Positions 1-64,000 of a stretch of DNA of 64,000 nucleotides are shown piece by piece (position 1 is the first letter of the stretch; each line of letters opens with the position of its first letter). Origin of the DNA: an uncultured Rhizobiaceae bacterium (lineage in GTDB: Bacteria > Pseudomonadota > Alphaproteobacteria > Rhizobiales > Rhizobiaceae); NCBI GenBank assembly GCA_951813045.1, contig CATOTF010000002.1, positions 3,410,001 through 3,474,000 on the forward strand, given 5' to 3'. The position numbers were made by a program, and so were the translations under genes. A model generated the notes under the pieces. It saw only the letters and a program-made list of their open reading frames with translations, was not told the origin of the DNA and ran no database searches.

Positions 1-521
1 CCACGGCGTGGGCCTTTCGCAAGATTTTCCTCTATCAGCAGAACAGCCTCGGTCTCCGTAATCTTGTTCACCACAGAGACTTCGCGCGCCATTCGCTCCA
101 ATGCAGCCTCATAAAGCTGGCGTTCAGAATAGGATTGTTCAGGTTGGTTTTCTGAACGGAAAAGATCCCGCACAACTTCAGCGATCTGTTTCAAATCACC
201 AGAATTAATCTTCGCATCATATTCCTGAGCACGGCGGCTCCACATGGTACGTTTGATTCGTGCCCGTCCTTGAACAGTTTTTAGTGCTTTTTCCACATCA
301 CCGGTTTCAGAAAGTTTACGCATACCAACCGATTCAACTTTCGGCACAGGGACGCGCAATTTCATTTTGTCTTTCGCAAAGTCAATTACAAAAAGCTCAA
401 GCTCAAACCCGGCAACTTCCTGCTGCTCGATATCAACAATCTGCCCAACGCCATGGGCGGGGTAGACAACAAATTCACCTGTTTTATAGCCTTGTCTTTG
501 CATTGTTTTTTTGGCTGCCAT
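1..521 (-). CDS. carD: CarD-family transcriptional regulator (3' end outside window)
   Basis: This is an RNA-polymerase-binding transcription factor of the CarD/CdnL family. These proteins contact the RNAP beta subunit and stabilise open complexes at promoters such as those of rRNA genes. The start is ATG at 521, preceded by AGGAG about 10 nt upstream. The translation opens MAAKKTMQRQGYKTGEFVVY and has the family's YPAHGVGQI turn in the N-terminal Tudor-like domain. A helical C-terminal domain follows, including RIKRTMWSRRAQEYD. About 173 codons are visible and the stop lies left of the window. It is the last member seen of the alphaproteobacterial helicase-S4-fdxA-carD order, on the same strand as fdxA. 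The family call is firm. Confidence 0.93.
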   Translation of the reverse strand, partial: MAAKKTMQRQGYKTGEFVVYPAHGVGQIVDIEQQEVAGFELELFVIDFAKDKMKLRVPVPKVESVGMRKLSETGDVEKALKTVQGRARIKRTMWSRRAQEYDAKINSGDLKQIAEVVRDLFRSENQPEQSYSERQLYEAALERMAREVSVVNKITETEAVLLIEENLAKGPRR

Positions 522-842
522 TCCTGTGTTGCTCCTAATTACCCTGCCACCGGTCACGGGGCGGGTTTACTGACGTGCAGCACATGCCGCGCGCATCGCT
601 TTGTTATTGAAACGCTCTACACAAGGTCAAACAATCTTGCCGCTAAAATGCGCTGCAAGATTGACAATGTTCATGTGAACGGGTTGGGAAGCTCAGACGG
701 TCGCAGGAAATATCAGCCCTATGTCATGCTTCCTTGGATCAATACTAAACGGTTGGCCCTATACTACACTAAAATATGGCAATTTTCAACTTTGCGGCAA
801 GAACTGCGACCTAAAACCACATATTACCGCTGGATTTGGTTA
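522..842. other. Intergenic region between fdxA and carD
   Basis: About 320 bases without a convincing gene. Plus-strand open frames here have no ribosome binding site and partly lie antisense to carD. The carD promoter must lie here if carD is not co-transcribed with fdxA. I could not pick one clear pair of -35 and -10 boxes on the minus strand. Confidence 0.5.
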
Positions 843-870
843 AATTAGCGGGCGCCACTTGTCGCTAATT
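843..870 (-). terminator. Stem-loop after fdxA
   Basis: AATTAGCG at 843-850 pairs perfectly with CGCTAATT at 863-870 around a 12-nt loop, a few bases past the fdxA stop. Only a short T stretch follows on the minus strand, so it is a weak intrinsic terminator or an mRNA-end hairpin. Confidence 0.5.
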
Positions 871-874
871 CGGT

Positions 875-1213
875 CTAACTGCCTTCACCCGGTTCTTTTG
901 AAAAGAATTTATCGAATTTACCCTCAACACCATCAAATTTTTCTCCGTCTTCGGGTGGCGAACCTTTTTCGATAATATTTGGCCAGATTTCCGCATATTC
1001 CGTGTTGACCTTCAGCCATTTATCGAGTCCCGGCTCTGTATCCGGCTTAATGGCTTCGGCGGGGCATTCCGGCTCACAAACACCGCAGTCAATGCATTCA
1101 TCCGGGTGGATAACAAGCATGTTCTCACCCTCGTAAAAGCAATCGACGGGGCAGACTTCGACACAGTCCATATATTTGCATTTGATACAGTTATCGATGA
1201 CGAGATAGGTCAT
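875..1213 (-). CDS. fdxA: Seven-iron ferredoxin FdxA
   Basis: This is a small cytoplasmic electron carrier with one [3Fe-4S] and one [4Fe-4S] cluster. The 112-aa product has the Azotobacter FdI-type cysteine pattern. C9, C17 and C50 are the expected 3Fe ligands, and C21, C40, C43 and C46 the expected 4Fe ligands; C12 and C25 are additional. The C-terminal half is the family's extended tail ([15 protein letters not shown]). Length is typical. In many alphaproteobacteria this gene sits between the S4-domain gene and carD. Here about 4 kb of other genes separates it from the S4 gene. Its redox partner cannot be told from context. Confidence 0.93.
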
Positions 1214-1377
1214 ATTCCGCTAAAACTCTCCAAAAGATCGTCCGGTCTGATTATAGGCTCATTAGCGCAAAAACAAGAGATTGCATTGCTTCAATTCCGG
1301 CGATCCTTAAACAATTTTGGCGTTATCGAGACGGTGATCAAATCAATCGCCATCATCCTGCAACTATCGGAAAGTAC

Positions 1378-1848
1378 TCAAACGCGAACAATGCGTGTTT
1401 GGAAACAATTATTCCTCGATGATCGCACGTCTACAAACGTCACATCGCGGTTTTCCAAAAGGCTGGACGCGTAGTCCGCAACATTTTGTTTGAGCACTAT
1501 TTTGCCGGTGCCATAAAGAATACGCTGGTCGGCTGTATAGCCTTTTAGAAGATAATCCGAACTGGATGTCAGTATCGGCGGCACCCCTTCGCCAGACCAC
1601 GCTTCACACCCATCGGCACAAAGGAAAATCGGGCCGGTTTCGGCATAGGGCTGCAACCCGTCGAATGGCCGGTGCGCCACGACCAGCATATCCGCACCCT
1701 TGGGGACAAAATCCAGGCAATGACGGCAGGGATTCCCCTGTCCATCAGATTTCACAACTTCCGGGCCGCACCCGTAAGCATCCACGCCCCCACCTCTCAG
1801 TTTTTCAACCTGTTCGCTTGATAGCGGCAAAAATTTAACGTCATTCAT
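1378..1848 (-). CDS. DUF1203 family protein
   Basis: A 156-aa protein of the uncharacterised DUF1203 family. I recognise CRHC followed by a segment ending in RPF, then PYAETGPIFLCADGC, which are the family's conserved Cys/His-containing blocks and suggest a metal or cofactor site. There is no signal peptide or membrane segment. It reads on the minus strand like fdxA but is separated from it by 164 bp. It interrupts the usual S4-fdxA adjacency, so it is probably a later insertion. Its function is unknown. Confidence 0.75.
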   Translation of the reverse strand: MNDVKFLPLSSEQVEKLRGGGVDAYGCGPEVVKSDGQGNPCRHCLDFVPKGADMLVVAHRPFDGLQPYAETGPIFLCADGCEAWSGEGVPPILTSSSDYLLKGYTADQRILYGTGKIVLKQNVADYASSLLENRDVTFVDVRSSRNNCFQTRIVRV

Positions 1849-2086
1849 TGTCGTTCATCCAAAGTTCCGATTTCAACATGTGTCTAGATCGCAATAAATC
1901 GAACCGAAAAACCACCCGTTTCCTGCGGAACGATTGAGTTCTACCGGTGCAGGACAACTTCGGGATGAAATTTCAAAGTAGAATTGGTAAGAAATCGAGT
2001 TCTCGATTATGTTACCGTAATCGACTGGACGCTCACAAAGTGCTTGCTTAACCTCCCACAATCAAAATTCATAAGGGAGTATCTCA

Positions 2087-2782
2087 ATGTCTATTTCACT
2101 AAAGCACACGGCATTCGTCGCAGCTTTTGCGCTGTCAATCTGCGGTGGCGTCGCTGCGGGCAACGCACAATCTGCAAATGAGAATATGTCATTTTTCATC
2201 ACAAGTGACGGCAATGGCGATGGTGCCAATTTTGGCGGATTGGAAGGTGCCGACACCCATTGCACAACACTTGCCAAAGCCGCCGGTTCATCAAAGACCT
2301 GGGCCGCCTATTTGAGCACGAGCATGGTAATTGACCGCAGCAATGGCGGACGTAAAGTCACCAACGGTATCAGCGCGCGCGACAGGATTGGCGCCGGTCC
2401 ATGGTACAATGCCAAGGGTGTTATGATTGCCAAAGATGTGGATGATCTGCACAGTGCCAACGCGAAGATCAACCTGGAAACCGGGCTGGACGAGGGCGGG
2501 AACCCAATCAATGGACGTGGAGCAAAGCCGAACGAACATGATATCCTGACGGGAACAGACTCAAACGGATATTTTTCAACCGCTGGCGGCGACACGACCT
2601 GCGGAAACTGGACCAGTAATGGTAAAGGTTCTGCAATCGTCGGCCACCATGACCGCGTCGGCCTCAATAAATCCCGTAACATGATCTCGTGGAATTCTTC
2701 CCACGGAACAGCAGGTTGCGGCGAAGCGGACCTGCCCAAAACTGGCGGCGCAGGCCTGCTGTACTGCTTCGCAACAGACTAA
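2087..2782 (+). CDS. Secreted lectin/endostatin-like protein
   Basis: A 231-aa exported protein. Residues 1-28 form a Sec signal peptide (basic start, then AFVAAFALSICGGVAAG, with cleavage probably after NAQS or nearby). The mature part resembles bacterial proteins with a C-type-lectin/endostatin-like fold. It begins MSFFITSDGNGDGANFGGLE, continues GADTHCTTLAKAAG, and ends in GLLYCFATD. Four cysteines in the mature part could form disulfides, as in that fold. A GGGAG-like ribosome binding site (AAGGGAG) lies about 8 nt before the ATG. A strong terminator follows directly, so it is a single-gene unit. Ligand and role are unknown. Confidence 0.65.
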   Translation: MSISLKHTAFVAAFALSICGGVAAGNAQSANENMSFFITSDGNGDGANFGGLEGADTHCTTLAKAAGSSKTWAAYLSTSMVIDRSNGGRKVTNGISARDRIGAGPWYNAKGVMIAKDVDDLHSANAKINLETGLDEGGNPINGRGAKPNEHDILTGTDSNGYFSTAGGDTTCGNWTSNGKGSAIVGHHDRVGLNKSRNMISWNSSHGTAGCGEADLPKTGGAGLLYCFATD

Positions 2783-2793
2783 TCGACAAAGTT

Positions 2794-2830
2794 CTGCGCT
2801 TGAGCCAAGCGGCTCAAGCGCAGTTATTAT
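2794..2830 (+). terminator. Rho-independent terminator after the lectin-like gene
   Basis: A perfect 13-bp stem is formed by 2794-2806 and 2811-2823 with an AAGC loop. A T/A-rich tail (TTATTATCCTATT) follows. It starts 12 nt past the stop at 2782. Confidence 0.85.
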
Positions 2831-3033
2831 CCTATTACTACTTCTTCGACATCACCCGCACTTTTTTAAAAGAAACGACACAAAACCTGCATAAACGACC
2901 CTGATTTTCTACGAAAAAGCGGATGACTTGCCCAATTGGGCGATTTACGTCACTCTTGCGACTCACATTGTAAACCGCAAAGCGGATTTCGATTATTTCC
3001 TTCGCTTCGGTTTCCGAAATGAGAGGACGTGTG

Positions 3034-3468
3034 ATGTCAAATTCAGTTCTAGTCGCAGTTGATGGAAGCGAAGGCGGGGAAAGAGCGCTTCGCTACGCAA
3101 GTGAGCGTGCCAAGCTAGGTGGTGCAAAACTCGTCGTGACCTATGTGATCGAATGGTCCCCCTATTCGTTCAATACCCCCGAAGAAAATGCTGAACGGCA
3201 TATGCGACGCGAGCAGGAAATCGAACGCGCCACGTCCGGCGTCGTTGAACCAGCGGCTGCAATTCTCGCCAAAGAAGGCATTGAGCATGAAACCGTCGTG
3301 CGTCACGGACAGCCCGCTGCAACCCTGATCGAACTTGCAGAAAAACACGGTGTCCAACAAATCGTCATCGGACGCCGGGGTCAGTCTGGAATCAAAAATC
3401 TGCTTTTCGGCTCAGTAGCCGGGAACCTTGTTCAAACTTCACCCGTTCCGGTCGTGGTCGTTCCGTAG
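3034..3468 (+). CDS. Universal stress protein (UspA family)
   Basis: A single-domain Usp of about 144 aa. It begins with SVLVAVDGSEGGERAL and ends with the ATP-binding signature region IVIGRRGQSGIKNLLFGSVA followed by PVPVVVVP. The G-x-x-G-x9-G-S pattern points to the ATP-binding subclass. The start at ATG 3034 is preferred over ATG 3019. GAGAGGA lies at the right distance for 3034 and overlaps the first ATG. The AGCS symporter gene follows 55 nt downstream and may be co-transcribed. Confidence 0.9.
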   Translation: MSNSVLVAVDGSEGGERALRYASERAKLGGAKLVVTYVIEWSPYSFNTPEENAERHMRREQEIERATSGVVEPAAAILAKEGIEHETVVRHGQPAATLIELAEKHGVQQIVIGRRGQSGIKNLLFGSVAGNLVQTSPVPVVVVP

Positions 3469-3523
3469 AGACACCAGAAAACGCGCCAAGGGCTCCAACC
3501 AGATTTGATATTGGGAACAGGAC

Positions 3524-5026
3524 ATGACCAGAATATTTGCAACACTAGCCGCTTTTTTCCTATTCACACTTCCCGCATTTGCAGGGTTTGACGAGACGAT
3601 AAACCAGCTAACTGCACCAATTGCATCTGCGGTTGGCAGTTTTGTATTTTTCAAAATTCCGGTTTTCGGGGCACAACTGCCACTTGTTGTGCTTTGGCTC
3701 GTTATCGGCGCCTTATTCTTCACCTTCTATATGGGGTTTGTGAACATCAGCGGGTTCAAACACGCCATACAATTGGTGCGTGGTGATTATGCCGACCCTA
3801 ACAGTCCCGGTGAAGTATCGCACTTTCAAGCCCTGGCAACAGCCGTTTCAGGAACCGTTGGTATTGGTAATATCGGTGGCGTTGCGGTGGCAGTAACCAT
3901 CGGCGGTGCCGGGGCGACGTTCTGGCTAATTGTCGCGGGCTTTTTGGGCATGTCGACAAAGTTTGTTGAATGTACACTCGGGGTAAAATACCGCAGCGAA
4001 AACCCTGACGGGTCGGTTTCCGGTGGCCCCATGTATTACATGAGAAAAGGTTTTGAAGAGCGTGGCATGGGCGGCTTTGGCAAGTTCATGGGAACGTTCT
4101 ATGCCATTGGCATTTTCATTGGTGCGCTTGGCATCGGTAATATGTTTCAGTCCAATCAGGCCTATGTCCAGTTAAACACCGTTGCCGGTGGGGCGCTCGA
4201 TGGGCTTGGTTGGCTCGTTGGGTTGATTTTAGCGGCAGTTGTTTTTGCCGTTATTGTTGGCGGCATCAAGTCCATCGCCCGCGTGACGGAAAAGATCGTC
4301 CCCTTCATGGCGATCTTCTACTGTGTATTCGCAATCATCGTTATCCTGATGAACTTCACATCAATCCCCGCCGCAATAGGCAACATCTTTGCCGGTGCTT
4401 TCACCGGAGCTGGCGTTCAGGGTGGCGCTATCGGCGCATTGATTATCGGCTTTCAAAGAGCGGTGTTTTCAAACGAAGCCGGTATTGGTTCAGCTTCCAT
4501 CGCCCACGCCGCTGTGCGTACACCTGAGCCGGTGACAGAAGGCTATGTATCGTTGCTAGAGCCGTTTATCGATACAATCGTGATCTGTACGATTACGGCT
4601 TTGGTCATCGGCACAAGTCAGGTCGCAGACCCTAACTTTGCCGGAGACGCAACCGGCGTTGCCATGACATCGGCAGCATTTGAACGGCAGATAAGCTGGT
4701 TCCCGCTACCGCTGGCATTCGGTGCATTGCTCTTTGCGTTCTCGACCATGATCTCATGGTCTTATTATGGGCTCAAAGGCTGGACGTATCTGTTTGGAGA
4801 AGGGCAGATGGGCCAGACAATCTACAAGCTCATTTTCTGCGCGTTTGTCGCCATTGGATGTATGGTGCAGCTCGGCCCAATTTTGGATATTTCAGATGCT
4901 CTTGTGTTCCTGATTTGCGTACCGAATATCCTTGGTCTGTATTTCCTCGCTCCGATCGTGAAACGCGAAATGCTAAATTACAAAGCGAAATTGGCAAGCG
5001 GCGAAATCAAACGCTACGATCATTGA
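3524..5026 (+). CDS. Alanine/glycine:cation symporter (AGCS) family protein
   Basis: A 500-aa inner-membrane sodium or proton symporter of the AGCS family (AlsT/DagA type), which takes up small neutral amino acids. It has about 11 hydrophobic segments. The family signature SGTVGIGNIGGVAVAV is near residue 110, VFSNEAGIGSASIAHAA near residue 320, and SWSYYGLKGWTYLFG near residue 410. The N-terminus (IFATLAAFFLFTLPAFAG) looks like a signal peptide preceding the first transport helix, as in many alphaproteobacterial members. AACAGGA precedes the ATG. An imperfect hairpin at 5036-5059 follows the stop but has no T-run. The exact substrate is inferred from the family only. Confidence 0.88.
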   Translation: MTRIFATLAAFFLFTLPAFAGFDETINQLTAPIASAVGSFVFFKIPVFGAQLPLVVLWLVIGALFFTFYMGFVNISGFKHAIQLVRGDYADPNSPGEVSHFQALATAVSGTVGIGNIGGVAVAVTIGGAGATFWLIVAGFLGMSTKFVECTLGVKYRSENPDGSVSGGPMYYMRKGFEERGMGGFGKFMGTFYAIGIFIGALGIGNMFQSNQAYVQLNTVAGGALDGLGWLVGLILAAVVFAVIVGGIKSIARVTEKIVPFMAIFYCVFAIIVILMNFTSIPAAIGNIFAGAFTGAGVQGGAIGALIIGFQRAVFSNEAGIGSASIAHAAVRTPEPVTEGYVSLLEPFIDTIVICTITALVIGTSQVADPNFAGDATGVAMTSAAFERQISWFPLPLAFGALLFAFSTMISWSYYGLKGWTYLFGEGQMGQTIYKLIFCAFVAIGCMVQLGPILDISDALVFLICVPNILGLYFLAPIVKREMLNYKAKLASGEIKRYDH

Positions 5027-5159
5027 TTGGGGGTGGCTCGTTCGTCGTCACGAATGAGCGAAGCAGGCCAACACAGCAAAAGAGCTCATGCGCGTTTCGA
5101 TGAATCTTATCAAACAGAGCACGCCGCAGCGGAATACCCTCGGTGAATAGCCTAGGGTT

Positions 5160-5567
5160 CTAAAATTCCTCACCGGCCTGAGACCGAAAGCGGCTGAGTT
5201 CCCTGCGTTCTTTCTTTGTCGGTCTGCCCGCCCCCTCTTCACGCGCGGCTTGTTTTGCCGGGCGCAGGGTGGAATCTGCCTTGGGAACGGGCGGACTCAA
5301 ATCTTCGTAGAGTTTTTGCGCCTCAGGCGCCGGGCCGCGGCGGGTGCCGCATTCAACGATTTTCAGCACTTTGATCTGCCGGTCCAGGGTGACGGTGAGG
5401 ACGTCACCCGGCCCCACTGCGCGGCTGGGAGAGGAGATGCGTTCGGCGTTCACTCTCACTTTGCCGGATTTTACTTTGGAAGCGGCAAGGGTTCGGGACT
5501 TGACCACACGGGCGTACCAGAGCCATTTGTCGACCCTGAGGCGAGAAACGGCATCCGGCTCAACCAT
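5160..5567 (-). CDS. S4-domain RNA-binding protein (HslR-like)
   Basis: A 135-aa protein with an N-terminal S4 RNA-binding domain (about residues 9-70: RVDKWLWYARVVKSRTLAAS, then KSGKVRVN and GDVLTV). A basic, lysine/arginine-rich tail follows. It is related to E. coli HslR (Hsp15), which rescues blocked 50S subunits that carry nascent tRNA; whether this protein does the same is inference. It starts 10 nt after the helicase stop on the same strand and so is probably co-transcribed with it, as is usual in alphaproteobacteria. Confidence 0.87.
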   Translation of the reverse strand: MVEPDAVSRLRVDKWLWYARVVKSRTLAASKVKSGKVRVNAERISSPSRAVGPGDVLTVTLDRQIKVLKIVECGTRRGPAPEAQKLYEDLSPPVPKADSTLRPAKQAAREEGAGRPTKKERRELSRFRSQAGEEF

Positions 5568-5576
5568 GAGGCATCG

Positions 5577-8564
5577 CTATTTTTTATCCTTCATTCCATC
5601 TTTCAACGCCATCAGCGCTGCAAACGGATTATCTGGATCGATTGGCTTATCGGTCTGCCGTTTGGCATGGTCGCGTTTTCCCTGGCCTTTTTTGAAGCCC
5701 TTGTTTCCGGGCTTACCGCGTCCACCGGCATCTCCTGCTTTTTTGCCGGCAAAACGGTTTGGCCCTTTTGGACCTTTATCTGCCCGCGCTTTGCCCCGTG
5801 CCGCTGGTCGTCCCTCACGGTTTTGCCGCCAAATATCGACACGTTTTTCTTCTTCGACCGTGTCCTTTTCATTTACCTCTTTGGTGTCCGCATCAATACT
5901 CGCTTCCGCATCATCCTTTAGATCAGCTTCACCAACTGGCTTCGCCTCTTCATCGGTCGGTTTTGAATCATCTGTCGATGTATCTGATTTGGCCTCAGTT
6001 GGTTTTTCTTCCCCTGGGGCCGTTTCAACGGGGTTAAGGGACCCGTCCCACTGGTTCAGCTTCGCTTCAACGTCGCTGGCCAACATACTGTCATTTTTAT
6101 ATCCAAGGCCGCGCAATATGGCGGCCATATCATCGTGGGTTGCCCCTAATATCGACAACATGGCGGGTGTTACCATGAAACCTGCACCATCCCAGGCCCC
6201 CTCCGGGCGCTTTTCGCCCCCTTGCGCTTTAAAGCGCCAGCCAACTGCGGGGCGGATGAAATCTGCAAGCCGCTCGAGAATATCGACCCGAACTGCCTTT
6301 TGCCCCAAAACGCGAAACCCAGCGAGCCGGTAAACGATCTCATCAAAATCTTCGACAATCGGCATTGAGGTGCGACCTGCTGAAAGACCGGCAAGAACTT
6401 CACCGCGACCGGCAACATCTTCACGCCCTTCTTTCAATGCCCACAACATGGTCACCAGACCGGCTGGAGCCGGTTTCAGCAGCGTTGGCACAAATATATG
6501 ATAAGCGCCGAAACGCACGCCTTTGCGGCGAAGAGTTGCCCGCTGATCCTGCGAAAGGCCCCGCACATCTTCGGCGATTTCGCGGCGGTCGACGGTACCC
6601 AGGTTTTCCACAAGTCGAAATGCAACGCCCCGCGCCATACCGTCCAGATCATCAGTCTGGGATAATTCCTGTAGCGGTTTCAACAGTGTTTCCATATGGA
6701 AACCCAGCCAGCGCTCCAGCCGCGCGGCAACCTTATCACGCGCTGGGCCGGTTAATTGTTCATCCGCCAGCAGGATTATGCGTGGCTTGAGAACATCTTC
6801 ACTCGCAGACAATCGTGAAACAGGCGCCCCCACCCAACGCATTGTCCCATCACCGTCAACCACGATATCGCCATTAGGCGCAGCGCCGAGGCGGTCTGAA
6901 CGCGCTTCAATTTCGCTTGCCAGCGCTTTTTGAGCAGCGGCTGTCGCTGCCTTTGCATCCGGACCATCAGCAGCAGGGTCAGCCGTAAATCTGAAACCCG
7001 ACAACTCTCCAACATGGTGTCCTTCAACCGTGACCGCGCCGCTCGGCGCAATTTCGGCTTCCAACATAGTATTTTCCCGTAGGCGCTTCATCAAAACCGA
7101 TGTCCTGCGGTCAACGAAACGTTTCGTCAAGCGTTCATGCAGTGCATCAGACAATCTATCTTCGATGGCGCGCGTTTCTTCTTGCCAATATTGGGCGTCT
7201 TTTAACCAGCTTTTGCGGTGAGAGACAAATGTCCATGTGCGAATATGCGAGATACGCGTCGATAGCGCGTCAATTTCACCTGCGGTCACATCACATTGTT
7301 TGACCTGATTGGAAAACCACTCCTCATTGACGTGACCGTCATCTCGAAGGTCGCGGTACATGGTGGCCAGCATGTCAGAATGATTGGCCGGTGCAATTTT
7401 GCGGTAATCAGGTACCTGCGCCACTTCCCATAATTGCTCAACGTCCTGGGCGCTAGTTGTGCGCTCACGAATATCAACCTGCGAAACCATGGCTGCAAAG
7501 GCGCGTTGATCAGTCGCCAGAGGAGCCTTGACCAGCACCGGGTGGCGGCTGGGTTCTTCAAGGCTCTCTATCAGCGTTTCAATTGTATCAAACTGCAGGT
7601 CACGGTTTCGCCATTGCATGAGTTTTTCCGGCGGGAAATCATGGCCTTCCAACCGCTCGACCAATTCATCTTCAAGTGGGTTCACATTACCCGTCACTCC
7701 GAACGTACCATCACGAACATGGCGCCCGGCCCGCCCGGCAATTTGCGCAAATTCCGCCGGCTTCAAACGCCGGTGGGCGTAACCGTCGAACTTTTGATCC
7801 TGGGCAAATGCGACATGATCGACATCGAGGTTGAGCCCCATGCCAATGGCGTCGGTGGCGATGAGAAAATCCACATCGCCGGATTGATACAACTCCACCT
7901 GAGCATTACGGGTACGTGGCGAAAGTGAACCCAACACAACGGCCGCCGCCCCGCGCTGACGGCGGATCAATTCGGCAATCGCGTAAACTTCGTCTGCAGA
8001 AAACGCGACGATGGCCGAACGCGTGGGAAGCCGCGTAATCTTCTTTTGCCCGGCATAATGAAGTTGGCTCATACGCGGTCGCGTCACCACATTGATACCC
8101 GGTAACAGCGCCTCCAGCGCAGGCCGTAACGTGGCAGCCCCGAGCAACATGGTCTCATGGGTGCCGCGCAGGTTCATAATCCTGTCGGTAAAAACATGTC
8201 CGCGATCCAGATTAATCGCCAATTGAACTTCATCAATCGCCAGAAAATGCACATCCGCTTGGGGCGGCATTGATTCAACGGTACAGATTTGAAAACGCGC
8301 GCCCTTGGGCAGAATTTTCTCTTCACCGGTAATTAGTGCCACCTGATCAACGCCGACCCGGTCAACCACCCGCTGATAAACCTCACGGGCCAGCAGACGC
8401 AAAGGGAGGCCAATCATGCCCGATGGCTGCGCCAGCATGCGCTCAATTGCCAAATGGGTTTTGCCGGTATTTGTTGGGCCCAATACCGCCGTCACCCCGC
8501 GCCCTGATCTGGCATTGGCCGGTAAACGTTTCTGATCGAGTTCGGGGTGTGAATGAAGATTCAT
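5577..8564 (-). CDS. Suv3-like superfamily 2 RNA helicase
   Basis: A 995-aa ATP-dependent helicase related to mitochondrial Suv3. Walker A is GPTNTGKTH near residue 30, motif II is DEVQ (IDEVQLA), and motif VI is QIAGRAGRH near residue 280. A long alphaproteobacterial middle region of unknown role follows. From about residue 830 the protein is acidic and then lysine-rich (a low-complexity tail rich in E, K, D and G), probably disordered and RNA-binding. The start MNLHSHPELDQKR is the family's usual beginning. It forms an operon with the S4 gene downstream, fitting a role in RNA processing or decay. The function is not tested in bacteria to my knowledge. Confidence 0.88.
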   Translation of the reverse strand: MNLHSHPELDQKRLPANARSGRGVTAVLGPTNTGKTHLAIERMLAQPSGMIGLPLRLLAREVYQRVVDRVGVDQVALITGEEKILPKGARFQICTVESMPPQADVHFLAIDEVQLAINLDRGHVFTDRIMNLRGTHETMLLGAATLRPALEALLPGINVVTRPRMSQLHYAGQKKITRLPTRSAIVAFSADEVYAIAELIRRQRGAAAVVLGSLSPRTRNAQVELYQSGDVDFLIATDAIGMGLNLDVDHVAFAQDQKFDGYAHRRLKPAEFAQIAGRAGRHVRDGTFGVTGNVNPLEDELVERLEGHDFPPEKLMQWRNRDLQFDTIETLIESLEEPSRHPVLVKAPLATDQRAFAAMVSQVDIRERTTSAQDVEQLWEVAQVPDYRKIAPANHSDMLATMYRDLRDDGHVNEEWFSNQVKQCDVTAGEIDALSTRISHIRTWTFVSHRKSWLKDAQYWQEETRAIEDRLSDALHERLTKRFVDRRTSVLMKRLRENTMLEAEIAPSGAVTVEGHHVGELSGFRFTADPAADGPDAKAATAAAQKALASEIEARSDRLGAAPNGDIVVDGDGTMRWVGAPVSRLSASEDVLKPRIILLADEQLTGPARDKVAARLERWLGFHMETLLKPLQELSQTDDLDGMARGVAFRLVENLGTVDRREIAEDVRGLSQDQRATLRRKGVRFGAYHIFVPTLLKPAPAGLVTMLWALKEGREDVAGRGEVLAGLSAGRTSMPIVEDFDEIVYRLAGFRVLGQKAVRVDILERLADFIRPAVGWRFKAQGGEKRPEGAWDGAGFMVTPAMLSILGATHDDMAAILRGLGYKNDSMLASDVEAKLNQWDGSLNPVETAPGEEKPTEAKSDTSTDDSKPTDEEAKPVGEADLKDDAEASIDADTKEVNEKDTVEEEKRVDIWRQNREGRPAARGKARADKGPKGPNRFAGKKAGDAGGRGKPGNKGFKKGQGKRDHAKRQTDKPIDPDNPFAALMALKDGMKDKK

Positions 8565-8711
8565 CGTCAGACTTTCATTTCGTCTAAGGCGCAGGTTGGT
8601 CCTATTCGCAGAACCGTTAACAGCACTGTAATAATCCTTAGCACGACGTTAACGCACAGGCCGTCAAAAACCACAATTCCACCGAATTATTTAATTCAAA
8701 GAACAGTCACG

Positions 8712-9304
8712 GAACAGACCATGTCCGAATCACTGTTTCCAACCCGGTTCGGTTTTGTTCACCCCAACATGTGGTGTTTTTCGCCTTGAGATTCCCCTAT
8801 CAGGTAAAATCAAAAGCAGGGGTTCCTCCCAACGAACAACCACTTGTTAAGTTCTCAGTTGCGGTGATGGCGATTTCGTACCAAAACGACACAACGATCC
8901 GTTCCTTCTATTTGTCTATGTAAACAAAAGCTTAACAGTGGTGCTGCTTAAATTATTCAACTGGAGAAAAGCGAAACGGAAGCAGAACAGAGCGTGTCCG
9001 AATCACTGGTTCTGCCGGGTATCCGATTTGTTCTCACCAGATGATGTGTCGTTATACAAGCCTTGCCACCATATGACGGGCACCTTTCAAAAACACAATG
9101 CACGAGCGCGTACAATCTGAATTCATGTTTACAAATATGTGCCAAAACGAGACTGTCACTCTTGATCTGTAGAGTATGAACGAAACCTAAACTCGGCGTG
9201 GTAGAAGACGACAATTTCATCAACGTGTTGAACGAAAAAAGAACAGACAGTGTCCGAATCACTGATGTTGCTCGATACTCACTTTGTTCTCACCAGATGA
9301 TGTA
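8712..9304 (+). repeat. Three diverged direct repeats of about 65 bp in an 850-bp gene-free region
   Basis: The 852-bp gap 8565-9416 holds no credible gene. It contains three copies starting at 8712, 8985 and 9241, spaced 273 and 256 bp. Each begins GAACAGA, then after two or three variable bases TGTCCGAATCACTG, and ends in a TTTGTTC-CACC-ATG-TG block. The second and third copies share TTTGTTCTCACCAGATGATGT exactly except at the far end. A weaker match (ACCA-TATG region) continues about 25 bp beyond. The intervening 190 bp are unrelated. They could be tandem small-RNA genes, regulator sites or a decayed repeat element. Confidence 0.75.
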
Positions 9305-9416
9305 ACGAAGCTACCCCATGACCACTATATGTCCGTCAGACCTCAACGGTATCGGCCTGTAGACACCCAAACGACTCTGAGAGATTAAGAATTCTGTGCC
9401 AGTTCAGGACAACGGC

Positions 9417-10217
9417 TCAATATTGGGCAAAGTGGTAGGCTTTTCCCGAAGCCATTCCCCTGTTCGTACGCACCCTGAATCCAAACAGGGCATAGACATT
9501 GGATTCACCCACACGGGCCAGCGAAATTTCCATATCCCTGTTGGCCTTCATGAATTTGATGTGTTTCTTGAAGGGTCGTATGCCGGAAACCGGTTGGTAA
9601 CGCACGGCGCAGGTAAATGCCTCTCCGCGGAACCCTTTGGCTTTTACCAAGCGCTTGGACTTATACCTCAGGACAAGATTCATCCGCGCTTTTCCATCAA
9701 ACACCGGGACCACCCGATTGCAGATTTTGTTACCTTTACCAATATCCTTGGGCATTACGGGAAAAAGCAAGGAACTCACGGGGTCCAGCACATTCATTTT
9801 ATGTGCAGCCACAACGGGAATTGCCCCGGGTTTATATCTGACCTTCGGTGCGGAAGACACGGCAACAATATTGCCGTCAGCATATTTGAACTTCACGCCG
9901 CCCTTTTTCTTGTTCGACCGATAATCCAGTTTATGGTTTGCGGGCACCAGACGCGTGCCGGAAATGCGCCCCTTGCTTTCGAAATATGCCTTGGTATCAG
10001 CCACCAGCGACACCACCGCGTTCGTCCGCACCCCGCCGGATATCGTATAGGCCTTGTCTGAAAGAACGTAACTGTTGGCCATTTTTCCAACGTTCAAACC
10101 CAGAAAGGAGATGGAATATTTTGTGAGAAGTTTCGTATCCTGCGCAAAGGCGGAGCCGGGCACATAAGCCAAGGATGCAAGTATAAGCATCATTACATAG
10201 CGACAGAATAATAGCAT
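9417..10217 (-). CDS. DUF3108 domain protein, exported
   Basis: A 266-aa exported protein. The start at ATG 10217 is chosen because AGGAGGACC lies just upstream; an in-frame extension to 10268 has no such site. A signal peptide follows (MLLFCRYVMMLILASLAYVP, then GSAFAQ). The mature part is a DUF3108 beta-rich domain (YSISFLGLNVGKM, then NAVVSLVADTKAYFESKG). In rhizobia this gene sits between rpmB and the helicase, as it does here apart from the inserted arginine genes. The molecular function is unknown; a periplasmic or envelope role is inferred from export. Confidence 0.8.
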   Translation of the reverse strand: MLLFCRYVMMLILASLAYVPGSAFAQDTKLLTKYSISFLGLNVGKMANSYVLSDKAYTISGGVRTNAVVSLVADTKAYFESKGRISGTRLVPANHKLDYRSNKKKGGVKFKYADGNIVAVSSAPKVRYKPGAIPVVAAHKMNVLDPVSSLLFPVMPKDIGKGNKICNRVVPVFDGKARMNLVLRYKSKRLVKAKGFRGEAFTCAVRYQPVSGIRPFKKHIKFMKANRDMEISLARVGESNVYALFGFRVRTNRGMASGKAYHFAQY

Positions 10218-10454
10218 GGACAGGGGTCCTCCTATTTTCACTTGATTACGTCTCACGTTAAGCCACACTCACAGATGAGCGAAACAGACCCCCGTTGTGC
10301 ATCCATCCTCTGTAACATGTTTAATGCGGCAAAAGTAGGGACGCGGGTTGGGAATCGAGCACATCGATGCACAGCTCAACACCCTTGTAGTTTCAATAAT
10401 ATACCCTTGTTAATCGAACCCCAGCGCCGAGCGTCCATCCAGTGCCATGCCGTA

Positions 10455-10883
10455 TTATTGAGCAACATTGAGCAAAATACTTGTTTCACTGTTTAAAATG
10501 CCTGGAATCTCTCTTGTTCTCCGCAATAGGGCGTCGAATTCTGGCAGGCTGGAAGTTTCGATCTGGGCTACAAGATCCCATGCGCCATTTGTGCTGTGAA
10601 GGCTGATGATCTGCGGCATGCTTTTGAGTGTTTTCACAATTGATGATGTCAGGTTTCCCTGAACCTCAATTGTCATCACAGCACGCACGAGTTCCCCGCT
10701 ATTAGAAGCGTCAACATCAACGGTGAAACGCTGAATCGTACCAGAGTTGGTCAAACGCTCCATGCTTGTCTGAACGGTTGCACGGGAAACCCCAATCTGA
10801 TGCGCAAGCGTGGTAACGGACGCCCGCCCGTTCCTTTTAAGTGCCGCCAGCAATTTTCGGTCGTTCGACGTTAACTCACTCAT
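10455..10883 (-). CDS. Lrp/AsnC family transcriptional regulator
   Basis: A 142-aa amino-acid-responsive regulator. The N-terminal winged helix-turn-helix (residues 8-55: DRKLLAALKRNGRASVTTLA, then IGVSRATVQTSMERL) is followed by a RAM ligand-binding domain (VMTIEVQGN, then SLHSTNGAWDLVAQIE). It is divergent from the arginase and ornithine cyclodeaminase genes, with a palindrome in the shared promoter region. It therefore most likely controls them in response to arginine or ornithine, like the regulators beside arginine catabolic genes in Agrobacterium and Brucella. The ligand is inferred. Confidence 0.87.
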   Translation of the reverse strand: MSELTSNDRKLLAALKRNGRASVTTLAHQIGVSRATVQTSMERLTNSGTIQRFTVDVDASNSGELVRAVMTIEVQGNLTSSIVKTLKSMPQIISLHSTNGAWDLVAQIETSSLPEFDALLRRTREIPGILNSETSILLNVAQ

Positions 10884-10920
10884 CCCAATACCCGCTCATA
10901 TTGTAAACTTTGATCAGCAA

Positions 10921-10937
10921 TATGTATGAAATACATA
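10921..10937. promoter_or_regulatory. Probable Lrp-type operator
   Basis: A perfect dyad TATGTAT-GAA-ATACATA lies in the AT-rich 140-bp gap between the divergent Lrp/AsnC gene and the arginase gene. Its size and base composition fit Lrp-family operators. Two TTTGATCA motifs (near 10908 and 10962) flank it. Confidence 0.5.
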
Positions 10938-11023
10938 ACAAATTATACAATTTTCCCACTATTTGATCAATTAGAAACGCTTGATGATCATCGCAACACC
11001 AATATTAGTGGCGATTTATCTTC

Positions 11024-11962
11024 ATGGCGCCTTCAATATCAAATTGCATATTAATCGGAGCGCCGGTTGACAGTGGTGCTAGTCAGGCGGGCTGTTTGAT
11101 GGGTCCTGACAGCTTTCGAACAGCTGGATTGAAATCAACCCTCGAAGACATGGGTATTAACGTCAATGACTGGGGTAACATCGAACCAAAGTGTACTGAA
11201 ATAAAACGTCACCCCAATAAATCTATTCGCCATCTGAGCGAAACAAGCGGCTGGGCAAGCGCACTTGAGGAAGCAGCATTTCGCGCTGCAAAAACTACAC
11301 ACATGCCGATCTTCCTGGGTGGAGATCACAGCCTTTCAATTGGCACAGTTCCAGGTGTGACCCGCTACGCGGTTGAAACTGGGCGGGAACAATTTGTTCT
11401 TTGGCTGGATGCACACCCGGACATTCACACGTTGCAGACAACAACAAGCGGCAATCTACACGGGACACCTGTGGCCTATTTTACGGGGCAACCGGGCTTC
11501 GAGAATGCCTATCCGGGGCTCAAGCACCCGATTAAGCCGGCAAACATCTGCATGATGGGAATTCGATCTGTTGATCCATCGGAAAATACACATTTGCTGG
11601 AAAGCCAAATTGAGGTCCATGACATGCGCGCCATTGACGAGCGTGGCGTTGTTGCCCCGCTTCAAGGCTTTCTCGATCGCGTAATCAAAGCCAACGGCGT
11701 ATTACATGTCAGTCTTGATGTGGATTTTCTGGAACCCGATATCGCACCTGCCGTAGGCACAACGGTTCCCGGCGGGGCAACATTTCGCGAAGCCCATCTA
11801 ATTATGGAAATTCTGTGCGACAGCGGCCTGGTAACCTCCCTTGATATCGTTGAGCTCAATCCATTCCTCGACGACCGCGGCCGTACTGCCAAATTGATGG
11901 TGGACCTGTGCGCAAGCCTTTTGGGCCGCAAAGTGCTCGACAGACCAACATCAAGTCACTGA
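11024..11962 (+). CDS. rocF: Arginase
   Basis: This enzyme hydrolyses L-arginine to L-ornithine and urea with a binuclear manganese centre in the cytoplasm. The 312-aa product has the ureohydrolase motifs. GGDHS is near residue 104, DAHPDIHT near residue 129 (the usual DAHxDxNT with His for Asn), and [17 protein letters not shown] near residue 230. The ornithine-type arginase region [10 protein letters not shown] is also present. Ornithine cyclodeaminase follows 40 nt downstream, so the pair converts arginine to proline. Agmatinase or related ureohydrolases are less likely because of the SGNLHGMP-type block and the neighbour. Confidence 0.9.
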
Positions 11963-12002
11963 ACCAAAAGCATCACAAACGAGACCGACAAAGGAAGGCA
12001 CC

Positions 12003-13079
12003 ATGTTTCATTCAACCAACCCCAACCCTTCAAAACTGGCGCTGGTTCCCTTTGTCAGCGTCGATAATATGATGAAAATCGTCAACACAATTGGCGCTTC
12101 AAAAGTTATTGCAGAAATCGCGGAATATATTGAGGCCGATTTTTTGCGATGGGACATGTTCGACAAAACCCCACGCGTAGCTGCGCATTCTAAAGAAGGC
12201 GTCATCGAACTCATGCCCACCAGCGATGGCGAAACCTATGGTTTTAAATATGTAAACGGCCATCCGGCCAATATGGCCCGTGGTTTTCAAACGGTGAATG
12301 CATTCGGTGTGCTGGCGCGGGTGGACAATGGTTATCCGGTATTGGTTTCTGAAATGACCATCCTTACAGCGCTACGAACTGCTGCTACATCTGCGGTTGC
12401 CGCTAAACACCTGGCCCCAAAGAACGCAAGGATAATGGGCATGATTGGTAACGGCGCACAATGTGAATTTCAGGCGCTCGCGTTCCAACAGATTGTTGGT
12501 ATCGACACGGTGAAATTGTTCGATATTGACTCGAAAGCCACACAAAAGGCGGCGCGAAACCTCTCTGATAGTGGGTTAACCGTCATCTCGTGTAAAACGG
12601 CCGAGGAAGCGGTAGCGGGTACCCAAATCATCACAACCTGCACGGCCGACAAGCAAAACGCCACGGTTCTCACCGACAACATGATCGGCTCAGGCATTCA
12701 CATTAACGCAATCGGCGGGGATTGCCCCGGCAAAACAGAACTCCACAGAGATATCTTGCTGCGCTCAGACATTTTTGTTGAATACCCGCCCCAAACCCGC
12801 GTCGAGGGCGAGATTCAGCAATTGGATGATGACCATCCAGTCACTGAACTCTGGCAGGTTATGACAGGTCAAACGCAAGGGCGGACGTCTGATAATCAAA
12901 TCACGCTGTTCGATAGTGTTGGCTTTGCAACAGAGGATTTCTCAGCCTTGCGATATATCCACGATCAGTTGCAACCAACAGGGCACTTTGTTGAACTCGA
13001 CCTCCTCGCAGACCCGGATGATCCGCGTGATTTGTTTGGCATGGTGCAACGCGCAAAAACGAACTCCTCCTCAAACTAG
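12003..13079 (+). CDS. Ornithine cyclodeaminase
   Basis: A 358-aa NAD-dependent enzyme that converts L-ornithine to L-proline and ammonia. It has the mu-crystallin/OCD fold with a Rossmann segment near residue 142 (GMIGNGAQCEFQALAF). The conserved substrate region TALRTAATSAVAAKHL is upstream of it, and NAIGGDCPGKTELH with DIFVEYPPQTRVEGE lies later. GAAGG-type ribosome binding (AGGAAGG) precedes ATG 12003. With the upstream arginase it forms a two-step arginine-to-proline route feeding carbon and nitrogen metabolism. Length matches the longer, proteobacterial OCD class. Confidence 0.9.
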   Translation: MFHSTNPNPSKLALVPFVSVDNMMKIVNTIGASKVIAEIAEYIEADFLRWDMFDKTPRVAAHSKEGVIELMPTSDGETYGFKYVNGHPANMARGFQTVNAFGVLARVDNGYPVLVSEMTILTALRTAATSAVAAKHLAPKNARIMGMIGNGAQCEFQALAFQQIVGIDTVKLFDIDSKATQKAARNLSDSGLTVISCKTAEEAVAGTQIITTCTADKQNATVLTDNMIGSGIHINAIGGDCPGKTELHRDILLRSDIFVEYPPQTRVEGEIQQLDDDHPVTELWQVMTGQTQGRTSDNQITLFDSVGFATEDFSALRYIHDQLQPTGHFVELDLLADPDDPRDLFGMVQRAKTNSSSN

Positions 13080-13225
13080 ACCAATCGAGTGATAACCGAC
13101 CAGTTTTGGGGTCTGTTTTATCTGTCATTGTCCCAAGAATGGGCTATTTCCCTTAGTCATTTTGCCTAAGTTTGGTAGCGTGGTTCTTCGGGCACTTAAA
13201 CCGCCATTTGAGTGCACGAGATACC

Positions 13226-13254
13226 TTGACGAAACAGGTTTATGGCCCTATGAC
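13226..13254 (+). promoter_or_regulatory. Sigma-70-type promoter for rpmB
   Basis: TTGACG (13226-13231) and TATGAC (13249-13254) are separated by 17 nt, about 115 bp upstream of rpmB. Identified by eye only. Confidence 0.45.
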
Positions 13255-13367
13255 ATCGCGACTTTCCCGGATCGTGAGAAAACGTCCTGCCCGCTCCAAT
13301 ACGGGGGCGAAGCGGAAAGGCTGTTGCAAACGGCCCAATTGATCCAAGATTATTTAAGGTGAGACCC

Positions 13368-13664
13368 ATGTCCCGCAAATGTGAACTAACCGGCAAAGGC
13401 GTCATGACAGGTAACAATGTCAGCCACGCCAACAATAAAACCCGCCGCCGTTTCCTGCCAAATCTGGTCAATGTAACGCTGATGAGCGAATCACTGAACC
13501 AGGGCATCCGTCTTCGTGTTTCCGCCTCTGCCCTGCGCACCGTTGAGCATCGCGGTGGCCTTGATGCTTTCTTGATGAAGGAAAAAGAAGGCAATATGTC
13601 GCCAAAAGCTGCGCTGATGCGCCGTCAGGTTGCCAAAAAACTGGCTGAAAACGCCGCTGCTTGA
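13368..13664 (+). CDS. rpmB: 50S ribosomal protein L28
   Basis: The 98-aa ribosomal protein bL28. The start at ATG 13368 gives the usual [20 protein letters not shown]; an in-frame ATG nine bases upstream is less likely. [11 protein letters not shown] and the C-terminal [16 protein letters not shown] region match alphaproteobacterial L28, including its longer C-terminus. An AAGGTGAG site lies just upstream and a clear terminator follows, so it is transcribed alone. It marks the middle of the conserved backbone between the DUF3108 and phytase-like genes. Confidence 0.96.
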
Positions 13665-13712
13665 GCCTAAAGCGCTCCATTTTATGGAGAATTAGCGCAA
13701 AACACCCAAAAA

Positions 13713-13737
13713 GGCGGCAAATTTGCTGCCTTTTTTG
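13713..13737 (+). terminator. Rho-independent terminator after rpmB
   Basis: GGCGGCAAA pairs with TTTGCTGCC (one G-T wobble), followed directly by TTTTTTG. It lies 49 nt past the rpmB stop. Confidence 0.88.
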
Positions 13738-13794
13738 TTGGACTGCACTCATCGTCACCTGCCCGCAATTGACGATGCCTAACCGACCCCCAAC

Positions 13795-14505
13795 ATGCAT
13801 TGTGATCCCGTCATGAATGACGCAACGACTCTTTCGACCAAAAATCTTTCCCTGTTTATCATCGCCATGGCCGTCGTAGTGGTCCTGTCGAATGTGCTTG
13901 TGCAGTTCCCGGTACAGGCCACGATTGGCACATATAATCTTGCTGACCTGCTGACATGGGGAGCGTTCACCTATCCGGTCGCATTTCTGGTAAATGATCT
14001 GACCAACCGCCGGTTCGGTCCGTCAAAGGCACGGATTGTGGTCACATGCGGTTTTGTTCTGGCGGTCATCTGCTCGGCAACAATCCCGCCATTACTCTTC
14101 AAGATGGGGCTTTTCCCATTTGAAATGTCTCCCGACCGCCTGTTGCGCATAGCTCTGGCGTCAGGCACCGCATTCCTTGTTGCTCAAATGCTGGATGTCG
14201 GGATATTCAACAGATTGCGCAATTCGGGTTGGTGGAAAGCACCGCTGTTCTCGACTCTGATCGGTTCAGTGATCGATACCAGCCTGTTTTTCTCGATAGC
14301 ATTTGCCGCCGGATTTGGTTTTCTGGGCGAAGGGGATGGATTTGCTTCCGAGACCGCCCCATTCCTTGGCCTGTTCGCTTCAGAACTCCCCCGCTGGGTA
14401 TCATGGACCGTTGGTGATTTTGGTGTAAAAGTTCTCGTGGGACTAACCATGTTGATCCCCTACGGCATCATCGCCCGACGCCCGGCAGTCATTCAGCCAG
14501 TTTGA
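13795..14505 (+). CDS. Queuosine precursor transporter, YhhQ/VUT family
   Basis: A 236-aa integral membrane protein with about six hydrophobic segments. The VUT-family landmark is YNLADLLTWGAFTYPVAFLV followed by NDLTNRRFG near residue 60. GTAFLVAQMLDVGIFNRLR and GSVIDTSLFFSIAF are also typical. E. coli YhhQ imports the queuosine precursors preQ0/preQ1; the same role here is by family. ATG 13813 (MNDATTLS) is an equally good start since neither has a clear ribosome binding site. The 3' end overlaps the convergent phytase-like gene by 17 bp. Confidence 0.85.
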   Translation: MHCDPVMNDATTLSTKNLSLFIIAMAVVVVLSNVLVQFPVQATIGTYNLADLLTWGAFTYPVAFLVNDLTNRRFGPSKARIVVTCGFVLAVICSATIPPLLFKMGLFPFEMSPDRLLRIALASGTAFLVAQMLDVGIFNRLRNSGWWKAPLFSTLIGSVIDTSLFFSIAFAAGFGFLGEGDGFASETAPFLGLFASELPRWVSWTVGDFGVKVLVGLTMLIPYGIIARRPAVIQPV

Positions 14506-15481
14506 ACTCCAGATAGAGTGTTCGCTGCATAAGCCAGTGATTGTTGTCCGACATCAGTGCAATCCGCGTCGACCCATCCGGCGCGGTAAAAACGCTGAGC
14601 GCTTCCATATTATCGATGGCATGGCGCTCAGAGGCTTCCAAAAGCGTATCTCCATCCAGCAGCGCGCCCGGCACAATTCCGGAACCTTTGATCCGGCGCA
14701 GACGCATGCCCGCTCCTCGCGCCAGAGAATACCGACGTTCCAGAACCAGCATGTCACCGGATGGCAGAAAATCAGCATCTGTGATAAAAAAGCCGTCCTT
14801 TTGGCGCATGGCCAGTTTTTGCAACTTCCCACCTATTAGAATAAAAGCCGGCGCACGACCCCGCCTTTCCCGATCAATCTCCGTCAAAACGATTAATCCT
14901 GGATAATACGCATGGTCTTTCGGGAGTGTAGCGATGGCCTCAAACGAAAAGCTATTACGGAAATCATCTACATTGAATGGTTCGGTCAAACGAATTGACG
15001 GGGTCTTAGGCAATTCATCACTGCGCCCGAAACGCAGCACCCGCATATCCATCTCGGCACTGACAAAGGCTATCCCGTTTGAAAACGTTAGTCCTTCGAT
15101 ATCCGAATCCCATTTGTGTTCGAACGGCTTTCCATTTGTGCCAAGAACGGGTGCCATAGTTCCGCTATCAATTCCGATTGGCACCCCGTCCGCTGCGCGT
15201 TTGATTTTCCCCTGCAGCCAAAATCCCGTGTCCGTGACAGCAGTGAGCTTGCTGTGCCCTTCAATACGCATTCCAGAAACCGCGCCAAAATGCTGGTTAT
15301 CCGAACGAAGAACCATGCCGCCGATAAACTCGAAGGCTCCAAATCGCGTCTTGCTCGGATCTGAATGTTCAAAGTGTTGAATAAGTTGGGCGTTTACCGG
15401 CGCTTCTTGCACTTGGGCGCGGGCAAAACCGGTTAGAAAATGGAATGATAGTACAACCAGCGCCAGACGCTTGAACATCAT
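14489..15481 (-). CDS. Esterase-like phytase-domain protein, exported
   Basis: A 330-aa secreted protein of the family annotated as esterase-like activity of phytase. A signal peptide is followed by Ala-Gln cleavage ([18 protein letters not shown]). The beta-propeller-like repeats carry [39 protein letters not shown] and [17 protein letters not shown]. The enzymatic activity is not well established for such proteins. Its start overlaps the cobT stop by a few bases, so it is translationally coupled to cobT. The cobT-phytase-like order is common in rhizobia. Confidence 0.82.
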
Positions 15482-17391
15482 CCTATCATGCCGGAAGCAC
15501 GGCGACGTTTGCTACGCCGTTTGCGTGTCGGCGTTTCTTCGTCGAAGAGAGACGCCAATTGGTCTGTCATGGCACCGGCAAGTTCTTCTGCATCAACAAT
15601 TGTAACAGCACGTTTGTAATAGCGTGTTACATCGTGGCCGATACCAATCGCCAGCAGTTCAACCGGTGATCTGTTTTCAATCTCGTCAATAATATGGCGC
15701 AAATGCCGTTCCAGATAATTGCCTGGATTGACGGAGAGGGTTGAATCATCAACCGGCGCACCATCAGAAATCATCATCATGATTTTGCGCTGTTCAGGTC
15801 GCGCGAGAAGACGCTCATGCGCCCATTCCAGCGCTTCTCCATCGATGTTTTCTTTCAACAGGCCTTCGCGCATCATCAGGCCAAGGTTCTTGCGAGACCG
15901 GCGCCAAGGAGCGTCTGCCGCCTTATAGATGATATGACGGAGGTCATTGAGGCGTCCGGGGTTGGCAGGCTTACCGGCTTTCAACCAGGCTTCGCGGGCC
16001 TGTCCGCCTTTCCAGGCTTTTGTGGTGAACCCCAGAATTTCAACCTTCACACCGCAACGTTCCAACGTGCGTGCCAAAATGTCAGCACAAGTTGCCGCTA
16101 CGGTAATTGGCCGTCCACGCATAGAACCGGAATTATCGAGTAAGAGCGTTACAACCGTGTCACGGAAATCTGTGTCCCGTTCCATCTTAAAGGAAAGCGG
16201 AGCGGTGCTGTCCGTCACAATCCGGGTCAATCGCGCGCTATCGAGATAACCTTCTTCCAGATCAAAATCCCAACCCCGGTCCTGCTGCGCCATTAACCGG
16301 CGTTGCAGCCGGTTGGCAAGGCGACCAACAACCCCCTGAAGATGGGCAAGCTGTTTGTCGAGAAAAGCGCGCAGCCGCTCAAGTTCTGCATCATCGCAGA
16401 GCTCCTCAGCCCGAATTTCCTCATCATCTATGGTTTGAAATGCTTTGTAGTCGGATGTCGGAGGCAGATTTGAAAGGGGCATATCCGGACGCTGGGCTTC
16501 ACCCGGTGTCTCGGTCTGGTCATCATCATCGTCGAACATTTCGTCGCCCGATGATTCACTGGCCTCCATTTCACCGGTTTCCTGTTCGTCACCGGATGCG
16601 TCTTGATCGTCAGGAGACGCTTCTTCGGAGCCTGTGGCTTCCTCAGTTTCTCGCTCCATATCCTCCTGTTGTTCCTGGTTCTGCTCTTCGTCCTGATTAT
16701 CGTCGCTTTGGTCGTCGTTGGGGTCCTGCCCCAACTCATCCGCCATTTCCAACTGAGCAATCAGATCTCGGGTGACCTGGGCAAACGCCTCCTGATTATC
16801 CAGGCATTTATCAAGATTTTCGAGCGAATTCCCGGCCCGTTCCTCAATCCAGTCCCTCCAGAAATCGACAACCGTTTCTGCAGATTTCGGCGGGCGACGA
16901 CCGGTAATCTTTTCCCGAACAAGCATCGCAACAGCGTCTTCCAGGGGTGCTTCCTCACGACTGGCAATATCACGGTGACCCGCACGGTGAAACTTATCCT
17001 CCAGCATACAGTCCAGATTATGAGCCATGCCCTCCATGGCTTTCGATCCGATGGCTTCAACCCGGGCCTGTTCGACAGCGTTAAACACCGCACGCGCATT
17101 ATCTCCAACCGGCTGCAACTGCGCGTGGACACCGCTGTCGTGCTTGGCAAGGCGCAGTGCCATGGAATCGGAAAGGCCCCGGGTTATGGCAACCTCGGTC
17201 TCAGACGGTTTTTTCGATGGTTCCGGCAGCCGTACGCGCTGTCCTGCAATGCCAGGCTTGTCCTTACCAAAAGTAATTTCCAGCTCCGCATCTTGGGCAA
17301 TAGCCCGCATGCAGGAGGATACGGAGGTTTTCAGCGGTTCAACATCTGCAATAGACGCTGTATTTCCTGAGTTATCGCCGATACGGGACAT
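15478..17391 (-). CDS. cobT: Cobaltochelatase subunit CobT
   Basis: A 637-aa subunit of the ATP-dependent aerobic cobaltochelatase CobNST, which inserts cobalt into hydrogenobyrinic acid a,c-diamide during B12 synthesis. The middle has a very acidic, low-complexity region (about residues 215-305, rich in D, E and Q). The C-terminal von Willebrand A domain carries the MIDAS motif DNSGSMRG, and [12 protein letters not shown] follows. The C-terminus is strongly basic. cobS lies upstream on the same strand, separated by a methyltransferase gene. cobN is not in the window. Confidence 0.94.
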
Positions 17392-17395
17392 GGCC

Positions 17396-18349
17396 TCAGG
17401 CTCCCTTTATGCCGGACAATACGGATGCACCAATTTTGGCGGGCGAACCCAGCTTTTTGCTCGCCAGAGTTTCCTCCATCCGTACAATATTCTTGTGAAT
17501 GAATTTGGACTTCTTTGCGACACTTGCACCATTTTGATTGTGCGCTTCAATTACTTTCAACACATCCGCGGCGTTGACCCCGTTGAGCGCTGTTTGTACA
17601 TCTGCAACAGAACCTGCTTTTTCGAAGAAAACCCCGGTACTGTCCGCACTGCGCTGTGCAGATCTATCACATTCTTTCAACCCGACAAGACCACCTGCCG
17701 CTCGCAAGGTCCAGGGACTGAAGTTAAATATGTGTCCGTAATGGAACATATTCCCTTTTGATTTCAGCTTCGTATAGCTGAATATGTTGGGCACTTCGAC
17801 ATATATAACGCCATCGTCCTTTAGCCAAGAAGACAGGAGCGTCAAATAGCGAACCGGGTCATTCAAATGTTCCATGACATGGCTCAAATTTATGAAATCA
17901 AACGACTTTTCATCGAACTCAGCTTTGAGGGTTTCCAGCGTAGCCACATCAACATTCAGGTCTGAACGACAATAGGCGGCATACTCCTTATTCGGCTCAA
18001 TGCCCTTTGCATCTTTTCCCATCTGACCCATGGCGAAGACAAACTCACCGCTACCGGCTCCCACGTCCAATACGGTTTGCGCATTCTCAAACATATCGGA
18101 GAATCGGGTCAGGTGTTCACGGGCGCGGCGAAAATTTCGGATAATCTGGCGACCGCGGGGGCGGAAACTGCCCTTATATTGCTTGCGATAATCTTCAGAA
18201 TAAAAGCGCGCCAACTCAATGTCGTTTGGAATAGGCCTGTTGAAAACGAGCCCGCAACCGCCGCAAACACAGGTTTCCAATGCGTTGCCATGACGATCCC
18301 GCACAGAGACCGTTTTTGCCGTTTCAGTTTTGCAAAGCAGACAAGCCAT
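17396..18349 (-). CDS. Class I SAM-dependent methyltransferase with N-terminal zinc ribbon
   Basis: A 317-aa methyltransferase. The N-terminus has a CxxC pair (CLLC) and [13 protein letters not shown], the zinc-ribbon pattern of methyltransferases that modify sugars or cell-surface glycans. The SAM site is [38 protein letters not shown] is the post-motif block common in this family, and a [14 protein letters not shown] segment follows. ATG 18349 is preferred to a TTG at 18367. It is inserted between cobS and cobT on the same strand, an unusual place; nothing links it to B12. The substrate is unknown. Confidence 0.82.
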
Positions 18350-18375
18350 CACGCCTTGGGGCGACAAGCACCGGC

Positions 18376-19350
18376 CTATGCCAGCGCCAGATTTGCCGCG
18401 CTCTCCTTGAGTTCTTCACCAAACGCCCGCTGGTAGAATTCCGCCACCAGTGAGCGTTCAAGCTCATCACATTTGTTCAGGAATGTCAGGCGGAATGCAA
18501 AGGACACGTCGCCAAATATCTCAGCGTTTTCCGCCCATGTGAGAACGGTACGTGGGCTCATGACCGTTGACAGATCACCATTTATAAACGCAGCACGGGT
18601 CATATCCGCAACGCGCACCATTTTGGAAACGGTATCTTTGCCCTCGGCTGTTTTGCCAAGCTCTGTCTTCGCGGTGATAATACCGGCTTCCTGATCATGC
18701 GGTAGATAGTTCAGCGTGGTAACGATTGACCAGCGGTCCATCTGACCCTGGTTGATCTGTTGTGTACCGTGATAAAGGCCTGATGTATCCCCCAGACCAA
18801 CGGTATTGGTTGTGGCAAACAGGCGGAAGGCCGGATGAGGTTCGATCACGCGGTTTTGGTCAAGCAGGGTCAAACGACCCGCAACTTCCAGAACCCGCTG
18901 GATGACGAACATCACATCGGGGCGTCCGGCATCATATTCATCAAACACAAGCGCAACATTATTCTGTAACGCCCAGGGCAAGATACCGTCTTTAAACTCG
19001 GTGACCTGTTGGCCATCCTTGAGCACAATCGCGTCCTTACCAAGAAGATCGATACGCGAGATATGGCTATCGAGGTTCACCCGAACTGTTGGCCAGTTCA
19101 ACCGTGCACCAACCTGCTCAATATGGGTAGACTTACCCGTGCCGTGATAACCGGTGACCATAACACGTCGGTTGTGGGCATAGCCCGCCAGAATAGCCAA
19201 CGTCGTGTTCTTGTCGAATAGGTAATCCTCATCGATCGGAGGAACGTGCTCTGTTGGCTCAGAATAGGCAGGTACAGTCAGATCACTATCGATCCCAAAA
19301 ACTTCCCTGACCGAGACCTCACGGTCCGGCAGATTATCTTGTTCGCTCAT
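18376..19350 (-). CDS. cobS: Cobaltochelatase subunit CobS
   Basis: A 324-aa AAA+ ATPase that, with CobT, drives cobalt insertion by CobN. Walker A is [10 protein letters not shown] near residue 70, Walker B is [13 protein letters not shown], and sensor 1 is [23 protein letters not shown] 19350 ([12 protein letters not shown]) is chosen; a 12-residue extension to 19386 is possible. The C-terminal [17 protein letters not shown] block is typical of the family. Neighbours are the DnaJ-domain gene upstream and the methyltransferase and cobT downstream, all on one strand. Confidence 0.94.
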
Positions 19351-19489
19351 GGAAAAAGCTCTTGCAGGTTCGGATGGCCGGGCCATCCGTCAGGTTTCAA
19401 TTAATTCGTTCCGGCAGGGTCTAGCAGAACCCGCCAGACACTCAAAGAGGGGCGGGTAAATTTTGTGCGTGAATTTATATTATCCGCAC

Positions 19490-20107
19490 CTAGCAAAGAC
19501 CCGCGGATTTTAAATGCTTATAAGCTTGGATAATCTGTCGCAGGCGATCTTCCGAAGAACGGTCGCCTCCATTGGCATCCGGGTGGTTCTGCTTCACTAG
19601 CGACTTGTATTTCTTGGTGATATGCTCGCTTGATGCGGTCGAAGGAAGCCCAAGATCGTGCAGCGCTTTTTCTTCCAGCCGTTTCAGCTTGCGTGGGCCA
19701 CCCCCCGTTGAAATTCGTTTCCCGTCGGGCGTGTAACGCGTCTTTACCTTGGAATGCCAGGTTGGCGTTGCCCGCAACGTGCTGGGATCCACAGCCTCCC
19801 CGGGTTTACGACCAGACGCTTTCCAGGTGGGCCGGTGCCCGGTAATATTTTCCTTTTGATACTTCGCAATCTCATCGTCATTGAGACCGGAGAAGTAATT
19901 GAAATTCTTGTTATATTGGCGAACGTGATCAAGACAAAAGCTCAGGTATTGGCCTTCACGATTACGGCCCATGGGTGCCTTGTGGGCACCGGGATTTTCG
20001 CACCCTTCCCAGGCGCATTTATTGGCAGCACGCGCTTCGGCTTCCTTTTTTTTCGCCCCGCGGGGCTTGATGCGAATTTTATCGAATATGTCAGAATTAG
20101 AAGCCAT
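19490..20107 (-). CDS. DnaJ-domain protein, alphaproteobacterial type
   Basis: A 205-aa protein with the J domain at the C-terminus (about residues 150-205). The HPD motif is in VKQNHPDANGGDR. The N-terminal half carries a possible zinc site: CAWEGC near residue 32 and CLDH near residue 58. The start MASNSDIFDKIRIKPR is typical of this small family, which sits beside cobS and bolA in many alphaproteobacteria. It presumably stimulates an Hsp70; its client is unknown. It is divergent from bolA with a 150-bp shared upstream region. Confidence 0.88.
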   Translation of the reverse strand: MASNSDIFDKIRIKPRGAKKKEAEARAANKCAWEGCENPGAHKAPMGRNREGQYLSFCLDHVRQYNKNFNYFSGLNDDEIAKYQKENITGHRPTWKASGRKPGEAVDPSTLRATPTWHSKVKTRYTPDGKRISTGGGPRKLKRLEEKALHDLGLPSTASSEHITKKYKSLVKQNHPDANGGDRSSEDRLRQIIQAYKHLKSAGLC

Positions 20108-20257
20108 GAAACCTTCGAGTTTTCAAGTCGTGACAAATGCGCAGCTAAACCCGATAAGGAAACAAAGCTGCCATTTGTTCGGAAAGGATGAGGTCAATGT
20201 TCTTAGACCAGATGCGGACAAAAAGCCAGCCACAACACACAAGATAGGAATGAACCC

Positions 20258-20536
20258 ATGAATGAAAAAGGTCCTTTGGTTACTCAATTGGAAGCCAAGC
20301 TGAACAAAGCCTTCAACCCCCAATCGCTGGAGGTGATCAACGAGAGCCACCTACACGCCGGTCATCAGCCCGGTTTCGACGGCCAGGGAGAAAGTCACAT
20401 CCGAATCCGCATGGTAGCAAGCCACTTCAACGGTATGGGTCGGGTGGATATCCACCGGGCAGTCAATGCACTATGTGCAGATGAAATAGCAGCTGGACTG
20501 CATGCTTTAGCTATTGATGTGAAGGGAGTGGGGTGA
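20258..20536 (+). CDS. BolA family protein
   Basis: A 92-aa BolA-like protein. The BolA fold is recognisable from VINESHLHAGHQPG, SHIRIRMVASHFNG, MGRVDIHRAVNALCADEI and HALAIDV. The conserved His residues can bind a [2Fe-2S] cluster together with a monothiol glutaredoxin, and family members act in iron-sulfur or iron regulation or as stress morphogens. AGGAATG precedes the ATG at a suitable distance. It is the right-hand end of the conserved backbone; decayed transposase sequence begins about 300 bp further right. Confidence 0.92.
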   Translation: MNEKGPLVTQLEAKLNKAFNPQSLEVINESHLHAGHQPGFDGQGESHIRIRMVASHFNGMGRVDIHRAVNALCADEIAAGLHALAIDVKGVG

Positions 20537-20850
20537 GGGATATTGAGAGAGAGAGCTAATCCCCAATTATATTTGTGACATAAACGAAATGTTTTAAATC
20601 CGGCCCATTTGTATGTACCGGCCGCTGTTCGCATTGTTTCCGAATTTCCAACTCTATTTAATCAAATCAGCCACTCAGTGTTAAAGGCAAATATACGGTG
20701 CCAGCGACCGTTATGCTGACGAGGACGGAGCCGCTCTCGCGGTAAGGTTATTTGCTGCATTTTCTGCGTGTGGTTTGATCTATTGATTTTGTGGATGGTG
20801 ATACCCGTTTGAAGATTGAGATTTTCGCAATTGGATGACAGGAGATTTTC
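20537..20850. other. Intergenic region between bolA and the IS91 remnant
   Basis: No gene is evident. It contains a short GA-rich run (GAGAGAGAGAG near 20545) just after bolA and is otherwise AT-rich. It may hold one end of the IS91-type element, but IS91 elements lack inverted repeats and I could not place a boundary. Confidence 0.4.
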
Positions 20851-21744
20851 ATGTCCAATCACTGTATCCCAGATTTATACCGCCATTTCGTTGAAGATAT
20901 ACGGATTAAAGGCCTGCAACTCAAAGTGTTGCCGGTAATAGAAAATTGTCGCACTGCTGCGCTCGGAGGTCATGTGTCTGCTTGTACAAATTGCTTACAA
21001 CTCTTGTCGCAATCGCCATTGCACAAGATGTGAAGGTGCAGCAGCACGTAGCTGGATGGAAGCACGTATCGAAGATCTGTTGGCGGTGGAATACTTCCAC
21101 GTGGTTTTTACCCTGCCGTAGCAGATTATCGATGCTGCTTATTACAACAAGGCGGCGGTCTATGGTCCGTTGTTCAAAGCATCATCCCTGACACTCTTGA
21201 CCATCAACGTTGATCCAAAATATCTGGGTTCAAATATCGGCATGACCTCCGTACTACACACATGGGGGCGGCGATAATGCATCATCCTCATGTGCACATT
21301 ATCTTACCGGGCGGCGGATTGGATAAAGATGGCGAGTGGATATCTTGTTGCCCGAGGTTCTTTCTTCTGGCGAAAGCCCTGTCGAAGTTATTCCACCGAT
21401 TGTTCCTCGAAGGGCTGGCTAAATTGCACAAGACAAACAAACCTACATTCTTTGGTAATTTGTCAAGTTTAACTGGCTCCAACACCTTTGCTACCACTCT
21501 CGCACCATTGCGTAAAATCAACCGGATGGTCTGTGCCAAACCGCCGTTCGGCGACCCCAAAGCAATACTCGCTTATCTCAGCCGTTACACGCGCCGCATC
21601 GCCATATCAAACCACCGTTTGGTGAGCGCCGATGCTGATGCGGTTACCTCTTGCTGGAAAGGCTATCGCATCAAACGTGATGACCGTATGAATGCCAGCT
21701 GTCTAACAGCAGCAGGTGTTCTTGGCGCGGCTGGGTTTGAATGA
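20851..21744 (+). pseudogene. Decayed IS91-family transposase
   Basis: Fragments in different frames together match an IS91/ISCR-type transposase (HUH Y2 class). In order they are: CRTAALGGHVSACTNC (the N-terminal zinc finger), then TWFLPCRS (normally HVVFTLP), VDPKYLGSNIGMTSVLHTWG, MHHPHVHIILPGGGLDKDGE, FFGNLSSL, CAKPPFGDPKAILAYLSRYT and RRIAISNHRLV. At least two frameshifts separate these blocks and the C-terminus is cut short. It is therefore inactive. It separates the conserved backbone from the hydrogenase region. Confidence 0.85.
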
Positions 21745-21976
21745 GTGCGAAAACTGCGGGTTATCCTATTGATTGATTTCCACACTATCTCTTGGAACTG
21801 GACATTCATCGACTTTTGACACGAAGGATATTCTTTGCAATCTCTTATCTAACGTTGAGATTTCTATTGATGGCAAATCTTGCGCTTACATCGTATCTTG
21901 CACACCAGAATTCTGACTAAACGGGCTGCTTATTTCCTCGGCGCAATTTTGGAAGCATCCGCAATCGCGAACGATT

Positions 21977-23038
21977 ATGAAAAGCAGGACTTCAATCTTT
22001 GTGCGTTGGCTCGTTCCACTTTTTGGAAGTGGTATTGCTTTGATCGCCATCGCCATCCTCTATCGCGGCCTGGATTTTAGTCTACTCGCTGTAGAACTGG
22101 GGAAAGCGAACTGGTTGTGGATTGCAGTTTTGGCAGCCGCAATTCTGCTGGAACAATTGGTGCAGGGGTGGAAATGGCGGCAATTACTGTTTGATATCAA
22201 GACCGTCTCGACCTTAAGACTGACCTGCGCATTTTTAGCAGGTTACGGCGCCAATGTTGTCGTGCCCCTTGGCATCAGCCCGCTGGTCCGCTCATGGCTG
22301 GTTGCCAGACTTGAAGGCCTGCGCATGGCGAGTGTGCTCGTCACTACCGCGATCTCCAGGTTTATTGATGGGATCGTCTTTGCGGTAATCGTTGGATTTG
22401 TCGCCACTTTTGGCCAGATACCGCAGATTGAAGGTGATTTGCGCACGGGGCTGGCTGTTGCAGGTGTACTCAATCTGATTGTCTTTTCGGCAATTTTATT
22501 CCTTCTATTTAAATCGCGTGAGCAGGTTCTGTCTTCCGGTTCATTGGTTCGTCGATTGGCAAATGTCATCAATGTTAGAAGCAAAGGTCGGTTTGAAGGC
22601 CTGTTAGAGGGGTTCGCTGCCGGGATAATCTGGCCTCGCGGAAGGGCGCGGCAATTCAATATCATCTGTGCCAGTTTTGCCATGAAGGTGATATCGACCA
22701 CCCATTTCCTATGGGCTGGGCTGGCGGTCGGGGTTTTTCTCGGGTTCTGGGATTACCTTTTTCTGATGGTTTTTGCCGGATTTACTCTCGTGCTTGCTCG
22801 CTTCATTCGTGTTCCTGGTGGATTTTTGATTGGTTCGGGGCTCGCCTTGAAACTCCTCGGTATTGGCGGTGAGACTGCCCTTGCAATGATCCTAATCAAT
22901 CATGGTGTAGCCATTATTCTGGTCGTCGGCATCGGCCTGACCGTGCTTTGGCAAAGTGGTATTGATATCCGTAATTTACGCCACAGTGAACGGGACGCCG
23001 ATCGGCTGATTGATCAGGAGGTCACGGGTGCTGATTGA
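21977..23038 (+). CDS. YbhN/LPG-synthase-TM family membrane protein
   Basis: A 353-aa integral membrane protein of the flippase-like superfamily (UPF0104, the transmembrane part of lysylphosphatidylglycerol synthase MprF). It has about eight hydrophobic helices. Family features are LEQLVQGWKWRQLL, AFLAGYGANVVVPLGISPLV, RSWLVARLEGLRMASVL and TTAISRFIDGIVFAV. Such proteins are thought to move lipids or lipid-linked sugars across the membrane. It lies alone on the plus strand, ending 18 bp before the convergent hypE. No functional link to the hydrogenase is apparent. Confidence 0.75.
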   Translation: MKSRTSIFVRWLVPLFGSGIALIAIAILYRGLDFSLLAVELGKANWLWIAVLAAAILLEQLVQGWKWRQLLFDIKTVSTLRLTCAFLAGYGANVVVPLGISPLVRSWLVARLEGLRMASVLVTTAISRFIDGIVFAVIVGFVATFGQIPQIEGDLRTGLAVAGVLNLIVFSAILFLLFKSREQVLSSGSLVRRLANVINVRSKGRFEGLLEGFAAGIIWPRGRARQFNIICASFAMKVISTTHFLWAGLAVGVFLGFWDYLFLMVFAGFTLVLARFIRVPGGFLIGSGLALKLLGIGGETALAMILINHGVAIILVVGIGLTVLWQSGIDIRNLRHSERDADRLIDQEVTGAD

Positions 23039-23056
23039 TCAAGCAACCTGCCTTGG

Positions 23057-24109
23057 TCAACAAATACGCGGCAATTGTTCACCATCGGGCATTTCCACCA
23101 GCCGCTGACCACCCAAAAGGGCGTTCATCACGAGAATACCGGGGGGGTCGGACCGTACAGTGCCAATGATTGCCGCGCTCTCGCCCCCAGGGATTTTTCG
23201 TAAATCAGCAACAACCGCATCGGCCTGGGCTGGATCGATGACGGCAACGAACAGGCCCTCATTGGCCAGATAAAGCGGATCAAGGCCAAGCAGTTCCGAC
23301 ACGCCGCGCACTTCCGGTTTCAAGGGCAGGCTAGCTTCATCGATGAAAAACGCTTTACTCGACGCAACTGCAAATTCATTCAGCACAGCCGCCACGCCGC
23401 CTCGCGTTGCGTCACGCATGGCCCGCAGGCCCGGATAGTTTTTTGTCAGATACCCGCATAAATTGCCTAACGGGCGACAGTCACTGATCAGGTCTGTCTC
23501 CAGGCCAAGGTCGCCGCGGGCCACCATAATTGCAGCGCCATGTTCACCCATGCCATTGGAGACCACAATCGCATCGCCCGCCTGAATGTTTGTCGGACCG
23601 AGACCAAGCCCATCAGAGAATAGGCCGATACCCGCGGTATTGATGAAAATCCCGTCGGCATCACCCCGGCTCACCACCTTGGTATCGCCGGTTACGATCT
23701 TAATTCCCGCGAGGTCAGCTGCTACTCGGGCGCTGACGGCGATTTGACGCAAGTCGGATACCAAAAAACCTTCTTCGATGATGACGGAAAAGGAAAGGGC
23801 CAGCGGTTGCGCTCCGGAAACCGCCAGATCGTTGACGGTGCCGCATACGGCCAGTTTGCCGATATCACCGCCCGGGAAAAAGATCGGATCAATCACAAAA
23901 CTGTCGGAGGTGAAAGCGATACTGCCGCCGCCTGTCTCAACTCTGGCGCTGTCGCTCAATGACGAAAGACTGTCATTGCCAAAGGCGGACAGGAACACAT
24001 CGTCAATCAGGTCCTGCATGGATTGGCCCCCGGCCCCATGTGCCATGGTCACCCGGTCACCCTGCAATTTTGTTTCGCGTGGCTTGATGGTGTCGGCGCC
24101 CTTGCTCAA
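23057..24109 (-). CDS. hypE: Hydrogenase maturation protein HypE
   Basis: HypE (about 350 aa) dehydrates the C-terminal carboxamide placed by HypF to give the thiocyanate that becomes the CN ligands of the active-site iron. The C-terminus ends PRIC, with the essential terminal cysteine. AHGAGGQSMQDLI and FTSDSFVIDPIFFPGGDIGK mark the AIR-synthase-like ATPase fold. The reading frame is open further upstream through hypD, but the likely start is TTG 24109. It overlaps the hypD stop as TTGA and gives a normal-length protein. GTG 24060 is an alternative. It is the last gene of the hydrogenase operon. Confidence 0.92.
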   Translation of the reverse strand: MSKGADTIKPRETKLQGDRVTMAHGAGGQSMQDLIDDVFLSAFGNDSLSSLSDSARVETGGGSIAFTSDSFVIDPIFFPGGDIGKLAVCGTVNDLAVSGAQPLALSFSVIIEEGFLVSDLRQIAVSARVAADLAGIKIVTGDTKVVSRGDADGIFINTAGIGLFSDGLGLGPTNIQAGDAIVVSNGMGEHGAAIMVARGDLGLETDLISDCRPLGNLCGYLTKNYPGLRAMRDATRGGVAAVLNEFAVASSKAFFIDEASLPLKPEVRGVSELLGLDPLYLANEGLFVAVIDPAQADAVVADLRKIPGGESAAIIGTVRSDPPGILVMNALLGGQRLVEMPDGEQLPRIC

Positions 24110-25248
24110 CTGACGATCTTTTCGCGCGGATCGTTCAATCCGGTCGCGCCATACTGGTAATAGGCTGAACAGGCCCCTTCGGACGAAACCATTAGCGCAC
24201 CCAGCGGAGATTTGGGTGTGCACATCGTGCCATATGCCGCACAATCCGTCGGTTTGATGATACCGCGCACCACGTCTCCGCATTGGCAGATATCCGGATC
24301 AGGAACATGAGCCTGTTGCAGGTTGAATTTCAGCTCTGCGTCATAGGCCCTGTAAGCTGAACGGAGTTTAACACCGGAAGCGTCGATGATTCCAAGACCA
24401 CGCCATTCGGTGGTTTTGCGATCTTCATAGACCTCGGCCATGGCCCGCCTTGCTTCTCCATTACCTTCCTCTGGTACAATGCGGGCATATTGGTTTTCAA
24501 CCGTGGCGCGACCTTCGGCCATTTGGGTGAGAACCATCAACACCGATTGCAGCATGTCGAGGGGTTCAAAGCCGGATACGACGAACGGCTTGCCATGGTC
24601 GCGGGGGATAAAATCGTAACCCCTGTTGCCAATCACCATGCTGACATGGCCCGGCCCGACAAACCCGTCGATCATGGCATCGGGATCATCCAGCAAGGCT
24701 TTCAATGTTGGAATAATGGTAATGTGCTGGCAGATGATCGAAAAGTTGGTCACCCTACGCCGCTTTGCTTCCAAAATTGTTATGGCCGTTGACGGCATGG
24801 TGGTTTCAAAACCGAGCGCGAAGAACACCACTTCGCGGTCTGGTAATTTCTCGGCCAGAGCGAGCGCATCAAGGGGGGAATACACCAGACGGACATCGGC
24901 CCCCTCGCTTTTAGCCTGTAGCAAACTGCCTTTCGAACCAGGCACCCGCATAGCGTCGCCGAAGGTGGTAAAAATAACTCCTTCGATTTTGGCTATGGTG
25001 ATGCAGTCATCCACGCGGCCCATAGGCAGGACACAGACGGGGCATCCCGGGCCGTGAACAAATTCGATTTCTCTGGGCACCATTTTTTGCAGGCCGTAAC
25101 GGAAAATCGAATGGGTATGTCCGCCACACACTTCCATAATGTGCAAGGGTCTGCCCTCAGGCATTGGCACACGTTTCAAAGCGTCCTCGATATTTGCAAT
25201 CAAAACGCTGGCTTTTTGAGGATCGCGGAATTCATCGGCAAATTTCAT
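24106..25248 (-). CDS. hypD: Hydrogenase maturation protein HypD
   Basis: The 380-aa iron-sulfur scaffold on which, with HypC, the Fe(CN)2CO group of the [NiFe] site is built. Conserved motifs are EVCGGHTHSIFRYGL (with the essential Cys near 41), GPGCPVCV, FVGPGHVS and the C-terminal cluster region QCGDVVRGIIKPTDC followed by CTPKSPLGA and GACSAYYQYG. Length is standard. It lies 9 nt after hypC in the operon and overlaps hypE by the TTGA sequence. Confidence 0.96.
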   Translation of the reverse strand: MKFADEFRDPQKASVLIANIEDALKRVPMPEGRPLHIMEVCGGHTHSIFRYGLQKMVPREIEFVHGPGCPVCVLPMGRVDDCITIAKIEGVIFTTFGDAMRVPGSKGSLLQAKSEGADVRLVYSPLDALALAEKLPDREVVFFALGFETTMPSTAITILEAKRRRVTNFSIICQHITIIPTLKALLDDPDAMIDGFVGPGHVSMVIGNRGYDFIPRDHGKPFVVSGFEPLDMLQSVLMVLTQMAEGRATVENQYARIVPEEGNGEARRAMAEVYEDRKTTEWRGLGIIDASGVKLRSAYRAYDAELKFNLQQAHVPDPDICQCGDVVRGIIKPTDCAAYGTMCTPKSPLGALMVSSEGACSAYYQYGATGLNDPREKIVS

Positions 25249-25257
25249 CAGACCGGC

Positions 25258-25536
25258 CTAAGCTTGTGCGCTGTTGCGCATGGCCATCAGCTCCTCTTGT
25301 ACTTCACCCATTTGCTCCAGCACTTCGAGGGTCTTTTGCGCCTCCGCTTCGTCCACAATGCTCATGGCAAAGCCCACATGCACCAGAACCCATTTACCGA
25401 TCAGGTCATCCAGCGCTTCAGGTGCAGCCACACAGGCAACATTGATTTTGCGCCGCACGCCGGAGACATCGACGGCCGCCAAAAATGCCTCCCGGTCGGT
25501 GATTTCCAGTACAACACCAGGTATTCCCAAACACAT
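25258..25536 (-). CDS. hypC: Hydrogenase assembly chaperone HypC
   Basis: The 92-aa chaperone that binds HypD and delivers the iron group to the large-subunit precursor. It begins MCLGIPGVVLEI with the essential Cys2. GKWVLVHVGFAMSIVDEAEA is the family's second block. The start codon directly abuts the hypF stop (TAATG arrangement), indicating translational coupling. Confidence 0.95.
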   Translation of the reverse strand: MCLGIPGVVLEITDREAFLAAVDVSGVRRKINVACVAAPEALDDLIGKWVLVHVGFAMSIVDEAEAQKTLEVLEQMGEVQEELMAMRNSAQA

Positions 25537-27830
25537 TACACAGTTCCCATATTGTTTTGGTGGGCGGACATTCCAACCACCAATTGCCCCAGCGCTATGC
25601 CACCATCATTGGGCGGAATTGACCCATAAGTGAGCACATTAAATCCGGCTGATTTGAGGTTATCGCTCAACAGGCGCACAAGCAATCGATTTTGAAAAAC
25701 CCCGCCGGTCAAGGCGACGGTTTTGCCGCCATTTTGTGACTTTACGACCTGTGCCCAGGCTTCCGCCCAACCGACGTGGAAACGGGCGGCAGCCAGTCCC
25801 GAACCGCCATGGTTGAGGTCCGCCCCCAATGCATCCCAGATCGGATCGGGATTAACAATGGCGGGGTCACCCGAAATAACCGTCAAAACATAGGGCTCCG
25901 GCAAGCCGTGTTCGTTGATCCAGCTTTGTGCCAATTCTTGCAAGTGCATCGCCGCCTCGCCTTCAAAGGATTGGCTTTCCGTCATAATTCCCAATGTGGC
26001 AGCAATTGCGTCAAATAATCTGCCGGCACTGGAGGCCAGGGGCGAATTGATGTCCGATTCGATGGCTGCACAGATTGTCGAAACGGGGAACCGGGCAAGC
26101 ATCCTTTGATAATTCTGCGGCCAATTCTCCGTTGACCCGTATCTGGCATGCAAGCGGGCCACCAAATTACGCCAGGGCTGCGTTGCTGCGGCATCTCCGC
26201 CTGGCATTGCAGCCGGGCTTAATGTGGCAATTCGCGTGGCGCTGCCATACGAGACTTGCAAGGCTTCGGCACCCCAGATGTCGCCATTGTGCCCCATGCC
26301 GAGCCCATCTTGAACCAATGCAAGAATATGTGCTTCGGCCCCCAGATTATTTTCCGCCATCTGCGAGGCTGCGTGGGCGTGGTGGTGCTGCACAGAGATC
26401 AGCGGCAGATTATTGTCCACCGCATATTGTTTTGCCAAACGGGTGGAATGGTACCCCGGGTGCATGTCGCAGACCACCAGTTCAGGTCGCACGTCAAACA
26501 GGTTTTCCAACAGGGTGATATTGCGGGTCAGGTCCTGCGCCGTTTTGAAATCGCTCAAATCACCGATGTGCTGCGAGACTATCGCCTGCTCGCCTTTTGC
26601 CAGCGCAAAGGCATTTTTCAAATCTGCCCCAAATGCGATGGCGTCCGGGTGACCTTGGAAACCACCAGGTAATGGAATGGGTGCGGGTGCAAGACCACGG
26701 GCACGCCTTAACACTTGCAGGCCTAAACTAGTTGATTGGACGAGGCTATCATCAACGCGGTTTTCAATTTCACGATTATGCAGAAGAAATGCATCGGCGA
26801 TCCCCGCCAATTCAGCTAGTGCCTCATCATTGCCGGTCACCTGTGGCGCGCTGCCCCTGTTGCCGCTGGTCATGACAAGCGGTCGATCAAAGTGCGCTAG
26901 CAAAAGGCGGTGAAGCGGGGAATAGGCAAGCATGATGCCGATAGTGTTTAATCCACAAAGTAGGGAGGGAGCTAATTCGGCTGAGGGTGCAACGGTTGCA
27001 AGGACGATTGGGGCCGCTGCTGACAACAGTAATTGTTCTTCTTTCGATGAGAGGCCAGCAAATTTGCGGGCCATCTCAATGTCGCGAACCATCACGGCAA
27101 AGGGTTTTGACGGGCGGTTTTTCCTTTGTCTTAGTGTCGTAACTGCGCTTTCATCACTTGCCAAACAGGACAGATGAAACCCGCCAACGCCACGCAAGGC
27201 AAGGATTTTGCCTTGCTTGATCAGATCAACTGCCCGCGATACGGGCTTATCACGATATTCACCTGTATCATCCTTGAACCACAATTGAGGGCCGCAGCTT
27301 GGGCAAGCGGTGGGTTGGGCGTGATATCTTCTGTCGTCAATAGAGCTGAATTCGGCAGCGCAGGTATCGCACACGGCGAATTTTGACATGGTGGTGTTGG
27401 CGCGATCATAAGGGACGGCCTGAATAATCGAAAACCGTGGCCCGCAATTTGTGCAATTCAAAAATGCATATCCATGTCGGCGATCAAGGGCATCACCCAG
27501 TTCACCGGCGCATTCATCACAAAGTGCAGCATCGGGCGCGACGCCAGTTTGGGCATCTCCCCCGCCACTTTCCCTAATTTCAAAAGGAAAGGGCAAAACC
27601 CCTTTGAATGATTCAACCCTGATTTGATGAATTTTCGCAAGCTTTGGCGCGCGTTCCAGCAGTTGCTGCTTTAATGCCTCAGCATTCTTAGCAGGTACTG
27701 CAATGTGGACCCCGTCGACGGTGTTTTGAACCCAACCGGGCAATGCCATTTCATTTATCAACCCATGTACAAATGGCCGGAAGCCCACCCCTTGCACAAT
27801 CCCTGATACGATGATCAGCGCAGAACTCAT
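25536..27830 (-). CDS. hypF: Carbamoyltransferase HypF
   Basis: HypF (764 aa) converts carbamoyl phosphate to a carbamoyl-adenylate and loads it onto the HypE C-terminal cysteine, the first step of CN ligand synthesis. Domains in order are an N-terminal acylphosphatase (GIVQGVGFRPFVHGL), two zinc-finger pairs (CDEC with CTNC, and CDTC with CPSC) between residues 105 and 185, a YrdC-like domain, and a Kae1-like C-terminal domain with VQHHHAHAAS and ALTGGVFQNRLL. Length is typical. Its ATG overlaps the stop of the upstream endopeptidase gene as ATGA. Confidence 0.96.
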   Translation of the reverse strand: MSSALIIVSGIVQGVGFRPFVHGLINEMALPGWVQNTVDGVHIAVPAKNAEALKQQLLERAPKLAKIHQIRVESFKGVLPFPFEIRESGGGDAQTGVAPDAALCDECAGELGDALDRRHGYAFLNCTNCGPRFSIIQAVPYDRANTTMSKFAVCDTCAAEFSSIDDRRYHAQPTACPSCGPQLWFKDDTGEYRDKPVSRAVDLIKQGKILALRGVGGFHLSCLASDESAVTTLRQRKNRPSKPFAVMVRDIEMARKFAGLSSKEEQLLLSAAAPIVLATVAPSAELAPSLLCGLNTIGIMLAYSPLHRLLLAHFDRPLVMTSGNRGSAPQVTGNDEALAELAGIADAFLLHNREIENRVDDSLVQSTSLGLQVLRRARGLAPAPIPLPGGFQGHPDAIAFGADLKNAFALAKGEQAIVSQHIGDLSDFKTAQDLTRNITLLENLFDVRPELVVCDMHPGYHSTRLAKQYAVDNNLPLISVQHHHAHAASQMAENNLGAEAHILALVQDGLGMGHNGDIWGAEALQVSYGSATRIATLSPAAMPGGDAAATQPWRNLVARLHARYGSTENWPQNYQRMLARFPVSTICAAIESDINSPLASSAGRLFDAIAATLGIMTESQSFEGEAAMHLQELAQSWINEHGLPEPYVLTVISGDPAIVNPDPIWDALGADLNHGGSGLAAARFHVGWAEAWAQVVKSQNGGKTVALTGGVFQNRLLVRLLSDNLKSAGFNVLTYGSIPPNDGGIALGQLVVGMSAHQNNMGTV

Positions 27831-28315
27831 GTTTCCAGGCTGCTTAAAACTTCAAATGCCATATCAATGGCGCGGGGAACGGCAACTTCAACATCTTTGT
27901 GCATTTTTGTATCAAACGCGTCGGGATCAGATGGTTGGCAACCAATGATACGAACCAGCGTTGGCAACACACCGACAGCACTTGCGAGCGTCATGGCACG
28001 GACCGGTGTTGCATAATGAACATCAGCAAAGAAGTTGCGCTTTTCTTCATCCGAAAAACTGTCCACATCGGGTAATTCGGGCTCCAGCAGCCAGAGTTGG
28101 CCGACTTTGCCACCGCGGTCAAACGCATCAAAAAGGATGAGCGCATCGTACCCCCGCATCAGTTCCTGAACCAGATGTATTCCACCGATACCGGTTTCCT
28201 GAACAACCACGGTTTCGCTCAATCGCGGGTCTAGCTTCATTTGTGCGGCCGCTTTTACGCCAAAAGCATCATCACCCTTTAGCTCGTTTCCAACTCCCGC
28301 AACCAATACAGGCAT
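27827..28315 (-). CDS. Hydrogenase maturation endopeptidase (M52 family)
   Basis: A 162-aa nickel-dependent protease that removes the C-terminal tail of the large subunit after nickel insertion. It has the M52 pattern: GVGNELKGDDAFGVKAA at the start (Asp-Asp where many have Asp-Glu), FDAFDRGGKVGQLW in the middle and HYATPVRAMTLASAVG with the expected histidine. It follows the Rieske-like gene by 3 nt and overlaps hypF. The likely substrate is the large subunit of this operon, whose tail after His604 is 22 residues long. Confidence 0.88.
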   Translation of the reverse strand: MPVLVAGVGNELKGDDAFGVKAAAQMKLDPRLSETVVVQETGIGGIHLVQELMRGYDALILFDAFDRGGKVGQLWLLEPELPDVDSFSDEEKRNFFADVHYATPVRAMTLASAVGVLPTLVRIIGCQPSDPDAFDTKMHKDVEVAVPRAIDMAFEVLSSLET

Positions 28316-28318
28316 TGA

Positions 28319-29026
28319 TCAAAACGACGGCATGATTGGCTCAAATGGCATGCCAAACCCGATCAGCAAACGTCCCTTGACATCGGTCTTGGTTGGAAAA
28401 CATTCTAGCCCGTTGCCGCCGCCCAATCTTGCCCCGTTGCGCATATCGTAGCTACATCCGGGGCCGTGTGGGCAGAGCCAGGACACGCCGTCGAGCCTGC
28501 CGGTGGTCATGACGTCATTATGGGTTGGGCAATTGGCTTCCAGCGCCAGGTGCTGGCCATCAACGCGCGAAACTAGCACAGACCCTTCCTCCATCTGACA
28601 GATGAAAGCTTCCCCTTCTTCTGGTAGATTATCCAAAGGTGCCGGTGACCAATGGGCCGGGTCCTGCCCGAAAAGTTCTGTCGGTTCGGCATCCGCATCC
28701 GGTGGGATGAAATCCCAGACTTTTTGACACGCGGGTTCGTCTGGCGGCAACAGGTCGTACATGCCCATCAGCGTATTGATGGCAGGGTCTGTGATAACCT
28801 GTTCCAGCACCCCTTCCTTGAACAGCCGCACCAGCCGGTGCAGGGCTTCACGGTGCAGGGCATCGACCCCGTCCATGGCGCCAAATACACGCGCTTTGAC
28901 GTCCTCGTCTTCGATCTCATCCAGTGAGGTCAGCATGGAGCCTGCTTGTGCGACCAGGTCCTGCCATTCTTCATTGGTACGGTAACCGACCAGACCCTGC
29001 CGCCCGCTCTCATCGGAAATCGTCAT
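28319..29026 (-). CDS. Rieske-like protein of the hydrogenase operon
   Basis: A 235-aa soluble protein with two parts. Residues 10-90 are a helical segment (WQDLVAQAGSMLTSLDEIED, then ALHREALHRLVRLFKEGVLE) resembling the N-terminal helical part of proteins found beside group 1h hydrogenases. Residues 130-235 form a Rieske-like beta domain. Its cluster motif runs C166-P-T-H169, then 15 residues, then C185-P-H187, with C191 just after. Canonical Rieske proteins have CxH first and CxxH second, so the spacing is reversed here. It probably carries a [2Fe-2S] cluster and could take electrons from the hydrogenase. That role is inferred from the operon position. Confidence 0.75.
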   Translation of the reverse strand: MTISDESGRQGLVGYRTNEEWQDLVAQAGSMLTSLDEIEDEDVKARVFGAMDGVDALHREALHRLVRLFKEGVLEQVITDPAINTLMGMYDLLPPDEPACQKVWDFIPPDADAEPTELFGQDPAHWSPAPLDNLPEEGEAFICQMEEGSVLVSRVDGQHLALEANCPTHNDVMTTGRLDGVSWLCPHGPGCSYDMRNGARLGGGNGLECFPTKTDVKGRLLIGFGMPFEPIMPSF

Positions 29027-29035
29027 TGATAATCC

Positions 29036-29407
29036 CTAATGATGGTGGTGTTCGTGATCGCAAATCTCGTCACCTTCGCAGCAACCGGCATTGCATTCCC
29101 CGTGAGTGCCTTGTTGAAACTCGGTAAAGCTTTCGTAGAACATGGCACCGGCCTTGCGTTTGCCCGTATCACTAAAACGATAGGCGTTGCCGTCTTTGCT
29201 CAGCGTTCCGTCTTCGGCAAGTTCAGCCATAACTTCCACCACAATATCCGCCTCATTCTTGAGAAAAGGCATCATGGATTGCGGTGTGAACGTATCGCCA
29301 AATCCTTCGCCCTGATACCAATAGCAAATTTGCAGCACGTCCTCGCGCACGATCATCCGGTCAAGGGCTGTGGTTTGGCCGGTAATCTGGCTGTCAGTCT
29401 GGCTCAT
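29036..29407 (-). CDS. Small hydrogenase-operon protein with Cys/His-rich tail
   Basis: A 123-aa protein of unknown function. Residues 17-85 look like a small winged-helix-type fold (EDVLQICYWYQGEGFGD, then EVMAELAEDGTLSKDGNAYR). The C-terminal 20 residues are strikingly metal-binding: ECNAGCC, then EICDHEHHHH at the very end. Four histidines and five cysteines in that tail suggest nickel storage or delivery to the maturing large subunit. The start overlaps the preceding stop as ATGA. Proteins of this kind occur beside other high-affinity hydrogenases, but I know of no tested function. Confidence 0.7.
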   Translation of the reverse strand: MSQTDSQITGQTTALDRMIVREDVLQICYWYQGEGFGDTFTPQSMMPFLKNEADIVVEVMAELAEDGTLSKDGNAYRFSDTGKRKAGAMFYESFTEFQQGTHGECNAGCCEGDEICDHEHHHH

Positions 29408-30060
29408 ATGCTTGCTCCTGAACGTTTCACAGCGTGATTTTCTATGAAAGGCTTGACCGGCGTCAAGGTGTCGGGGGATTTTTCCTGTAGTTGGACACCT
29501 GTACGGTGGCCATTTCTGGCGATATCGGCAGCCATAGCGATAATACGCTGTCGCTGTTCCAACGGTGAAAATCCAAGATGCTGGGTTAAAGCCAGTTCAT
29601 CCTGGCCCCAGCCCTCGCTGTCAGCAATCACAAGCCGCCCGAATGTGTCAGCGGGCATGTCGGCCTCAACCGTAAAACATTCATCGGGCCAAGCCTTGAA
29701 ATATTCGCCGATCATCAATGTGTTCTCCAAATCAACAATCCCTGTCACCGCCTCGTATACACGTTCCTGCACCGCCAGCTCATCGGCGGGACCACCATGC
29801 CATGAACACGCATGAACATCCCCCGGCTGTCTGGAGACCGCGTTTAATCCGATCATGACAATCCGATCAGGACGGGGCATTTCATTGCTTTGAAATTTTT
29901 GCACGATGTGCACCGGGCTCCAGGTGAAATTTTCAACCGTGATGTGCGGCGCATCGGAAAACTCTGTTTCAAGACTGCTCATCAGCGGTGGGCCCAGCGG
30001 GAAACTGTCGAGGATTGCTGTATATCCGACAATCCCCACCAATGTTGACAGGCCACCCAT
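29404..30060 (-). CDS. Degenerate M52 protease-like protein of the hydrogenase operon
   Basis: A 218-aa protein whose first 170 residues line up, as read by eye, with the M52 hydrogenase-protease fold: GIVGYTAILDSFPLGPPLM for the first loop and RIVMIGLNAVSRQPGDVHA for the second. The metal-binding acidic residues expected in these two loops are not where active enzymes have them (DSFP, GLNAV). It may thus be a non-catalytic chaperone of large-subunit maturation. The gene lies 4 nt after the large-subunit stop. A true endopeptidase is encoded further down the operon. The assignment is tentative; it could be an unrelated conserved operon protein. Confidence 0.5.
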   Translation of the reverse strand: MGGLSTLVGIVGYTAILDSFPLGPPLMSSLETEFSDAPHITVENFTWSPVHIVQKFQSNEMPRPDRIVMIGLNAVSRQPGDVHACSWHGGPADELAVQERVYEAVTGIVDLENTLMIGEYFKAWPDECFTVEADMPADTFGRLVIADSEGWGQDELALTQHLGFSPLEQRQRIIAMAADIARNGHRTGVQLQEKSPDTLTPVKPFIENHAVKRSGASI

Positions 30061-30064
30061 AATT

Positions 30065-31945
30065 TTAGTCGATACCGCAAGCGCAGGTTGTTACCTCGCG
30101 CGTCACCACCCGATCGGACCCTTCAACCATCACATGGGTGGTACATGGCATGCAGGGGTCGAACGAGCGCAGGGCGCGCAGAATATCGATGCCCTGAAAA
30201 TCATGCTCGTCCTTATAGGCGGTTTCTACAATCGGCGTATTGCGAACCGCCTGCTCATAAGGGCCGGGTTCGCCCCAGGGTGTCGCCGGACAGGCGTTGA
30301 TCGTTGACGGGGTGACAATCTGGTAATTGGCCAATAACCCGTCCTTGATCTCGCAATGATGCGACAAGAACCCGCGTCCGGCACCCCAAAAACCAGCACC
30401 GATGGCATGGCCTTTTTTGGGAATCTCAAAAGGCGTAGCCACCTTCTTTTCACCCTGTTTTTGCAGGTCGAAAGCCCGGACAAGATTTTCCATCGTCACC
30501 ATCAGGTTGAACCCGATGGCATAGGCGCGGGCACGGTTACGTTCAAACGCATTCCAAACGTCAGGAATATGCCATTCCAGATTGGCTGCGGGCAGTTTTT
30601 CGCCTTTGGGAATGTTCAGCTTCAGGCTGTGGCCGGTGGATTCGAAATATTCACTGTCAGGGATTTTTTGCGCCAGCGCAGAAATATAGACCCGCGCATA
30701 GGCGCCCGCTTCAAAGGTTTTACGGTCCCAAGTGGGGGTAGTTGACCAGCTATAACGCTCTTTCCAGTTTTGCGCACCGGGGCGCGGAATGGTGGTTTTA
30801 TTCCATGGATGGTTGGGCGAAAGCGGGTTACCCAGCGGGTCTGTCTTGAAGGGGTAATCATCCCAGTTTTCGTAATAGGAGTGTTCAACGAATTCTTCCA
30901 GACCCACGTTGATGTCCGTCAGCCTTGTGGTGACCAGTTTACCGTCAACCACAACGCCGGGAGTAGACCAGCGCTTTTCACCCCATTCATTGCAGTTTTC
31001 GTAGGTCGCATCGTAATAGTCTTCGTGGTCCCACTGGCCCAGATCAACCATGGTTGCGGGCATGCGGCCACATTCTTTGTATTTGGGGTTCACCTTGTAG
31101 AAAAAGTCGAAAACATCATCCCAAATCGCGATGCATTTTTTGGAATAATCAAAGAACTGCTGAATGCGCAGGTAGAATTCATTGAACGTTGAGGTGGTGA
31201 TAGTCGTGGTTACGCCGCCTGGAATAATCGTCTCAGGGTGCGGATACTTACCACCCAATAGCACATAGGCCTCACGGGCAACCCGCGTCATTTGCAGGGC
31301 CTCAAGGTAGAGTTTTCCGGTCAGCGGATTAAGGTCCGTCATGATCTCGGCAATGGTATCGTAACCGTGGATGTCCTTGCCGGGGGCCGCTTCTTTAACA
31401 GCAGCGTCCCACACCTCGGGGTTTGTTGCCTTGACCAGGCTTTCGGAAAAATCCGGGCCAGAAAGCACAAACAGATGCAACGGGTTATCGTAAAGATATT
31501 CGCAGCTTAAAAGCAGGTTACGCACGACAATGCCGAGCGGTGGTGGCTTGATGCCGAGTGCCATTTCAACCGAAAGGGCAGATGCCGTCGAGTGCACACC
31601 ACCGCAAACGCCACAAGCACGTGACGATATGAACGCCGCATCACGCGGATCACGCCCGCGCAGAATGACTTCGTAGCCTCGAAACAGGGTGGCCATGGCG
31701 TTGGTGTCGATTACTGTGCCTGCTTCCAGATCAACAGTGGAATGAAACGCAAGCGCGCCCGCAACCCGGGTGACCGGATCGAAATCGATGTCAGCCAATT
31801 GACCATTTTTCACTGCCAGCTCGCGCAATTTATCCTGACGTTCCTCCAACGTGCGCGTTTGATATTCGTAAGGATTTTTCATCCCCTCGATGAGATGAGC
31901 CACACCGTGCTCGTCAAACTCAATCGGCAGATTTTCAAAACACAT
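30065..31945 (-). CDS. [NiFe] hydrogenase large subunit, group 1h/1l-like
   Basis: The 626-aa catalytic subunit that splits H2 at a NiFe(CN)2CO site. Active-site cysteines are C111 and C114 in RACGVCGGVHS and C598 and C601 in DPCMPCTTH. After His604 a 22-residue tail, ending with a Cys-Ala-Cys, should be removed by the operon's endopeptidase. The RACGVCGG form of the first motif, the overall length and the operon content suggest the high-affinity, oxygen-tolerant group 1h/1l branch. I cannot fix the subgroup without alignment. It is unusual that five small membrane-protein genes separate it from the small-subunit gene. Confidence 0.92.
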   Translation of the reverse strand: MCFENLPIEFDEHGVAHLIEGMKNPYEYQTRTLEERQDKLRELAVKNGQLADIDFDPVTRVAGALAFHSTVDLEAGTVIDTNAMATLFRGYEVILRGRDPRDAAFISSRACGVCGGVHSTASALSVEMALGIKPPPLGIVVRNLLLSCEYLYDNPLHLFVLSGPDFSESLVKATNPEVWDAAVKEAAPGKDIHGYDTIAEIMTDLNPLTGKLYLEALQMTRVAREAYVLLGGKYPHPETIIPGGVTTTITTSTFNEFYLRIQQFFDYSKKCIAIWDDVFDFFYKVNPKYKECGRMPATMVDLGQWDHEDYYDATYENCNEWGEKRWSTPGVVVDGKLVTTRLTDINVGLEEFVEHSYYENWDDYPFKTDPLGNPLSPNHPWNKTTIPRPGAQNWKERYSWSTTPTWDRKTFEAGAYARVYISALAQKIPDSEYFESTGHSLKLNIPKGEKLPAANLEWHIPDVWNAFERNRARAYAIGFNLMVTMENLVRAFDLQKQGEKKVATPFEIPKKGHAIGAGFWGAGRGFLSHHCEIKDGLLANYQIVTPSTINACPATPWGEPGPYEQAVRNTPIVETAYKDEHDFQGIDILRALRSFDPCMPCTTHVMVEGSDRVVTREVTTCACGID

Positions 31946-31978
31946 AGAGGGTCACTTTCATGGTCATAATCATATTAT

Positions 31979-32251
31979 TCATTTGCTGTTGGCCACCTTG
32001 ACGATCGCCGCAAGATTGCCATTTGCAGCAAGCAGTGGTGGCAACAGGGCTGCCAAGCCGGTATTGATATCGTCGATTTTGCCGTTCAACGGCACGGTGT
32101 TGTCACGTATTGCGACCAGTCCACCTGCCAGTTTTTCGAGGTGATCACCGCCCTTTTTCAAAGCCAGATATATCCCGATCAGGTGATAGGCGACCACAAC
32201 CACGATGACCAGAACCAGAACGAGTGAGATAATTGCAAGCGTCGTAATCAT
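31979..32251 (-). CDS. Single-pass membrane protein, type A (fifth of five)
   Basis: A 90-aa protein with one N-terminal membrane helix (TLAIISLVLVLVIVVVVAYHL). A predicted amphipathic or coiled segment follows: GGDHLEKLAGGLVAIRDNT, then LNGKIDDINTGLAALLPPLL. ATG 32251 is chosen over an upstream start at 32296 because it directly follows the stop of the preceding gene and has GAGG within that gene's end. It resembles the third protein of the set (pattern G-D-xx-LxKLxxGLxAI, later LNxxLxAI). It lies immediately before the large-subunit gene. A role in anchoring the hydrogenase to the membrane is inference. Confidence 0.78.
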   Translation of the reverse strand: MITTLAIISLVLVLVIVVVVAYHLIGIYLALKKGGDHLEKLAGGLVAIRDNTVPLNGKIDDINTGLAALLPPLLAANGNLAAIVKVANSK

Positions 32252-32252
32252 G

Positions 32253-32546
32253 TCAGCTGGCCTCCGCCCGTTTTGATAAAATGCCGGCCACAACACCGGT
32301 TTTTTCGTCGATTGCCTCAGCCACAGGGATCATGGCACCTGCGGTTGCATAGGTGTCGTCAAGAGCGGGTACGGCCTCGGTGTGGCCAGCAATCTTTACC
32401 CCCGCCTCCAACATATCGTTTAAATAGCCTTCAATATTGCGAGCTGCTGTCAGCGCGCGAGACAATAAAGATACAGCCAGCGGCACAATAACGACCACCA
32501 CGACTATCAGCGTCACGATCCAAATGGTGAGGGCAAAGGTGCTCAT
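32253..32546 (-). CDS. Single-pass membrane protein, type B (fourth of five)
   Basis: A 97-aa protein. Residues 4-28 are a hydrophobic helix (ALTIWIVTLIVVVVVIVPLA). About 65 polar residues follow, with AARNIEGYLNDMLEAGVKIA, the segment HTEAVPALDDTYATAGAM, and a basic end. It shares with proteins one and two of the set a pattern of KIA/NT followed by V-xAL-xxT and a terminal A-x-AID. Its ATG overlaps the stop of the upstream gene as ATGA and the next start lies one base past its own stop. It is in the hydrogenase operon. No family is recognised. Confidence 0.78.
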   Translation of the reverse strand: MSTFALTIWIVTLIVVVVVIVPLAVSLLSRALTAARNIEGYLNDMLEAGVKIAGHTEAVPALDDTYATAGAMIPVAEAIDEKTGVVAGILSKRAEAS

Positions 32547-32839
32547 TTCTTTTTCTCCTGCGCCAGCAGTGCGGTATGGACACCGTCTAAAGTCGCGTCC
32601 ACCGCCATTAATCCTCCGGCGATGGCGCCGAGCTTTTCGTTCAACGGGGGTGCTGCTGCCGGTAAATGTGAAGTTTCGCGTTCGATGGCTCGAAGGCCAA
32701 GGCGAAGTTTCGCCAGATAGCTGTCGCCCTTGCCACCAATGCTCTCAAGAGCTGCAACGATGCGGATGAGCGCGATAGCGACAATACCTAGAAACACCAA
32801 TGCGGCCAGGCAGGTGATGAAGGTTAAAAGCGTAATCAT
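32543..32839 (-). CDS. Single-pass membrane protein, type A (third of five)
   Basis: A 98-aa protein starting MITLLTFITCLAALVFLGIV at ATG 32839, which overlaps the upstream stop as ATGA; a longer frame to 32884 is ignored. One membrane helix spans residues 3-27. The soluble part has GGKGDSYLAKLRLGLRAIER, then PPLNEKLGAIAGGLMAVDAT, close in pattern to the last protein of the set. The C-terminus is lysine-rich. No known domain is recognised. The position between hydrogenase subunit genes implies a link with the enzyme. Confidence 0.78.
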   Translation of the reverse strand: MITLLTFITCLAALVFLGIVAIALIRIVAALESIGGKGDSYLAKLRLGLRAIERETSHLPAAAPPLNEKLGAIAGGLMAVDATLDGVHTALLAQEKKK

Positions 32840-33168
32840 TTGCCACCCCCGCGATGCCAGATGCATGTCGGGCAGCTTGGGCAACCTTCTGCGTGGTCCT
32901 TGATAGCCTCGGCGCTTGCTGCAATGCGGCCAGCGCGGGCCAAAATCCCCTCAACATGTTCGTAGGTTTTATAGATCGCGGCGATGTGGATCGTGTTATT
33001 CGCCACTCTTTGCCCATTCGCCCAAACGGTCGCAACTTCATCGTCAATGGCACCGGCGGTTTTGACAATACGCATCAAAAGCACAGCGACAACCACAGTT
33101 ACAACGGCGACCACAACAACCGCCAGCCACCAACTTGCAATCGGGTCCGTTCCTGAAATTAGTCCCAT
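32836..33168 (-). CDS. Single-pass membrane protein with C-terminal CxxCxxC (second of five)
   Basis: A 110-aa protein. The membrane helix is at residues 13-35 (WWLAVVVVAVVTVVVAVLLM). A helical part follows (AGAIDDEVATVWANGQRVAN, then YEHVEGILARAG). The end differs from its four relatives: C96-P-S-C99-P-T-C102, then IWHRGGGK. Three regularly spaced cysteines and a nearby His (105) could bind an iron-sulfur cluster, zinc or nickel. It is therefore the best candidate in the set for a redox or metal role. Its stop overlaps the next start. Confidence 0.78.
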   Translation of the reverse strand: MGLISGTDPIASWWLAVVVVAVVTVVVAVLLMRIVKTAGAIDDEVATVWANGQRVANNTIHIAAIYKTYEHVEGILARAGRIAASAEAIKDHAEGCPSCPTCIWHRGGGK

Positions 33169-33179
33169 TCCAACTCCCC

Positions 33180-33464
33180 TTATGCTGCGGTTTCGGTTTG
33201 CGTTTCGTGTGATACTGCGGCAACGACAGCACTGGCATTATCGTCAATGGCCCGCGCTCCATCCAAAATCTGAGAGGCAACGGTATTGGTATCGCGCAAA
33301 GCCCAGACTGAACGGGTATTGATGTCAATGTCGGCCACTACGCCGCTTGCGGTCTTCGCTAGCGACAAAATGCGCATGGCCTGTTGAAGAATGCCGATCA
33401 GCAATGCAGCCACGACCAGCACCACGATAAGTCCCACCAAAAATCCAGCTGTCCACAATGTCAT
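33180..33464 (-). CDS. Single-pass membrane protein, type B (first of five)
   Basis: A 94-aa protein directly after the hydrogenase small subunit, 9 nt from its stop. The membrane helix is at residues 4-27 (WTAGFLVGLIVVLVVAALLI). The rest is polar and helical (ILSLAKTASGVVADIDINTR, then SVWALRDTNTVASQILDGAR), ending in a Glu/Thr/Ala-rich tail. It is similar in layout to the second and fourth proteins. There is no signal-peptide cleavage site, so it should stay in the inner membrane with the C-terminus probably in the cytoplasm or periplasm according to charge; I cannot settle which. Confidence 0.78.
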   Translation of the reverse strand: MTLWTAGFLVGLIVVLVVAALLIGILQQAMRILSLAKTASGVVADIDINTRSVWALRDTNTVASQILDGARAIDDNASAVVAAVSHETQTETAA

Positions 33465-33473
33465 ATCCCTCTC

Positions 33474-34763
33474 CTATTCAGCCGCTATGGGCATATCATC
33501 GGATTTGTTTGCGGCTTCGTCCAGATAGCGTGATGCTGATTTCTGCAAGGCTTTTTGGCGGGCGGAGCCCGGTGTAAACTCGGTTCCTTGCGCCTTGATT
33601 TTTTCGTAAAAGAAACTGACCGCGCCCTCTAACGAGCCTTTCTTACCGTCAACATTTGCCCATCCGGAAGGCACATTACCATCCTTGTTCCAGCGCTCGG
33701 TCATATTTCGGCTGCTTTGGGTAAACCGCCTTAGATAGGAAATAAAGGAGCCCGTGCCCCGCGAAATGTTGGAAGACACCATGGTGCCCGGTGGTTTCTT
33801 GTAAAACGGTGCGAAGGCGTCCGGAAAGCCGGGCATGGTGCAACCGATACAAATACCTCCGGTGTTCATGCAGCCGCCATTATGGCCGATGGCGCCGCGC
33901 GTTACCATGTTGCATTGAACCACCGGGCCCCAGCAGCCCAGTTCGACCAGACATTCTGCCTGTCCGTATTCGTCGGCAAATTTGCCCTCTTCATAATTAC
34001 CGGCACGCACACAGCCCCGGTGTACGGTGGATTTGAACATCCAGGCTGGGCGGCCTAATTCATCAAATTCTGGTAGCGGCCCAACCCCCGCTAAAAACAT
34101 CAGGACGGAAGCCACTGTTTCTGTGATGTTATCACCCAAAGGAGCACAACCCGGGATATTGACCGGCGGCAGGCCAAGGGTCGAAAGATAATCCTTGCCC
34201 AGATAATCCATCACCGACATGGCATTGGTCACATTGCCGGTTGCTGCTGGAATACCGCCCCAGGTGGCGCAGGTCCCAACGGCGATGACAGCTGCCGCAC
34301 CCGGCGCCAGATCTCGCAACCAATGGGCGGTGGGAATGGGTGTAGATACGCCATTTTCATCTTCTTCGGCACCCATGGCAGACCAATAACCGCCAAATTT
34401 CCCTGCAATATCCTCGTCCGCAACCGAGCCTTCCTGAATAACAACGTAAGGCGCACCCAGTTTGCCTTCCTTGGCGAGGTGGTGAGCCTTCAAAAACTCC
34501 TTACCAGCGGTCACAGAGAGCACCGGATGGTGAAGAATAACCTTTGGCAGGCCGGGGATTGACCCGGTAATCAATTGCTCGACCCTTGGGTTTTGCGCAC
34601 CGACAGCGGCAATGGAACACCCGTCGCAACTCATGCCCGCCAACCAGAAAGCGTGAACCTCGGTTACCGGGCCATCATCAAGACCAAAGCGAGGGAGATA
34701 GCCGTCAGACTTTGGAACGTTGGCTTTTGCACGAGTTTCAGAATCAGACCCAGAATCAAACAT
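33474..34763 (-). CDS. [NiFe] hydrogenase small subunit, group 1h/1l-like
   Basis: The 429-aa electron-transfer subunit. Proximal cluster motifs are C46-D-G-C49, GTC165ATWGG and PGC206AP. Medial and distal cluster ligands lie in HRGC (248-251), AECLVELGCWGPVVQC and GGCMNTGGICIGCTMPGFP. There is no twin-arginine signal and no C-terminal membrane helix, so the enzyme should face the cytoplasm. The Asp within the CDGC motif recalls the actinobacterial-type enzyme of Ralstonia eutropha, where an Asp is a proximal-cluster ligand. GGGAGG lies 5 nt before the ATG. It is the first gene of the structural operon behind a MerR-type promoter. Confidence 0.92.
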   Translation of the reverse strand: MFDSGSDSETRAKANVPKSDGYLPRFGLDDGPVTEVHAFWLAGMSCDGCSIAAVGAQNPRVEQLITGSIPGLPKVILHHPVLSVTAGKEFLKAHHLAKEGKLGAPYVVIQEGSVADEDIAGKFGGYWSAMGAEEDENGVSTPIPTAHWLRDLAPGAAAVIAVGTCATWGGIPAATGNVTNAMSVMDYLGKDYLSTLGLPPVNIPGCAPLGDNITETVASVLMFLAGVGPLPEFDELGRPAWMFKSTVHRGCVRAGNYEEGKFADEYGQAECLVELGCWGPVVQCNMVTRGAIGHNGGCMNTGGICIGCTMPGFPDAFAPFYKKPPGTMVSSNISRGTGSFISYLRRFTQSSRNMTERWNKDGNVPSGWANVDGKKGSLEGAVSFFYEKIKAQGTEFTPGSARQKALQKSASRYLDEAANKSDDMPIAAE

Positions 34764-34789
34764 GGCAACCTCCCGATGCGTCGCGCGAG

Positions 34790-34821
34790 AGAATACAGGA
34801 TTGCCCTAGGGATAAGGTCAA
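34790..34821 (-). promoter_or_regulatory. MerR-type promoter of the hydrogenase operon
   Basis: Reading the minus strand, TTGACC (34821-34816) and TATTCT (34795-34790) are separated by 20 nt, longer than the usual 17. The spacer is centred on the palindrome CCCTAGGG. Overlong spacers holding the operator are typical of MerR-family targets. The MerR gene is directly upstream and the small-subunit ATG is 26 nt past the -10 box. Confidence 0.65.
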
Positions 34822-34849
34822 GCAGAAACTTGCTTATATTTCAAGTGAG

Positions 34850-35266
34850 TTACCCCTTTTCACCATCGCACGAGCATGATTCCTGCAACAGGCCACAGAT
34901 ACATTTGCCGGATTTTGATGCGGGGGTTTGTATCAGGCTCAGAAAACGGGCTTCCAGATCTTCCTGCCGCCCCTGCATGACGGCGATTTCCAGCGACATT
35001 TCCTGACGCCGTTCATCCATAATGCTCAACAACCGCTCGCGCATCGTGTCTTCAGGTTCCGCCTGCAGCAAATCCCTGATGGTATCGAGCGACAGATTCA
35101 ATTGCCTCAGCGCTATGATCTTTTGGGCCAATTTGACCACTTCTTCGGGATAGTACCGATATCCGTTTTCTGCGCGTAAAGGTTTCGGTAACAGGCCAAT
35201 ACGTTCGTAATGGCGCAGCGTCTTGGTGGAGACTTGAAGAATAGCCGCTAACTCACCAATGCGCAT
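34850..35266 (-). CDS. MerR-family regulator with Cys-rich tail
   Basis: A 138-aa regulator. The N-terminal winged helix (MRIGELAAILQVSTKTLRHY, then ERIGLLPKP and NGYRYYP) is classic MerR. A long dimerisation helix follows. The C-terminus carries C122-I-C124 and C131-S-C133, a pattern suited to metal or redox sensing. It lies between the CooC-like ATPase gene (17 nt upstream) and the hydrogenase small subunit, on the same strand. It most likely controls the hydrogenase promoter at 34790-34821 and perhaps the cooC/GTPase divergent promoter. The signal is unknown; nickel is a plausible guess. Confidence 0.87.
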   Translation of the reverse strand: MRIGELAAILQVSTKTLRHYERIGLLPKPLRAENGYRYYPEEVVKLAQKIIALRQLNLSLDTIRDLLQAEPEDTMRERLLSIMDERRQEMSLEIAVMQGRQEDLEARFLSLIQTPASKSGKCICGLLQESCSCDGEKG

Positions 35267-35282
35267 TTGCGAGAACCTTGCT

Positions 35283-36059
35283 CTAGTTCAGCAAATCAAT
35301 GTTTGCCGCGATTTCGCGTATGGCTTCGACACCGGCAGACTGACTTGCATGGTCGTAAGGTGATTTCTCATCGCGCTCTGCCGCCACCATTTCTTCATCG
35401 TAAGGCACAACCCCGATAAGAGACATGTCGTGCTGGTCGCAAAACGTCTTGATGGCTTCCAGATCATCATCATTGCGCACTTTATTGGCGACAACCTTGA
35501 TGTGTTTTATGCCTAGTTCCTCAGCCAATGCAGCCGTCCGCATGCCCGCTTCAAGGGAGCGGTAATAGGGCTCGGCCACAACCAGCATCATATCCACATG
35601 GCGCGCTGTGCCGCGTTTGAGATGTTCAAGCCCCGCTTCCATGTCGGTCAATGTATGTTCGCCATAGGTGGTCAGTTCCGAGACCAAGCCCCGCACCGCC
35701 CGGTGGGAAGCGCACATGCAGCCTGAACCCGCAGTTCCGTGGGCCGGTTGACCCATGACGATCAGGTCGACGCCCGGAGCAGCTTCTGTAGCAAACTGGT
35801 CCATGATCTCGTCTTTGGAGATTGCGGGCACCATCATCATCACCCCGTCAACCTCTTCACCGCGCTTCATCACTGACGATGGAATATAGATGATCGCATC
35901 CGCCTGATCGCGGCTCAAGCCAAGGGTCAGGGCAAGGTTGGGGTTGGGGTCACCATCAATCGCCAGCATCTTGCGGCCATTTTCTGCGAAAACCCGCGCA
36001 AGTGTTCCTGCGATTGTGGTTTTACCGGAACCACCTTTTCCTACGGTTGCGATTTTCAT
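35283..36059 (-). CDS. CooC-type nickel-insertion ATPase
   Basis: A 258-aa MinD/CooC-family ATPase. The deviant Walker A is GKGGSGKTT (7-15). The segment GQPAHGTAGSGCMCASHRAV contains C114-x-C116, matching the CxC motif with which CooC dimers bind nickel or zinc. CooC normally serves nickel insertion into carbon monoxide dehydrogenase, but no cooS gene is present in the window. Here it precedes the MerR regulator and hydrogenase genes, so it may act in hydrogenase nickel delivery in place of HypB. That role is inference; service to a CODH encoded elsewhere is the alternative. Confidence 0.85.
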   Translation of the reverse strand: MKIATVGKGGSGKTTIAGTLARVFAENGRKMLAIDGDPNPNLALTLGLSRDQADAIIYIPSSVMKRGEEVDGVMMMVPAISKDEIMDQFATEAAPGVDLIVMGQPAHGTAGSGCMCASHRAVRGLVSELTTYGEHTLTDMEAGLEHLKRGTARHVDMMLVVAEPYYRSLEAGMRTAALAEELGIKHIKVVANKVRNDDDLEAIKTFCDQHDMSLIGVVPYDEEMVAAERDEKSPYDHASQSAGVEAIREIAANIDLLN

Positions 36060-36092
36060 GCGTTTTTCCCAAATAGACGGATAATCTGATTT

Positions 36093-36107
36093 ACCTTTTT
36101 AAAAGGT
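36093..36107. promoter_or_regulatory. Perfect dyad between divergent cooC-like and GTPase genes
   Basis: ACCTTTT-T-AAAAGGT is a perfect 15-nt inverted repeat in the 109-bp divergent gap. ACC...GGT ends are common in MerR-family operators. TTTACC and CATAAT flank its core on the plus strand. Another feature of this gap is the direct repeat AGAGATCAAG at 36126 and 36139. Confidence 0.55.
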
Positions 36108-36168
36108 TCTGCATAATCACTCCCCAGAGATCAAGCCTAGAGATCAAGTCCGGGGAACCGAACACCGC

Positions 36169-37119
36169 ATGTCTGACCGGTTCAAACTGACCATTCTCAC
36201 CGGGTTTTTGGGCGCTGGGAAAACCACATTGCTAAATGCGTGGCTTCAGCTGCCTGCTGCTGCTGGCACGGCAGTTTTGGTCAACGAATTCGGTGCGGTC
36301 GATGTCGACGGCCCAATATTGGACACCACGCTCAGCGACGACCCTCAGTCTGACAATCGCGTGATGAGCCTGCCGAACGGCTGCATTTGCTGCGAAGTAC
36401 AGGAGGATCTCGCAGAGGCCCTCGTTGCTTTGGCGGACAGCGCACAGGCAACACACGGGATTTTGGAAACAACTGGTCTGGCTGACCCCGGTGCCATCCT
36501 GCGCGGTGTCGCCCACGACCCCCGGTTAAAGACGCGCATTGAGATTTCAGCCACCGTCTGCGTTGCCGGTGCCACCGACATTATCAGCCAACGTTCGAAA
36601 TTTGTGGAAGCGCGGGCGCAACTGGCTTTGGCGGACCGGATTATCATTTCAAAAGGCGACCTCCTTGATGAAAAAGCACTTGAAGAGGTGACAGGCGAAT
36701 GTGCAGGTCTCAATCCTCTGGCAGAGCTGCATGTGCGAAGCGACGATAACGATTTGACCCAATTGTTCGCACCGGCAAATGCCGGGCATGAATTGCCCGC
36801 CCACGTCCATCATCACTCGCACGGAATTGATACTTTTTCCGTCACGCTATCGGGCCCATTGGACGGTGATCTGTTTCGCGACATCCTGTCGTTCTGGATC
36901 ATGCGCCACGCAGAAAAACTGCTGCGCATGAAGGGTATTGTGAAGTTAGCTGGTGATCCACAACCCCGCCTTTTAAATGGCGTGCATGATGTTTTTACGT
37001 CTAACCCCGCCCCAACAGCCAAAGTAGATTCCGGCGGTGGTACATTGGTATTTATAGGTACGGATTTACCGCAGGATAGTTTGCGGGCAGATTTGGAACG
37101 TTGTGTATCAATACCTTAG
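36169..37119 (+). CDS. COG0523 (CobW-like) metal-chaperone GTPase
   Basis: A 316-aa G3E-family GTPase. The P-loop is GFLGAGKTTLLN (11-22), followed by the metal-binding CICC motif in LPNGCICCEVQED near residue 67 and by the guanine-specificity region IISKGDLLD. A His-rich stretch (HVHHHSHG) links the GTPase and CobW C-terminal domains. Such proteins carry zinc, cobalt, nickel or iron to client proteins and are relatives of HypB. Lying divergent from the CooC gene and ahead of a probable metal importer, it may supply nickel to the hydrogenase. The metal is not determined by the sequence. Confidence 0.87.
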   Translation: MSDRFKLTILTGFLGAGKTTLLNAWLQLPAAAGTAVLVNEFGAVDVDGPILDTTLSDDPQSDNRVMSLPNGCICCEVQEDLAEALVALADSAQATHGILETTGLADPGAILRGVAHDPRLKTRIEISATVCVAGATDIISQRSKFVEARAQLALADRIIISKGDLLDEKALEEVTGECAGLNPLAELHVRSDDNDLTQLFAPANAGHELPAHVHHHSHGIDTFSVTLSGPLDGDLFRDILSFWIMRHAEKLLRMKGIVKLAGDPQPRLLNGVHDVFTSNPAPTAKVDSGGGTLVFIGTDLPQDSLRADLERCVSIP

Positions 37120-37199
37120 TACCAGCCGGACAACTAACTCTTGCAACAGCATCAATCCCGTGGCCAAATCTGCGACATGAAATTTGGCGATAAAGAACG

Positions 37200-37739
37200 T
37201 TGAAATTGACAAAACTTGCCATAGCAGATGTCGACGGAACCATTGAGTTGGAGTTCGAAGACTTAAAGAAGTTCCACGGCACCCGCAGCATCTGCGGCTT
37301 GACTGTTGGATTCACCGTGCTTCACGCTGCATGGCAGGTGCTTTCGCCCGATAAGCCGGTGAAACGTGAATGTGTGGATATCCAGTCTGCTTTTCCGGGC
37401 CCTGGAGCCCGTGACGCGTTCGAGATGGTAACCCGCGCCGTCAGCCGGGAAAAATACACGATTGCAACTGACGTTACTCCCGGCCCAATGATCGCTGAGG
37501 CTGCCAAAGGTGCCTATTGGTTCAAGGTCACAATGGATGGTGGCAGCGTAGAACTTGGCTTGAAACCTGACGTTGTGCCCAGGGACTTTTTGAAATTACG
37601 CCGTCTTCTCCTATCAGACGATGCGAGCGATGAGGAAGCAAAGACCTTCCGCTCTATCCAACACGGGTTTTCAAAAAGCCTGCTGGGTATGGAGCCATTG
37701 GACGCGGTCAATGTGTTGTCGAAAGACAGTGTGCAATGA
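37200..37739 (+). CDS. FmdE-like protein
   Basis: A 179-aa protein whose first half matches the FmdE family pattern: LKKFHGTRSICGLTVGFTVL (usual FHG-x-C-P-G-LxxG form), then VDIQSAFPGPGARDAFEMVT. The family is named from formylmethanofuran dehydrogenase operons of methanogens, but many bacterial members sit beside metal or oxyanion ABC transporters and lack a known activity. The start codon is TTG at 37200; the ATG at 37177 runs into a stop after eight codons. The stop overlaps the ATG of the next gene as ATGA. A metal-binding role is possible because the family binds zinc. Confidence 0.6.
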   Translation: MKLTKLAIADVDGTIELEFEDLKKFHGTRSICGLTVGFTVLHAAWQVLSPDKPVKRECVDIQSAFPGPGARDAFEMVTRAVSREKYTIATDVTPGPMIAEAAKGAYWFKVTMDGGSVELGLKPDVVPRDFLKLRRLLLSDDASDEEAKTFRSIQHGFSKSLLGMEPLDAVNVLSKDSVQ

Positions 37740-38353
37740 ATACACCGGTCCCTCGTCTTGTTGGCCGCTTTTTGTCGCCCTATGTGCGGCGGGTTGCGGT
37801 GACGATGAACATTTACGGCATGCAGTTTGAACGGTTGATTCTGTCGGCCATTGGGGACGAGAAAGAACGCGAAAAAACCAATCCGGTCGGTCGGGTTCCC
37901 GCTCTTATTTTGAACGAAGATGAAACACTGATCGACAGTGCCGCCATTCTTGACCATCTTGATGAACTTGCAGGCCCAAAATCTGCGCTTATCCCCAAAA
38001 GTGGGCCGCGGCGCCGCAAGACTCTTTACCAGCTTGCCATAGCAACCGGCGCCATCGACCGTGCCATGGCTGCAAACGCCGAACGGCGCAGAGATAATGT
38101 TGACGAGGAAAGACTGGAAAGACTACTGCGTCAATCGGCAAACGGCTTTGCTGCACTCGAAATGGAACTGGCGAACAATGACTACTTCGGCGAACCGAAA
38201 CCGGGGCAGGCAGATGTAACAATCGTCATCGGGAAATCGTTTCTGGAGCATATATTTCCGGGCACTTTGCTACCTGACAAATTGCCTAATATATTTGGCC
38301 TATCCGACCGTTTGGAATTACTGGAAGCGTTTTCAAACGCCGGTATTGATTGA
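37736..38353 (+). CDS. Glutathione S-transferase-like protein
   Basis: A 205-aa protein with an N-terminal thioredoxin-like GST domain (LVGRFLSPYVRRVAVTMNIY, later NPVGRVPALIL and DSAAILDHLDE) and a helical C-terminal domain. The Ser at the FLSPYVRR position fits a catalytic serine. It is translationally coupled to the FmdE-like gene. Why a GST sits in a metal-handling operon is unclear; glutathione may be part of a metal chelate or be used for redox protection. The family call is good, the substrate unknown. Confidence 0.8.
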   Translation: MNTPVPRLVGRFLSPYVRRVAVTMNIYGMQFERLILSAIGDEKEREKTNPVGRVPALILNEDETLIDSAAILDHLDELAGPKSALIPKSGPRRRKTLYQLAIATGAIDRAMAANAERRRDNVDEERLERLLRQSANGFAALEMELANNDYFGEPKPGQADVTIVIGKSFLEHIFPGTLLPDKLPNIFGLSDRLELLEAFSNAGID

Positions 38354-38445
38354 CACCGAACCTGGCCAGAGTGAAAAATAGGGCGGCACATACTAGGCGC
38401 GAAAAGCGCAGGACGAAATGGAATATGTATCCGGGAGAACTTTGA

Positions 38446-39525
38446 ATGTTGAATAGAATTGGCGTTTTTTTAATCACGTGGTGTATGGCCTCATCCGCCT
38501 ACGCTGAACCGATTACCATCACCGACCAGCGCGACCGAAAGATTACGCTGGATGGCCAGCCGGAACGGGTTGTCACCATACCGATACCTGCGGCGTCAAT
38601 GTTCATTGCGGTTGATGGGGGCACCAAACGGTTGGCGGGCATGCATCAATTGTCCAAAACAGCGATCAAAGGGCGGATTTTACAAAAATTCTATCCGGAT
38701 GCCATGGCCATTCCGTCCAACATCACGGGCAAAGGCTTTAGTTTTGTCCCCAATGTGGAATCACTGTTGGCGCTCAATCCTGATCTGGTTTTCCAATGGG
38801 GGCACCTGAATGATGATATTATCGACCCGTTGGTGAATGCCGGTCTCAAGGTTGCGTTGATCAAAATCGGCAAGGAATCCTTCACCCGCCGCTGGTTGCA
38901 GATCATGGGGAAGGTGTTGGGTAAAGAGGAAAAAGCGGCCCAGATGATCGCCTGGCGTGATGAGGTCAAGGATCAGCTAAAAGCCAAGACCGACGCGATT
39001 TCACCCGAAGAACGCCCTCGTGTCTTGTATTTTATGAATTATCTTTCGAGACTCCGGGTCGCTGGCGGCAAGTCCTACAATAATTTCTACATTGACCTTG
39101 CAGGCGGAAAAAACGCGGCCTCGGAACTCGGCCTATTTGCCGAAGTCGGCCCCGAACAGGTCATTGCTTGGGACCCGGAGGTCATCCTGCTCAACGGGTT
39201 CGAGGCCAAATTATCCCCGGAAGATGTCTACAAGAATCCACTGTTTGCCGACCTTTCAGCGGTTAAAAACCGCCGCGTTTATAAAATGCCACTCGGGGGT
39301 TACCGTTGGGACCCGCCCAATCAGGAATCACCCCTGACATGGCTCTGGCTCAGCAAGGTTCTGCACCCGGAAAAATTTGACTGGGACATGGCCAAACGTA
39401 TCGATAAAAACTACCGCAATATCTACGGTCAGGGTGTCGATGCGGCAGATGTGAAAAACATCCTGCGGTTTGACATGAACGCCAGTGCTGCCAACTACAA
39501 TATCTTCGCACCTGATGGGAATTAA
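38446..39525 (+). CDS. Periplasmic substrate-binding protein of a FecBCD-type ABC importer
   Basis: A 359-aa binding protein of the class III (BtuF/FhuD) type. The signal peptide is RIGVFLITWCMASSAYA with cleavage before EPITITD. Family features are TDQRDRKITLDGQPERVVTI, NVESLLALNPDLVFQWG and PNQESPLTWLWLSKVLHPEKF near the end. No lipobox cysteine follows the signal. GGGAG precedes the ATG at the right distance. The ligand could be a siderophore, cobalamin, heme, molybdate or nickel complex. The GTPase and hydrogenase context favours a metal such as nickel, but the sequence does not decide it. Confidence 0.85.
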   Translation: MLNRIGVFLITWCMASSAYAEPITITDQRDRKITLDGQPERVVTIPIPAASMFIAVDGGTKRLAGMHQLSKTAIKGRILQKFYPDAMAIPSNITGKGFSFVPNVESLLALNPDLVFQWGHLNDDIIDPLVNAGLKVALIKIGKESFTRRWLQIMGKVLGKEEKAAQMIAWRDEVKDQLKAKTDAISPEERPRVLYFMNYLSRLRVAGGKSYNNFYIDLAGGKNAASELGLFAEVGPEQVIAWDPEVILLNGFEAKLSPEDVYKNPLFADLSAVKNRRVYKMPLGGYRWDPPNQESPLTWLWLSKVLHPEKFDWDMAKRIDKNYRNIYGQGVDAADVKNILRFDMNASAANYNIFAPDGN

Positions 39526-39549
39526 CACTGCTCCCGCCGGACCTGTGTA

Positions 39550-40599
39550 ATGGAAAACATCGCCACTGCGCAGGTGGAAAAAACCCGGTTCCGACCGGGT
39601 CTTTTTTCGCTGCTTGCGAGCATTCTCGTTATCAGCGGGCTGGCGTCGCTTGCGATTGGCCGGTTCGATGTGCCGTTGACCCATGTAGCGGGAATTTTGG
39701 CGTCGAACATACTGCCGATGGACCCGTGGTGGAGTTCGGTTGAAGCCCGTGTCGTCGACCTTATCCGCCTGCCGCGCATTCTGTTGGCTGGCATCGCCGG
39801 GGCGGGCCTTGCTGTGGCCGGGGCAGCGCTCCAGGGCATATTCCGCAACCCGCTTGTTGGCCCGCAGATCATCGGTGTTTCTTCCGGGGCCGCTTTTGGT
39901 GGTGCATTTGCAATCTTGATCTCGGAAAGCCGCCTGTTGCTCATCGGAGCGGCATTCGGTTTCGGGATGCTGGCCATCGTGATCGTTTACACCATCTCCC
40001 GCCAGCAGGGCCGCGCATCGATATTGATGCTGGTGCTATCCGGCATCGTCACCAGCGCATTTTTTTCAGCGTTAGTTTCCGTCACAAAATTCGTGGCCGA
40101 CCCTGACGATAAACTTCCAGCCATCGTTTTCTGGCTGATGGGGAGTTTCGCGTCTGCAAGTTATGACAAGGTCTTCCTAATCGCCATACCGGTCGTTGCG
40201 GGGTCAACGGTCATTTATATGATGCGGTTTCAGATCAACGTCCTGTCACTTGGGGACGAAGAAGCTCAAGCGCTGGGGCTCAAGGTGGAGAGAACCCGTT
40301 GGATTGCTCTCACAGCGATCGCGCTCATCAGTTCAGCTGTCGTGGCGGCCGCAGGGGTTATCGGATGGGTCGGACTTGTCATCCCCCATTTTGCCCGCAT
40401 GCTTATCGGGCCGGACCACAGGGTAATAATCCCCATATCGGCATTAATTGGTGCAACATATCTCATCCATGTCGATAATGTCGCGCGAACTGCGATTGCT
40501 GCTGAAATCCCCGTGGGGATCATCACCGCTCTCGTCGGTGCGCCGGTGTTTGGTTACCTTCTGCGACGCTCTGCCAACAAAGGGTGGACGACAGAGTGA
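39550..40599 (+). CDS. FecCD-family ABC importer permease
   Basis: A 349-aa integral membrane protein of the BtuC/FecCD family with about ten helices. Landmarks are RLPRILLAGIAGAGLAVAGA, the following LQGIFRNPLVGPQIIGVSSG, ALGLKVERTRW for the ATPase-contacting loop, and GWVGLVIPHFARMLIGPDHR. It is 24 nt downstream of the binding-protein gene and overlaps the ATPase gene. It should form a homodimeric channel with the ATPase. The substrate is that of the binding protein. Confidence 0.9.
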   Translation: MENIATAQVEKTRFRPGLFSLLASILVISGLASLAIGRFDVPLTHVAGILASNILPMDPWWSSVEARVVDLIRLPRILLAGIAGAGLAVAGAALQGIFRNPLVGPQIIGVSSGAAFGGAFAILISESRLLLIGAAFGFGMLAIVIVYTISRQQGRASILMLVLSGIVTSAFFSALVSVTKFVADPDDKLPAIVFWLMGSFASASYDKVFLIAIPVVAGSTVIYMMRFQINVLSLGDEEAQALGLKVERTRWIALTAIALISSAVVAAAGVIGWVGLVIPHFARMLIGPDHRVIIPISALIGATYLIHVDNVARTAIAAEIPVGIITALVGAPVFGYLLRRSANKGWTTE

Positions 40600-41336
40600 T
40601 CGAAGTCGATGGATTGAGCTTTCGCTATGGCGACGAATGGATATTCCGGAATGTTTGTTTTAGCGTCGAAGCTGGTCAGACAACCGCGATTCTCGGGCCA
40701 AATGGCCGCGGGAAAACAACATTGCTCAAAGCTATTGTAGGGCTGATTAAGGCTGAAACCGGCACAGTTCAGTTGAACGGTCGCATTGGCTACGTTGCCC
40801 AGCGGGCAGAGATCGCTTTCGCCTATGATGTGATCGATATCGTTGTGATGGGCCGCGCCGCACAGGTCGGGCTGTTCCGAACCCCCGGCAAGACCGACTA
40901 CGAACATGCACGCCAAGCGCTGGCACAACTTAATCTCGAACAATACGCCGACCGTCCGTTCGACAGGCTGAGCGGCGGCGAGCGCCAATTGGTCATGATC
41001 GCCCGGGCGCTGGCCTCACAATGCCAGATACTGGTGCTGGATGAACCCGCATCCGCGCTCGATTTCGGCAATCAGGACTTGGTTCTGTCCACCCTGCGTC
41101 GGGTAGCTGAAGACGAAGATCTCGCCGTCCTTTTCACAACCCATTTCCCGCAACACGCAGCCCACATCGCGGACCAAGCCTTACTATTGCATGACAGGGA
41201 CCGGCAGGAGTGGGGACCGTCATCGCAAATGCTAGCCGAAGACAAGCTGGAAGAGCTTTACGGCCTGCCCATTCAGGCCCTTGAATACAAGAGAGATGGT
41301 CAAAGCGGCGTTACATTTGCTCCACTATATTCCTGA
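40596..41336 (+). CDS. ABC importer ATPase (FecE/BtuD type)
   Basis: An ATPase of about 246 aa. Walker A is GPNGRGKTTLL, the signature is LSGGERQLV, Walker B is LVLDEPASALDFG and the switch His is in TTHFPQHA. GTG 40596 overlaps the permease stop as GTGA and is preferred; GTG 40584 would add four residues. It completes the binding protein-permease-ATPase set. An IS110-type transposase remnant begins just after it, so the gene is the last of the unit and marks the right edge of the accessory region. Confidence 0.9.
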   Translation: MIEVDGLSFRYGDEWIFRNVCFSVEAGQTTAILGPNGRGKTTLLKAIVGLIKAETGTVQLNGRIGYVAQRAEIAFAYDVIDIVVMGRAAQVGLFRTPGKTDYEHARQALAQLNLEQYADRPFDRLSGGERQLVMIARALASQCQILVLDEPASALDFGNQDLVLSTLRRVAEDEDLAVLFTTHFPQHAAHIADQALLLHDRDRQEWGPSSQMLAEDKLEELYGLPIQALEYKRDGQSGVTFAPLYS

Positions 41337-41372
41337 ATTTGCGCGAACAACCTATTTCTCCAGATCACCTAG

Positions 41373-41786
41373 CTTGAGAAGCGCGTTGCATTGCTCCGGA
41401 CAATTCCGGGCGTTGGGCCAATTACAGCATCTGCAATTGTCGCGACAGTTGGGAGTGGCAGATGGTTCAACAATGGTCGCGAGCTTGCCGCTTGGCTCGG
41501 TTTAACGCCTCTCAACAAATCAAACGGTGGAAAGGAAAAACTGGGCGTCTCTCAAAGATGAGTGATCAGTACATTCGCCGTTTGCTTGTCTTAGGTATGG
41601 TGTCTCGAATACGGCAGATTATCAAAACATCAGAAGCCTTCGTCCCGTGGTTTGCAGATATTCTGGCAGACAAACCAAGGAAGTTAGCAGCGGTTGCTCC
41701 TCTGTATTGAGAGGCTAAGAAAACTGCGCGGATAATCCGGACAGTGCTGACCCGCAACGAACCTTACAAAGTGAGAACCATTTGAC
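41373..41786 (+). pseudogene. IS110-family transposase remnant (C-terminal part)
   Basis: The reading starts in the frame of RTIPGVGPITASAIVATVGS (from about 41390). It continues NGRELAAWLGLTPLNKSNGG, shifts frame near 41550, and goes on with SKMSDQYIRRLLVLGMVSR and finally LTRNEPYKVRTI up to the stop at 41784-41786. These are conserved blocks of the IS110 Transposase_20 domain. The N-terminal DEDD catalytic half is missing and there is at least one frameshift plus a stop, so it is inactive. Confidence 0.85.
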
Positions 41787-42280
41787 CCAACCCAAATAGG
41801 AACGAGTTTACAAGACCAATGAAGTGATGGAAAGATTGTCAGCCCTAAAATCAAAACTTCCCAGGAAATGTCCTGACCGCTTGCTGTTCGAAGTGCGGAA
41901 TGGGGCCAAGTTGGTAGAAACCACCATGACCAGCGGCCATGTGTGTTACGTCTACAGTCCGAATACAAGACTGTTTCCGGCAAACATTAAGCGCAATATA
42001 GGACTTGTAAAAACGGAGACATCCACACAGGACGAGTTACCATATAACAAATGTCGGTTCGCCCTCATTGCGACAACCTGGGATCCAGAGCAGGCACGGT
42101 AGTTAGAGACTACGGTGTGACTTTTTAAAGCAACCAGAGAAAGAATGTCGTTTCTGCAGCGTAATTTGACAACTACTCAGTTCTCGTTTTTCAAAATTGT
42201 TCGGGCGGAACTTCGTATTAGTTACTACTGCTGCTTCTCTAATGACTACTGAATCGATCGGGCGGGGAGGCTAAGCGCTG
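41787..42280. other. Gene-poor region between IS110 remnant and ABC exporter
   Basis: About 490 bases. A plus-strand frame at 41824-42102 (92 codons) has no clear ribosome binding site and no recognisable domain, so I do not call it a gene. The region probably contains the remaining IS110-flanking sequence. No clear terminator for the convergent genes was found. Confidence 0.4.
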
Positions 42281-44173
42281 TCAAGTGGCAAGTGTCCGGT
42301 CTTCGTCAGACAGCTCGTCTGGCAGGTCATCGAAGCTGGCATAGTTGAGCTGGTAGAGTTGCGCATAGAGGCCACCATGCTCAATCAGTTTCGCGTGGTC
42401 CCCCTGTTCAACCAGGCGCCCCTGTTGCAGCACGATGATCCGGTCAGCATTGCGGATGGTGGCAAGGCGATGCGCGATGACCAATCCGGTGCGCCCCTCC
42501 AGCAGCCGCTGCAGTGCCTTTTGAATCTGCATTTCGGTATAGCTGTCAATATTGGCGGTGGCCTCGTCCAGCACCAGGATTTTTGCATCAGCTACCAGCG
42601 CCCGGGCAAAACTGAGCAACTGACGTTGGCCAAGGCTGAGATTGCTTCCACGTTCCGCCAGCATCGTGTCATATCCCTGCGGCAGGGCTTCGATAAATTC
42701 ATGGGCACCGACGGCGATGGCGGCTTCAACCACGGCCTCATCATCAGCCCAATCGGACGCATAACGGATGTTGTCCCGCACGCTTCCTGTAAACAGATAA
42801 GGTTCCTGCAGCACCATCGCGATATGCCGTCCGAGGCTATCTTGCGTGACGTTACGTACATCGTGCCCACCAACCAGAACCGCACCGTCCTGTACGTCGT
42901 AGAATCGGTGGATTAACGCCATTGAGCTTGATTTTCCCGAACCAGTTGGGCCGATCAGTGCCACTGTCTCGCCGGAATTAACCCGGAAATTAACGTCCTT
43001 GAGTACCGGGTTTTCGCGATTATAGCCGAAGGTCACATTGCGGAATTCGACCGAGCCATCATCGTCTTCTCCAAGCGAATGTGCATCGGGAGCGTCTTCG
43101 ACTCCGACCTCAACATCCAGAACCTCTGTCAGCCGGTGGCCGGACGCCATGGCCCGCTGCATCACCGAATATTGCATTGTCAGCGACCGAATTGGGTCGA
43201 AGAACCGCTGAATGTAAAACAGGAAGGCCACCATAACACCGACTTCAATGCGCTGCGACGCCACCATAAGGCCCCCCGCCACAGCGACCACTCCCATCGC
43301 GCTGCCGGTCAGAGCGTCAACAATTGGAATCATGATCTGGGCCAGTTTCGAGGCGCGCAACTGGGCATTGAGCGTATTATCAACAAGTTCCCCATACAAT
43401 TCGGCATTTAAGCTTGCGCGGTCCATGGCTTGAACCGCCCGCACCCCGTGTATCGCTTCCGCCAGCGCACCATTAGTGATCGAGTTGGCCTCATGCGCGG
43501 CCATAAATGCAGCACGAGCTCGGGTCAGCCACAGGATGCGGACGACCAACAGGATCGGGATGACCGTCAGCACCATCAACGCCAGTTGCCAGTCGAGCCA
43601 CAGCATGGCCGCAACGATTCCGAACAACAGCAGTATGTCGCCGATGGCCAGCACCGATGTTTCAAGAAACTCCTGCATTGAGTTGACATCGCCCTGCAGG
43701 CGCGACATCAGTCGGCCGACCTCCGTCTTGTCCATGAAGGAGAGCGACACGCGCTGCAGATGGCCGAACATGGCACGCCGAATATCAAACAGAACATTTT
43801 CGGCCATGCGCCCGGTCACGCTCTCCTGCACGAGCGAAGCGACGAAATTAGTCGCCACCACTAAGGCAAACAGTGCGACGATTTTCAGTAATATGCCAGG
43901 TGGTGCATCTGGCGTCATTCCATTGTCAATCGCATAGCGGATCAACAGCGGGATGGACAGTTGCGAGCATGTAAATGCAACGACGGTGACAACTGAGATC
44001 GCCACTTGGCGTTTGTACGGACGGACAAATTGCCAGATTCTCCGGGTAACTTTGCCGTCGAATACCCGACCGAAAATCTCTTCCTCAATACGGTCTGATC
44101 CGACCACAGCACGCATTCGCGTGCGTCCGTCCTCATGTGGGTCGCGCGACTCGCTAGTTCTGGTTTGATTCAT
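42281..44173 (-). CDS. ABC exporter, permease-ATPase fusion (catalytically complete half)
   Basis: A 630-aa half-transporter with six membrane helices (about residues 50-350) and a C-terminal ATPase. Walker A is GPTGSGKSS, the signature LSLGQRQLL and Walker B LVLDEATANID with the catalytic Glu intact. The switch is IAHRLATIRNADRI. It overlaps the upstream partner gene by ATGA. The pair looks like a heterodimeric multidrug- or lipid-type exporter of the LmrCD/TM287-288 kind. The substrate cannot be inferred. Confidence 0.9.
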   Translation of the reverse strand: MNQTRTSESRDPHEDGRTRMRAVVGSDRIEEEIFGRVFDGKVTRRIWQFVRPYKRQVAISVVTVVAFTCSQLSIPLLIRYAIDNGMTPDAPPGILLKIVALFALVVATNFVASLVQESVTGRMAENVLFDIRRAMFGHLQRVSLSFMDKTEVGRLMSRLQGDVNSMQEFLETSVLAIGDILLLFGIVAAMLWLDWQLALMVLTVIPILLVVRILWLTRARAAFMAAHEANSITNGALAEAIHGVRAVQAMDRASLNAELYGELVDNTLNAQLRASKLAQIMIPIVDALTGSAMGVVAVAGGLMVASQRIEVGVMVAFLFYIQRFFDPIRSLTMQYSVMQRAMASGHRLTEVLDVEVGVEDAPDAHSLGEDDDGSVEFRNVTFGYNRENPVLKDVNFRVNSGETVALIGPTGSGKSSSMALIHRFYDVQDGAVLVGGHDVRNVTQDSLGRHIAMVLQEPYLFTGSVRDNIRYASDWADDEAVVEAAIAVGAHEFIEALPQGYDTMLAERGSNLSLGQRQLLSFARALVADAKILVLDEATANIDSYTEMQIQKALQRLLEGRTGLVIAHRLATIRNADRIIVLQQGRLVEQGDHAKLIEHGGLYAQLYQLNYASFDDLPDELSDEDRTLAT

Positions 44174-46029
44174 CTGCCATCTTCCTTACGAACTAGCATT
44201 TCGGCACTGGGGTGCATCTGCAGCTCGTGCAGGTCGTTATAACGTCCGCCCAGCCTCAGCAATTCGTCATGGCTCCCCTGTTCCACAATCCGTCCGTGTT
44301 CAATAAACAAAATTCGATCAGCGTGCATTAGGCTGGCCAGTCGATGGGCCACGATCAATGTCACCCGATCCTTAGCGTATGCCTTAAGCGCAGTTCTGAT
44401 TCGGCTTTCTGTCCCGGCATCGATGGCAGCGGTTGAATCATCGAAGATCAGCACCGCTGGTTTCATCATCAACGTGCGTGCAATTGACAGTCGCTGACGT
44501 TGACCGCCCGACAGTGATACACCACGCTCACCGACGATGGTGCCGTATTTTCCAGGCAGACCAAGCACGGAGTCATGTAACTGCGCCGATTCTGCAACGT
44601 CGCGGATCTGATGCGATCTGGTGAAAGGGTCGGCGTATGCGATGTTGTTTTCGATAGAGGTTGTGAACAAGAAGCTGTCCTGTTGGACAACAGCCACAGC
44701 CTGGCGAACGGACGACAGGGTTGCACCACGGATATCCTGACCGTCAATACAGATCGATCCAGCGGCGGGATCGTAAAACCGGGGGATCAGGTGCATCAAA
44801 GTGGTTTTTCCTGAACCTGGCGGGCCGACAATGCCAACTGTCTCCCCCTTGCGCGCCTCGAAACTGATGCCCGACACTGCCTGTCGGTCGCTATTGCCGT
44901 TATAAGCAAAGCTGACATTTTCAAGCCTTAAAGTACCTTCGGAGATCTTCAGGTCTCGCGCATCGGGGGCGTTTTCAACTTTAGATTCATGATCAATCAG
45001 CGCAAACAGGCGCGCCCCGCAGGTCGAAGCACGTGCATAGCCATTCACCATCATGCCCATTTGGCGTACCGGCATCTGCAGGATGCTCATGAAGGTCAGG
45101 AAAGTTGCCAGTGTGCCGAGCGAAATTTCCCCGGACGTCACCTGTCGTCCGCCAAAATACAGCACCAGCCCCATGGCAGCGAAGAATGCCAGTGTCATTG
45201 CAGAAGTGTTATTGACCCGGGTTTCAATCCTTTCATGGCTGAGTTGCAGCGCCGATTTCGATGCGGCCTCAAATTTTGTTATTTCATGCTCTGACGCGGC
45301 AAACGCCCGAACAACGCGAATCCCGGCAAGGTTTTCCTCCATCACTTGACTGAGAACCCCTAACCGTTCCTGTAACACCAGCCAGGTTCGACGCAGAGCC
45401 AGTCGCATTACCGTGCTGCGCCATCCTGCGAAAGGCACGAAAGACAACGCCAGCAGACCCAGTGTCAGATTGGTAGACAATAATAGCGTCGCACCGAGCC
45501 CGATCAACAGGCCGAGCAGAACCGTGCGCACCAGTGCGGTCGAAAAATACATCCGGACACCCTCAAGGTCTAACATCCCGACCGTGATAAGATCCCCCGA
45601 ATGGGTGCGGTCGTGGAATGAGAATGGAAGGTTCTGGATTTTTCCGTAAACAGCATTGCGAATATCGCGCGCCATCAAATGCCCCACAGATTCAGCGGAG
45701 TAATTCTGAATCAGCGTGAATATCCCCCGCGCAACGCTTGCCAAAAACAAGAGTAATGCAATCCGGTAGAGGGTTTCTGGTTCGGCTTTCGCCTCGGCTA
45801 CAGCTTGGGCTCGATCTACAGCGCGCCCCAATATAACAGGGATCGACAATTGCATCAAAACTGCGGCCACCGTTGCGGCCAATGCCAGCCCCGCGCGCAA
45901 CGGGTAGCGAAATGCCATTCGCGTGATACGGGCAATCGCGCCCAGTCCGACATGGGGATCAACGGAAGATGTCCGGCGAAATAAGCGGTCCGCACCAGCC
46001 TCGCGGCCAGAATGAGCAGTGTTTGTCAT
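44170..46029 (-). CDS. ABC exporter, permease-ATPase fusion (degenerate-site half)
   Basis: A half-transporter of about 619 aa. Walker A is GPPGSGKTT, the signature LSGGQRQRL, but Walker B reads LIFDDSTAAID, so the catalytic Glu is replaced by Asp. That is the usual sign of the degenerate ATP site in heterodimeric exporters, and fits pairing with the next gene. ATG 46029 has AGGCGA upstream and is preferred; ATG 46068 would add 13 residues but has no ribosome binding site. Six membrane helices precede the ATPase. The two genes form one operon. Confidence 0.9.
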   Translation of the reverse strand: MTNTAHSGREAGADRLFRRTSSVDPHVGLGAIARITRMAFRYPLRAGLALAATVAAVLMQLSIPVILGRAVDRAQAVAEAKAEPETLYRIALLLFLASVARGIFTLIQNYSAESVGHLMARDIRNAVYGKIQNLPFSFHDRTHSGDLITVGMLDLEGVRMYFSTALVRTVLLGLLIGLGATLLLSTNLTLGLLALSFVPFAGWRSTVMRLALRRTWLVLQERLGVLSQVMEENLAGIRVVRAFAASEHEITKFEAASKSALQLSHERIETRVNNTSAMTLAFFAAMGLVLYFGGRQVTSGEISLGTLATFLTFMSILQMPVRQMGMMVNGYARASTCGARLFALIDHESKVENAPDARDLKISEGTLRLENVSFAYNGNSDRQAVSGISFEARKGETVGIVGPPGSGKTTLMHLIPRFYDPAAGSICIDGQDIRGATLSSVRQAVAVVQQDSFLFTTSIENNIAYADPFTRSHQIRDVAESAQLHDSVLGLPGKYGTIVGERGVSLSGGQRQRLSIARTLMMKPAVLIFDDSTAAIDAGTESRIRTALKAYAKDRVTLIVAHRLASLMHADRILFIEHGRIVEQGSHDELLRLGGRYNDLHELQMHPSAEMLVRKEDGR

Positions 46030-46068
46030 TTTTGTTATCGCCTGCGGATTTAAAGTCGCGGCCTCCAT

Positions 46069-46618
46069 ATGGATCGAATTAATAGCCCAGGGTCTGGGAG
46101 ACTGGCAATGAGTGATCTCCCCGTAAATTTCAGGTGCCCCAGCGACACTAACAGTTTGTTAAAAACGTGCTCAGCAGAGACGTTCAACCATTACCAGCTT
46201 AAGACCTCTTCGATGTTATTTGCAGCCTAATGCCGTCGTTCGTACGAGAACTGAAGTTGCCTGCAGGACCATCGAAGCGGCCGTTCGTCGCCGAGCAGGA
46301 ATTGAAATATTGGATGAGCTGGGGGTGGCAAGGTGCCATTCCCATCACGATGATTGTCAAAGTTGCGGCGGATCTGCAAGTAACAAAGATGGGTAGCAGA
46401 CCTTGAAATATTGTCGATTGACTTTCTGTAAGATTGATACGTTCAATGTAAATGTACTATCGGTTAAACGTACATCCAACTGAATGATCTCGGTAATCCG
46501 TGCATAAAAACCACAGGGATGGTATATTGATCGATTGCCACTTCGAGCGATTTCGACATGGTATGTCTGCGTATTCTGATAATATAAAAACCTGCCAATC
46601 AGCTTCTACGCGAATTCG
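46069..46618. other. Intergenic region between ABC exporter and TRAP permease
   Basis: About 550 bases without a credible gene. The right third is AT-rich and has related short motifs ATGTAAATGTACTAT and TTAAACGTACATC (46446-46482), possibly regulatory. The promoter of the ABC exporter operon should lie here. No terminator for the TRAP genes was identified. Confidence 0.4.
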
Positions 46619-49024
46619 TTACAGATTTGAATCCGTTGCGGCCCTCAAGGGCGGATCAATACCTGTTTCTGTGCTCTCGTTCTTTATTCTTCGGTTCGCT
46701 TTGTAATGGATCAATAACCAGCCGAGAGCAGCGACGATTGCAATACCGTGGATGGCGGGGTTTCCGATCATGATCAGCGCCGCCAAAACCAATCGCAATA
46801 CGACCTCCCAGAGCGCCAACCGACTTCGGTCAAACTGAGCCAAGGCACTGGCAATGAGATAGAGCGCGAGGCCTAGTCGAGCCAGTAACCAGAGCATCGC
46901 TCCCCAATAGACCTGCCCGTCGTAACCGGGCAAATATTCAATAGCCGTACCTTGTGATTTCGGATCAATTACCGCGGCATCAATGAGCAGCAATTCCGGA
47001 TAGAGCGCAAAAACAAATGGAATGATGAACATTACGATGCCGGAACGCACGGCGGAGAATCCCGTCGACATGGGTTCGGCTTTGGTGATCGAAGCAGCAG
47101 CGAATGCAGCCAGTGCCACCGGCGGCGTAATGGCCGATGCAACGGCGAAATAGAAAATGAACATATTGGCCGCAAAGATAGATATGCCCAGCCCCGCCAG
47201 AACCGGCCCCATCAACAGGGCCACATTGATGTATGCGGGAACAGCGGGCATGCCCATGCCCAACAATATGGCCAGCAGCATCGTTACAAATAATGCGATG
47301 AATTGAAATACTTCCGAGCCGCCTGCACCGAGATTGAGGCTTTGGAGCCACTGCAAAACATCAAGTGAAATGAAGAACGGAACGCCTGTAAACTTCAAGC
47401 AGAAGTCAATGATCGATACCGCCAGAAACATCAGATAGAGGGTTGAGATCATCTGCCCGGCATTGGCGAAGGAATCCAGAAGCTTCGATGGCCGAGTCCT
47501 CAGTTCCGGATCGAGAAAGAGGGCAAAACACAGAGCCACAACCGCCCACCAGCCCGCGCTACCTGCGTCCCCGGCCGCATTTCGAACCAGTTGCAAAAGC
47601 CACGGCAGGCTTTGTACCTGACAGGCACCACTTTCAGTGAATATCCGTTCGGCGCCAAACAACCAGCCAAATACCCCGCATCCGACGTTCTCTTTGCTGG
47701 TCAATAACAAAAACAGGATGATCAGGATCGGCAGGAAAATCATCACAAGATTGTAGATATCCTGGCGCCCCATATGCATGTCTTCGGTCAATTCCCCAAT
47801 GGCCGTGATCCCCTGTTTGCGCGCTTGAAACACGACCGACAGGAACAGGCACGCAAAATACGCCACGGCTGGTAATACGGCGGCGATGATGACCTCGCTG
47901 TAGGGCACGCCAGTAAGTGCAGCTAGAATGAAGGCGGCAACACCCATGACCGGCGGCATGATGGAGCCACCCGAAGAGGCGGCGGCTTCCATGCCACCGG
48001 CAAAAACTTTCGAGAAGCCCCGTTTGATCATCATGGGTATCGTCAACACACCGGTGGATAAAACATTGACGATTGGCCCACCGGATATTGTTCCAAACAT
48101 GGCAGACGAAACAATCGCCGCATGGGCCGGGCCGCCACGCAAATGCCTTGTCCAGCGAAATGCGACTTTGATCAAGGATCGCCCACCAGCCGACGCACCA
48201 AACATTGCCCCCAAAATCAGATAGGGGAAAATTTCGTTGAGGATGATGTCCATGAAACGGCCCAGGAGACCCGACGCATTGTTAGTCAGTATGTCATGCA
48301 CTCGCGGCCTGCCGTCAGATAGCAGTCGCGGTTCACCTCCAATCTTCGTAACCAGATATTTGTTAATGTCTTCGACACCGTAAAAATACCATACAAGGAC
48401 CGTGATGAGCGTGTAGGCAGCCACCAGAATGGCGACCAGAACAAGCGGCAGGCCCCAGACCTTGACGTTGTAGGCAAGGAACACAGCAATGGCGACGCCA
48501 ACGATCAGCACCAGCCAGCCGCCGGTTGAATTGAGGCATTGCGGATCGTCCACGGATGTGGGTTCCGGCAGCCCGAACAGGATAGCATTTTCCTTCTCGA
48601 TCTCCAGGCTTTCGGCAATCAGGCGTGCCCGCTCCCCGGTGATCTGATCGATAATGCATACGGATTCTATTTCGGCGAGATAGGTGATCGATATGGTTAC
48701 CGCCATGCCGATCAGGGCGAGGTCCATAAAGAGCCCAAATGCACGCCGCAATTTGGAGCGGTCTCTCCACTCCCGCCAGATTGAGTGTTGCAGAGTGACG
48801 ATAAGCATCATCAAGGCAAAGGCGAAGGGATAGTAATATTCGAACGGGAATTTCCGAATGCTGAAATAGGGATCGCCGCTCACGTCTTTGATCCATTGGT
48901 CAAAACCGGGAATGCCCGGCATGGCGTTGACCATGCCGATAATGACCAGCGCAACCGCGAGCCAATAGACCGCGCGGGTGGCAAATCCCGTCGCTTCTAC
49001 AGGCGCTTCCTGCGCTTTTGACAT
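46619..49024 (-). CDS. TRAP transporter fused permease (TAXI type, DctQM fusion)
   Basis: An 801-aa inner-membrane protein combining the small (4 TM) and large (12 TM) TRAP permease domains, the form that works with TAXI binding proteins. Landmarks are ASAGGRSLIKVAFRWTRHLR followed by GGPAHAAIVSSAMFGTISGG, then GGMEAAASSGGSIMPPVMGV and LLGMGMPAVPAYINVALLMG. Transport is driven by a sodium gradient in known systems. It follows the TAXI binding-protein gene by 75 nt on the same strand. The substrate is unknown; the neighbouring sulfatase and dehydrogenases suggest a carboxylate or sulfated compound. Confidence 0.92.
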   Translation of the reverse strand: MSKAQEAPVEATGFATRAVYWLAVALVIIGMVNAMPGIPGFDQWIKDVSGDPYFSIRKFPFEYYYPFAFALMMLIVTLQHSIWREWRDRSKLRRAFGLFMDLALIGMAVTISITYLAEIESVCIIDQITGERARLIAESLEIEKENAILFGLPEPTSVDDPQCLNSTGGWLVLIVGVAIAVFLAYNVKVWGLPLVLVAILVAAYTLITVLVWYFYGVEDINKYLVTKIGGEPRLLSDGRPRVHDILTNNASGLLGRFMDIILNEIFPYLILGAMFGASAGGRSLIKVAFRWTRHLRGGPAHAAIVSSAMFGTISGGPIVNVLSTGVLTIPMMIKRGFSKVFAGGMEAAASSGGSIMPPVMGVAAFILAALTGVPYSEVIIAAVLPAVAYFACLFLSVVFQARKQGITAIGELTEDMHMGRQDIYNLVMIFLPILIILFLLLTSKENVGCGVFGWLFGAERIFTESGACQVQSLPWLLQLVRNAAGDAGSAGWWAVVALCFALFLDPELRTRPSKLLDSFANAGQMISTLYLMFLAVSIIDFCLKFTGVPFFISLDVLQWLQSLNLGAGGSEVFQFIALFVTMLLAILLGMGMPAVPAYINVALLMGPVLAGLGISIFAANMFIFYFAVASAITPPVALAAFAAASITKAEPMSTGFSAVRSGIVMFIIPFVFALYPELLLIDAAVIDPKSQGTAIEYLPGYDGQVYWGAMLWLLARLGLALYLIASALAQFDRSRLALWEVVLRLVLAALIMIGNPAIHGIAIVAALGWLLIHYKANRRIKNESTETGIDPPLRAATDSNL

Positions 49025-49098
49025 CTCGGTACCCCGCTTGAATTCACGAAAGGAACCATGGGTCAGCCATGGCCCCTGAAGTTACACGTTGTGTGAAT

Positions 49099-50139
49099 TT
49101 ATGGCTTGGCGCAGTCGGGAATGGTCATTCCGGCCTCTTCGTATGCCGCTACTGCTCCGGGATGATATTTAACCGGTACAGCACCGCACATTCCAAAGGC
49201 GATGGACCCCACATTCGTTGTTTTCATGTAAGGGGCTTTGGTGAGGAAGGTATCGACGTTCGCAATCACTGCCGCTGTTAAGGCCTTTGCTGTTTCGAAG
49301 TCCATGCTTTTATTAACAATTTCAGCACCGACAGTCGTTGGGCTGCGCCATACACCGTCTTCGCTGACGATCTTCAAGCCCTTTTGAGGGGGCAGGTCTT
49401 TGAGGTCGAATACAAGGCCGGCAGTGCCCGGGCCTTTGATGTATTTCTGCATTCCAGGCGATTCCCATTTATCTATTGGAACAGACCACAGCGTAATATC
49501 GCCAGCGGCCAGCGCGCGCGTAATGCGGACATCCGGGAAAGTGACCGGCAGCATCATGCCATCAGCGGAACCATCAGAAATGGTTTTCGGCATCTGACCC
49601 CAGTTGACCTGAATTCCCTTGTACTCCTTGCCTTCATTGGCACCGGATACGAGGGTCAGAATTCCGCGACCGTTGGTCAGCGCACCGCCGCGCGGTGGTC
49701 CATTAAGAATGGTTTTTCCGTTAACGGTATCCCAGCCTTTGACGTTCGAACTGTTATAAGAGTAGAGCCCGAAGCCGCCGTAGTTATAGGTGTGCAACAC
49801 GCGCAGGTTGCTTGCGAGTTCGGCACCTTTTTCCTTGCCGAGTTTTGCGTATGGACCCGCACCCCTCGACAGCAGGAACGTCAGGATCAAGGGGGCTACC
49901 GAAATATCGGATTTACCTTCCGCCACGTTCTGAATGGCATTGGTTGCGGTCTGGCTATCGGCAACCTGAAAGTTCGCGATTTTTTCCGCTGCTGCAATTT
50001 CTGCAAGCACTGTCATGGCAGTATAAGGCACGGTTCCTGGAGGGCCGGTTTCCGCCGAAATTACACTCTGTGCGTTTACGTTGGTTACCAGCATGCTTGC
50101 GCTGACGGCCAGCGCGGATGCAATCTGTTTTAATGACAT
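49099..50139 (-). CDS. TAXI-family TRAP substrate-binding protein
   Basis: A 346-aa periplasmic binding protein. ATG 50139 gives MSLKQIASALAVSASMLVTN and a signal peptide cleaved near VNAQS, with GGGAGAA just upstream; a longer frame to 50211 lacks these. TAXI-family blocks are AETGPPGTVPYTAMTVLAEI, ADSQTATNAIQNVAEGKSDI, NGPPRGGALTNGRGIL and the C-terminal PVKYHPGAVAAYEEAGM. The pair with the fused permease is complete. Ligands of TAXI proteins are poorly known; glutamate and other carboxylates are reported for a few. Confidence 0.9.
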   Translation of the reverse strand: MSLKQIASALAVSASMLVTNVNAQSVISAETGPPGTVPYTAMTVLAEIAAAEKIANFQVADSQTATNAIQNVAEGKSDISVAPLILTFLLSRGAGPYAKLGKEKGAELASNLRVLHTYNYGGFGLYSYNSSNVKGWDTVNGKTILNGPPRGGALTNGRGILTLVSGANEGKEYKGIQVNWGQMPKTISDGSADGMMLPVTFPDVRITRALAAGDITLWSVPIDKWESPGMQKYIKGPGTAGLVFDLKDLPPQKGLKIVSEDGVWRSPTTVGAEIVNKSMDFETAKALTAAVIANVDTFLTKAPYMKTTNVGSIAFGMCGAVPVKYHPGAVAAYEEAGMTIPDCAKP

Positions 50140-50211
50140 TTTCTTCTCCCTTTTAACCGCTGCCGAAATGGCAGCATCGTCGTTCGGTGGCAGCGCGCCA
50201 CCACAGTTCAT

Positions 50212-51840
50212 TCATGAAGTCTCAGGCCATTGCGGTGCACGGGCCGGTTCTTTCACATCCTCCTCGTCCCAATATCCAATCAGGACGCCAAATTTGTCTT
50301 CGATACCCACCATGTGGTTTGCGCGGTCTTCGGTTACCGTTTCCCGTTGTCGGTAATGCAGTGACCAGTCAGCCAGCGCGTTATGCATGGATGCCCGTTC
50401 ATCCGCGTGATCGGGTGAACGCCCCAGATCAATGTATTCGTTTGGGTCATTTTTCAGATCGAACAGCATCGGGGGAAAGCCGGGTGCAAAAATGTACTTC
50501 CATTCATCGCTGGCAACCATATAGCTGCGACAATCGAGTGGCTTGCGCCCAGTTGTCGGTGACCACGCCTGCTGGAAATAATCGTATTCACTAATGGCGT
50601 AATTGCGCCATTCCACCTTCTCACCCCTAAGGAGAGGCATGAGCGAGCGGCCATCAAGAATATGCTCTGCCGGAGACCCACCGCTGCGTTCAACGAATGT
50701 GGGGAGCAGGTCAATTGCCTCCACCAGCGCGTCACTTTGCGTACCGCGCGTTTGGTCACAGGCCGGGTCAGGATCGGCGATTATCAACGGGACCTTGACG
50801 GCAGGGTCGTGGAAGAAATCCTTGTCCCCCATCCAGTGATCGCCAAGATAATCACCATGATCCGCGGTGAAGACGATCATGGTGTCGTCCATCAGGCCTT
50901 TATCTTCCATATAGGAAAACAGCACGCCAAGTTGATCGTCGATCTGTTTGATTAGCCCCATGTAGGTCGGGATGACTGTTTCTCGTGCATCGTCCTTGGA
51001 GAAGGTTTTACCGCCCACACGGTCCATAAACAGTTTCGCTAGCGGGTTAGGGTCTTCCCGTTCAATATCTGACCGAATCGCGTCTTGTACATCTTCAACT
51101 CCATACATCGTGTTATAAGGAGCGGGCGCGATATAGGGCCAATGTGGTTTGATGTAGGAAAGGTGAAGCAGCCAGGGAATCTCACCGTCATCTTCTTCAA
51201 GAAACTCGATCGCCCGCCGTGTCATATAGGGTGTTTCGGAATCCTCTTCTGCCACCCGCGCGGGCTTGTCCGCGATGTCATTGAAGAAGCCGGTACGAAC
51301 GCCATCGTCCGTGTCCACTGAATTAGCGCTCCAGTGCCAGGGGTTGTGTGTGTCTGCGTAGCCCTTGTCTTTCAGATATTTATTATACGCTAAATCCGGT
51401 TTAACCATGGCTTCGGGATGGACGCCATCGTCACGTTCATAGGGTTCAAACCCGGCTTCGCGATGGTGCACACCAATCTGGCTTTCCGGGTCAACACCAA
51501 GCCGCGCCATGCCTTCATTATCGGCAACCATGTGAGTTTTTCCGACCAGCACCGGGCGAACGCCTAACGGCTTGAGATGGTCACCGATGTTGCGTTCGCC
51601 GATACGCAAGGGAACGAAATTAGCCGTCGCGCCATGGGACGAAACGTACCGCCCGGTATAAAAACTCATGCGGCTTGGGCCGCAAATGGGTGACTGGCAA
51701 TAGGTATTGGAGAACAACACACCCCGTTTCGCCAGGGTGTCAATGTTTGGGGTTTCAAGCGTATTGTGTCCCGCGCAGGACAGATAGTCCCAACGCAGCT
51801 GGTCGCACATGATAAACAGGATATTATTGCGGGCGGCCAT
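50212..51840 (-). CDS. Sulfatase-family hydrolase (arylsulfatase or phosphonate monoester hydrolase type)
   Basis: A 542-aa enzyme of the alkaline-phosphatase/sulfatase superfamily. The formylglycine motif is C-G-P-S-R in SPICGPSRMSFYTGR near residue 50. Metal-binding blocks are NNILFIMCDQLRWDYL at the start and TADHGDYLGDHWMGDKDFFH near residue 325. The layout is close to type I sulfatases and to rhizobial phosphonate monoester hydrolases, which also act on sulfate esters. No signal peptide is present, so it is probably cytoplasmic and acts after import. The substrate may be the compound taken up by the adjacent TRAP systems. Confidence 0.85.
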   Translation of the reverse strand: MAARNNILFIMCDQLRWDYLSCAGHNTLETPNIDTLAKRGVLFSNTYCQSPICGPSRMSFYTGRYVSSHGATANFVPLRIGERNIGDHLKPLGVRPVLVGKTHMVADNEGMARLGVDPESQIGVHHREAGFEPYERDDGVHPEAMVKPDLAYNKYLKDKGYADTHNPWHWSANSVDTDDGVRTGFFNDIADKPARVAEEDSETPYMTRRAIEFLEEDDGEIPWLLHLSYIKPHWPYIAPAPYNTMYGVEDVQDAIRSDIEREDPNPLAKLFMDRVGGKTFSKDDARETVIPTYMGLIKQIDDQLGVLFSYMEDKGLMDDTMIVFTADHGDYLGDHWMGDKDFFHDPAVKVPLIIADPDPACDQTRGTQSDALVEAIDLLPTFVERSGGSPAEHILDGRSLMPLLRGEKVEWRNYAISEYDYFQQAWSPTTGRKPLDCRSYMVASDEWKYIFAPGFPPMLFDLKNDPNEYIDLGRSPDHADERASMHNALADWSLHYRQRETVTEDRANHMVGIEDKFGVLIGYWDEEDVKEPARAPQWPETS

Positions 51841-51854
51841 GTTCTCAGCGTATC

Positions 51855-52610
51855 CTAGAGGTTGATTTTGCCACCATCGACGTTGATGGTTTGACCCGTG
51901 ACAAAATCACTGTCGGGCGTGATGAGGTACATCAACGACCCAAGCAGGTCTTCTGGCAACATATCGCGTTTGATGGAACGGGAAGCGACGGTTGGTGCGC
52001 GCGCTGGGTCAAACCCGGTGTGTCCCTGCATACCCTCGCTTTCGGTTAACCCGGGTGCGATGGCGTTGACTTGAATGTTTTTGTCACCCAACTCGCGACC
52101 ATGGCAGCGGGTCAGCGCGATGACAGCGCCTTTGGATGCCGTGTAGTGAGAAAGACCCGGAGGGCCATAGTAAAACGTGCCGGAAGCGATGTTGACTATT
52201 TTACCGCCGCCCGCCCGGACCATCGCGGGAAGAACCGCTTTGGTGGCCTGATGCACGCTACGGCAATTAACCGTCATGATCTTGTCGAATTCGTCGTTGT
52301 CGATCTGAAAAAACGGCTTTGGTTGAAGCGCTGTGAAGATCGATGCGTTATTCACGAGAATGTTAAGCGCACCGAACTCTTTTTCCGTTGCTGCAACCAT
52401 TCCTGCTAGTTCATCGTCTGACGTCACGTTGACAGACATGCCCATCGCCGTGCCGCCATTTTCCTTGATCGCGGAAACGCATGCATCGGTGTCCAAAATG
52501 TCGGTAACGACAACGTTGGCACCTTCTTCGGCCATGCGTTTTGCCATGATAGCACCAATACCCTGTGCAGCACCGGTGATCGCCACCGTTTTTCCATCCA
52601 ATCGGCCCAT
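51855..52610 (-). CDS. Short-chain dehydrogenase/reductase
   Basis: A 251-aa NAD(P)-dependent oxidoreductase with a classical SDR fold. The cofactor site is TGAAQGIG (12-19), NNASIF is near residue 88, and the catalytic YTASK near residue 154. An Asp after the second strand (VVTDIL) favours NAD. GGAGTAAATT precedes the ATG. It is in the catabolic cluster between the sulfatase and GST genes and could oxidise an alcohol released by ester hydrolysis to the aldehyde used by the adjacent aldehyde dehydrogenase. That order is inferred. Confidence 0.9.
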   Translation of the reverse strand: MGRLDGKTVAITGAAQGIGAIMAKRMAEEGANVVVTDILDTDACVSAIKENGGTAMGMSVNVTSDDELAGMVAATEKEFGALNILVNNASIFTALQPKPFFQIDNDEFDKIMTVNCRSVHQATKAVLPAMVRAGGGKIVNIASGTFYYGPPGLSHYTASKGAVIALTRCHGRELGDKNIQVNAIAPGLTESEGMQGHTGFDPARAPTVASRSIKRDMLPEDLLGSLMYLITPDSDFVTGQTINVDGGKINL

Positions 52611-52625
52611 AATTTACTCCTTCAT

Positions 52626-53444
52626 TTAAATCTTAATTTCAAGAATTTTTGCAACTTCGGGCCAGGTTTTGGCGCCGTTATCGCGTAGATCATTTGTTAA
52701 ATGGTCAGGCACCCATTCGATCAGGCACTTTTGAAAGTTCGGCATCGCTTCGATACGAGCGAACCAGTTTTCAACGTTTGGCAAGCGACCATTTTCCCAC
52801 ATGCCGCGCATGGACATCATGGCCAGGCGATTCACATAAGGAGCCAGAGAAATGTCGGCGACTGAAAACCTGTTGCCAACAAGCCAGTCGTTCTCTTCAA
52901 GGGCCTTGTCCATTTTTTTCAGGTAATTATCGTAAAGCTTTACTTTTTCCGGTGCTTCCGGCGCTTCAAATCCATAGCGCACGAACATATCCTTCTTCGT
53001 GTTCCAGTCTGCTGTGACCGAAAACTCCGGCGTTGAGGCGAGAAATTTCTCCGCCCCCTCCGGCCCCAAATTACGCAGCACAGTATGTCGATGAGAACAT
53101 ACGAACGTAACGGCACCGCAGGCCGGATGCAGATCTTCATCGACAGCTTTCGTCCAGTAACGAACCTGCGCCCGTTCCCACGGGTCGGTTGGATGAATAT
53201 TCGTTTCCGGTGAAATCTGATCGAGATATTCGATGATCACCGTACTGTCAGGGATCACCAGATCGTCGTGGACGAGTGTCGGGACCACACCCTTGGGGTT
53301 GAGTTTGAGATAATCAGGCTCAAACTGTTCGCCCTTTAGAATATCGATATAGACCCCGTCCCATTCCATTCCCTTTTCGGCCATAGCAAAGCGCACTTTG
53401 GCGGCACAAACCGATGAACCGTGATGATAAAGTGTGAACGTCAT
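52626..53444 (-). CDS. Glutathione S-transferase family protein
   Basis: A 272-aa GST. ATG 53444 overlaps the aldehyde dehydrogenase stop as ATGA and gives MTFTLYHHGSSVCAAKVRFA; the upstream in-frame extension is inside that gene. The thioredoxin-like domain has NPKGVVPTLVHDDLVIPDST and the C-terminal domain NDWLVGNRFSVADISLAPYV. It is longer than usual because of an insert near residues 100-160. A second GST gene lies in the same cluster (56821-57585), which hints that glutathione conjugation or thiolysis is part of the pathway. Confidence 0.87.
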   Translation of the reverse strand: MTFTLYHHGSSVCAAKVRFAMAEKGMEWDGVYIDILKGEQFEPDYLKLNPKGVVPTLVHDDLVIPDSTVIIEYLDQISPETNIHPTDPWERAQVRYWTKAVDEDLHPACGAVTFVCSHRHTVLRNLGPEGAEKFLASTPEFSVTADWNTKKDMFVRYGFEAPEAPEKVKLYDNYLKKMDKALEENDWLVGNRFSVADISLAPYVNRLAMMSMRGMWENGRLPNVENWFARIEAMPNFQKCLIEWVPDHLTNDLRDNGAKTWPEVAKILEIKI

Positions 53445-54880
53445 AGCTGAATTGTTACCCATTTAAGTTCGGTCATCGCTTCCATGTCGGCGTCTGTACC
53501 TTCACGACCAACGCCCGATTCGCCATTGCCGCCAAAGGGTACGTGCGCCTCATCATGTACGGTAGGACCGTTGACGTGGCACATGCCAGCATTGATATTT
53601 TTGGCAAAATGCAAGGCTCGGTCGAGGTTTTTAGTGAAAATTGCAGAGGAAAGGCCAAACTCTGAATCATTGGCTCTCTCAAGCGCCTCCTCGTAGCTAT
53701 CAACCGGATAGATTGCGGTGACGGGCCCAAAGGTCTCGGTTTTACAAACCGTCATATCTTCGGTCACATCCGTCAAAATGGTTGGGCGACATCGATTGCC
53801 GTCCCATTCGCCACCTGCTGCGATGGTGGCACCCTTGGCGACCGCATTTTCAAGGTGATCTTTCACCCGATTTCTTTGACGTTCTGAAATGATTGGAGCC
53901 CCAACCGTGCTGGGGTCGCGAAGGTCGCCCATTGGTGCCTTGGATGCGATCATCGAGAAGCGTTTGACGAATTCATCGTAAATCGGGCGCTCCACATAAA
54001 AACGGCTTGAACCGATGCAGAGCTGACCGCCGAACATGAAGATTGATCTGGCAACGAGTGGCATTGCCGCATCAAGGTCAGCATCGGCCAATACGACCGT
54101 TGCGCTCTTGCCGCCCAGTTCCAGCGTATTCGGTGTTTTGTTTTTTGCGCATATTTCATTGATGTGTTGGCCAATGACAGTTGACCCGGTGAAGGAGACG
54201 AAGTTGACATCTTTGCTGCCGGTCAAATCATCGCCAATCTCCGCCCCGATTCCGGTCACAACGTTGTAAGCACCGGGAGGGAACCCGGCTTCCGAGAATA
54301 TTTCTGCGCAAAGAAGCGTCAAATTTGGCGTTAATTCCGACGGCAAATGAACGACAGTGTTTCCAACAGCAAGCGCGTTGGCGACAAGCCGCGTGTTCTT
54401 GATCAAAGGCACATTGAACGGTGTGATAATGGCAACCACACCTAAGGGCTCCCGGATTGTCATGGAAAATTTGCCCGGTGCGTCGGAGGGGATGGTTTCA
54501 CCACGCACGTTACGGCACAGGCCCGCGGCCGCCCGCACCATGGCCAGGCCCTTGGTGAATTCGAACATGGCTTTACTGATGGGTGATCCGATTTCATCAA
54601 TCAGGCAATTCACCAGTTCATCTTTCCGTTCCTCCATAATTTCAGCAACGCGCAATAACCAGCGTTCGCGTTGAGTGGGCGTTGTTTCCTTATATTCCGG
54701 GAACGCACCTTTCGCCGCCGCGATTGCCTTACGCATATCATTGCCGGTGCCTTTTGCGGCATAGGCGTAAACGCTGTCATCCATCGGGTTCAGCACCTCA
54801 AAAGTGCCACCGCCTTCCGCATCAACCCATTCGCCACCGATAAAGTGCTGTAGCGTTTTGATCTGTGTTTTAGTGTCCAT
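53441..54880 (-). CDS. NAD(P)-dependent aldehyde dehydrogenase
   Basis: A 479-aa ALDH-superfamily enzyme. Catalytic features are the general base in TLELGGKSATVVLADADLD and the nucleophile in FGGQLCIGSSRFYVER. The cofactor fold includes PFNVPLIKNTRLVANALAVG and SFTGSTVIGQHI. It resembles the vanillin/benzaldehyde-type branch, but substrate prediction is weak. It is translationally coupled to the GST gene downstream and is likely to oxidise the aldehyde formed by the SDR of the cluster. Confidence 0.92.
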   Translation of the reverse strand: MDTKTQIKTLQHFIGGEWVDAEGGGTFEVLNPMDDSVYAYAAKGTGNDMRKAIAAAKGAFPEYKETTPTQRERWLLRVAEIMEERKDELVNCLIDEIGSPISKAMFEFTKGLAMVRAAAGLCRNVRGETIPSDAPGKFSMTIREPLGVVAIITPFNVPLIKNTRLVANALAVGNTVVHLPSELTPNLTLLCAEIFSEAGFPPGAYNVVTGIGAEIGDDLTGSKDVNFVSFTGSTVIGQHINEICAKNKTPNTLELGGKSATVVLADADLDAAMPLVARSIFMFGGQLCIGSSRFYVERPIYDEFVKRFSMIASKAPMGDLRDPSTVGAPIISERQRNRVKDHLENAVAKGATIAAGGEWDGNRCRPTILTDVTEDMTVCKTETFGPVTAIYPVDSYEEALERANDSEFGLSSAIFTKNLDRALHFAKNINAGMCHVNGPTVHDEAHVPFGGNGESGVGREGTDADMEAMTELKWVTIQL

Positions 54881-54906
54881 AAGGCTTCTCCTTTTGCAGT
54901 GCGCTG

Positions 54907-56265
54907 TTAGCCAACAAACGTTTGCGGCAGATAAAGCGCAAGTTGCGGGAATAGAATAAGCAGGCCGATCATCGCAGCCATGGCGAACCAGAACGGCCAG
55001 ATACCGCGAAAGATCTGGCTCATGGGTACGTCGGGTGCGATGGATTTGACGATGAATACATTGATCCCGACCGGCGGGCTGATCATGCCCATTTCAAGCA
55101 CGATAACGACGATAATACCGAACCAGATGAGGTCCCAGTTCAGGCCCATCGCGATCGGGATAACAACGGGAATGGTCAGGACCAGCATGGCCATGGATTC
55201 CAGGAACATGCCAAGAAACATATAGGCCGCAATAATGATGAGCAGGATTCCCGTATCTCCGATGGGCAGGGACGTGAGGAGCGTTACCATGTTGGCGGGA
55301 AGTTCCGTCAGCGACATAAACGGAATAAATACAAATGCGCCAATGATGATAAGAAAGACCGTCGCCGTTGCATTCATTGTCTGGAGTATGACCGTGCCCA
55401 TTGTCTGTAGTGATAATGACCGCCGCCAAGCGGCCACCAAAAATGTTAAAAACGCGCCAACAGCCGACGCTTCAACGGGTGTAAAGAACCCGGTGTACAT
55501 GCCGCCGATGGTGACAAGCACAACGCCTACAATTGGTGCGGCGCGAGCAAGTGATGCCATTCGTTCAGCAAAGCTTGAGCGATCACCCGGCGGACCAGCT
55601 TCCGGCGTTCGAGTCACTACCAGATATATTGCGCCGATGAAAAGAAACGTGAGAATGATACCGGGGATTACCCCCGCCATGAACAACCGCCCAATCGACT
55701 GTTCGGTCAGCACCGCATAGATGATCATCCCGGCCGACGGCGGGATCAGAAAACCAAGCGTCCCACCCGCAGCCACCGACCCCGTAGAAAGACTGTCAGC
55801 ATAATTATAACGCTTCATCTCAGGAAGGGCGACACGCCCCATGGTCACGGCCGACGCCAACGATGAGCCGGAAAGGGCTGCAAAACCAGCACATGCCGCA
55901 ATCGTCGCGGAAGCGAGGCCGCCCCGCAAATGACCCATCCAGCGATAGGCCGCTGTAAATAGATCATTGGACATGCCCGATACACCCGCAAGGTTTCCCA
56001 TGAGAACGAACATGGGGATAACGAGCAGGTTGAAGTTTGAAGATGCCTCGAATGTTTCACCCGCAAGGTTGGAATAGGCAATTTTCCAGCCCCGCGCCCA
56101 TGCCTGGTCGGAGGCCATGCCAACGGTCATGAATTTATTGGCGTTGGCGATGATTGTCCCAACGAAACCGACCCCCAGCATCGACAGTGCTACCGGCATC
56201 CGCAAAGCTAGAAGGATAAAAAGCGTCAAAAGCCCCAGCAAACCAAGAAGCGTCATGCTCATCAT
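54907..56265 (-). CDS. dctM: TRAP transporter large permease (DctM)
   Basis: A 452-aa membrane protein with about 12 helices, the large subunit of a DctPQM tripartite transporter. Landmarks are MGHLRGGLASATIAACAGFA followed by ALSGSSLASAVTMGRVALPE, GTLGFLIPPSAGMIIYAVLT, and the C-terminal PPVGINVFIVKSIAPDVPMS. Its ATG overlaps the dctQ stop as ATGA. The aldehyde dehydrogenase gene follows 27 nt downstream, so uptake and metabolism are probably co-transcribed. Confidence 0.93.
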   Translation of the reverse strand: MMSMTLLGLLGLLTLFILLALRMPVALSMLGVGFVGTIIANANKFMTVGMASDQAWARGWKIAYSNLAGETFEASSNFNLLVIPMFVLMGNLAGVSGMSNDLFTAAYRWMGHLRGGLASATIAACAGFAALSGSSLASAVTMGRVALPEMKRYNYADSLSTGSVAAGGTLGFLIPPSAGMIIYAVLTEQSIGRLFMAGVIPGIILTFLFIGAIYLVVTRTPEAGPPGDRSSFAERMASLARAAPIVGVVLVTIGGMYTGFFTPVEASAVGAFLTFLVAAWRRSLSLQTMGTVILQTMNATATVFLIIIGAFVFIPFMSLTELPANMVTLLTSLPIGDTGILLIIIAAYMFLGMFLESMAMLVLTIPVVIPIAMGLNWDLIWFGIIVVIVLEMGMISPPVGINVFIVKSIAPDVPMSQIFRGIWPFWFAMAAMIGLLILFPQLALYLPQTFVG

Positions 56266-56801
56266 AGGGGTTCACCACTAATCTTGAGGGGAACCACTTT
56301 GTGCGACCGCACCATCTGCCAAATGTCGAGCGTCAGGACGATGGAATAAAACGCCATGGAAACCGCGAGCAGGTAGTAGAACGGTTCAAACGAAATCAGC
56401 AGTTGCTGGGTTGATTCACCAAACCGCGCCGCACTTTGCGCCGCATGCCAAAGTCGCCATGCCATAAAAACGAGGAGCACGGTGCCGAGCGCTTTGACGA
56501 AGATCATCGACCATTTGGCGAATGCCGCCGACATGCTCGATTCCAAAACTTCAATTTCGATGTGAGCACCCGTTCGTGCGCCCAGTGGAACCGATAGCGC
56601 CACAATCACCACAAGGGATAAAATCAACAGGTCTTCCGCACCCGTAATTGGCGAATTCAACGCTTTGCGCATGACCAGAACGTTCCAGACGGAAAACGCC
56701 GTCATGAAAACTAACGTTGCGCCACCGCAGATCAAAGAAACCCGCACCAAGGCCTTATCCAGCAGGGCAATCAGTTTAGGAAAGGTTTGCTCGTTTGACA
56801 C
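56262..56801 (-). CDS. dctQ: TRAP transporter small permease (DctQ)
   Basis: A membrane protein of about 179 aa with four helices, the small subunit of the DctPQM transporter. GTG 56801 (VSNEQTFPKLIALL) is chosen as start since it lies 20 nt after the GST stop; the frame remains open for 60 more codons inside the GST gene, which is unlikely to be coding. LLILSLVVIVALSVPLGART, followed by GAHIEIEVL, is the conserved DctQ loop. It is coupled to dctM. Confidence 0.85.
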   Translation of the reverse strand: MSNEQTFPKLIALLDKALVRVSLICGGATLVFMTAFSVWNVLVMRKALNSPITGAEDLLILSLVVIVALSVPLGARTGAHIEIEVLESSMSAAFAKWSMIFVKALGTVLLVFMAWRLWHAAQSAARFGESTQQLLISFEPFYYLLAVSMAFYSIVLTLDIWQMVRSHKVVPLKISGEPL

Positions 56802-56820
56802 AGGTGCGGCTCTTTTAAAT

Positions 56821-57585
56821 TCAGACTTTGGAGAAATCCGGGCACCATTTAAGCACGCCCTCTTGATAGCTTTTTTTGCCTTCAAAGGCCGCCGCCCACC
56901 GGGTGATATTCGGAAATTTATCGAAGGGATAACCGCAACCAAGGAGCACGAAATACAGCGGAATCCACGAAATATCAGCAAGCGTGAATTGATCGCCCAT
57001 AATCCATTTTCGTCCGTCCAAGGTCATTTCCAGTTTTGCGAAACAGGCGCCGAGGATCGCCTTTGCCTTGTCCAGGTCGCTGGTGCTGAACTCTTTGTTA
57101 CCCGCGTGTTTGGAGTGGAAGTTCTTCAACTCCTCGTTCTTTTGAAGCTCGTCGTATTTTTGCTGTTCCGCGGCAGTTTTTTTGAGTTTTGGTGCAATCT
57201 TATAGGCATAGACGTATGGCTTACAGGCAGGGACATGGATTGCAGCGGCCAGATGCAACCATTCCATCATTTCCGCTTCATTGTCAGACGCCCGCAGGGA
57301 AGGTTCAGGGTATGATTCATCAATATAATCAATAATGTCGTTAGACTCGATGTGAACAACACCGCCGTCAACCAAGGTCGGCACCAGGCCGTTTGGATTG
57401 ATGCCAAAATATTCGTCGGAGATGTTCTCCTTTTTCTTCAAATCAATGTGGTGGCTCGTCCAGGGCAGGCCTTTTTCGATGAGCGTCATGCGCACGCGCA
57501 TGGAACAATTCGAGATACCGCCGTGGTACAAGTGAAGCCCTTCAAGGGATTCGACTGATTTGTTGGTTGGGGTAATCACCGCCAT
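56821..57585 (-). CDS. Glutathione S-transferase family protein (second copy)
   Basis: A 254-aa GST with an N-terminal thioredoxin-like domain (LHLYHGGISNCSMRVRMTLI, NPNGLVPTLVDGGVVHIESN) and an all-helical C-terminal domain (KWIMGDQFTLADISWIPLYF). The NCSMRVR segment offers Cys or Ser as the thiol-contacting residue. It differs clearly from the other GST of the cluster, so it is not a recent duplication. It lies between dctP and dctQ, splitting the transporter genes, which suggests its activity belongs to the same pathway. Confidence 0.87.
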   Translation of the reverse strand: MAVITPTNKSVESLEGLHLYHGGISNCSMRVRMTLIEKGLPWTSHHIDLKKKENISDEYFGINPNGLVPTLVDGGVVHIESNDIIDYIDESYPEPSLRASDNEAEMMEWLHLAAAIHVPACKPYVYAYKIAPKLKKTAAEQQKYDELQKNEELKNFHSKHAGNKEFSTSDLDKAKAILGACFAKLEMTLDGRKWIMGDQFTLADISWIPLYFVLLGCGYPFDKFPNITRWAAAFEGKKSYQEGVLKWCPDFSKV

Positions 57586-57665
57586 TGGGAAGCTCGCATT
57601 CTAGGTCTGGAATTAGTTCATTGCCACGCGCGCCCGTCTTGTGAGCGCAAGGAGTCCATCAAGTT

Positions 57666-58676
57666 TTACCGATTGAGTGCCTTATAAATTTCCTGGGCAT
57701 CTTCGACGCCACGGCTTTTGTAATCTGCAAAAATGGTTTCCAATCCCATGGATACGGCGGCGTCCATTTTGGCGCGCTCCTCGTCGGAGACCACGATCCA
57801 TTCGTATTTTTTATCCGCGCCCGCGAGCATTTTTTTGGACCGTTCGTCGGCACCATCAAATGATTCTGCCAGTTTTAACGACATCGGCAGGCCTGCCACT
57901 TCGTCAATGATTTTCCTATGCTCCGCAGAAAGACCTTCGTAGCGTTCTTTATTCATGATCGCATAGGTGACGGCGAAACTGACCGGAACGTTTTCAACCA
58001 CATGGCTGGCAACGTCCCAAAAATTCCACGGTGGGGTGAGGTTGTTATAGGAAGCGGTTGTCGCGTCGATCGTGCCTGTGCTCAATCCGGTGTACATTTC
58101 AGTTACCGGCATTTGTACCGGAACAGCGCCAAGGGCTTCTACAATCGGTGTTGTCATGGCGGCAAATGGCACTAGCTTGGCACCTTTCAAACCTTCCATG
58201 GTGGAAACATCGCGGGTTGCAGCCAGCAGGCTGCCTGCGACGGTTCCAACAGCAAGAACTTTCACGTTGGAAAACTCGTCAGCAAAATGCTTGTCGAAAC
58301 TCGCCCAGATGTTTCTGGTGGATTCATCCGCCGTGGACGCCTTTCCGGGCAAAATCGCCAGCATGGTTTTCGGGAAAATCTTCGGCGTATAAGCGGCAAC
58401 GCCAAAAGTGATGTCACCAACACCTTCGACCGCCCGCTTGTATTGCTGCACCGGACCGGCACCCAGCTGACCAGCAGGGTAGAGCTTCATGGTAAGGCTG
58501 CCGCCCGACCGCTTTGCAATTTCCTCACCAAACCATTTGAACATGATCGTATTGCTGTGGTGTTGGGGTGGAACGAAAGTCGCGACAGATAACTCTTCAG
58601 CAGAAGCCTGTAGATTTGCACCCAAAGACACAACGCCAAGGGTCAGTGCAAAGGTAAGGTGTTTCAGTGATTTCAT
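57666..58676 (-). CDS. dctP: TRAP substrate-binding protein (DctP family)
   Basis: A 336-aa periplasmic binding protein. ATG 58676 has GGGAGGA directly upstream and gives MKSLKHLTFALTLGVVSLGA, then NLQASA as the signal-peptide end; the open frame extends further but without support. DctP features are FVPPQHHSNTIMFKWFGEEI, KRSGGSLTMKLYPAGQLGAG and MPVTEMYTGLSTGTIDATTA, which includes the ligand-binding segment. It is the first gene of the minus-strand catabolic unit and is divergent from the GntR regulator, with palindromic operators between. Confidence 0.92.
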   Translation of the reverse strand: MKSLKHLTFALTLGVVSLGANLQASAEELSVATFVPPQHHSNTIMFKWFGEEIAKRSGGSLTMKLYPAGQLGAGPVQQYKRAVEGVGDITFGVAAYTPKIFPKTMLAILPGKASTADESTRNIWASFDKHFADEFSNVKVLAVGTVAGSLLAATRDVSTMEGLKGAKLVPFAAMTTPIVEALGAVPVQMPVTEMYTGLSTGTIDATTASYNNLTPPWNFWDVASHVVENVPVSFAVTYAIMNKERYEGLSAEHRKIIDEVAGLPMSLKLAESFDGADERSKKMLAGADKKYEWIVVSDEERAKMDAAVSMGLETIFADYKSRGVEDAQEIYKALNR

Positions 58677-58711
58677 AACTTCCTCCCGAGTTAATATTGT
58701 GTCCTGGATGG

Positions 58712-58731
58712 ATATTTGGGATCCCAAATAT
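58712..58731. promoter_or_regulatory. Palindromic operator O1 upstream of dctP
   Basis: ATATTTGGGATCCCAAATAT is a perfect 20-nt palindrome, 36 nt upstream of the dctP ATG. A half-match, AGGATCCCATAT, lies at 58782-58793. The core TGGGATCCCA recurs next to the GntR gene, making this a likely binding site of that regulator. Confidence 0.7.
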
Positions 58732-58844
58732 TCTAATGTTAATACCAGCACACTCATGTTCGTATACAGGAAACCATAATCAGGATCCCATATCAAGAAA
58801 AATTTCACGTGATCTGTGCAAAAATGGAAAAATGGCCAAATTCT

Positions 58845-58872
58845 GGATCCCAAATTGTTGACTTTGGGATCC
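58845..58872. promoter_or_regulatory. Paired operator O3/O4 upstream of the GntR gene
   Basis: GGATCCCAAA (58845-58854) and TTTGGGATCC (58863-58872) form a perfect inverted repeat with an 8-nt spacer. The right half continues as the palindrome GGGATCCC. It overlaps the regulator's probable promoter, which fits autorepression. Confidence 0.7.
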
Positions 58873-58885
58873 CGTTTTCTAGAAT
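58858..58885 (+). promoter_or_regulatory. Promoter of the GntR regulator gene
   Basis: TTGACT (58858-58863) and TAGAAT (58880-58885) are 16 nt apart. The GGGATCCC operator fills the spacer. The ATG is 22 nt past the -10 box. Confidence 0.55.
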
Positions 58886-58906
58886 GGGTGCTACTTTGGA
58901 GGTAAA

Positions 58907-59689
58907 ATGAGCTCGATCGACATCGAATTGGCGAATACCATTCGCCAGGACATTATCGAAGGTACGTTGGAACATGGCGCCCGCATCACGGAGGCCAAAC
59001 TGTGCGATTGGCACAATGTTTCACGCACACCGGTTCGGCTGGCTCTACGCCGACTGGAACAGGAAGGCATGATCCGCAAAGGTGACGGTCGCGGTTATGT
59101 CATTGAAGGGATTTCCGTCGATGACATAAGGCAAGCGGTTCAGGTCCGCGGCCATCTGGAAAGCCTCGCAGCAAGATTAATGGCTCAACGGGACAATCAG
59201 AAGGACAGCCTTGATAAAATGAACCAAGCGGTCCTGCAAATGGACAGCTTGACCAATATGGGACGTCTGGACGACGCGATTATCCGCGAAATGCATGCAT
59301 CCAACGTTGAATTTCATTCCGCTATTCTGGACGGCTGTGGAAATGACTACGTCAAGTTTACGTGCGGTCAGATCAGCCATCTTCCGATGCTGGCGGCCGG
59401 TTCCATGGTCTTTGATCGCGATTCAATTAGCGGCAACAAGGACATCGAAAAATCGATCCTGCGGCTGAAAATCGGGAATTCCCAACATCGCATCATCTAC
59501 GAAGCGATTGTGCAGGGCGACGCGGTACGCGCTGAAGGCATGATGCGGGAACACTCCAATACGATGATTGAATATATCGAGACTTTTGAGACCCGCAATA
59601 CCAAGCTGACCGTAAGCGATCTTGTCAGCTATACGGTCCAAAGTTCCCAAGAAATGAATAGTGAAACAGTAGAACAGGTTAAACAATGA
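58907..59689 (+). CDS. GntR-family regulator, FCD (FadR) subfamily
   Basis: A 260-aa repressor or activator. The N-terminal winged helix has ITEAKLCDWHNVSRTPVRLA followed by LRRLEQEGMI. The helical FCD ligand domain has conserved metal-ligand candidates in FHSAILDGCGN and HRIIYEAIVQGDAVRAEGMM with HSNTM. FCD regulators usually sense a carboxylate. GGAGG precedes the ATG. It is divergent from dctP and coupled to the following hydrolase by ATGA overlap, so it probably controls the whole catabolic cluster through the GGGATCCC sites. Confidence 0.92.
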   Translation: MSSIDIELANTIRQDIIEGTLEHGARITEAKLCDWHNVSRTPVRLALRRLEQEGMIRKGDGRGYVIEGISVDDIRQAVQVRGHLESLAARLMAQRDNQKDSLDKMNQAVLQMDSLTNMGRLDDAIIREMHASNVEFHSAILDGCGNDYVKFTCGQISHLPMLAAGSMVFDRDSISGNKDIEKSILRLKIGNSQHRIIYEAIVQGDAVRAEGMMREHSNTMIEYIETFETRNTKLTVSDLVSYTVQSSQEMNSETVEQVKQ

Positions 59690-60966
59690 GCGCTCATCCC
59701 GAACTGCTTGCCCAAGACGCACAATTTCCCAAACATGTCGTCGAGCTCGCACCAAATGTCCATGGCGCCGTCGGTTTTGCTGCCTCTAATGTTTACATGC
59801 TGATCGGTGATGATGGTTTGGTTATCATTGATACGACAGAGACAACTAAAGCGGCTGAAAATATATTGGCCGAATTCCGCAAGATCACCGACAAGCCGAT
59901 AAAGACTATTATATTCACCCATTCACACCGGGACCACATCAGTGGCGCGACAGTCTTTGCAGACGGTGGTTCCCCGGAAATCATCGCCCATGACGAATTC
60001 GCCACCGATATGGTGGGCGTGGACCAGTCGCGACCGACCCCGATAAAAGCCATGATGGCGCGTACCAAACGCCAATTTGGCTTCGGCCTGTCCTATCCCG
60101 AGGAACGGGTGAGTCTTGGAGTCGGTCCCGGCAAACGCCCCCTTGAAGGCATGGGGGCGGGTTTTATTCCCCCCACGGTTTTCATGAGTGAAGAGCGTAC
60201 AAAAATTAAACGCTATGGACTGGAACTGGAGTTGGTAAAAGCGCCGGGTGAGACGCCGGACCATATCGTTGTCTGGTTCGCCGACCACAAAATTCTCTTT
60301 TGTGGTGATAATTTCTATTCGTCATTCCCAAATCTCTATGCGCTGCGTGGCACGCCTTACCGCGAATATGATGCGTGGGCAGATACAATGGATTTGCTGC
60401 TGTCATTTAACGCGGCCATTTTAGCACCTGGCCACACGCTGCCGATAACCAATGCCACAAAAATACAAGAAGTCCTGACAGATTATCGCGAGGCCATTCG
60501 TTATTTAGTTTCGCAAACTGCCGCGGGCATGAATAAGCAACTCAACCCGGACGAGCTTGCTCATTCCGTTCGCTTGCCGGACGAATTGGCAGGTAAACCG
60601 CACCTGAAAGAGTTCTACGGGAAAGTCTCATGGTCGGTACGATCCTACTTCGCGGGCACACTTGGCTGGTTTGACGGCAACCCGACGAACCTTGCCCGGA
60701 TGACCCCCGCACAATCGGCGCAACGGATGATGGCACTTGTAGGCGGTGCGGACAAATTACTCGAAGCCGCCCAAAACGCACAGACAAGCGGTGACCACCA
60801 ATGGGCACTCGAATTGGTGGACCATCTCATCGCCGCTGAGGAACATGCGAAAACTGCGATATCAATGAAAGCCAGATCCCTGCGCGCCATGGCTGATCTG
60901 GAAATCAACGCAGCCGGTCGAAACTATTATCTCGTCTCGGCACAGGAACTTGAAGAAACGCTGTAA
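59686..60966 (+). CDS. Alkylsulfatase-like metallo-beta-lactamase-fold hydrolase
   Basis: A 426-aa enzyme. The MBL metal motif is H79-S-H81-R-D83-H84. GDNFYSSFPNLYALRGTPYR and the helical region TLGWFDGNPTNLARMTPAQS, then GDHQWALELVDHLIAAEEHA and RNYYLVSAQELEE, are the alkylsulfatase dimerisation domain of the SdsA1/BDS1 group. The usual C-terminal SCP2-like domain and an N-terminal signal are absent, so it is a short cytoplasmic variant. It probably hydrolyses a sulfate ester. It is coupled to the GntR gene, which supports a role in the regulated pathway. Confidence 0.85.
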   Translation: MSAHPELLAQDAQFPKHVVELAPNVHGAVGFAASNVYMLIGDDGLVIIDTTETTKAAENILAEFRKITDKPIKTIIFTHSHRDHISGATVFADGGSPEIIAHDEFATDMVGVDQSRPTPIKAMMARTKRQFGFGLSYPEERVSLGVGPGKRPLEGMGAGFIPPTVFMSEERTKIKRYGLELELVKAPGETPDHIVVWFADHKILFCGDNFYSSFPNLYALRGTPYREYDAWADTMDLLLSFNAAILAPGHTLPITNATKIQEVLTDYREAIRYLVSQTAAGMNKQLNPDELAHSVRLPDELAGKPHLKEFYGKVSWSVRSYFAGTLGWFDGNPTNLARMTPAQSAQRMMALVGGADKLLEAAQNAQTSGDHQWALELVDHLIAAEEHAKTAISMKARSLRAMADLEINAAGRNYYLVSAQELEETL

Positions 60967-61031
60967 AGCACACCCCCCAATTCCCGGGGCCAAAAGATGG
61001 TCTCATAGTCTAAAGATTAAAGGATATTCCC

Positions 61032-62213
61032 ATGGCTGCGCTTGGTGAAAACATTATTGGTGCCAGCGATGTCGCCCCCTTCTTTCAACTGGCGAATGCA
61101 GACGAGGTCACGATCGACGCTCCTGAAAACCGTAAAGGTGACGCATTGCGCACCTGGGTACGGTCGCTCAGCGGATTCCAGAAAGAGGCACTTGTTCGGT
61201 CCGCACTGACGGGGCGAACCTGGCGATTGGTTTCTGACGAGGGCCCATATCTGAACGGACATGACGCGGCGCCTTGTCCATTAGCCTTCTTGTCCTGCGG
61301 AATGGCGGCGAGCTTCATGAATGAAATCCTGGCGCTGGCACAAACCGAGGGTGTCGATATCCGCAAGTTGAAGCTTATTCAGGACAATTATTACACCATG
61401 AAAGGGTCGATGCCGAAACGGACCATGGTGGGTGGGGCCGAAAACATCGATCTTCAGGTTGAGATCGACTGTGATCTTGGCGATGCGGAATTAAATGAGT
61501 TTCTTATCCGCGCAACCTACGCCTCTCCCCTGAACGGGCTGATGCGCGGTCAGCTTGAGAGTCTTTTCAAGCTCGGCAAAAACGGAAATGAACTTACAAC
61601 GGCAAAGGTTGCTGAATTAGATTCAACCCTGTTCCCGGACCCGGGCGACCAATTTACCAAATCAATGGCTGAACTCAGCAATGTCACCCTGATGGAACCC
61701 GTGGGCCCAACACCTAAAAAAGACGTTGTATTGGGAACCGCGACAAACGCGGGAAGTCTGGCTGATGAGCAGGACCGCCGTTTGAATATTGGCGCTGTCG
61801 CCACACTTCGCGAAGACGGGATCAAAGATATCCAGCAGATGCAATATTCCCCCTACGGGACGTCATTTCGATTGCTGAGCTCTGAAGACGGTCGAGCGCC
61901 CGATGCAAACACACTTATCAGCGCCGGTATCGCATTTTGCTTCATGACCCAGTTTGGGCGCTTTGTGTCAATGTTAAAACTCGACCTGCCCGATTACCGC
62001 ATTGTACAAGACACGCATTTTAGCCTGGGCGGCGCGTCTGGCGGCACCGGCAAGGCCGGAGAAGCAGACCCCATTGAGACCCACGTTTATCTGGAAACTT
62101 CTGAGTCTGATGAAGTTGCCCGCGAAATGCTCGATATTTCCGAGCAAACCTGCTTCCTACACGCGTTTTGTCGTACAGACTTGAAAACCAAACTGAAAAT
62201 CCGCCGAATTTAA
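61032..62213 (+). CDS. Tandem OsmC-like domain protein
   Basis: A 393-aa protein with two OsmC-like domains. The first has CPLAFLSCGMAASFMNEILA near residue 75, the second DANTLISAGIAFCFMTQFGR near residue 298, each with a thiol at the family's first redox position. The second Cys is clear only in the second domain (SEQTCFLHAFCRTD). The first domain lacks an obvious second Cys. OsmC-family enzymes reduce organic hydroperoxides, but many single-Cys members have other uses. AAAGGA precedes the ATG. It follows the alkylsulfatase-like gene by 65 nt, presumably in the same unit. Its role in the pathway is unknown. Confidence 0.65.
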   Translation: MAALGENIIGASDVAPFFQLANADEVTIDAPENRKGDALRTWVRSLSGFQKEALVRSALTGRTWRLVSDEGPYLNGHDAAPCPLAFLSCGMAASFMNEILALAQTEGVDIRKLKLIQDNYYTMKGSMPKRTMVGGAENIDLQVEIDCDLGDAELNEFLIRATYASPLNGLMRGQLESLFKLGKNGNELTTAKVAELDSTLFPDPGDQFTKSMAELSNVTLMEPVGPTPKKDVVLGTATNAGSLADEQDRRLNIGAVATLREDGIKDIQQMQYSPYGTSFRLLSSEDGRAPDANTLISAGIAFCFMTQFGRFVSMLKLDLPDYRIVQDTHFSLGGASGGTGKAGEADPIETHVYLETSESDEVAREMLDISEQTCFLHAFCRTDLKTKLKIRRI

Positions 62214-62264
62214 AGCATCTCTTAAGCACGAAACGGGATTCATGAGCCCAAGAGGAATTATTCA

Positions 62265-62699
62265 ATGAAGGCCATGAAATAGGCATTGAACTGCCCGTGG
62301 TTTTTCTGGGCCACTCCGGCACTGCCTGCTATTCCCTTGATGCTGGTTTTGACATCGGGAGGTGCAACGACAGCCCACAGGTTGTTTCATCCAACAGGGA
62401 AGTTTGCCGTACGTTTCATGATTATCGCGATGATGGTTACGCCGTTAGCCATGCTTTTTAGAAATCACTAGTGGCCACGATGACTTATGAAATGGCACTG
62501 CCATATCGGCGTCGCCGCTATGGTGTGGGGAGCTGCAGTGCTGACACTCATACACTGGGTGGCTCATCACGATTGGGGTGACATCGGCCCTGCCATCTTC
62601 CATTTCCTGCCACACACAGTTCTCGAGGTTTACAGAACTTGGCATAACATTCAGCGCAGTACTCGGTCAGGAATTCAGGAAAATGCCCCGCCATGGTGA
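62265..62699 (+). pseudogene. Decayed ferric-reductase-like membrane protein
   Basis: One frame, broken by stops at 62280, 62469 and 62478, reads ALPAIPLMLVLTSGGATTAH, then LFHPTGKFAVRFMIIAMMVT and PLAMLF, then HIGVAAMVWGAAVLTLIHWV. These match the first membrane helices of ferric-reductase-like (MsrQ-type) proteins, including the typical HPTGEFAVRFM block. AGAGGA precedes the original ATG. Later helices are missing. The gene is therefore a relic; the rest of the gap to 62947 shows nothing else. Confidence 0.7.
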
Positions 62700-62947
62700 A
62701 CAAGCCATTCCTGCACAAATATTTCCGCGCCTACACAATAGTTTTCATAGGCCAGTGCACCTGTTTGCGACAATCCCAAATCTGAAACGTAAAGAGTCGA
62801 GCACCTATTCGAAATCTTCAACTACTCAAATTTAAATGGCCGCTTACTCAAATCTCTTCTTGTATCAGAAAACTACTGAATAGCTCGCTTCCTCCATTAT
62901 CAGCAATACCGATGTTACGTTACAATAACTGCACCACCATAACCCCC

Positions 62948-64000
62948 TCACCCATTCACATTCCGTATCCGCAACTGCGTAATCCGGTTTTTCTCGCGCC
63001 CCAGCACAACAAACCGCTTTCCATGAAACGTGAATGTTTGTTTTTCTTCCGGGATCATCTGTGCCTCGTGGATAACGAGGCCAGCGACTGTGGTTGCCTC
63101 TTCGTCGGGTAGTTCCCAGTCCAGCGCCCGGTTCAGGTCGCGGATTGGCAGCGTACCGTCAACAATCACGGATCCGTCCACCTGGGCGGCTAGGCCTGAG
63201 ATTTCTTCGTCGTGTTCGTCGGCAATTTCACCGACGATTTCTTCAAGAATGTCTTCCAGCGTCACCAGACCTTCCACCTCACCATATTCATCAACCACGA
63301 GCGCGATATGGGCCTGACGGCGCAGGAAGGCGTTGAGTTGATCCTGTAAGGTGGTAGATTCCGGCACGAACCATGGCTCCACCATGGTTTTGCGAACATC
63401 GAATTTTTTAACGTCATAGTTCTTGGCAGCCAGCGCCCGCAGCATGTCTTTGGCGTGAATAACGCCAATTATATTGTCAGTCTCATCCTGCCACACGGGA
63501 AGGCGTGTGTGGGGGCTTGCCAGAATTTGCGCCACAAGCTCGTCCGACGGGTCGTTCACATCAATACTTTCCATGACGGTGCGGTGCACCATGACGTCTT
63601 CGATCTCCAACTCGTGCAAGTCGAGAACCCCGCCGACCCGGTCCCGGTCGTCCTTCGCCACAGCCCCGTCCCGGTTGAGCACATCTACGGTGCCCCGTAG
63701 TTCATCATGACCGGAGAGCGGCGAGGAATCCTCGTCAAGGTTGATCCCAAATACACTTAAAACCCGCCGCACCAGGAAGGTTACAATATTGGTGAGTGGT
63801 CCGAAAACCTTAACGATAACATTGACGAAAGGAGCGACCGTCAGGGCGAACCTTTCAGTGTTGGAAATCGCCCAGCTTTTGGGCAGGACTTCGGCAAAAA
63901 TAACAACCAGAACGGTCATCGCCAGCGTGGCATAAACCACGCCTAGCTCACCGAACAGGGATATAAAAACGCTGGTCGCCAGTGCCGATGCCAGAATATT
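62948..64000 (-). CDS. CNNM/CorC-type hemolysin-family transporter (5' end outside window)
   Basis: The C-terminal 350 or so residues of an inner-membrane protein of the HlyC/CorC (CNNM) family, linked to magnesium and cobalt efflux. The visible part starts within the DUF21 membrane domain (VVIFAEVLPKSWAISNTERF). Two CBS domains follow (VMVHRTVMESIDVNDPSDEL, then LVVDEYGEVEGLVTLEDILE) and a C-terminal CorC domain (LPDEEATTVAGLVIHEAQMI). The frame stays open to the right window edge, so the start lies beyond. A GTG within the window at 63940 is internal. The transported ion is not established. Confidence 0.9.
   Translation of the reverse strand, partial: NILASALATSVFISLFGELGVVYATLAMTVLVVIFAEVLPKSWAISNTERFALTVAPFVNVIVKVFGPLTNIVTFLVRRVLSVFGINLDEDSSPLSGHDELRGTVDVLNRDGAVAKDDRDRVGGVLDLHELEIEDVMVHRTVMESIDVNDPSDELVAQILASPHTRLPVWQDETDNIIGVIHAKDMLRALAAKNYDVKKFDVRKTMVEPWFVPESTTLQDQLNAFLRRQAHIALVVDEYGEVEGLVTLEDILEEIVGEIADEHDEEISGLAAQVDGSVIVDGTLPIRDLNRALDWELPDEEATTVAGLVIHEAQMIPEEKQTFTFHGKRFVVLGREKNRITQLRIRNVNG

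Follow-up and report, generated by a model that had tools for sequence, protein, structure and literature searches.

Passages in PMC9561532, which refers to Ortiz et al. 2021 (PNAS, doi 10.1073/pnas.2025322118; its reference 24), describe group 1l [NiFe]-hydrogenase clusters in which five short predicted transmembrane proteins, named HylTM1–5, are encoded between the two subunit genes. The same source reports group 1l for Deinococcales. It also describes group 1m, which differs in having only two small proteins with a single transmembrane helix (82–92 aa) and in having adjacent subunit genes. In oligotrophic desert soils, no hydrogenase lineage is more abundant than group 1l, according to a part of PMC8528921. 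According to passages of PMC10305171, group 1l enzymes are also found in sea water, and two isolates with such enzymes showed no substantial H2 consumption.

Among hydrogenases without a cytochrome b subunit, the electron route to the respiratory chain has been solved for Huc only, in those parts of the literature that were covered. Huc is the group 2a enzyme of M. smegmatis, in which the helices of HucM form a tetrameric hydrophobic tube leading from Huc to the membrane, and the quinone travels 94 Å (PMC10017518, in part). HucM is a single 188-residue protein present in four identical copies and peripherally associated with the membrane.

The nearest annotated relatives of the hydrogenase described here are group-1h-like enzymes encoded on C. 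necator pHG1, Methylocystis parvus pMpar-2 and a plasmid of Kitasatospora sp. NBC_00039, with about 40–43% identity in the large subunit and 45–49% in the small subunit; neighbouring genes annotated as 'HypE' in these operons are in fact the small subunits, 45–49% identical to HylS. The subunit genes are adjacent in all three operons examined, 10–64 nt apart, and the three 13.7-kb loci yielded nothing below E 0.088 for the HylTM proteins. Cytoplasmic hydrogenases of this kind can therefore manage without HylTM genes.

The hydrogenase locus

The window, by which we mean the whole stretch of 64,000 nucleotides that was analysed, from an uncultured Rhizobiaceae bacterium, contains the features listed in Table 1. 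A sequence-only reading had described five short single-helix membrane proteins of 90–110 aa between the small and large subunit genes, and the coordinates and translations agree with this. It had also taken five copies to be unusual, which cannot be upheld: five is the number published for group 1l clusters (PMC9561532, in the passages covered), and the layout, the number and the names of the five are thus already in print. Nothing that we tested differs between the window and the group 1l layout, and its assignment to group 1l rests on that layout. In a tree of HylL and 1h-like large subunits, the HylL sequences separated from the three 1h-like ones on long branches with a support of 100/100.

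Table 1. Features of the hydrogenase island (positions are those of the window).
Feature	Position	Strand	Match or remark
CobW-type GTPase and FecB/FecCD/ABC importer	36169-41336	+	PF02492, PF01497, PF01032, PF00005
CooC/MinD-type ATPase, upstream of hylS	35283-36059	-	PF01656
MerR regulator, directly upstream of hylS	34850-35266	-	PF13411
hylS-type [NiFe]-hydrogenase small subunit, 429 aa	33474-34763	-	Pfam PF14720, PF01058
HylTM1, 94 aa, type B	33180-33464	-	
HylTM2, 110 aa, type B	32836-33168	-	core GQRVANNTIHI, tail H-x3-C-x2-C-x2-C
HylTM3, 98 aa (from ATG), type A	32543-32839	-	core LAKLRLGLRAI
HylTM4, 97 aa, type B	32253-32546	-	
HylTM5, 90 aa (from ATG), type A	31979-32251	-	
hylL-type [NiFe]-hydrogenase large subunit, 626 aa	30065-31945	-	Pfam PF00374, E 2.6e-75
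218 aa protein, next gene after hylL	29404-30060	-	no Pfam match; same-place protein in L029, L030, L031
123 aa protein, Cys/His-rich C-terminus	29036-29407	-	no Pfam match; similar protein in L029
235 aa protein, Rieske-like C-terminal half (imperfect motif)	28319-29026	-	43% identical to L029 counterpart
Hydrogenase maturation protease (HycI family)	27827-28315	-	PF01750
hypF	25536-27830	-	Pfam
hypC-like	25258-25536	-	read from sequence, outside Pfam scan
hypD	24106-25248	-	Pfam
hypE-like (AIRS)	23057-24283	-	Pfam

From hylS through HylTM1, 2, 3, 4 and 5 to hylL, the genes are separated by 9, 11, −4, −4, 1 and 33 nt. HylL carries both nickel-binding cysteine pairs in the motifs RACGVCGGVH and DPCMPCTTH, which are invariant in 11 aligned loci, and no second PF00374 gene was found in the genome of the host. 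The genome of Deinobacterium chartae, used as a control, matched PF00374 as well. The absence of a cytochrome b subunit from the operon, as proposed from the sequence, was borne out by a Pfam scan of 21 ORFs in the island (23057–41336, leaving out the ORF at 37736–38353 and the hypC-like gene), which showed no such family. No Pfam family was assigned to any of the five HylTM proteins at E ≤ 0.01. The best match, between HylTM5 and SP_C-Propep (E 0.015), fell like all the others under the curated cut-offs, and no name from Pfam or NCBIfam was accepted for these proteins.

No twin-arginine signal was seen at the N-terminus of HylS. The nearest solved small subunit was C. necator HofK (5aa5, E 6.7e-102). 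At its C-terminus, HylS continues for about 65 residues beyond the point where its solved and group-1h-like relatives stop: the solved matches 5aa5_A and 7uur_D finish at HylS residue 361, and the three plasmid-encoded group-1h-like small subunits align only as far as residues 361–364. The extension is kept in 10 loci, with P365, S366, G367, W368, F385, Y386, P398, Q403, L406 and Q407 invariant, and is possibly a docking tail.

Conservation and types of the five proteins

A contig scan with exact peptide patterns identified 11 loci with large subunits 75–90% identical to that of the window. A phylum search around the genome carrying L007 found 4 of 52 genomes positive and added three new loci (L029, L030 and L031), with HylL identities of 77%, 66% and 66%, that of L030 being 66%. 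Of the 14 loci found, 11 are distinct, intact operons that carry all five HylTM genes in the order seen in the window (L002, L004–L009, L011, L012, L029 and L030), making 12 with the window, which is more than chance would give. The three loci that were not counted are L003, whose five proteins are the same as those of L002; L010, which lies at a contig end and retains only HylTM4 and HylTM5; and L031, which is broken. In L031 (5396–7087), the small subunit is disrupted and HylTM2 lacks its membrane part, reflecting either decay or an assembly error. The sampled operons include none from Bacteroidota, Chloroflexota, Actinomycetota or Deinococcota.

The hydrogenase was not found in any of 14 congeners of the host or of 22 further members of its family, and a class-wide search at E ≤ 1e-100 returned 1 positive genome out of 385, namely the host itself. 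The nearest known large subunits (90%) come from Pseudaestuariivita atlantica (Rhodobacterales) and from a Paracoccaceae MAG. The simplest reading is that the host acquired the operon by horizontal gain. A Paracoccaceae MAG (G454) carried two diverged operons on two contigs (L002 and L012), due either to a true duplication by transfer or to contamination of the bin.

The five proteins had been sorted by pattern into two types, A (HylTM3 and HylTM5) and B (HylTM1, HylTM2 and HylTM4), with the expectation that they would resemble each other in profile alignments. Both the division and its exact membership were recovered by hhalign and by a phylogenetic tree. When tail profiles with the membrane helix removed (10–11 sequences per family) were aligned by hhalign, HylTM3–HylTM5 matched at 93–95%, HylTM1–HylTM4 at 95–96%, HylTM2–HylTM4 at 91–95% and HylTM1–HylTM2 at 54%; none of 20 column shuffles reached any of these within-type scores. 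Tails of different types were mostly unmatched, with HylTM2–HylTM3, HylTM3–HylTM4 and HylTM4–HylTM5 scoring no better than shuffles. A weak link joined HylTM1 to the type A tails (10–22%, 0 of 20 shuffles as high), and the type A profile also picked up HylTM1, at E 1.5e-6 to 9e-4, in 4 of 11 genomes. The tree, based on 62 proteins from 13 loci (L010 contributing HylTM4 and HylTM5 only) and on few columns with long branches, separated type A from type B with a support of 100/98 and placed HylTM1 to HylTM5 in one clade each (86/85, 100/96, 99/90, 98/90 and 93/83, respectively). Because each of the five forms a single clade, the duplications are probably older than the split of all the sampled operons. 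We found no published description of the HylTM paralogy, the topology or the HylTM2 motif in the open-licence literature searched.

Across the genomes searched, the linkage of the HylTM families to the hydrogenase was exclusive. All 38 type B and all 28 type A profile matches in the 11 positive genomes, to which the type B search was confined, fell inside the operons when checked against the locus coordinates. The type A profile had no other match in sets of 4, 83, 369 and 398 genomes at cut-offs of 1e-8, 1e-8, 1e-6 and 1e-6, respectively; these sets overlap and are not summed, and the searches of 385, 369 and 398 genomes scored at most 12–14 candidates from a first look at each genome. In the 385 genomes of the class, only three weak type A matches lay outside the operons (E 3.5e-5 to 7.7e-5). 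They were rejected as dispersed homologues, since they sit in open frames of 454–526 codons. Homologues occurring mostly away from hydrogenase genes would have spoken against the sequence-only reading; none was found at E ≤ 1e-6 in the genomes searched.

Predicted topology and possible roles

Lysine and arginine were more abundant after the membrane helix than before it in all 52 HylTM copies from 11 loci, and 47 of the 52 had none before it, in a comparison of 20 residues on the C-terminal side with short N-terminal sides of 0–27 residues. By the positive-inside rule, the tails are therefore predicted to lie in the cytoplasm, and as HylS has no visible Tat signal, the enzyme and the tails would be on the same side of the membrane. 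The hydrophobicity of the tails had a period of 3.42–3.54 residues, reached by 3, 0, 0, 1 and 0 of 1000 shuffles for HylTM1 to HylTM5. AlphaFold2 confidently modelled HylTM5 as one helix (residues 2–89, mean pLDDT 89.1, pTM 0.41) and, with less confidence, HylTM2 as one helix with a loose end (residues 9–95, mean pLDDT 73.9, pTM 0.35), in whose tail some blocks had a pLDDT of 61–66. At 1.5 Å per residue, a helix made up of the roughly 60 cytoplasmic residues would extend some 90 Å. Against solved structures, the best listed matches of the type A profile were the designed coiled coils 8a3k and 8qae (E 1e-10), and the best type B match was a designed four-helix protein (E 0.0075). The matches indicate that the HylTM proteins are coiled-coil-like rather than kin to the matched structures, and they say little about partners. 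HucM was absent among the best 60 of 210 type A matches and all 39 type B matches. A histidine in the HylTM5 helix (AYHL) was considered as a haem ligand and rejected, being missing in L006, L008–L012 and L030.

The predicted topology, the heptad-like tails and the helix models agree with a role of HylTM1–5 in anchoring HylSL to the membrane, which is likely, and the evidence renders the anchor or scaffold interpretation of the sequence-only reading more likely than before. The reading that we prefer, and to which we give an even chance, is that the five proteins form a hetero-oligomeric helical stalk that anchors cytoplasmic HylSL and perhaps brings quinone to it. Each protein would have its N-terminus outside, cross the membrane once and continue as an amphipathic, heptad-like cytoplasmic helix of about 60 residues. 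The five different helices would bundle side by side into a membrane stalk, on which HylSL would dock, perhaps via the extension at the end of HylS and the Cys/His residues that close HylTM2. The last iron–sulfur cluster would then meet quinone leaving the membrane along the stalk, and quinone reduction would take place at or in it. Five single clades, kept in fixed order and number in 12 operons, suit five distinct places in one complex, and the periodicity and the helix models, which are of single proteins only, are compatible with a tube to the membrane. The exclusive linkage to the hydrogenase, the uniform charge pattern and the lack of a cytochrome b family among the 21 ORFs scanned also speak for this reading. 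The low pTM values of the HylTM5 and HylTM2 models and the low-pLDDT blocks in the HylTM2 tail count against a stalk, as do the little that the coiled-coil matches reveal about partners, the three group-1h-like operons that lack HylTM genes, and the two group 1l isolates without substantial H2 consumption. By analogy, the best reading is that such a stalk works like HucM, although no kinship was detected. Both are helical, amphipathic and membrane-associated, and both accompany a hydrogenase without a cytochrome b subunit, but the HylTM proteins belong to five distinct families of 90–110 residues, each with a membrane-spanning helix, in place of a homotetramer of one scaffold.

The predicted topology and the heptads fit a mere tether as well as a conduit. 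The five helices might thus only hold HylSL at the membrane, with the electrons leaving via the Rieske-like protein of the operon to a quinone reductase elsewhere; this is the main rival of the stalk, and we consider it somewhat unlikely. The presence of this Rieske/NifU-like partner (Table 1) favours it and argues against quinone delivery through the stalk, for the protein could carry the electrons instead. M. smegmatis needs the comparable proteins HucE and HhyE to oxidize H2 (PMC6883350, in part), and the Rieske-like protein is a candidate carrier of the same kind. Its N-terminus has a 25% match to a 'NifU family protein' encoded beside the C. necator hydrogenase. It has a weak NCBIfam ferredoxin match (E 0.0058) and no Pfam match at E 0.01. 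Against the tether stands the usual Rieske motif, which is not kept: the window has CPTH as the first ligand pair, and L029 has CMVNH. Moreover, one helix would be enough for a tether, yet five families are kept in the 12 distinct intact operons. It is highly improbable that the HylTM proteins are assembly or targeting factors that aid insertion or maturation without being subunits of the working complex. The island is rich in maturation genes, but the HylTM genes lie apart from these, between the structural genes; their order never varied among the loci seen, and two of their junctions overlap by 4 nt.

The tail of HylTM2 raises a further alternative, namely that it binds an iron–sulfur cluster or another metal and adds a redox step on the way from HylS to the membrane. 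The H-x3-C-x2-C-x2-C end is found in 8 of the 12 intact loci (the window, L002, L004, L008, L009, L011, L012 and L030) and in the tail remaining in the broken L031, and it is probably old, because it is present in L030, with its distant HylL. It is missing in the other four (L005, L006, L007 and L029), which means that not every locus needs it; on these grounds, the idea that HylTM2 holds an essential metal site was rejected. On the HylL tree, the distribution of the motif needs at least 2–3 changes, although the motif may have had a single origin. The tail is loose in the AlphaFold2 model (pLDDT about 49–61), and three cysteines and one histidine could equally well bind zinc or nickel. We regard a redox role for the tail as quite improbable. 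The most detailed version of the stalk, a hetero-pentameric (or multiple-of-five) alpha-helical tube that spans the membrane, reaches some 90 Å into the cytoplasm, delivers quinone to HylS, arose independently of HucM and bears the HylTM2 metal site at its far end, is in our judgement unlikely. Should the HylTM proteins be a second stalk of independent origin, delivery of quinone over long distances would be a design that recurs, and no peculiarity of mycobacteria. The layout reported here is known from the literature and the genome is new; the points added are modest singly and together define a specific, testable structure. Structural and deletion work would find concrete targets in the division into two types, in the predicted topology, in the tail of HylS and in the motif of HylTM2.

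Neighbouring genes of the island

Several genes beside the operon have features suggestive of metal handling. The 123 aa protein has a Cys/His-rich tail (CNAGCCEGDEICDHEHHHH), its counterpart in L029 ends alike, and it may handle nickel. The MerR regulator ends in a cysteine cluster (CICGLLQESCSC); regulators with similar tails occupy the same place in L002 and L005, and it is possibly a metal or redox sensor of the island. The FecB/FecCD/ABC importer probably serves nickel uptake. The L029 operon is also flanked by FecCD- and binding-protein-like genes, and importer genes beside both operons suggest an island that travels and brings along its own supply of metal.
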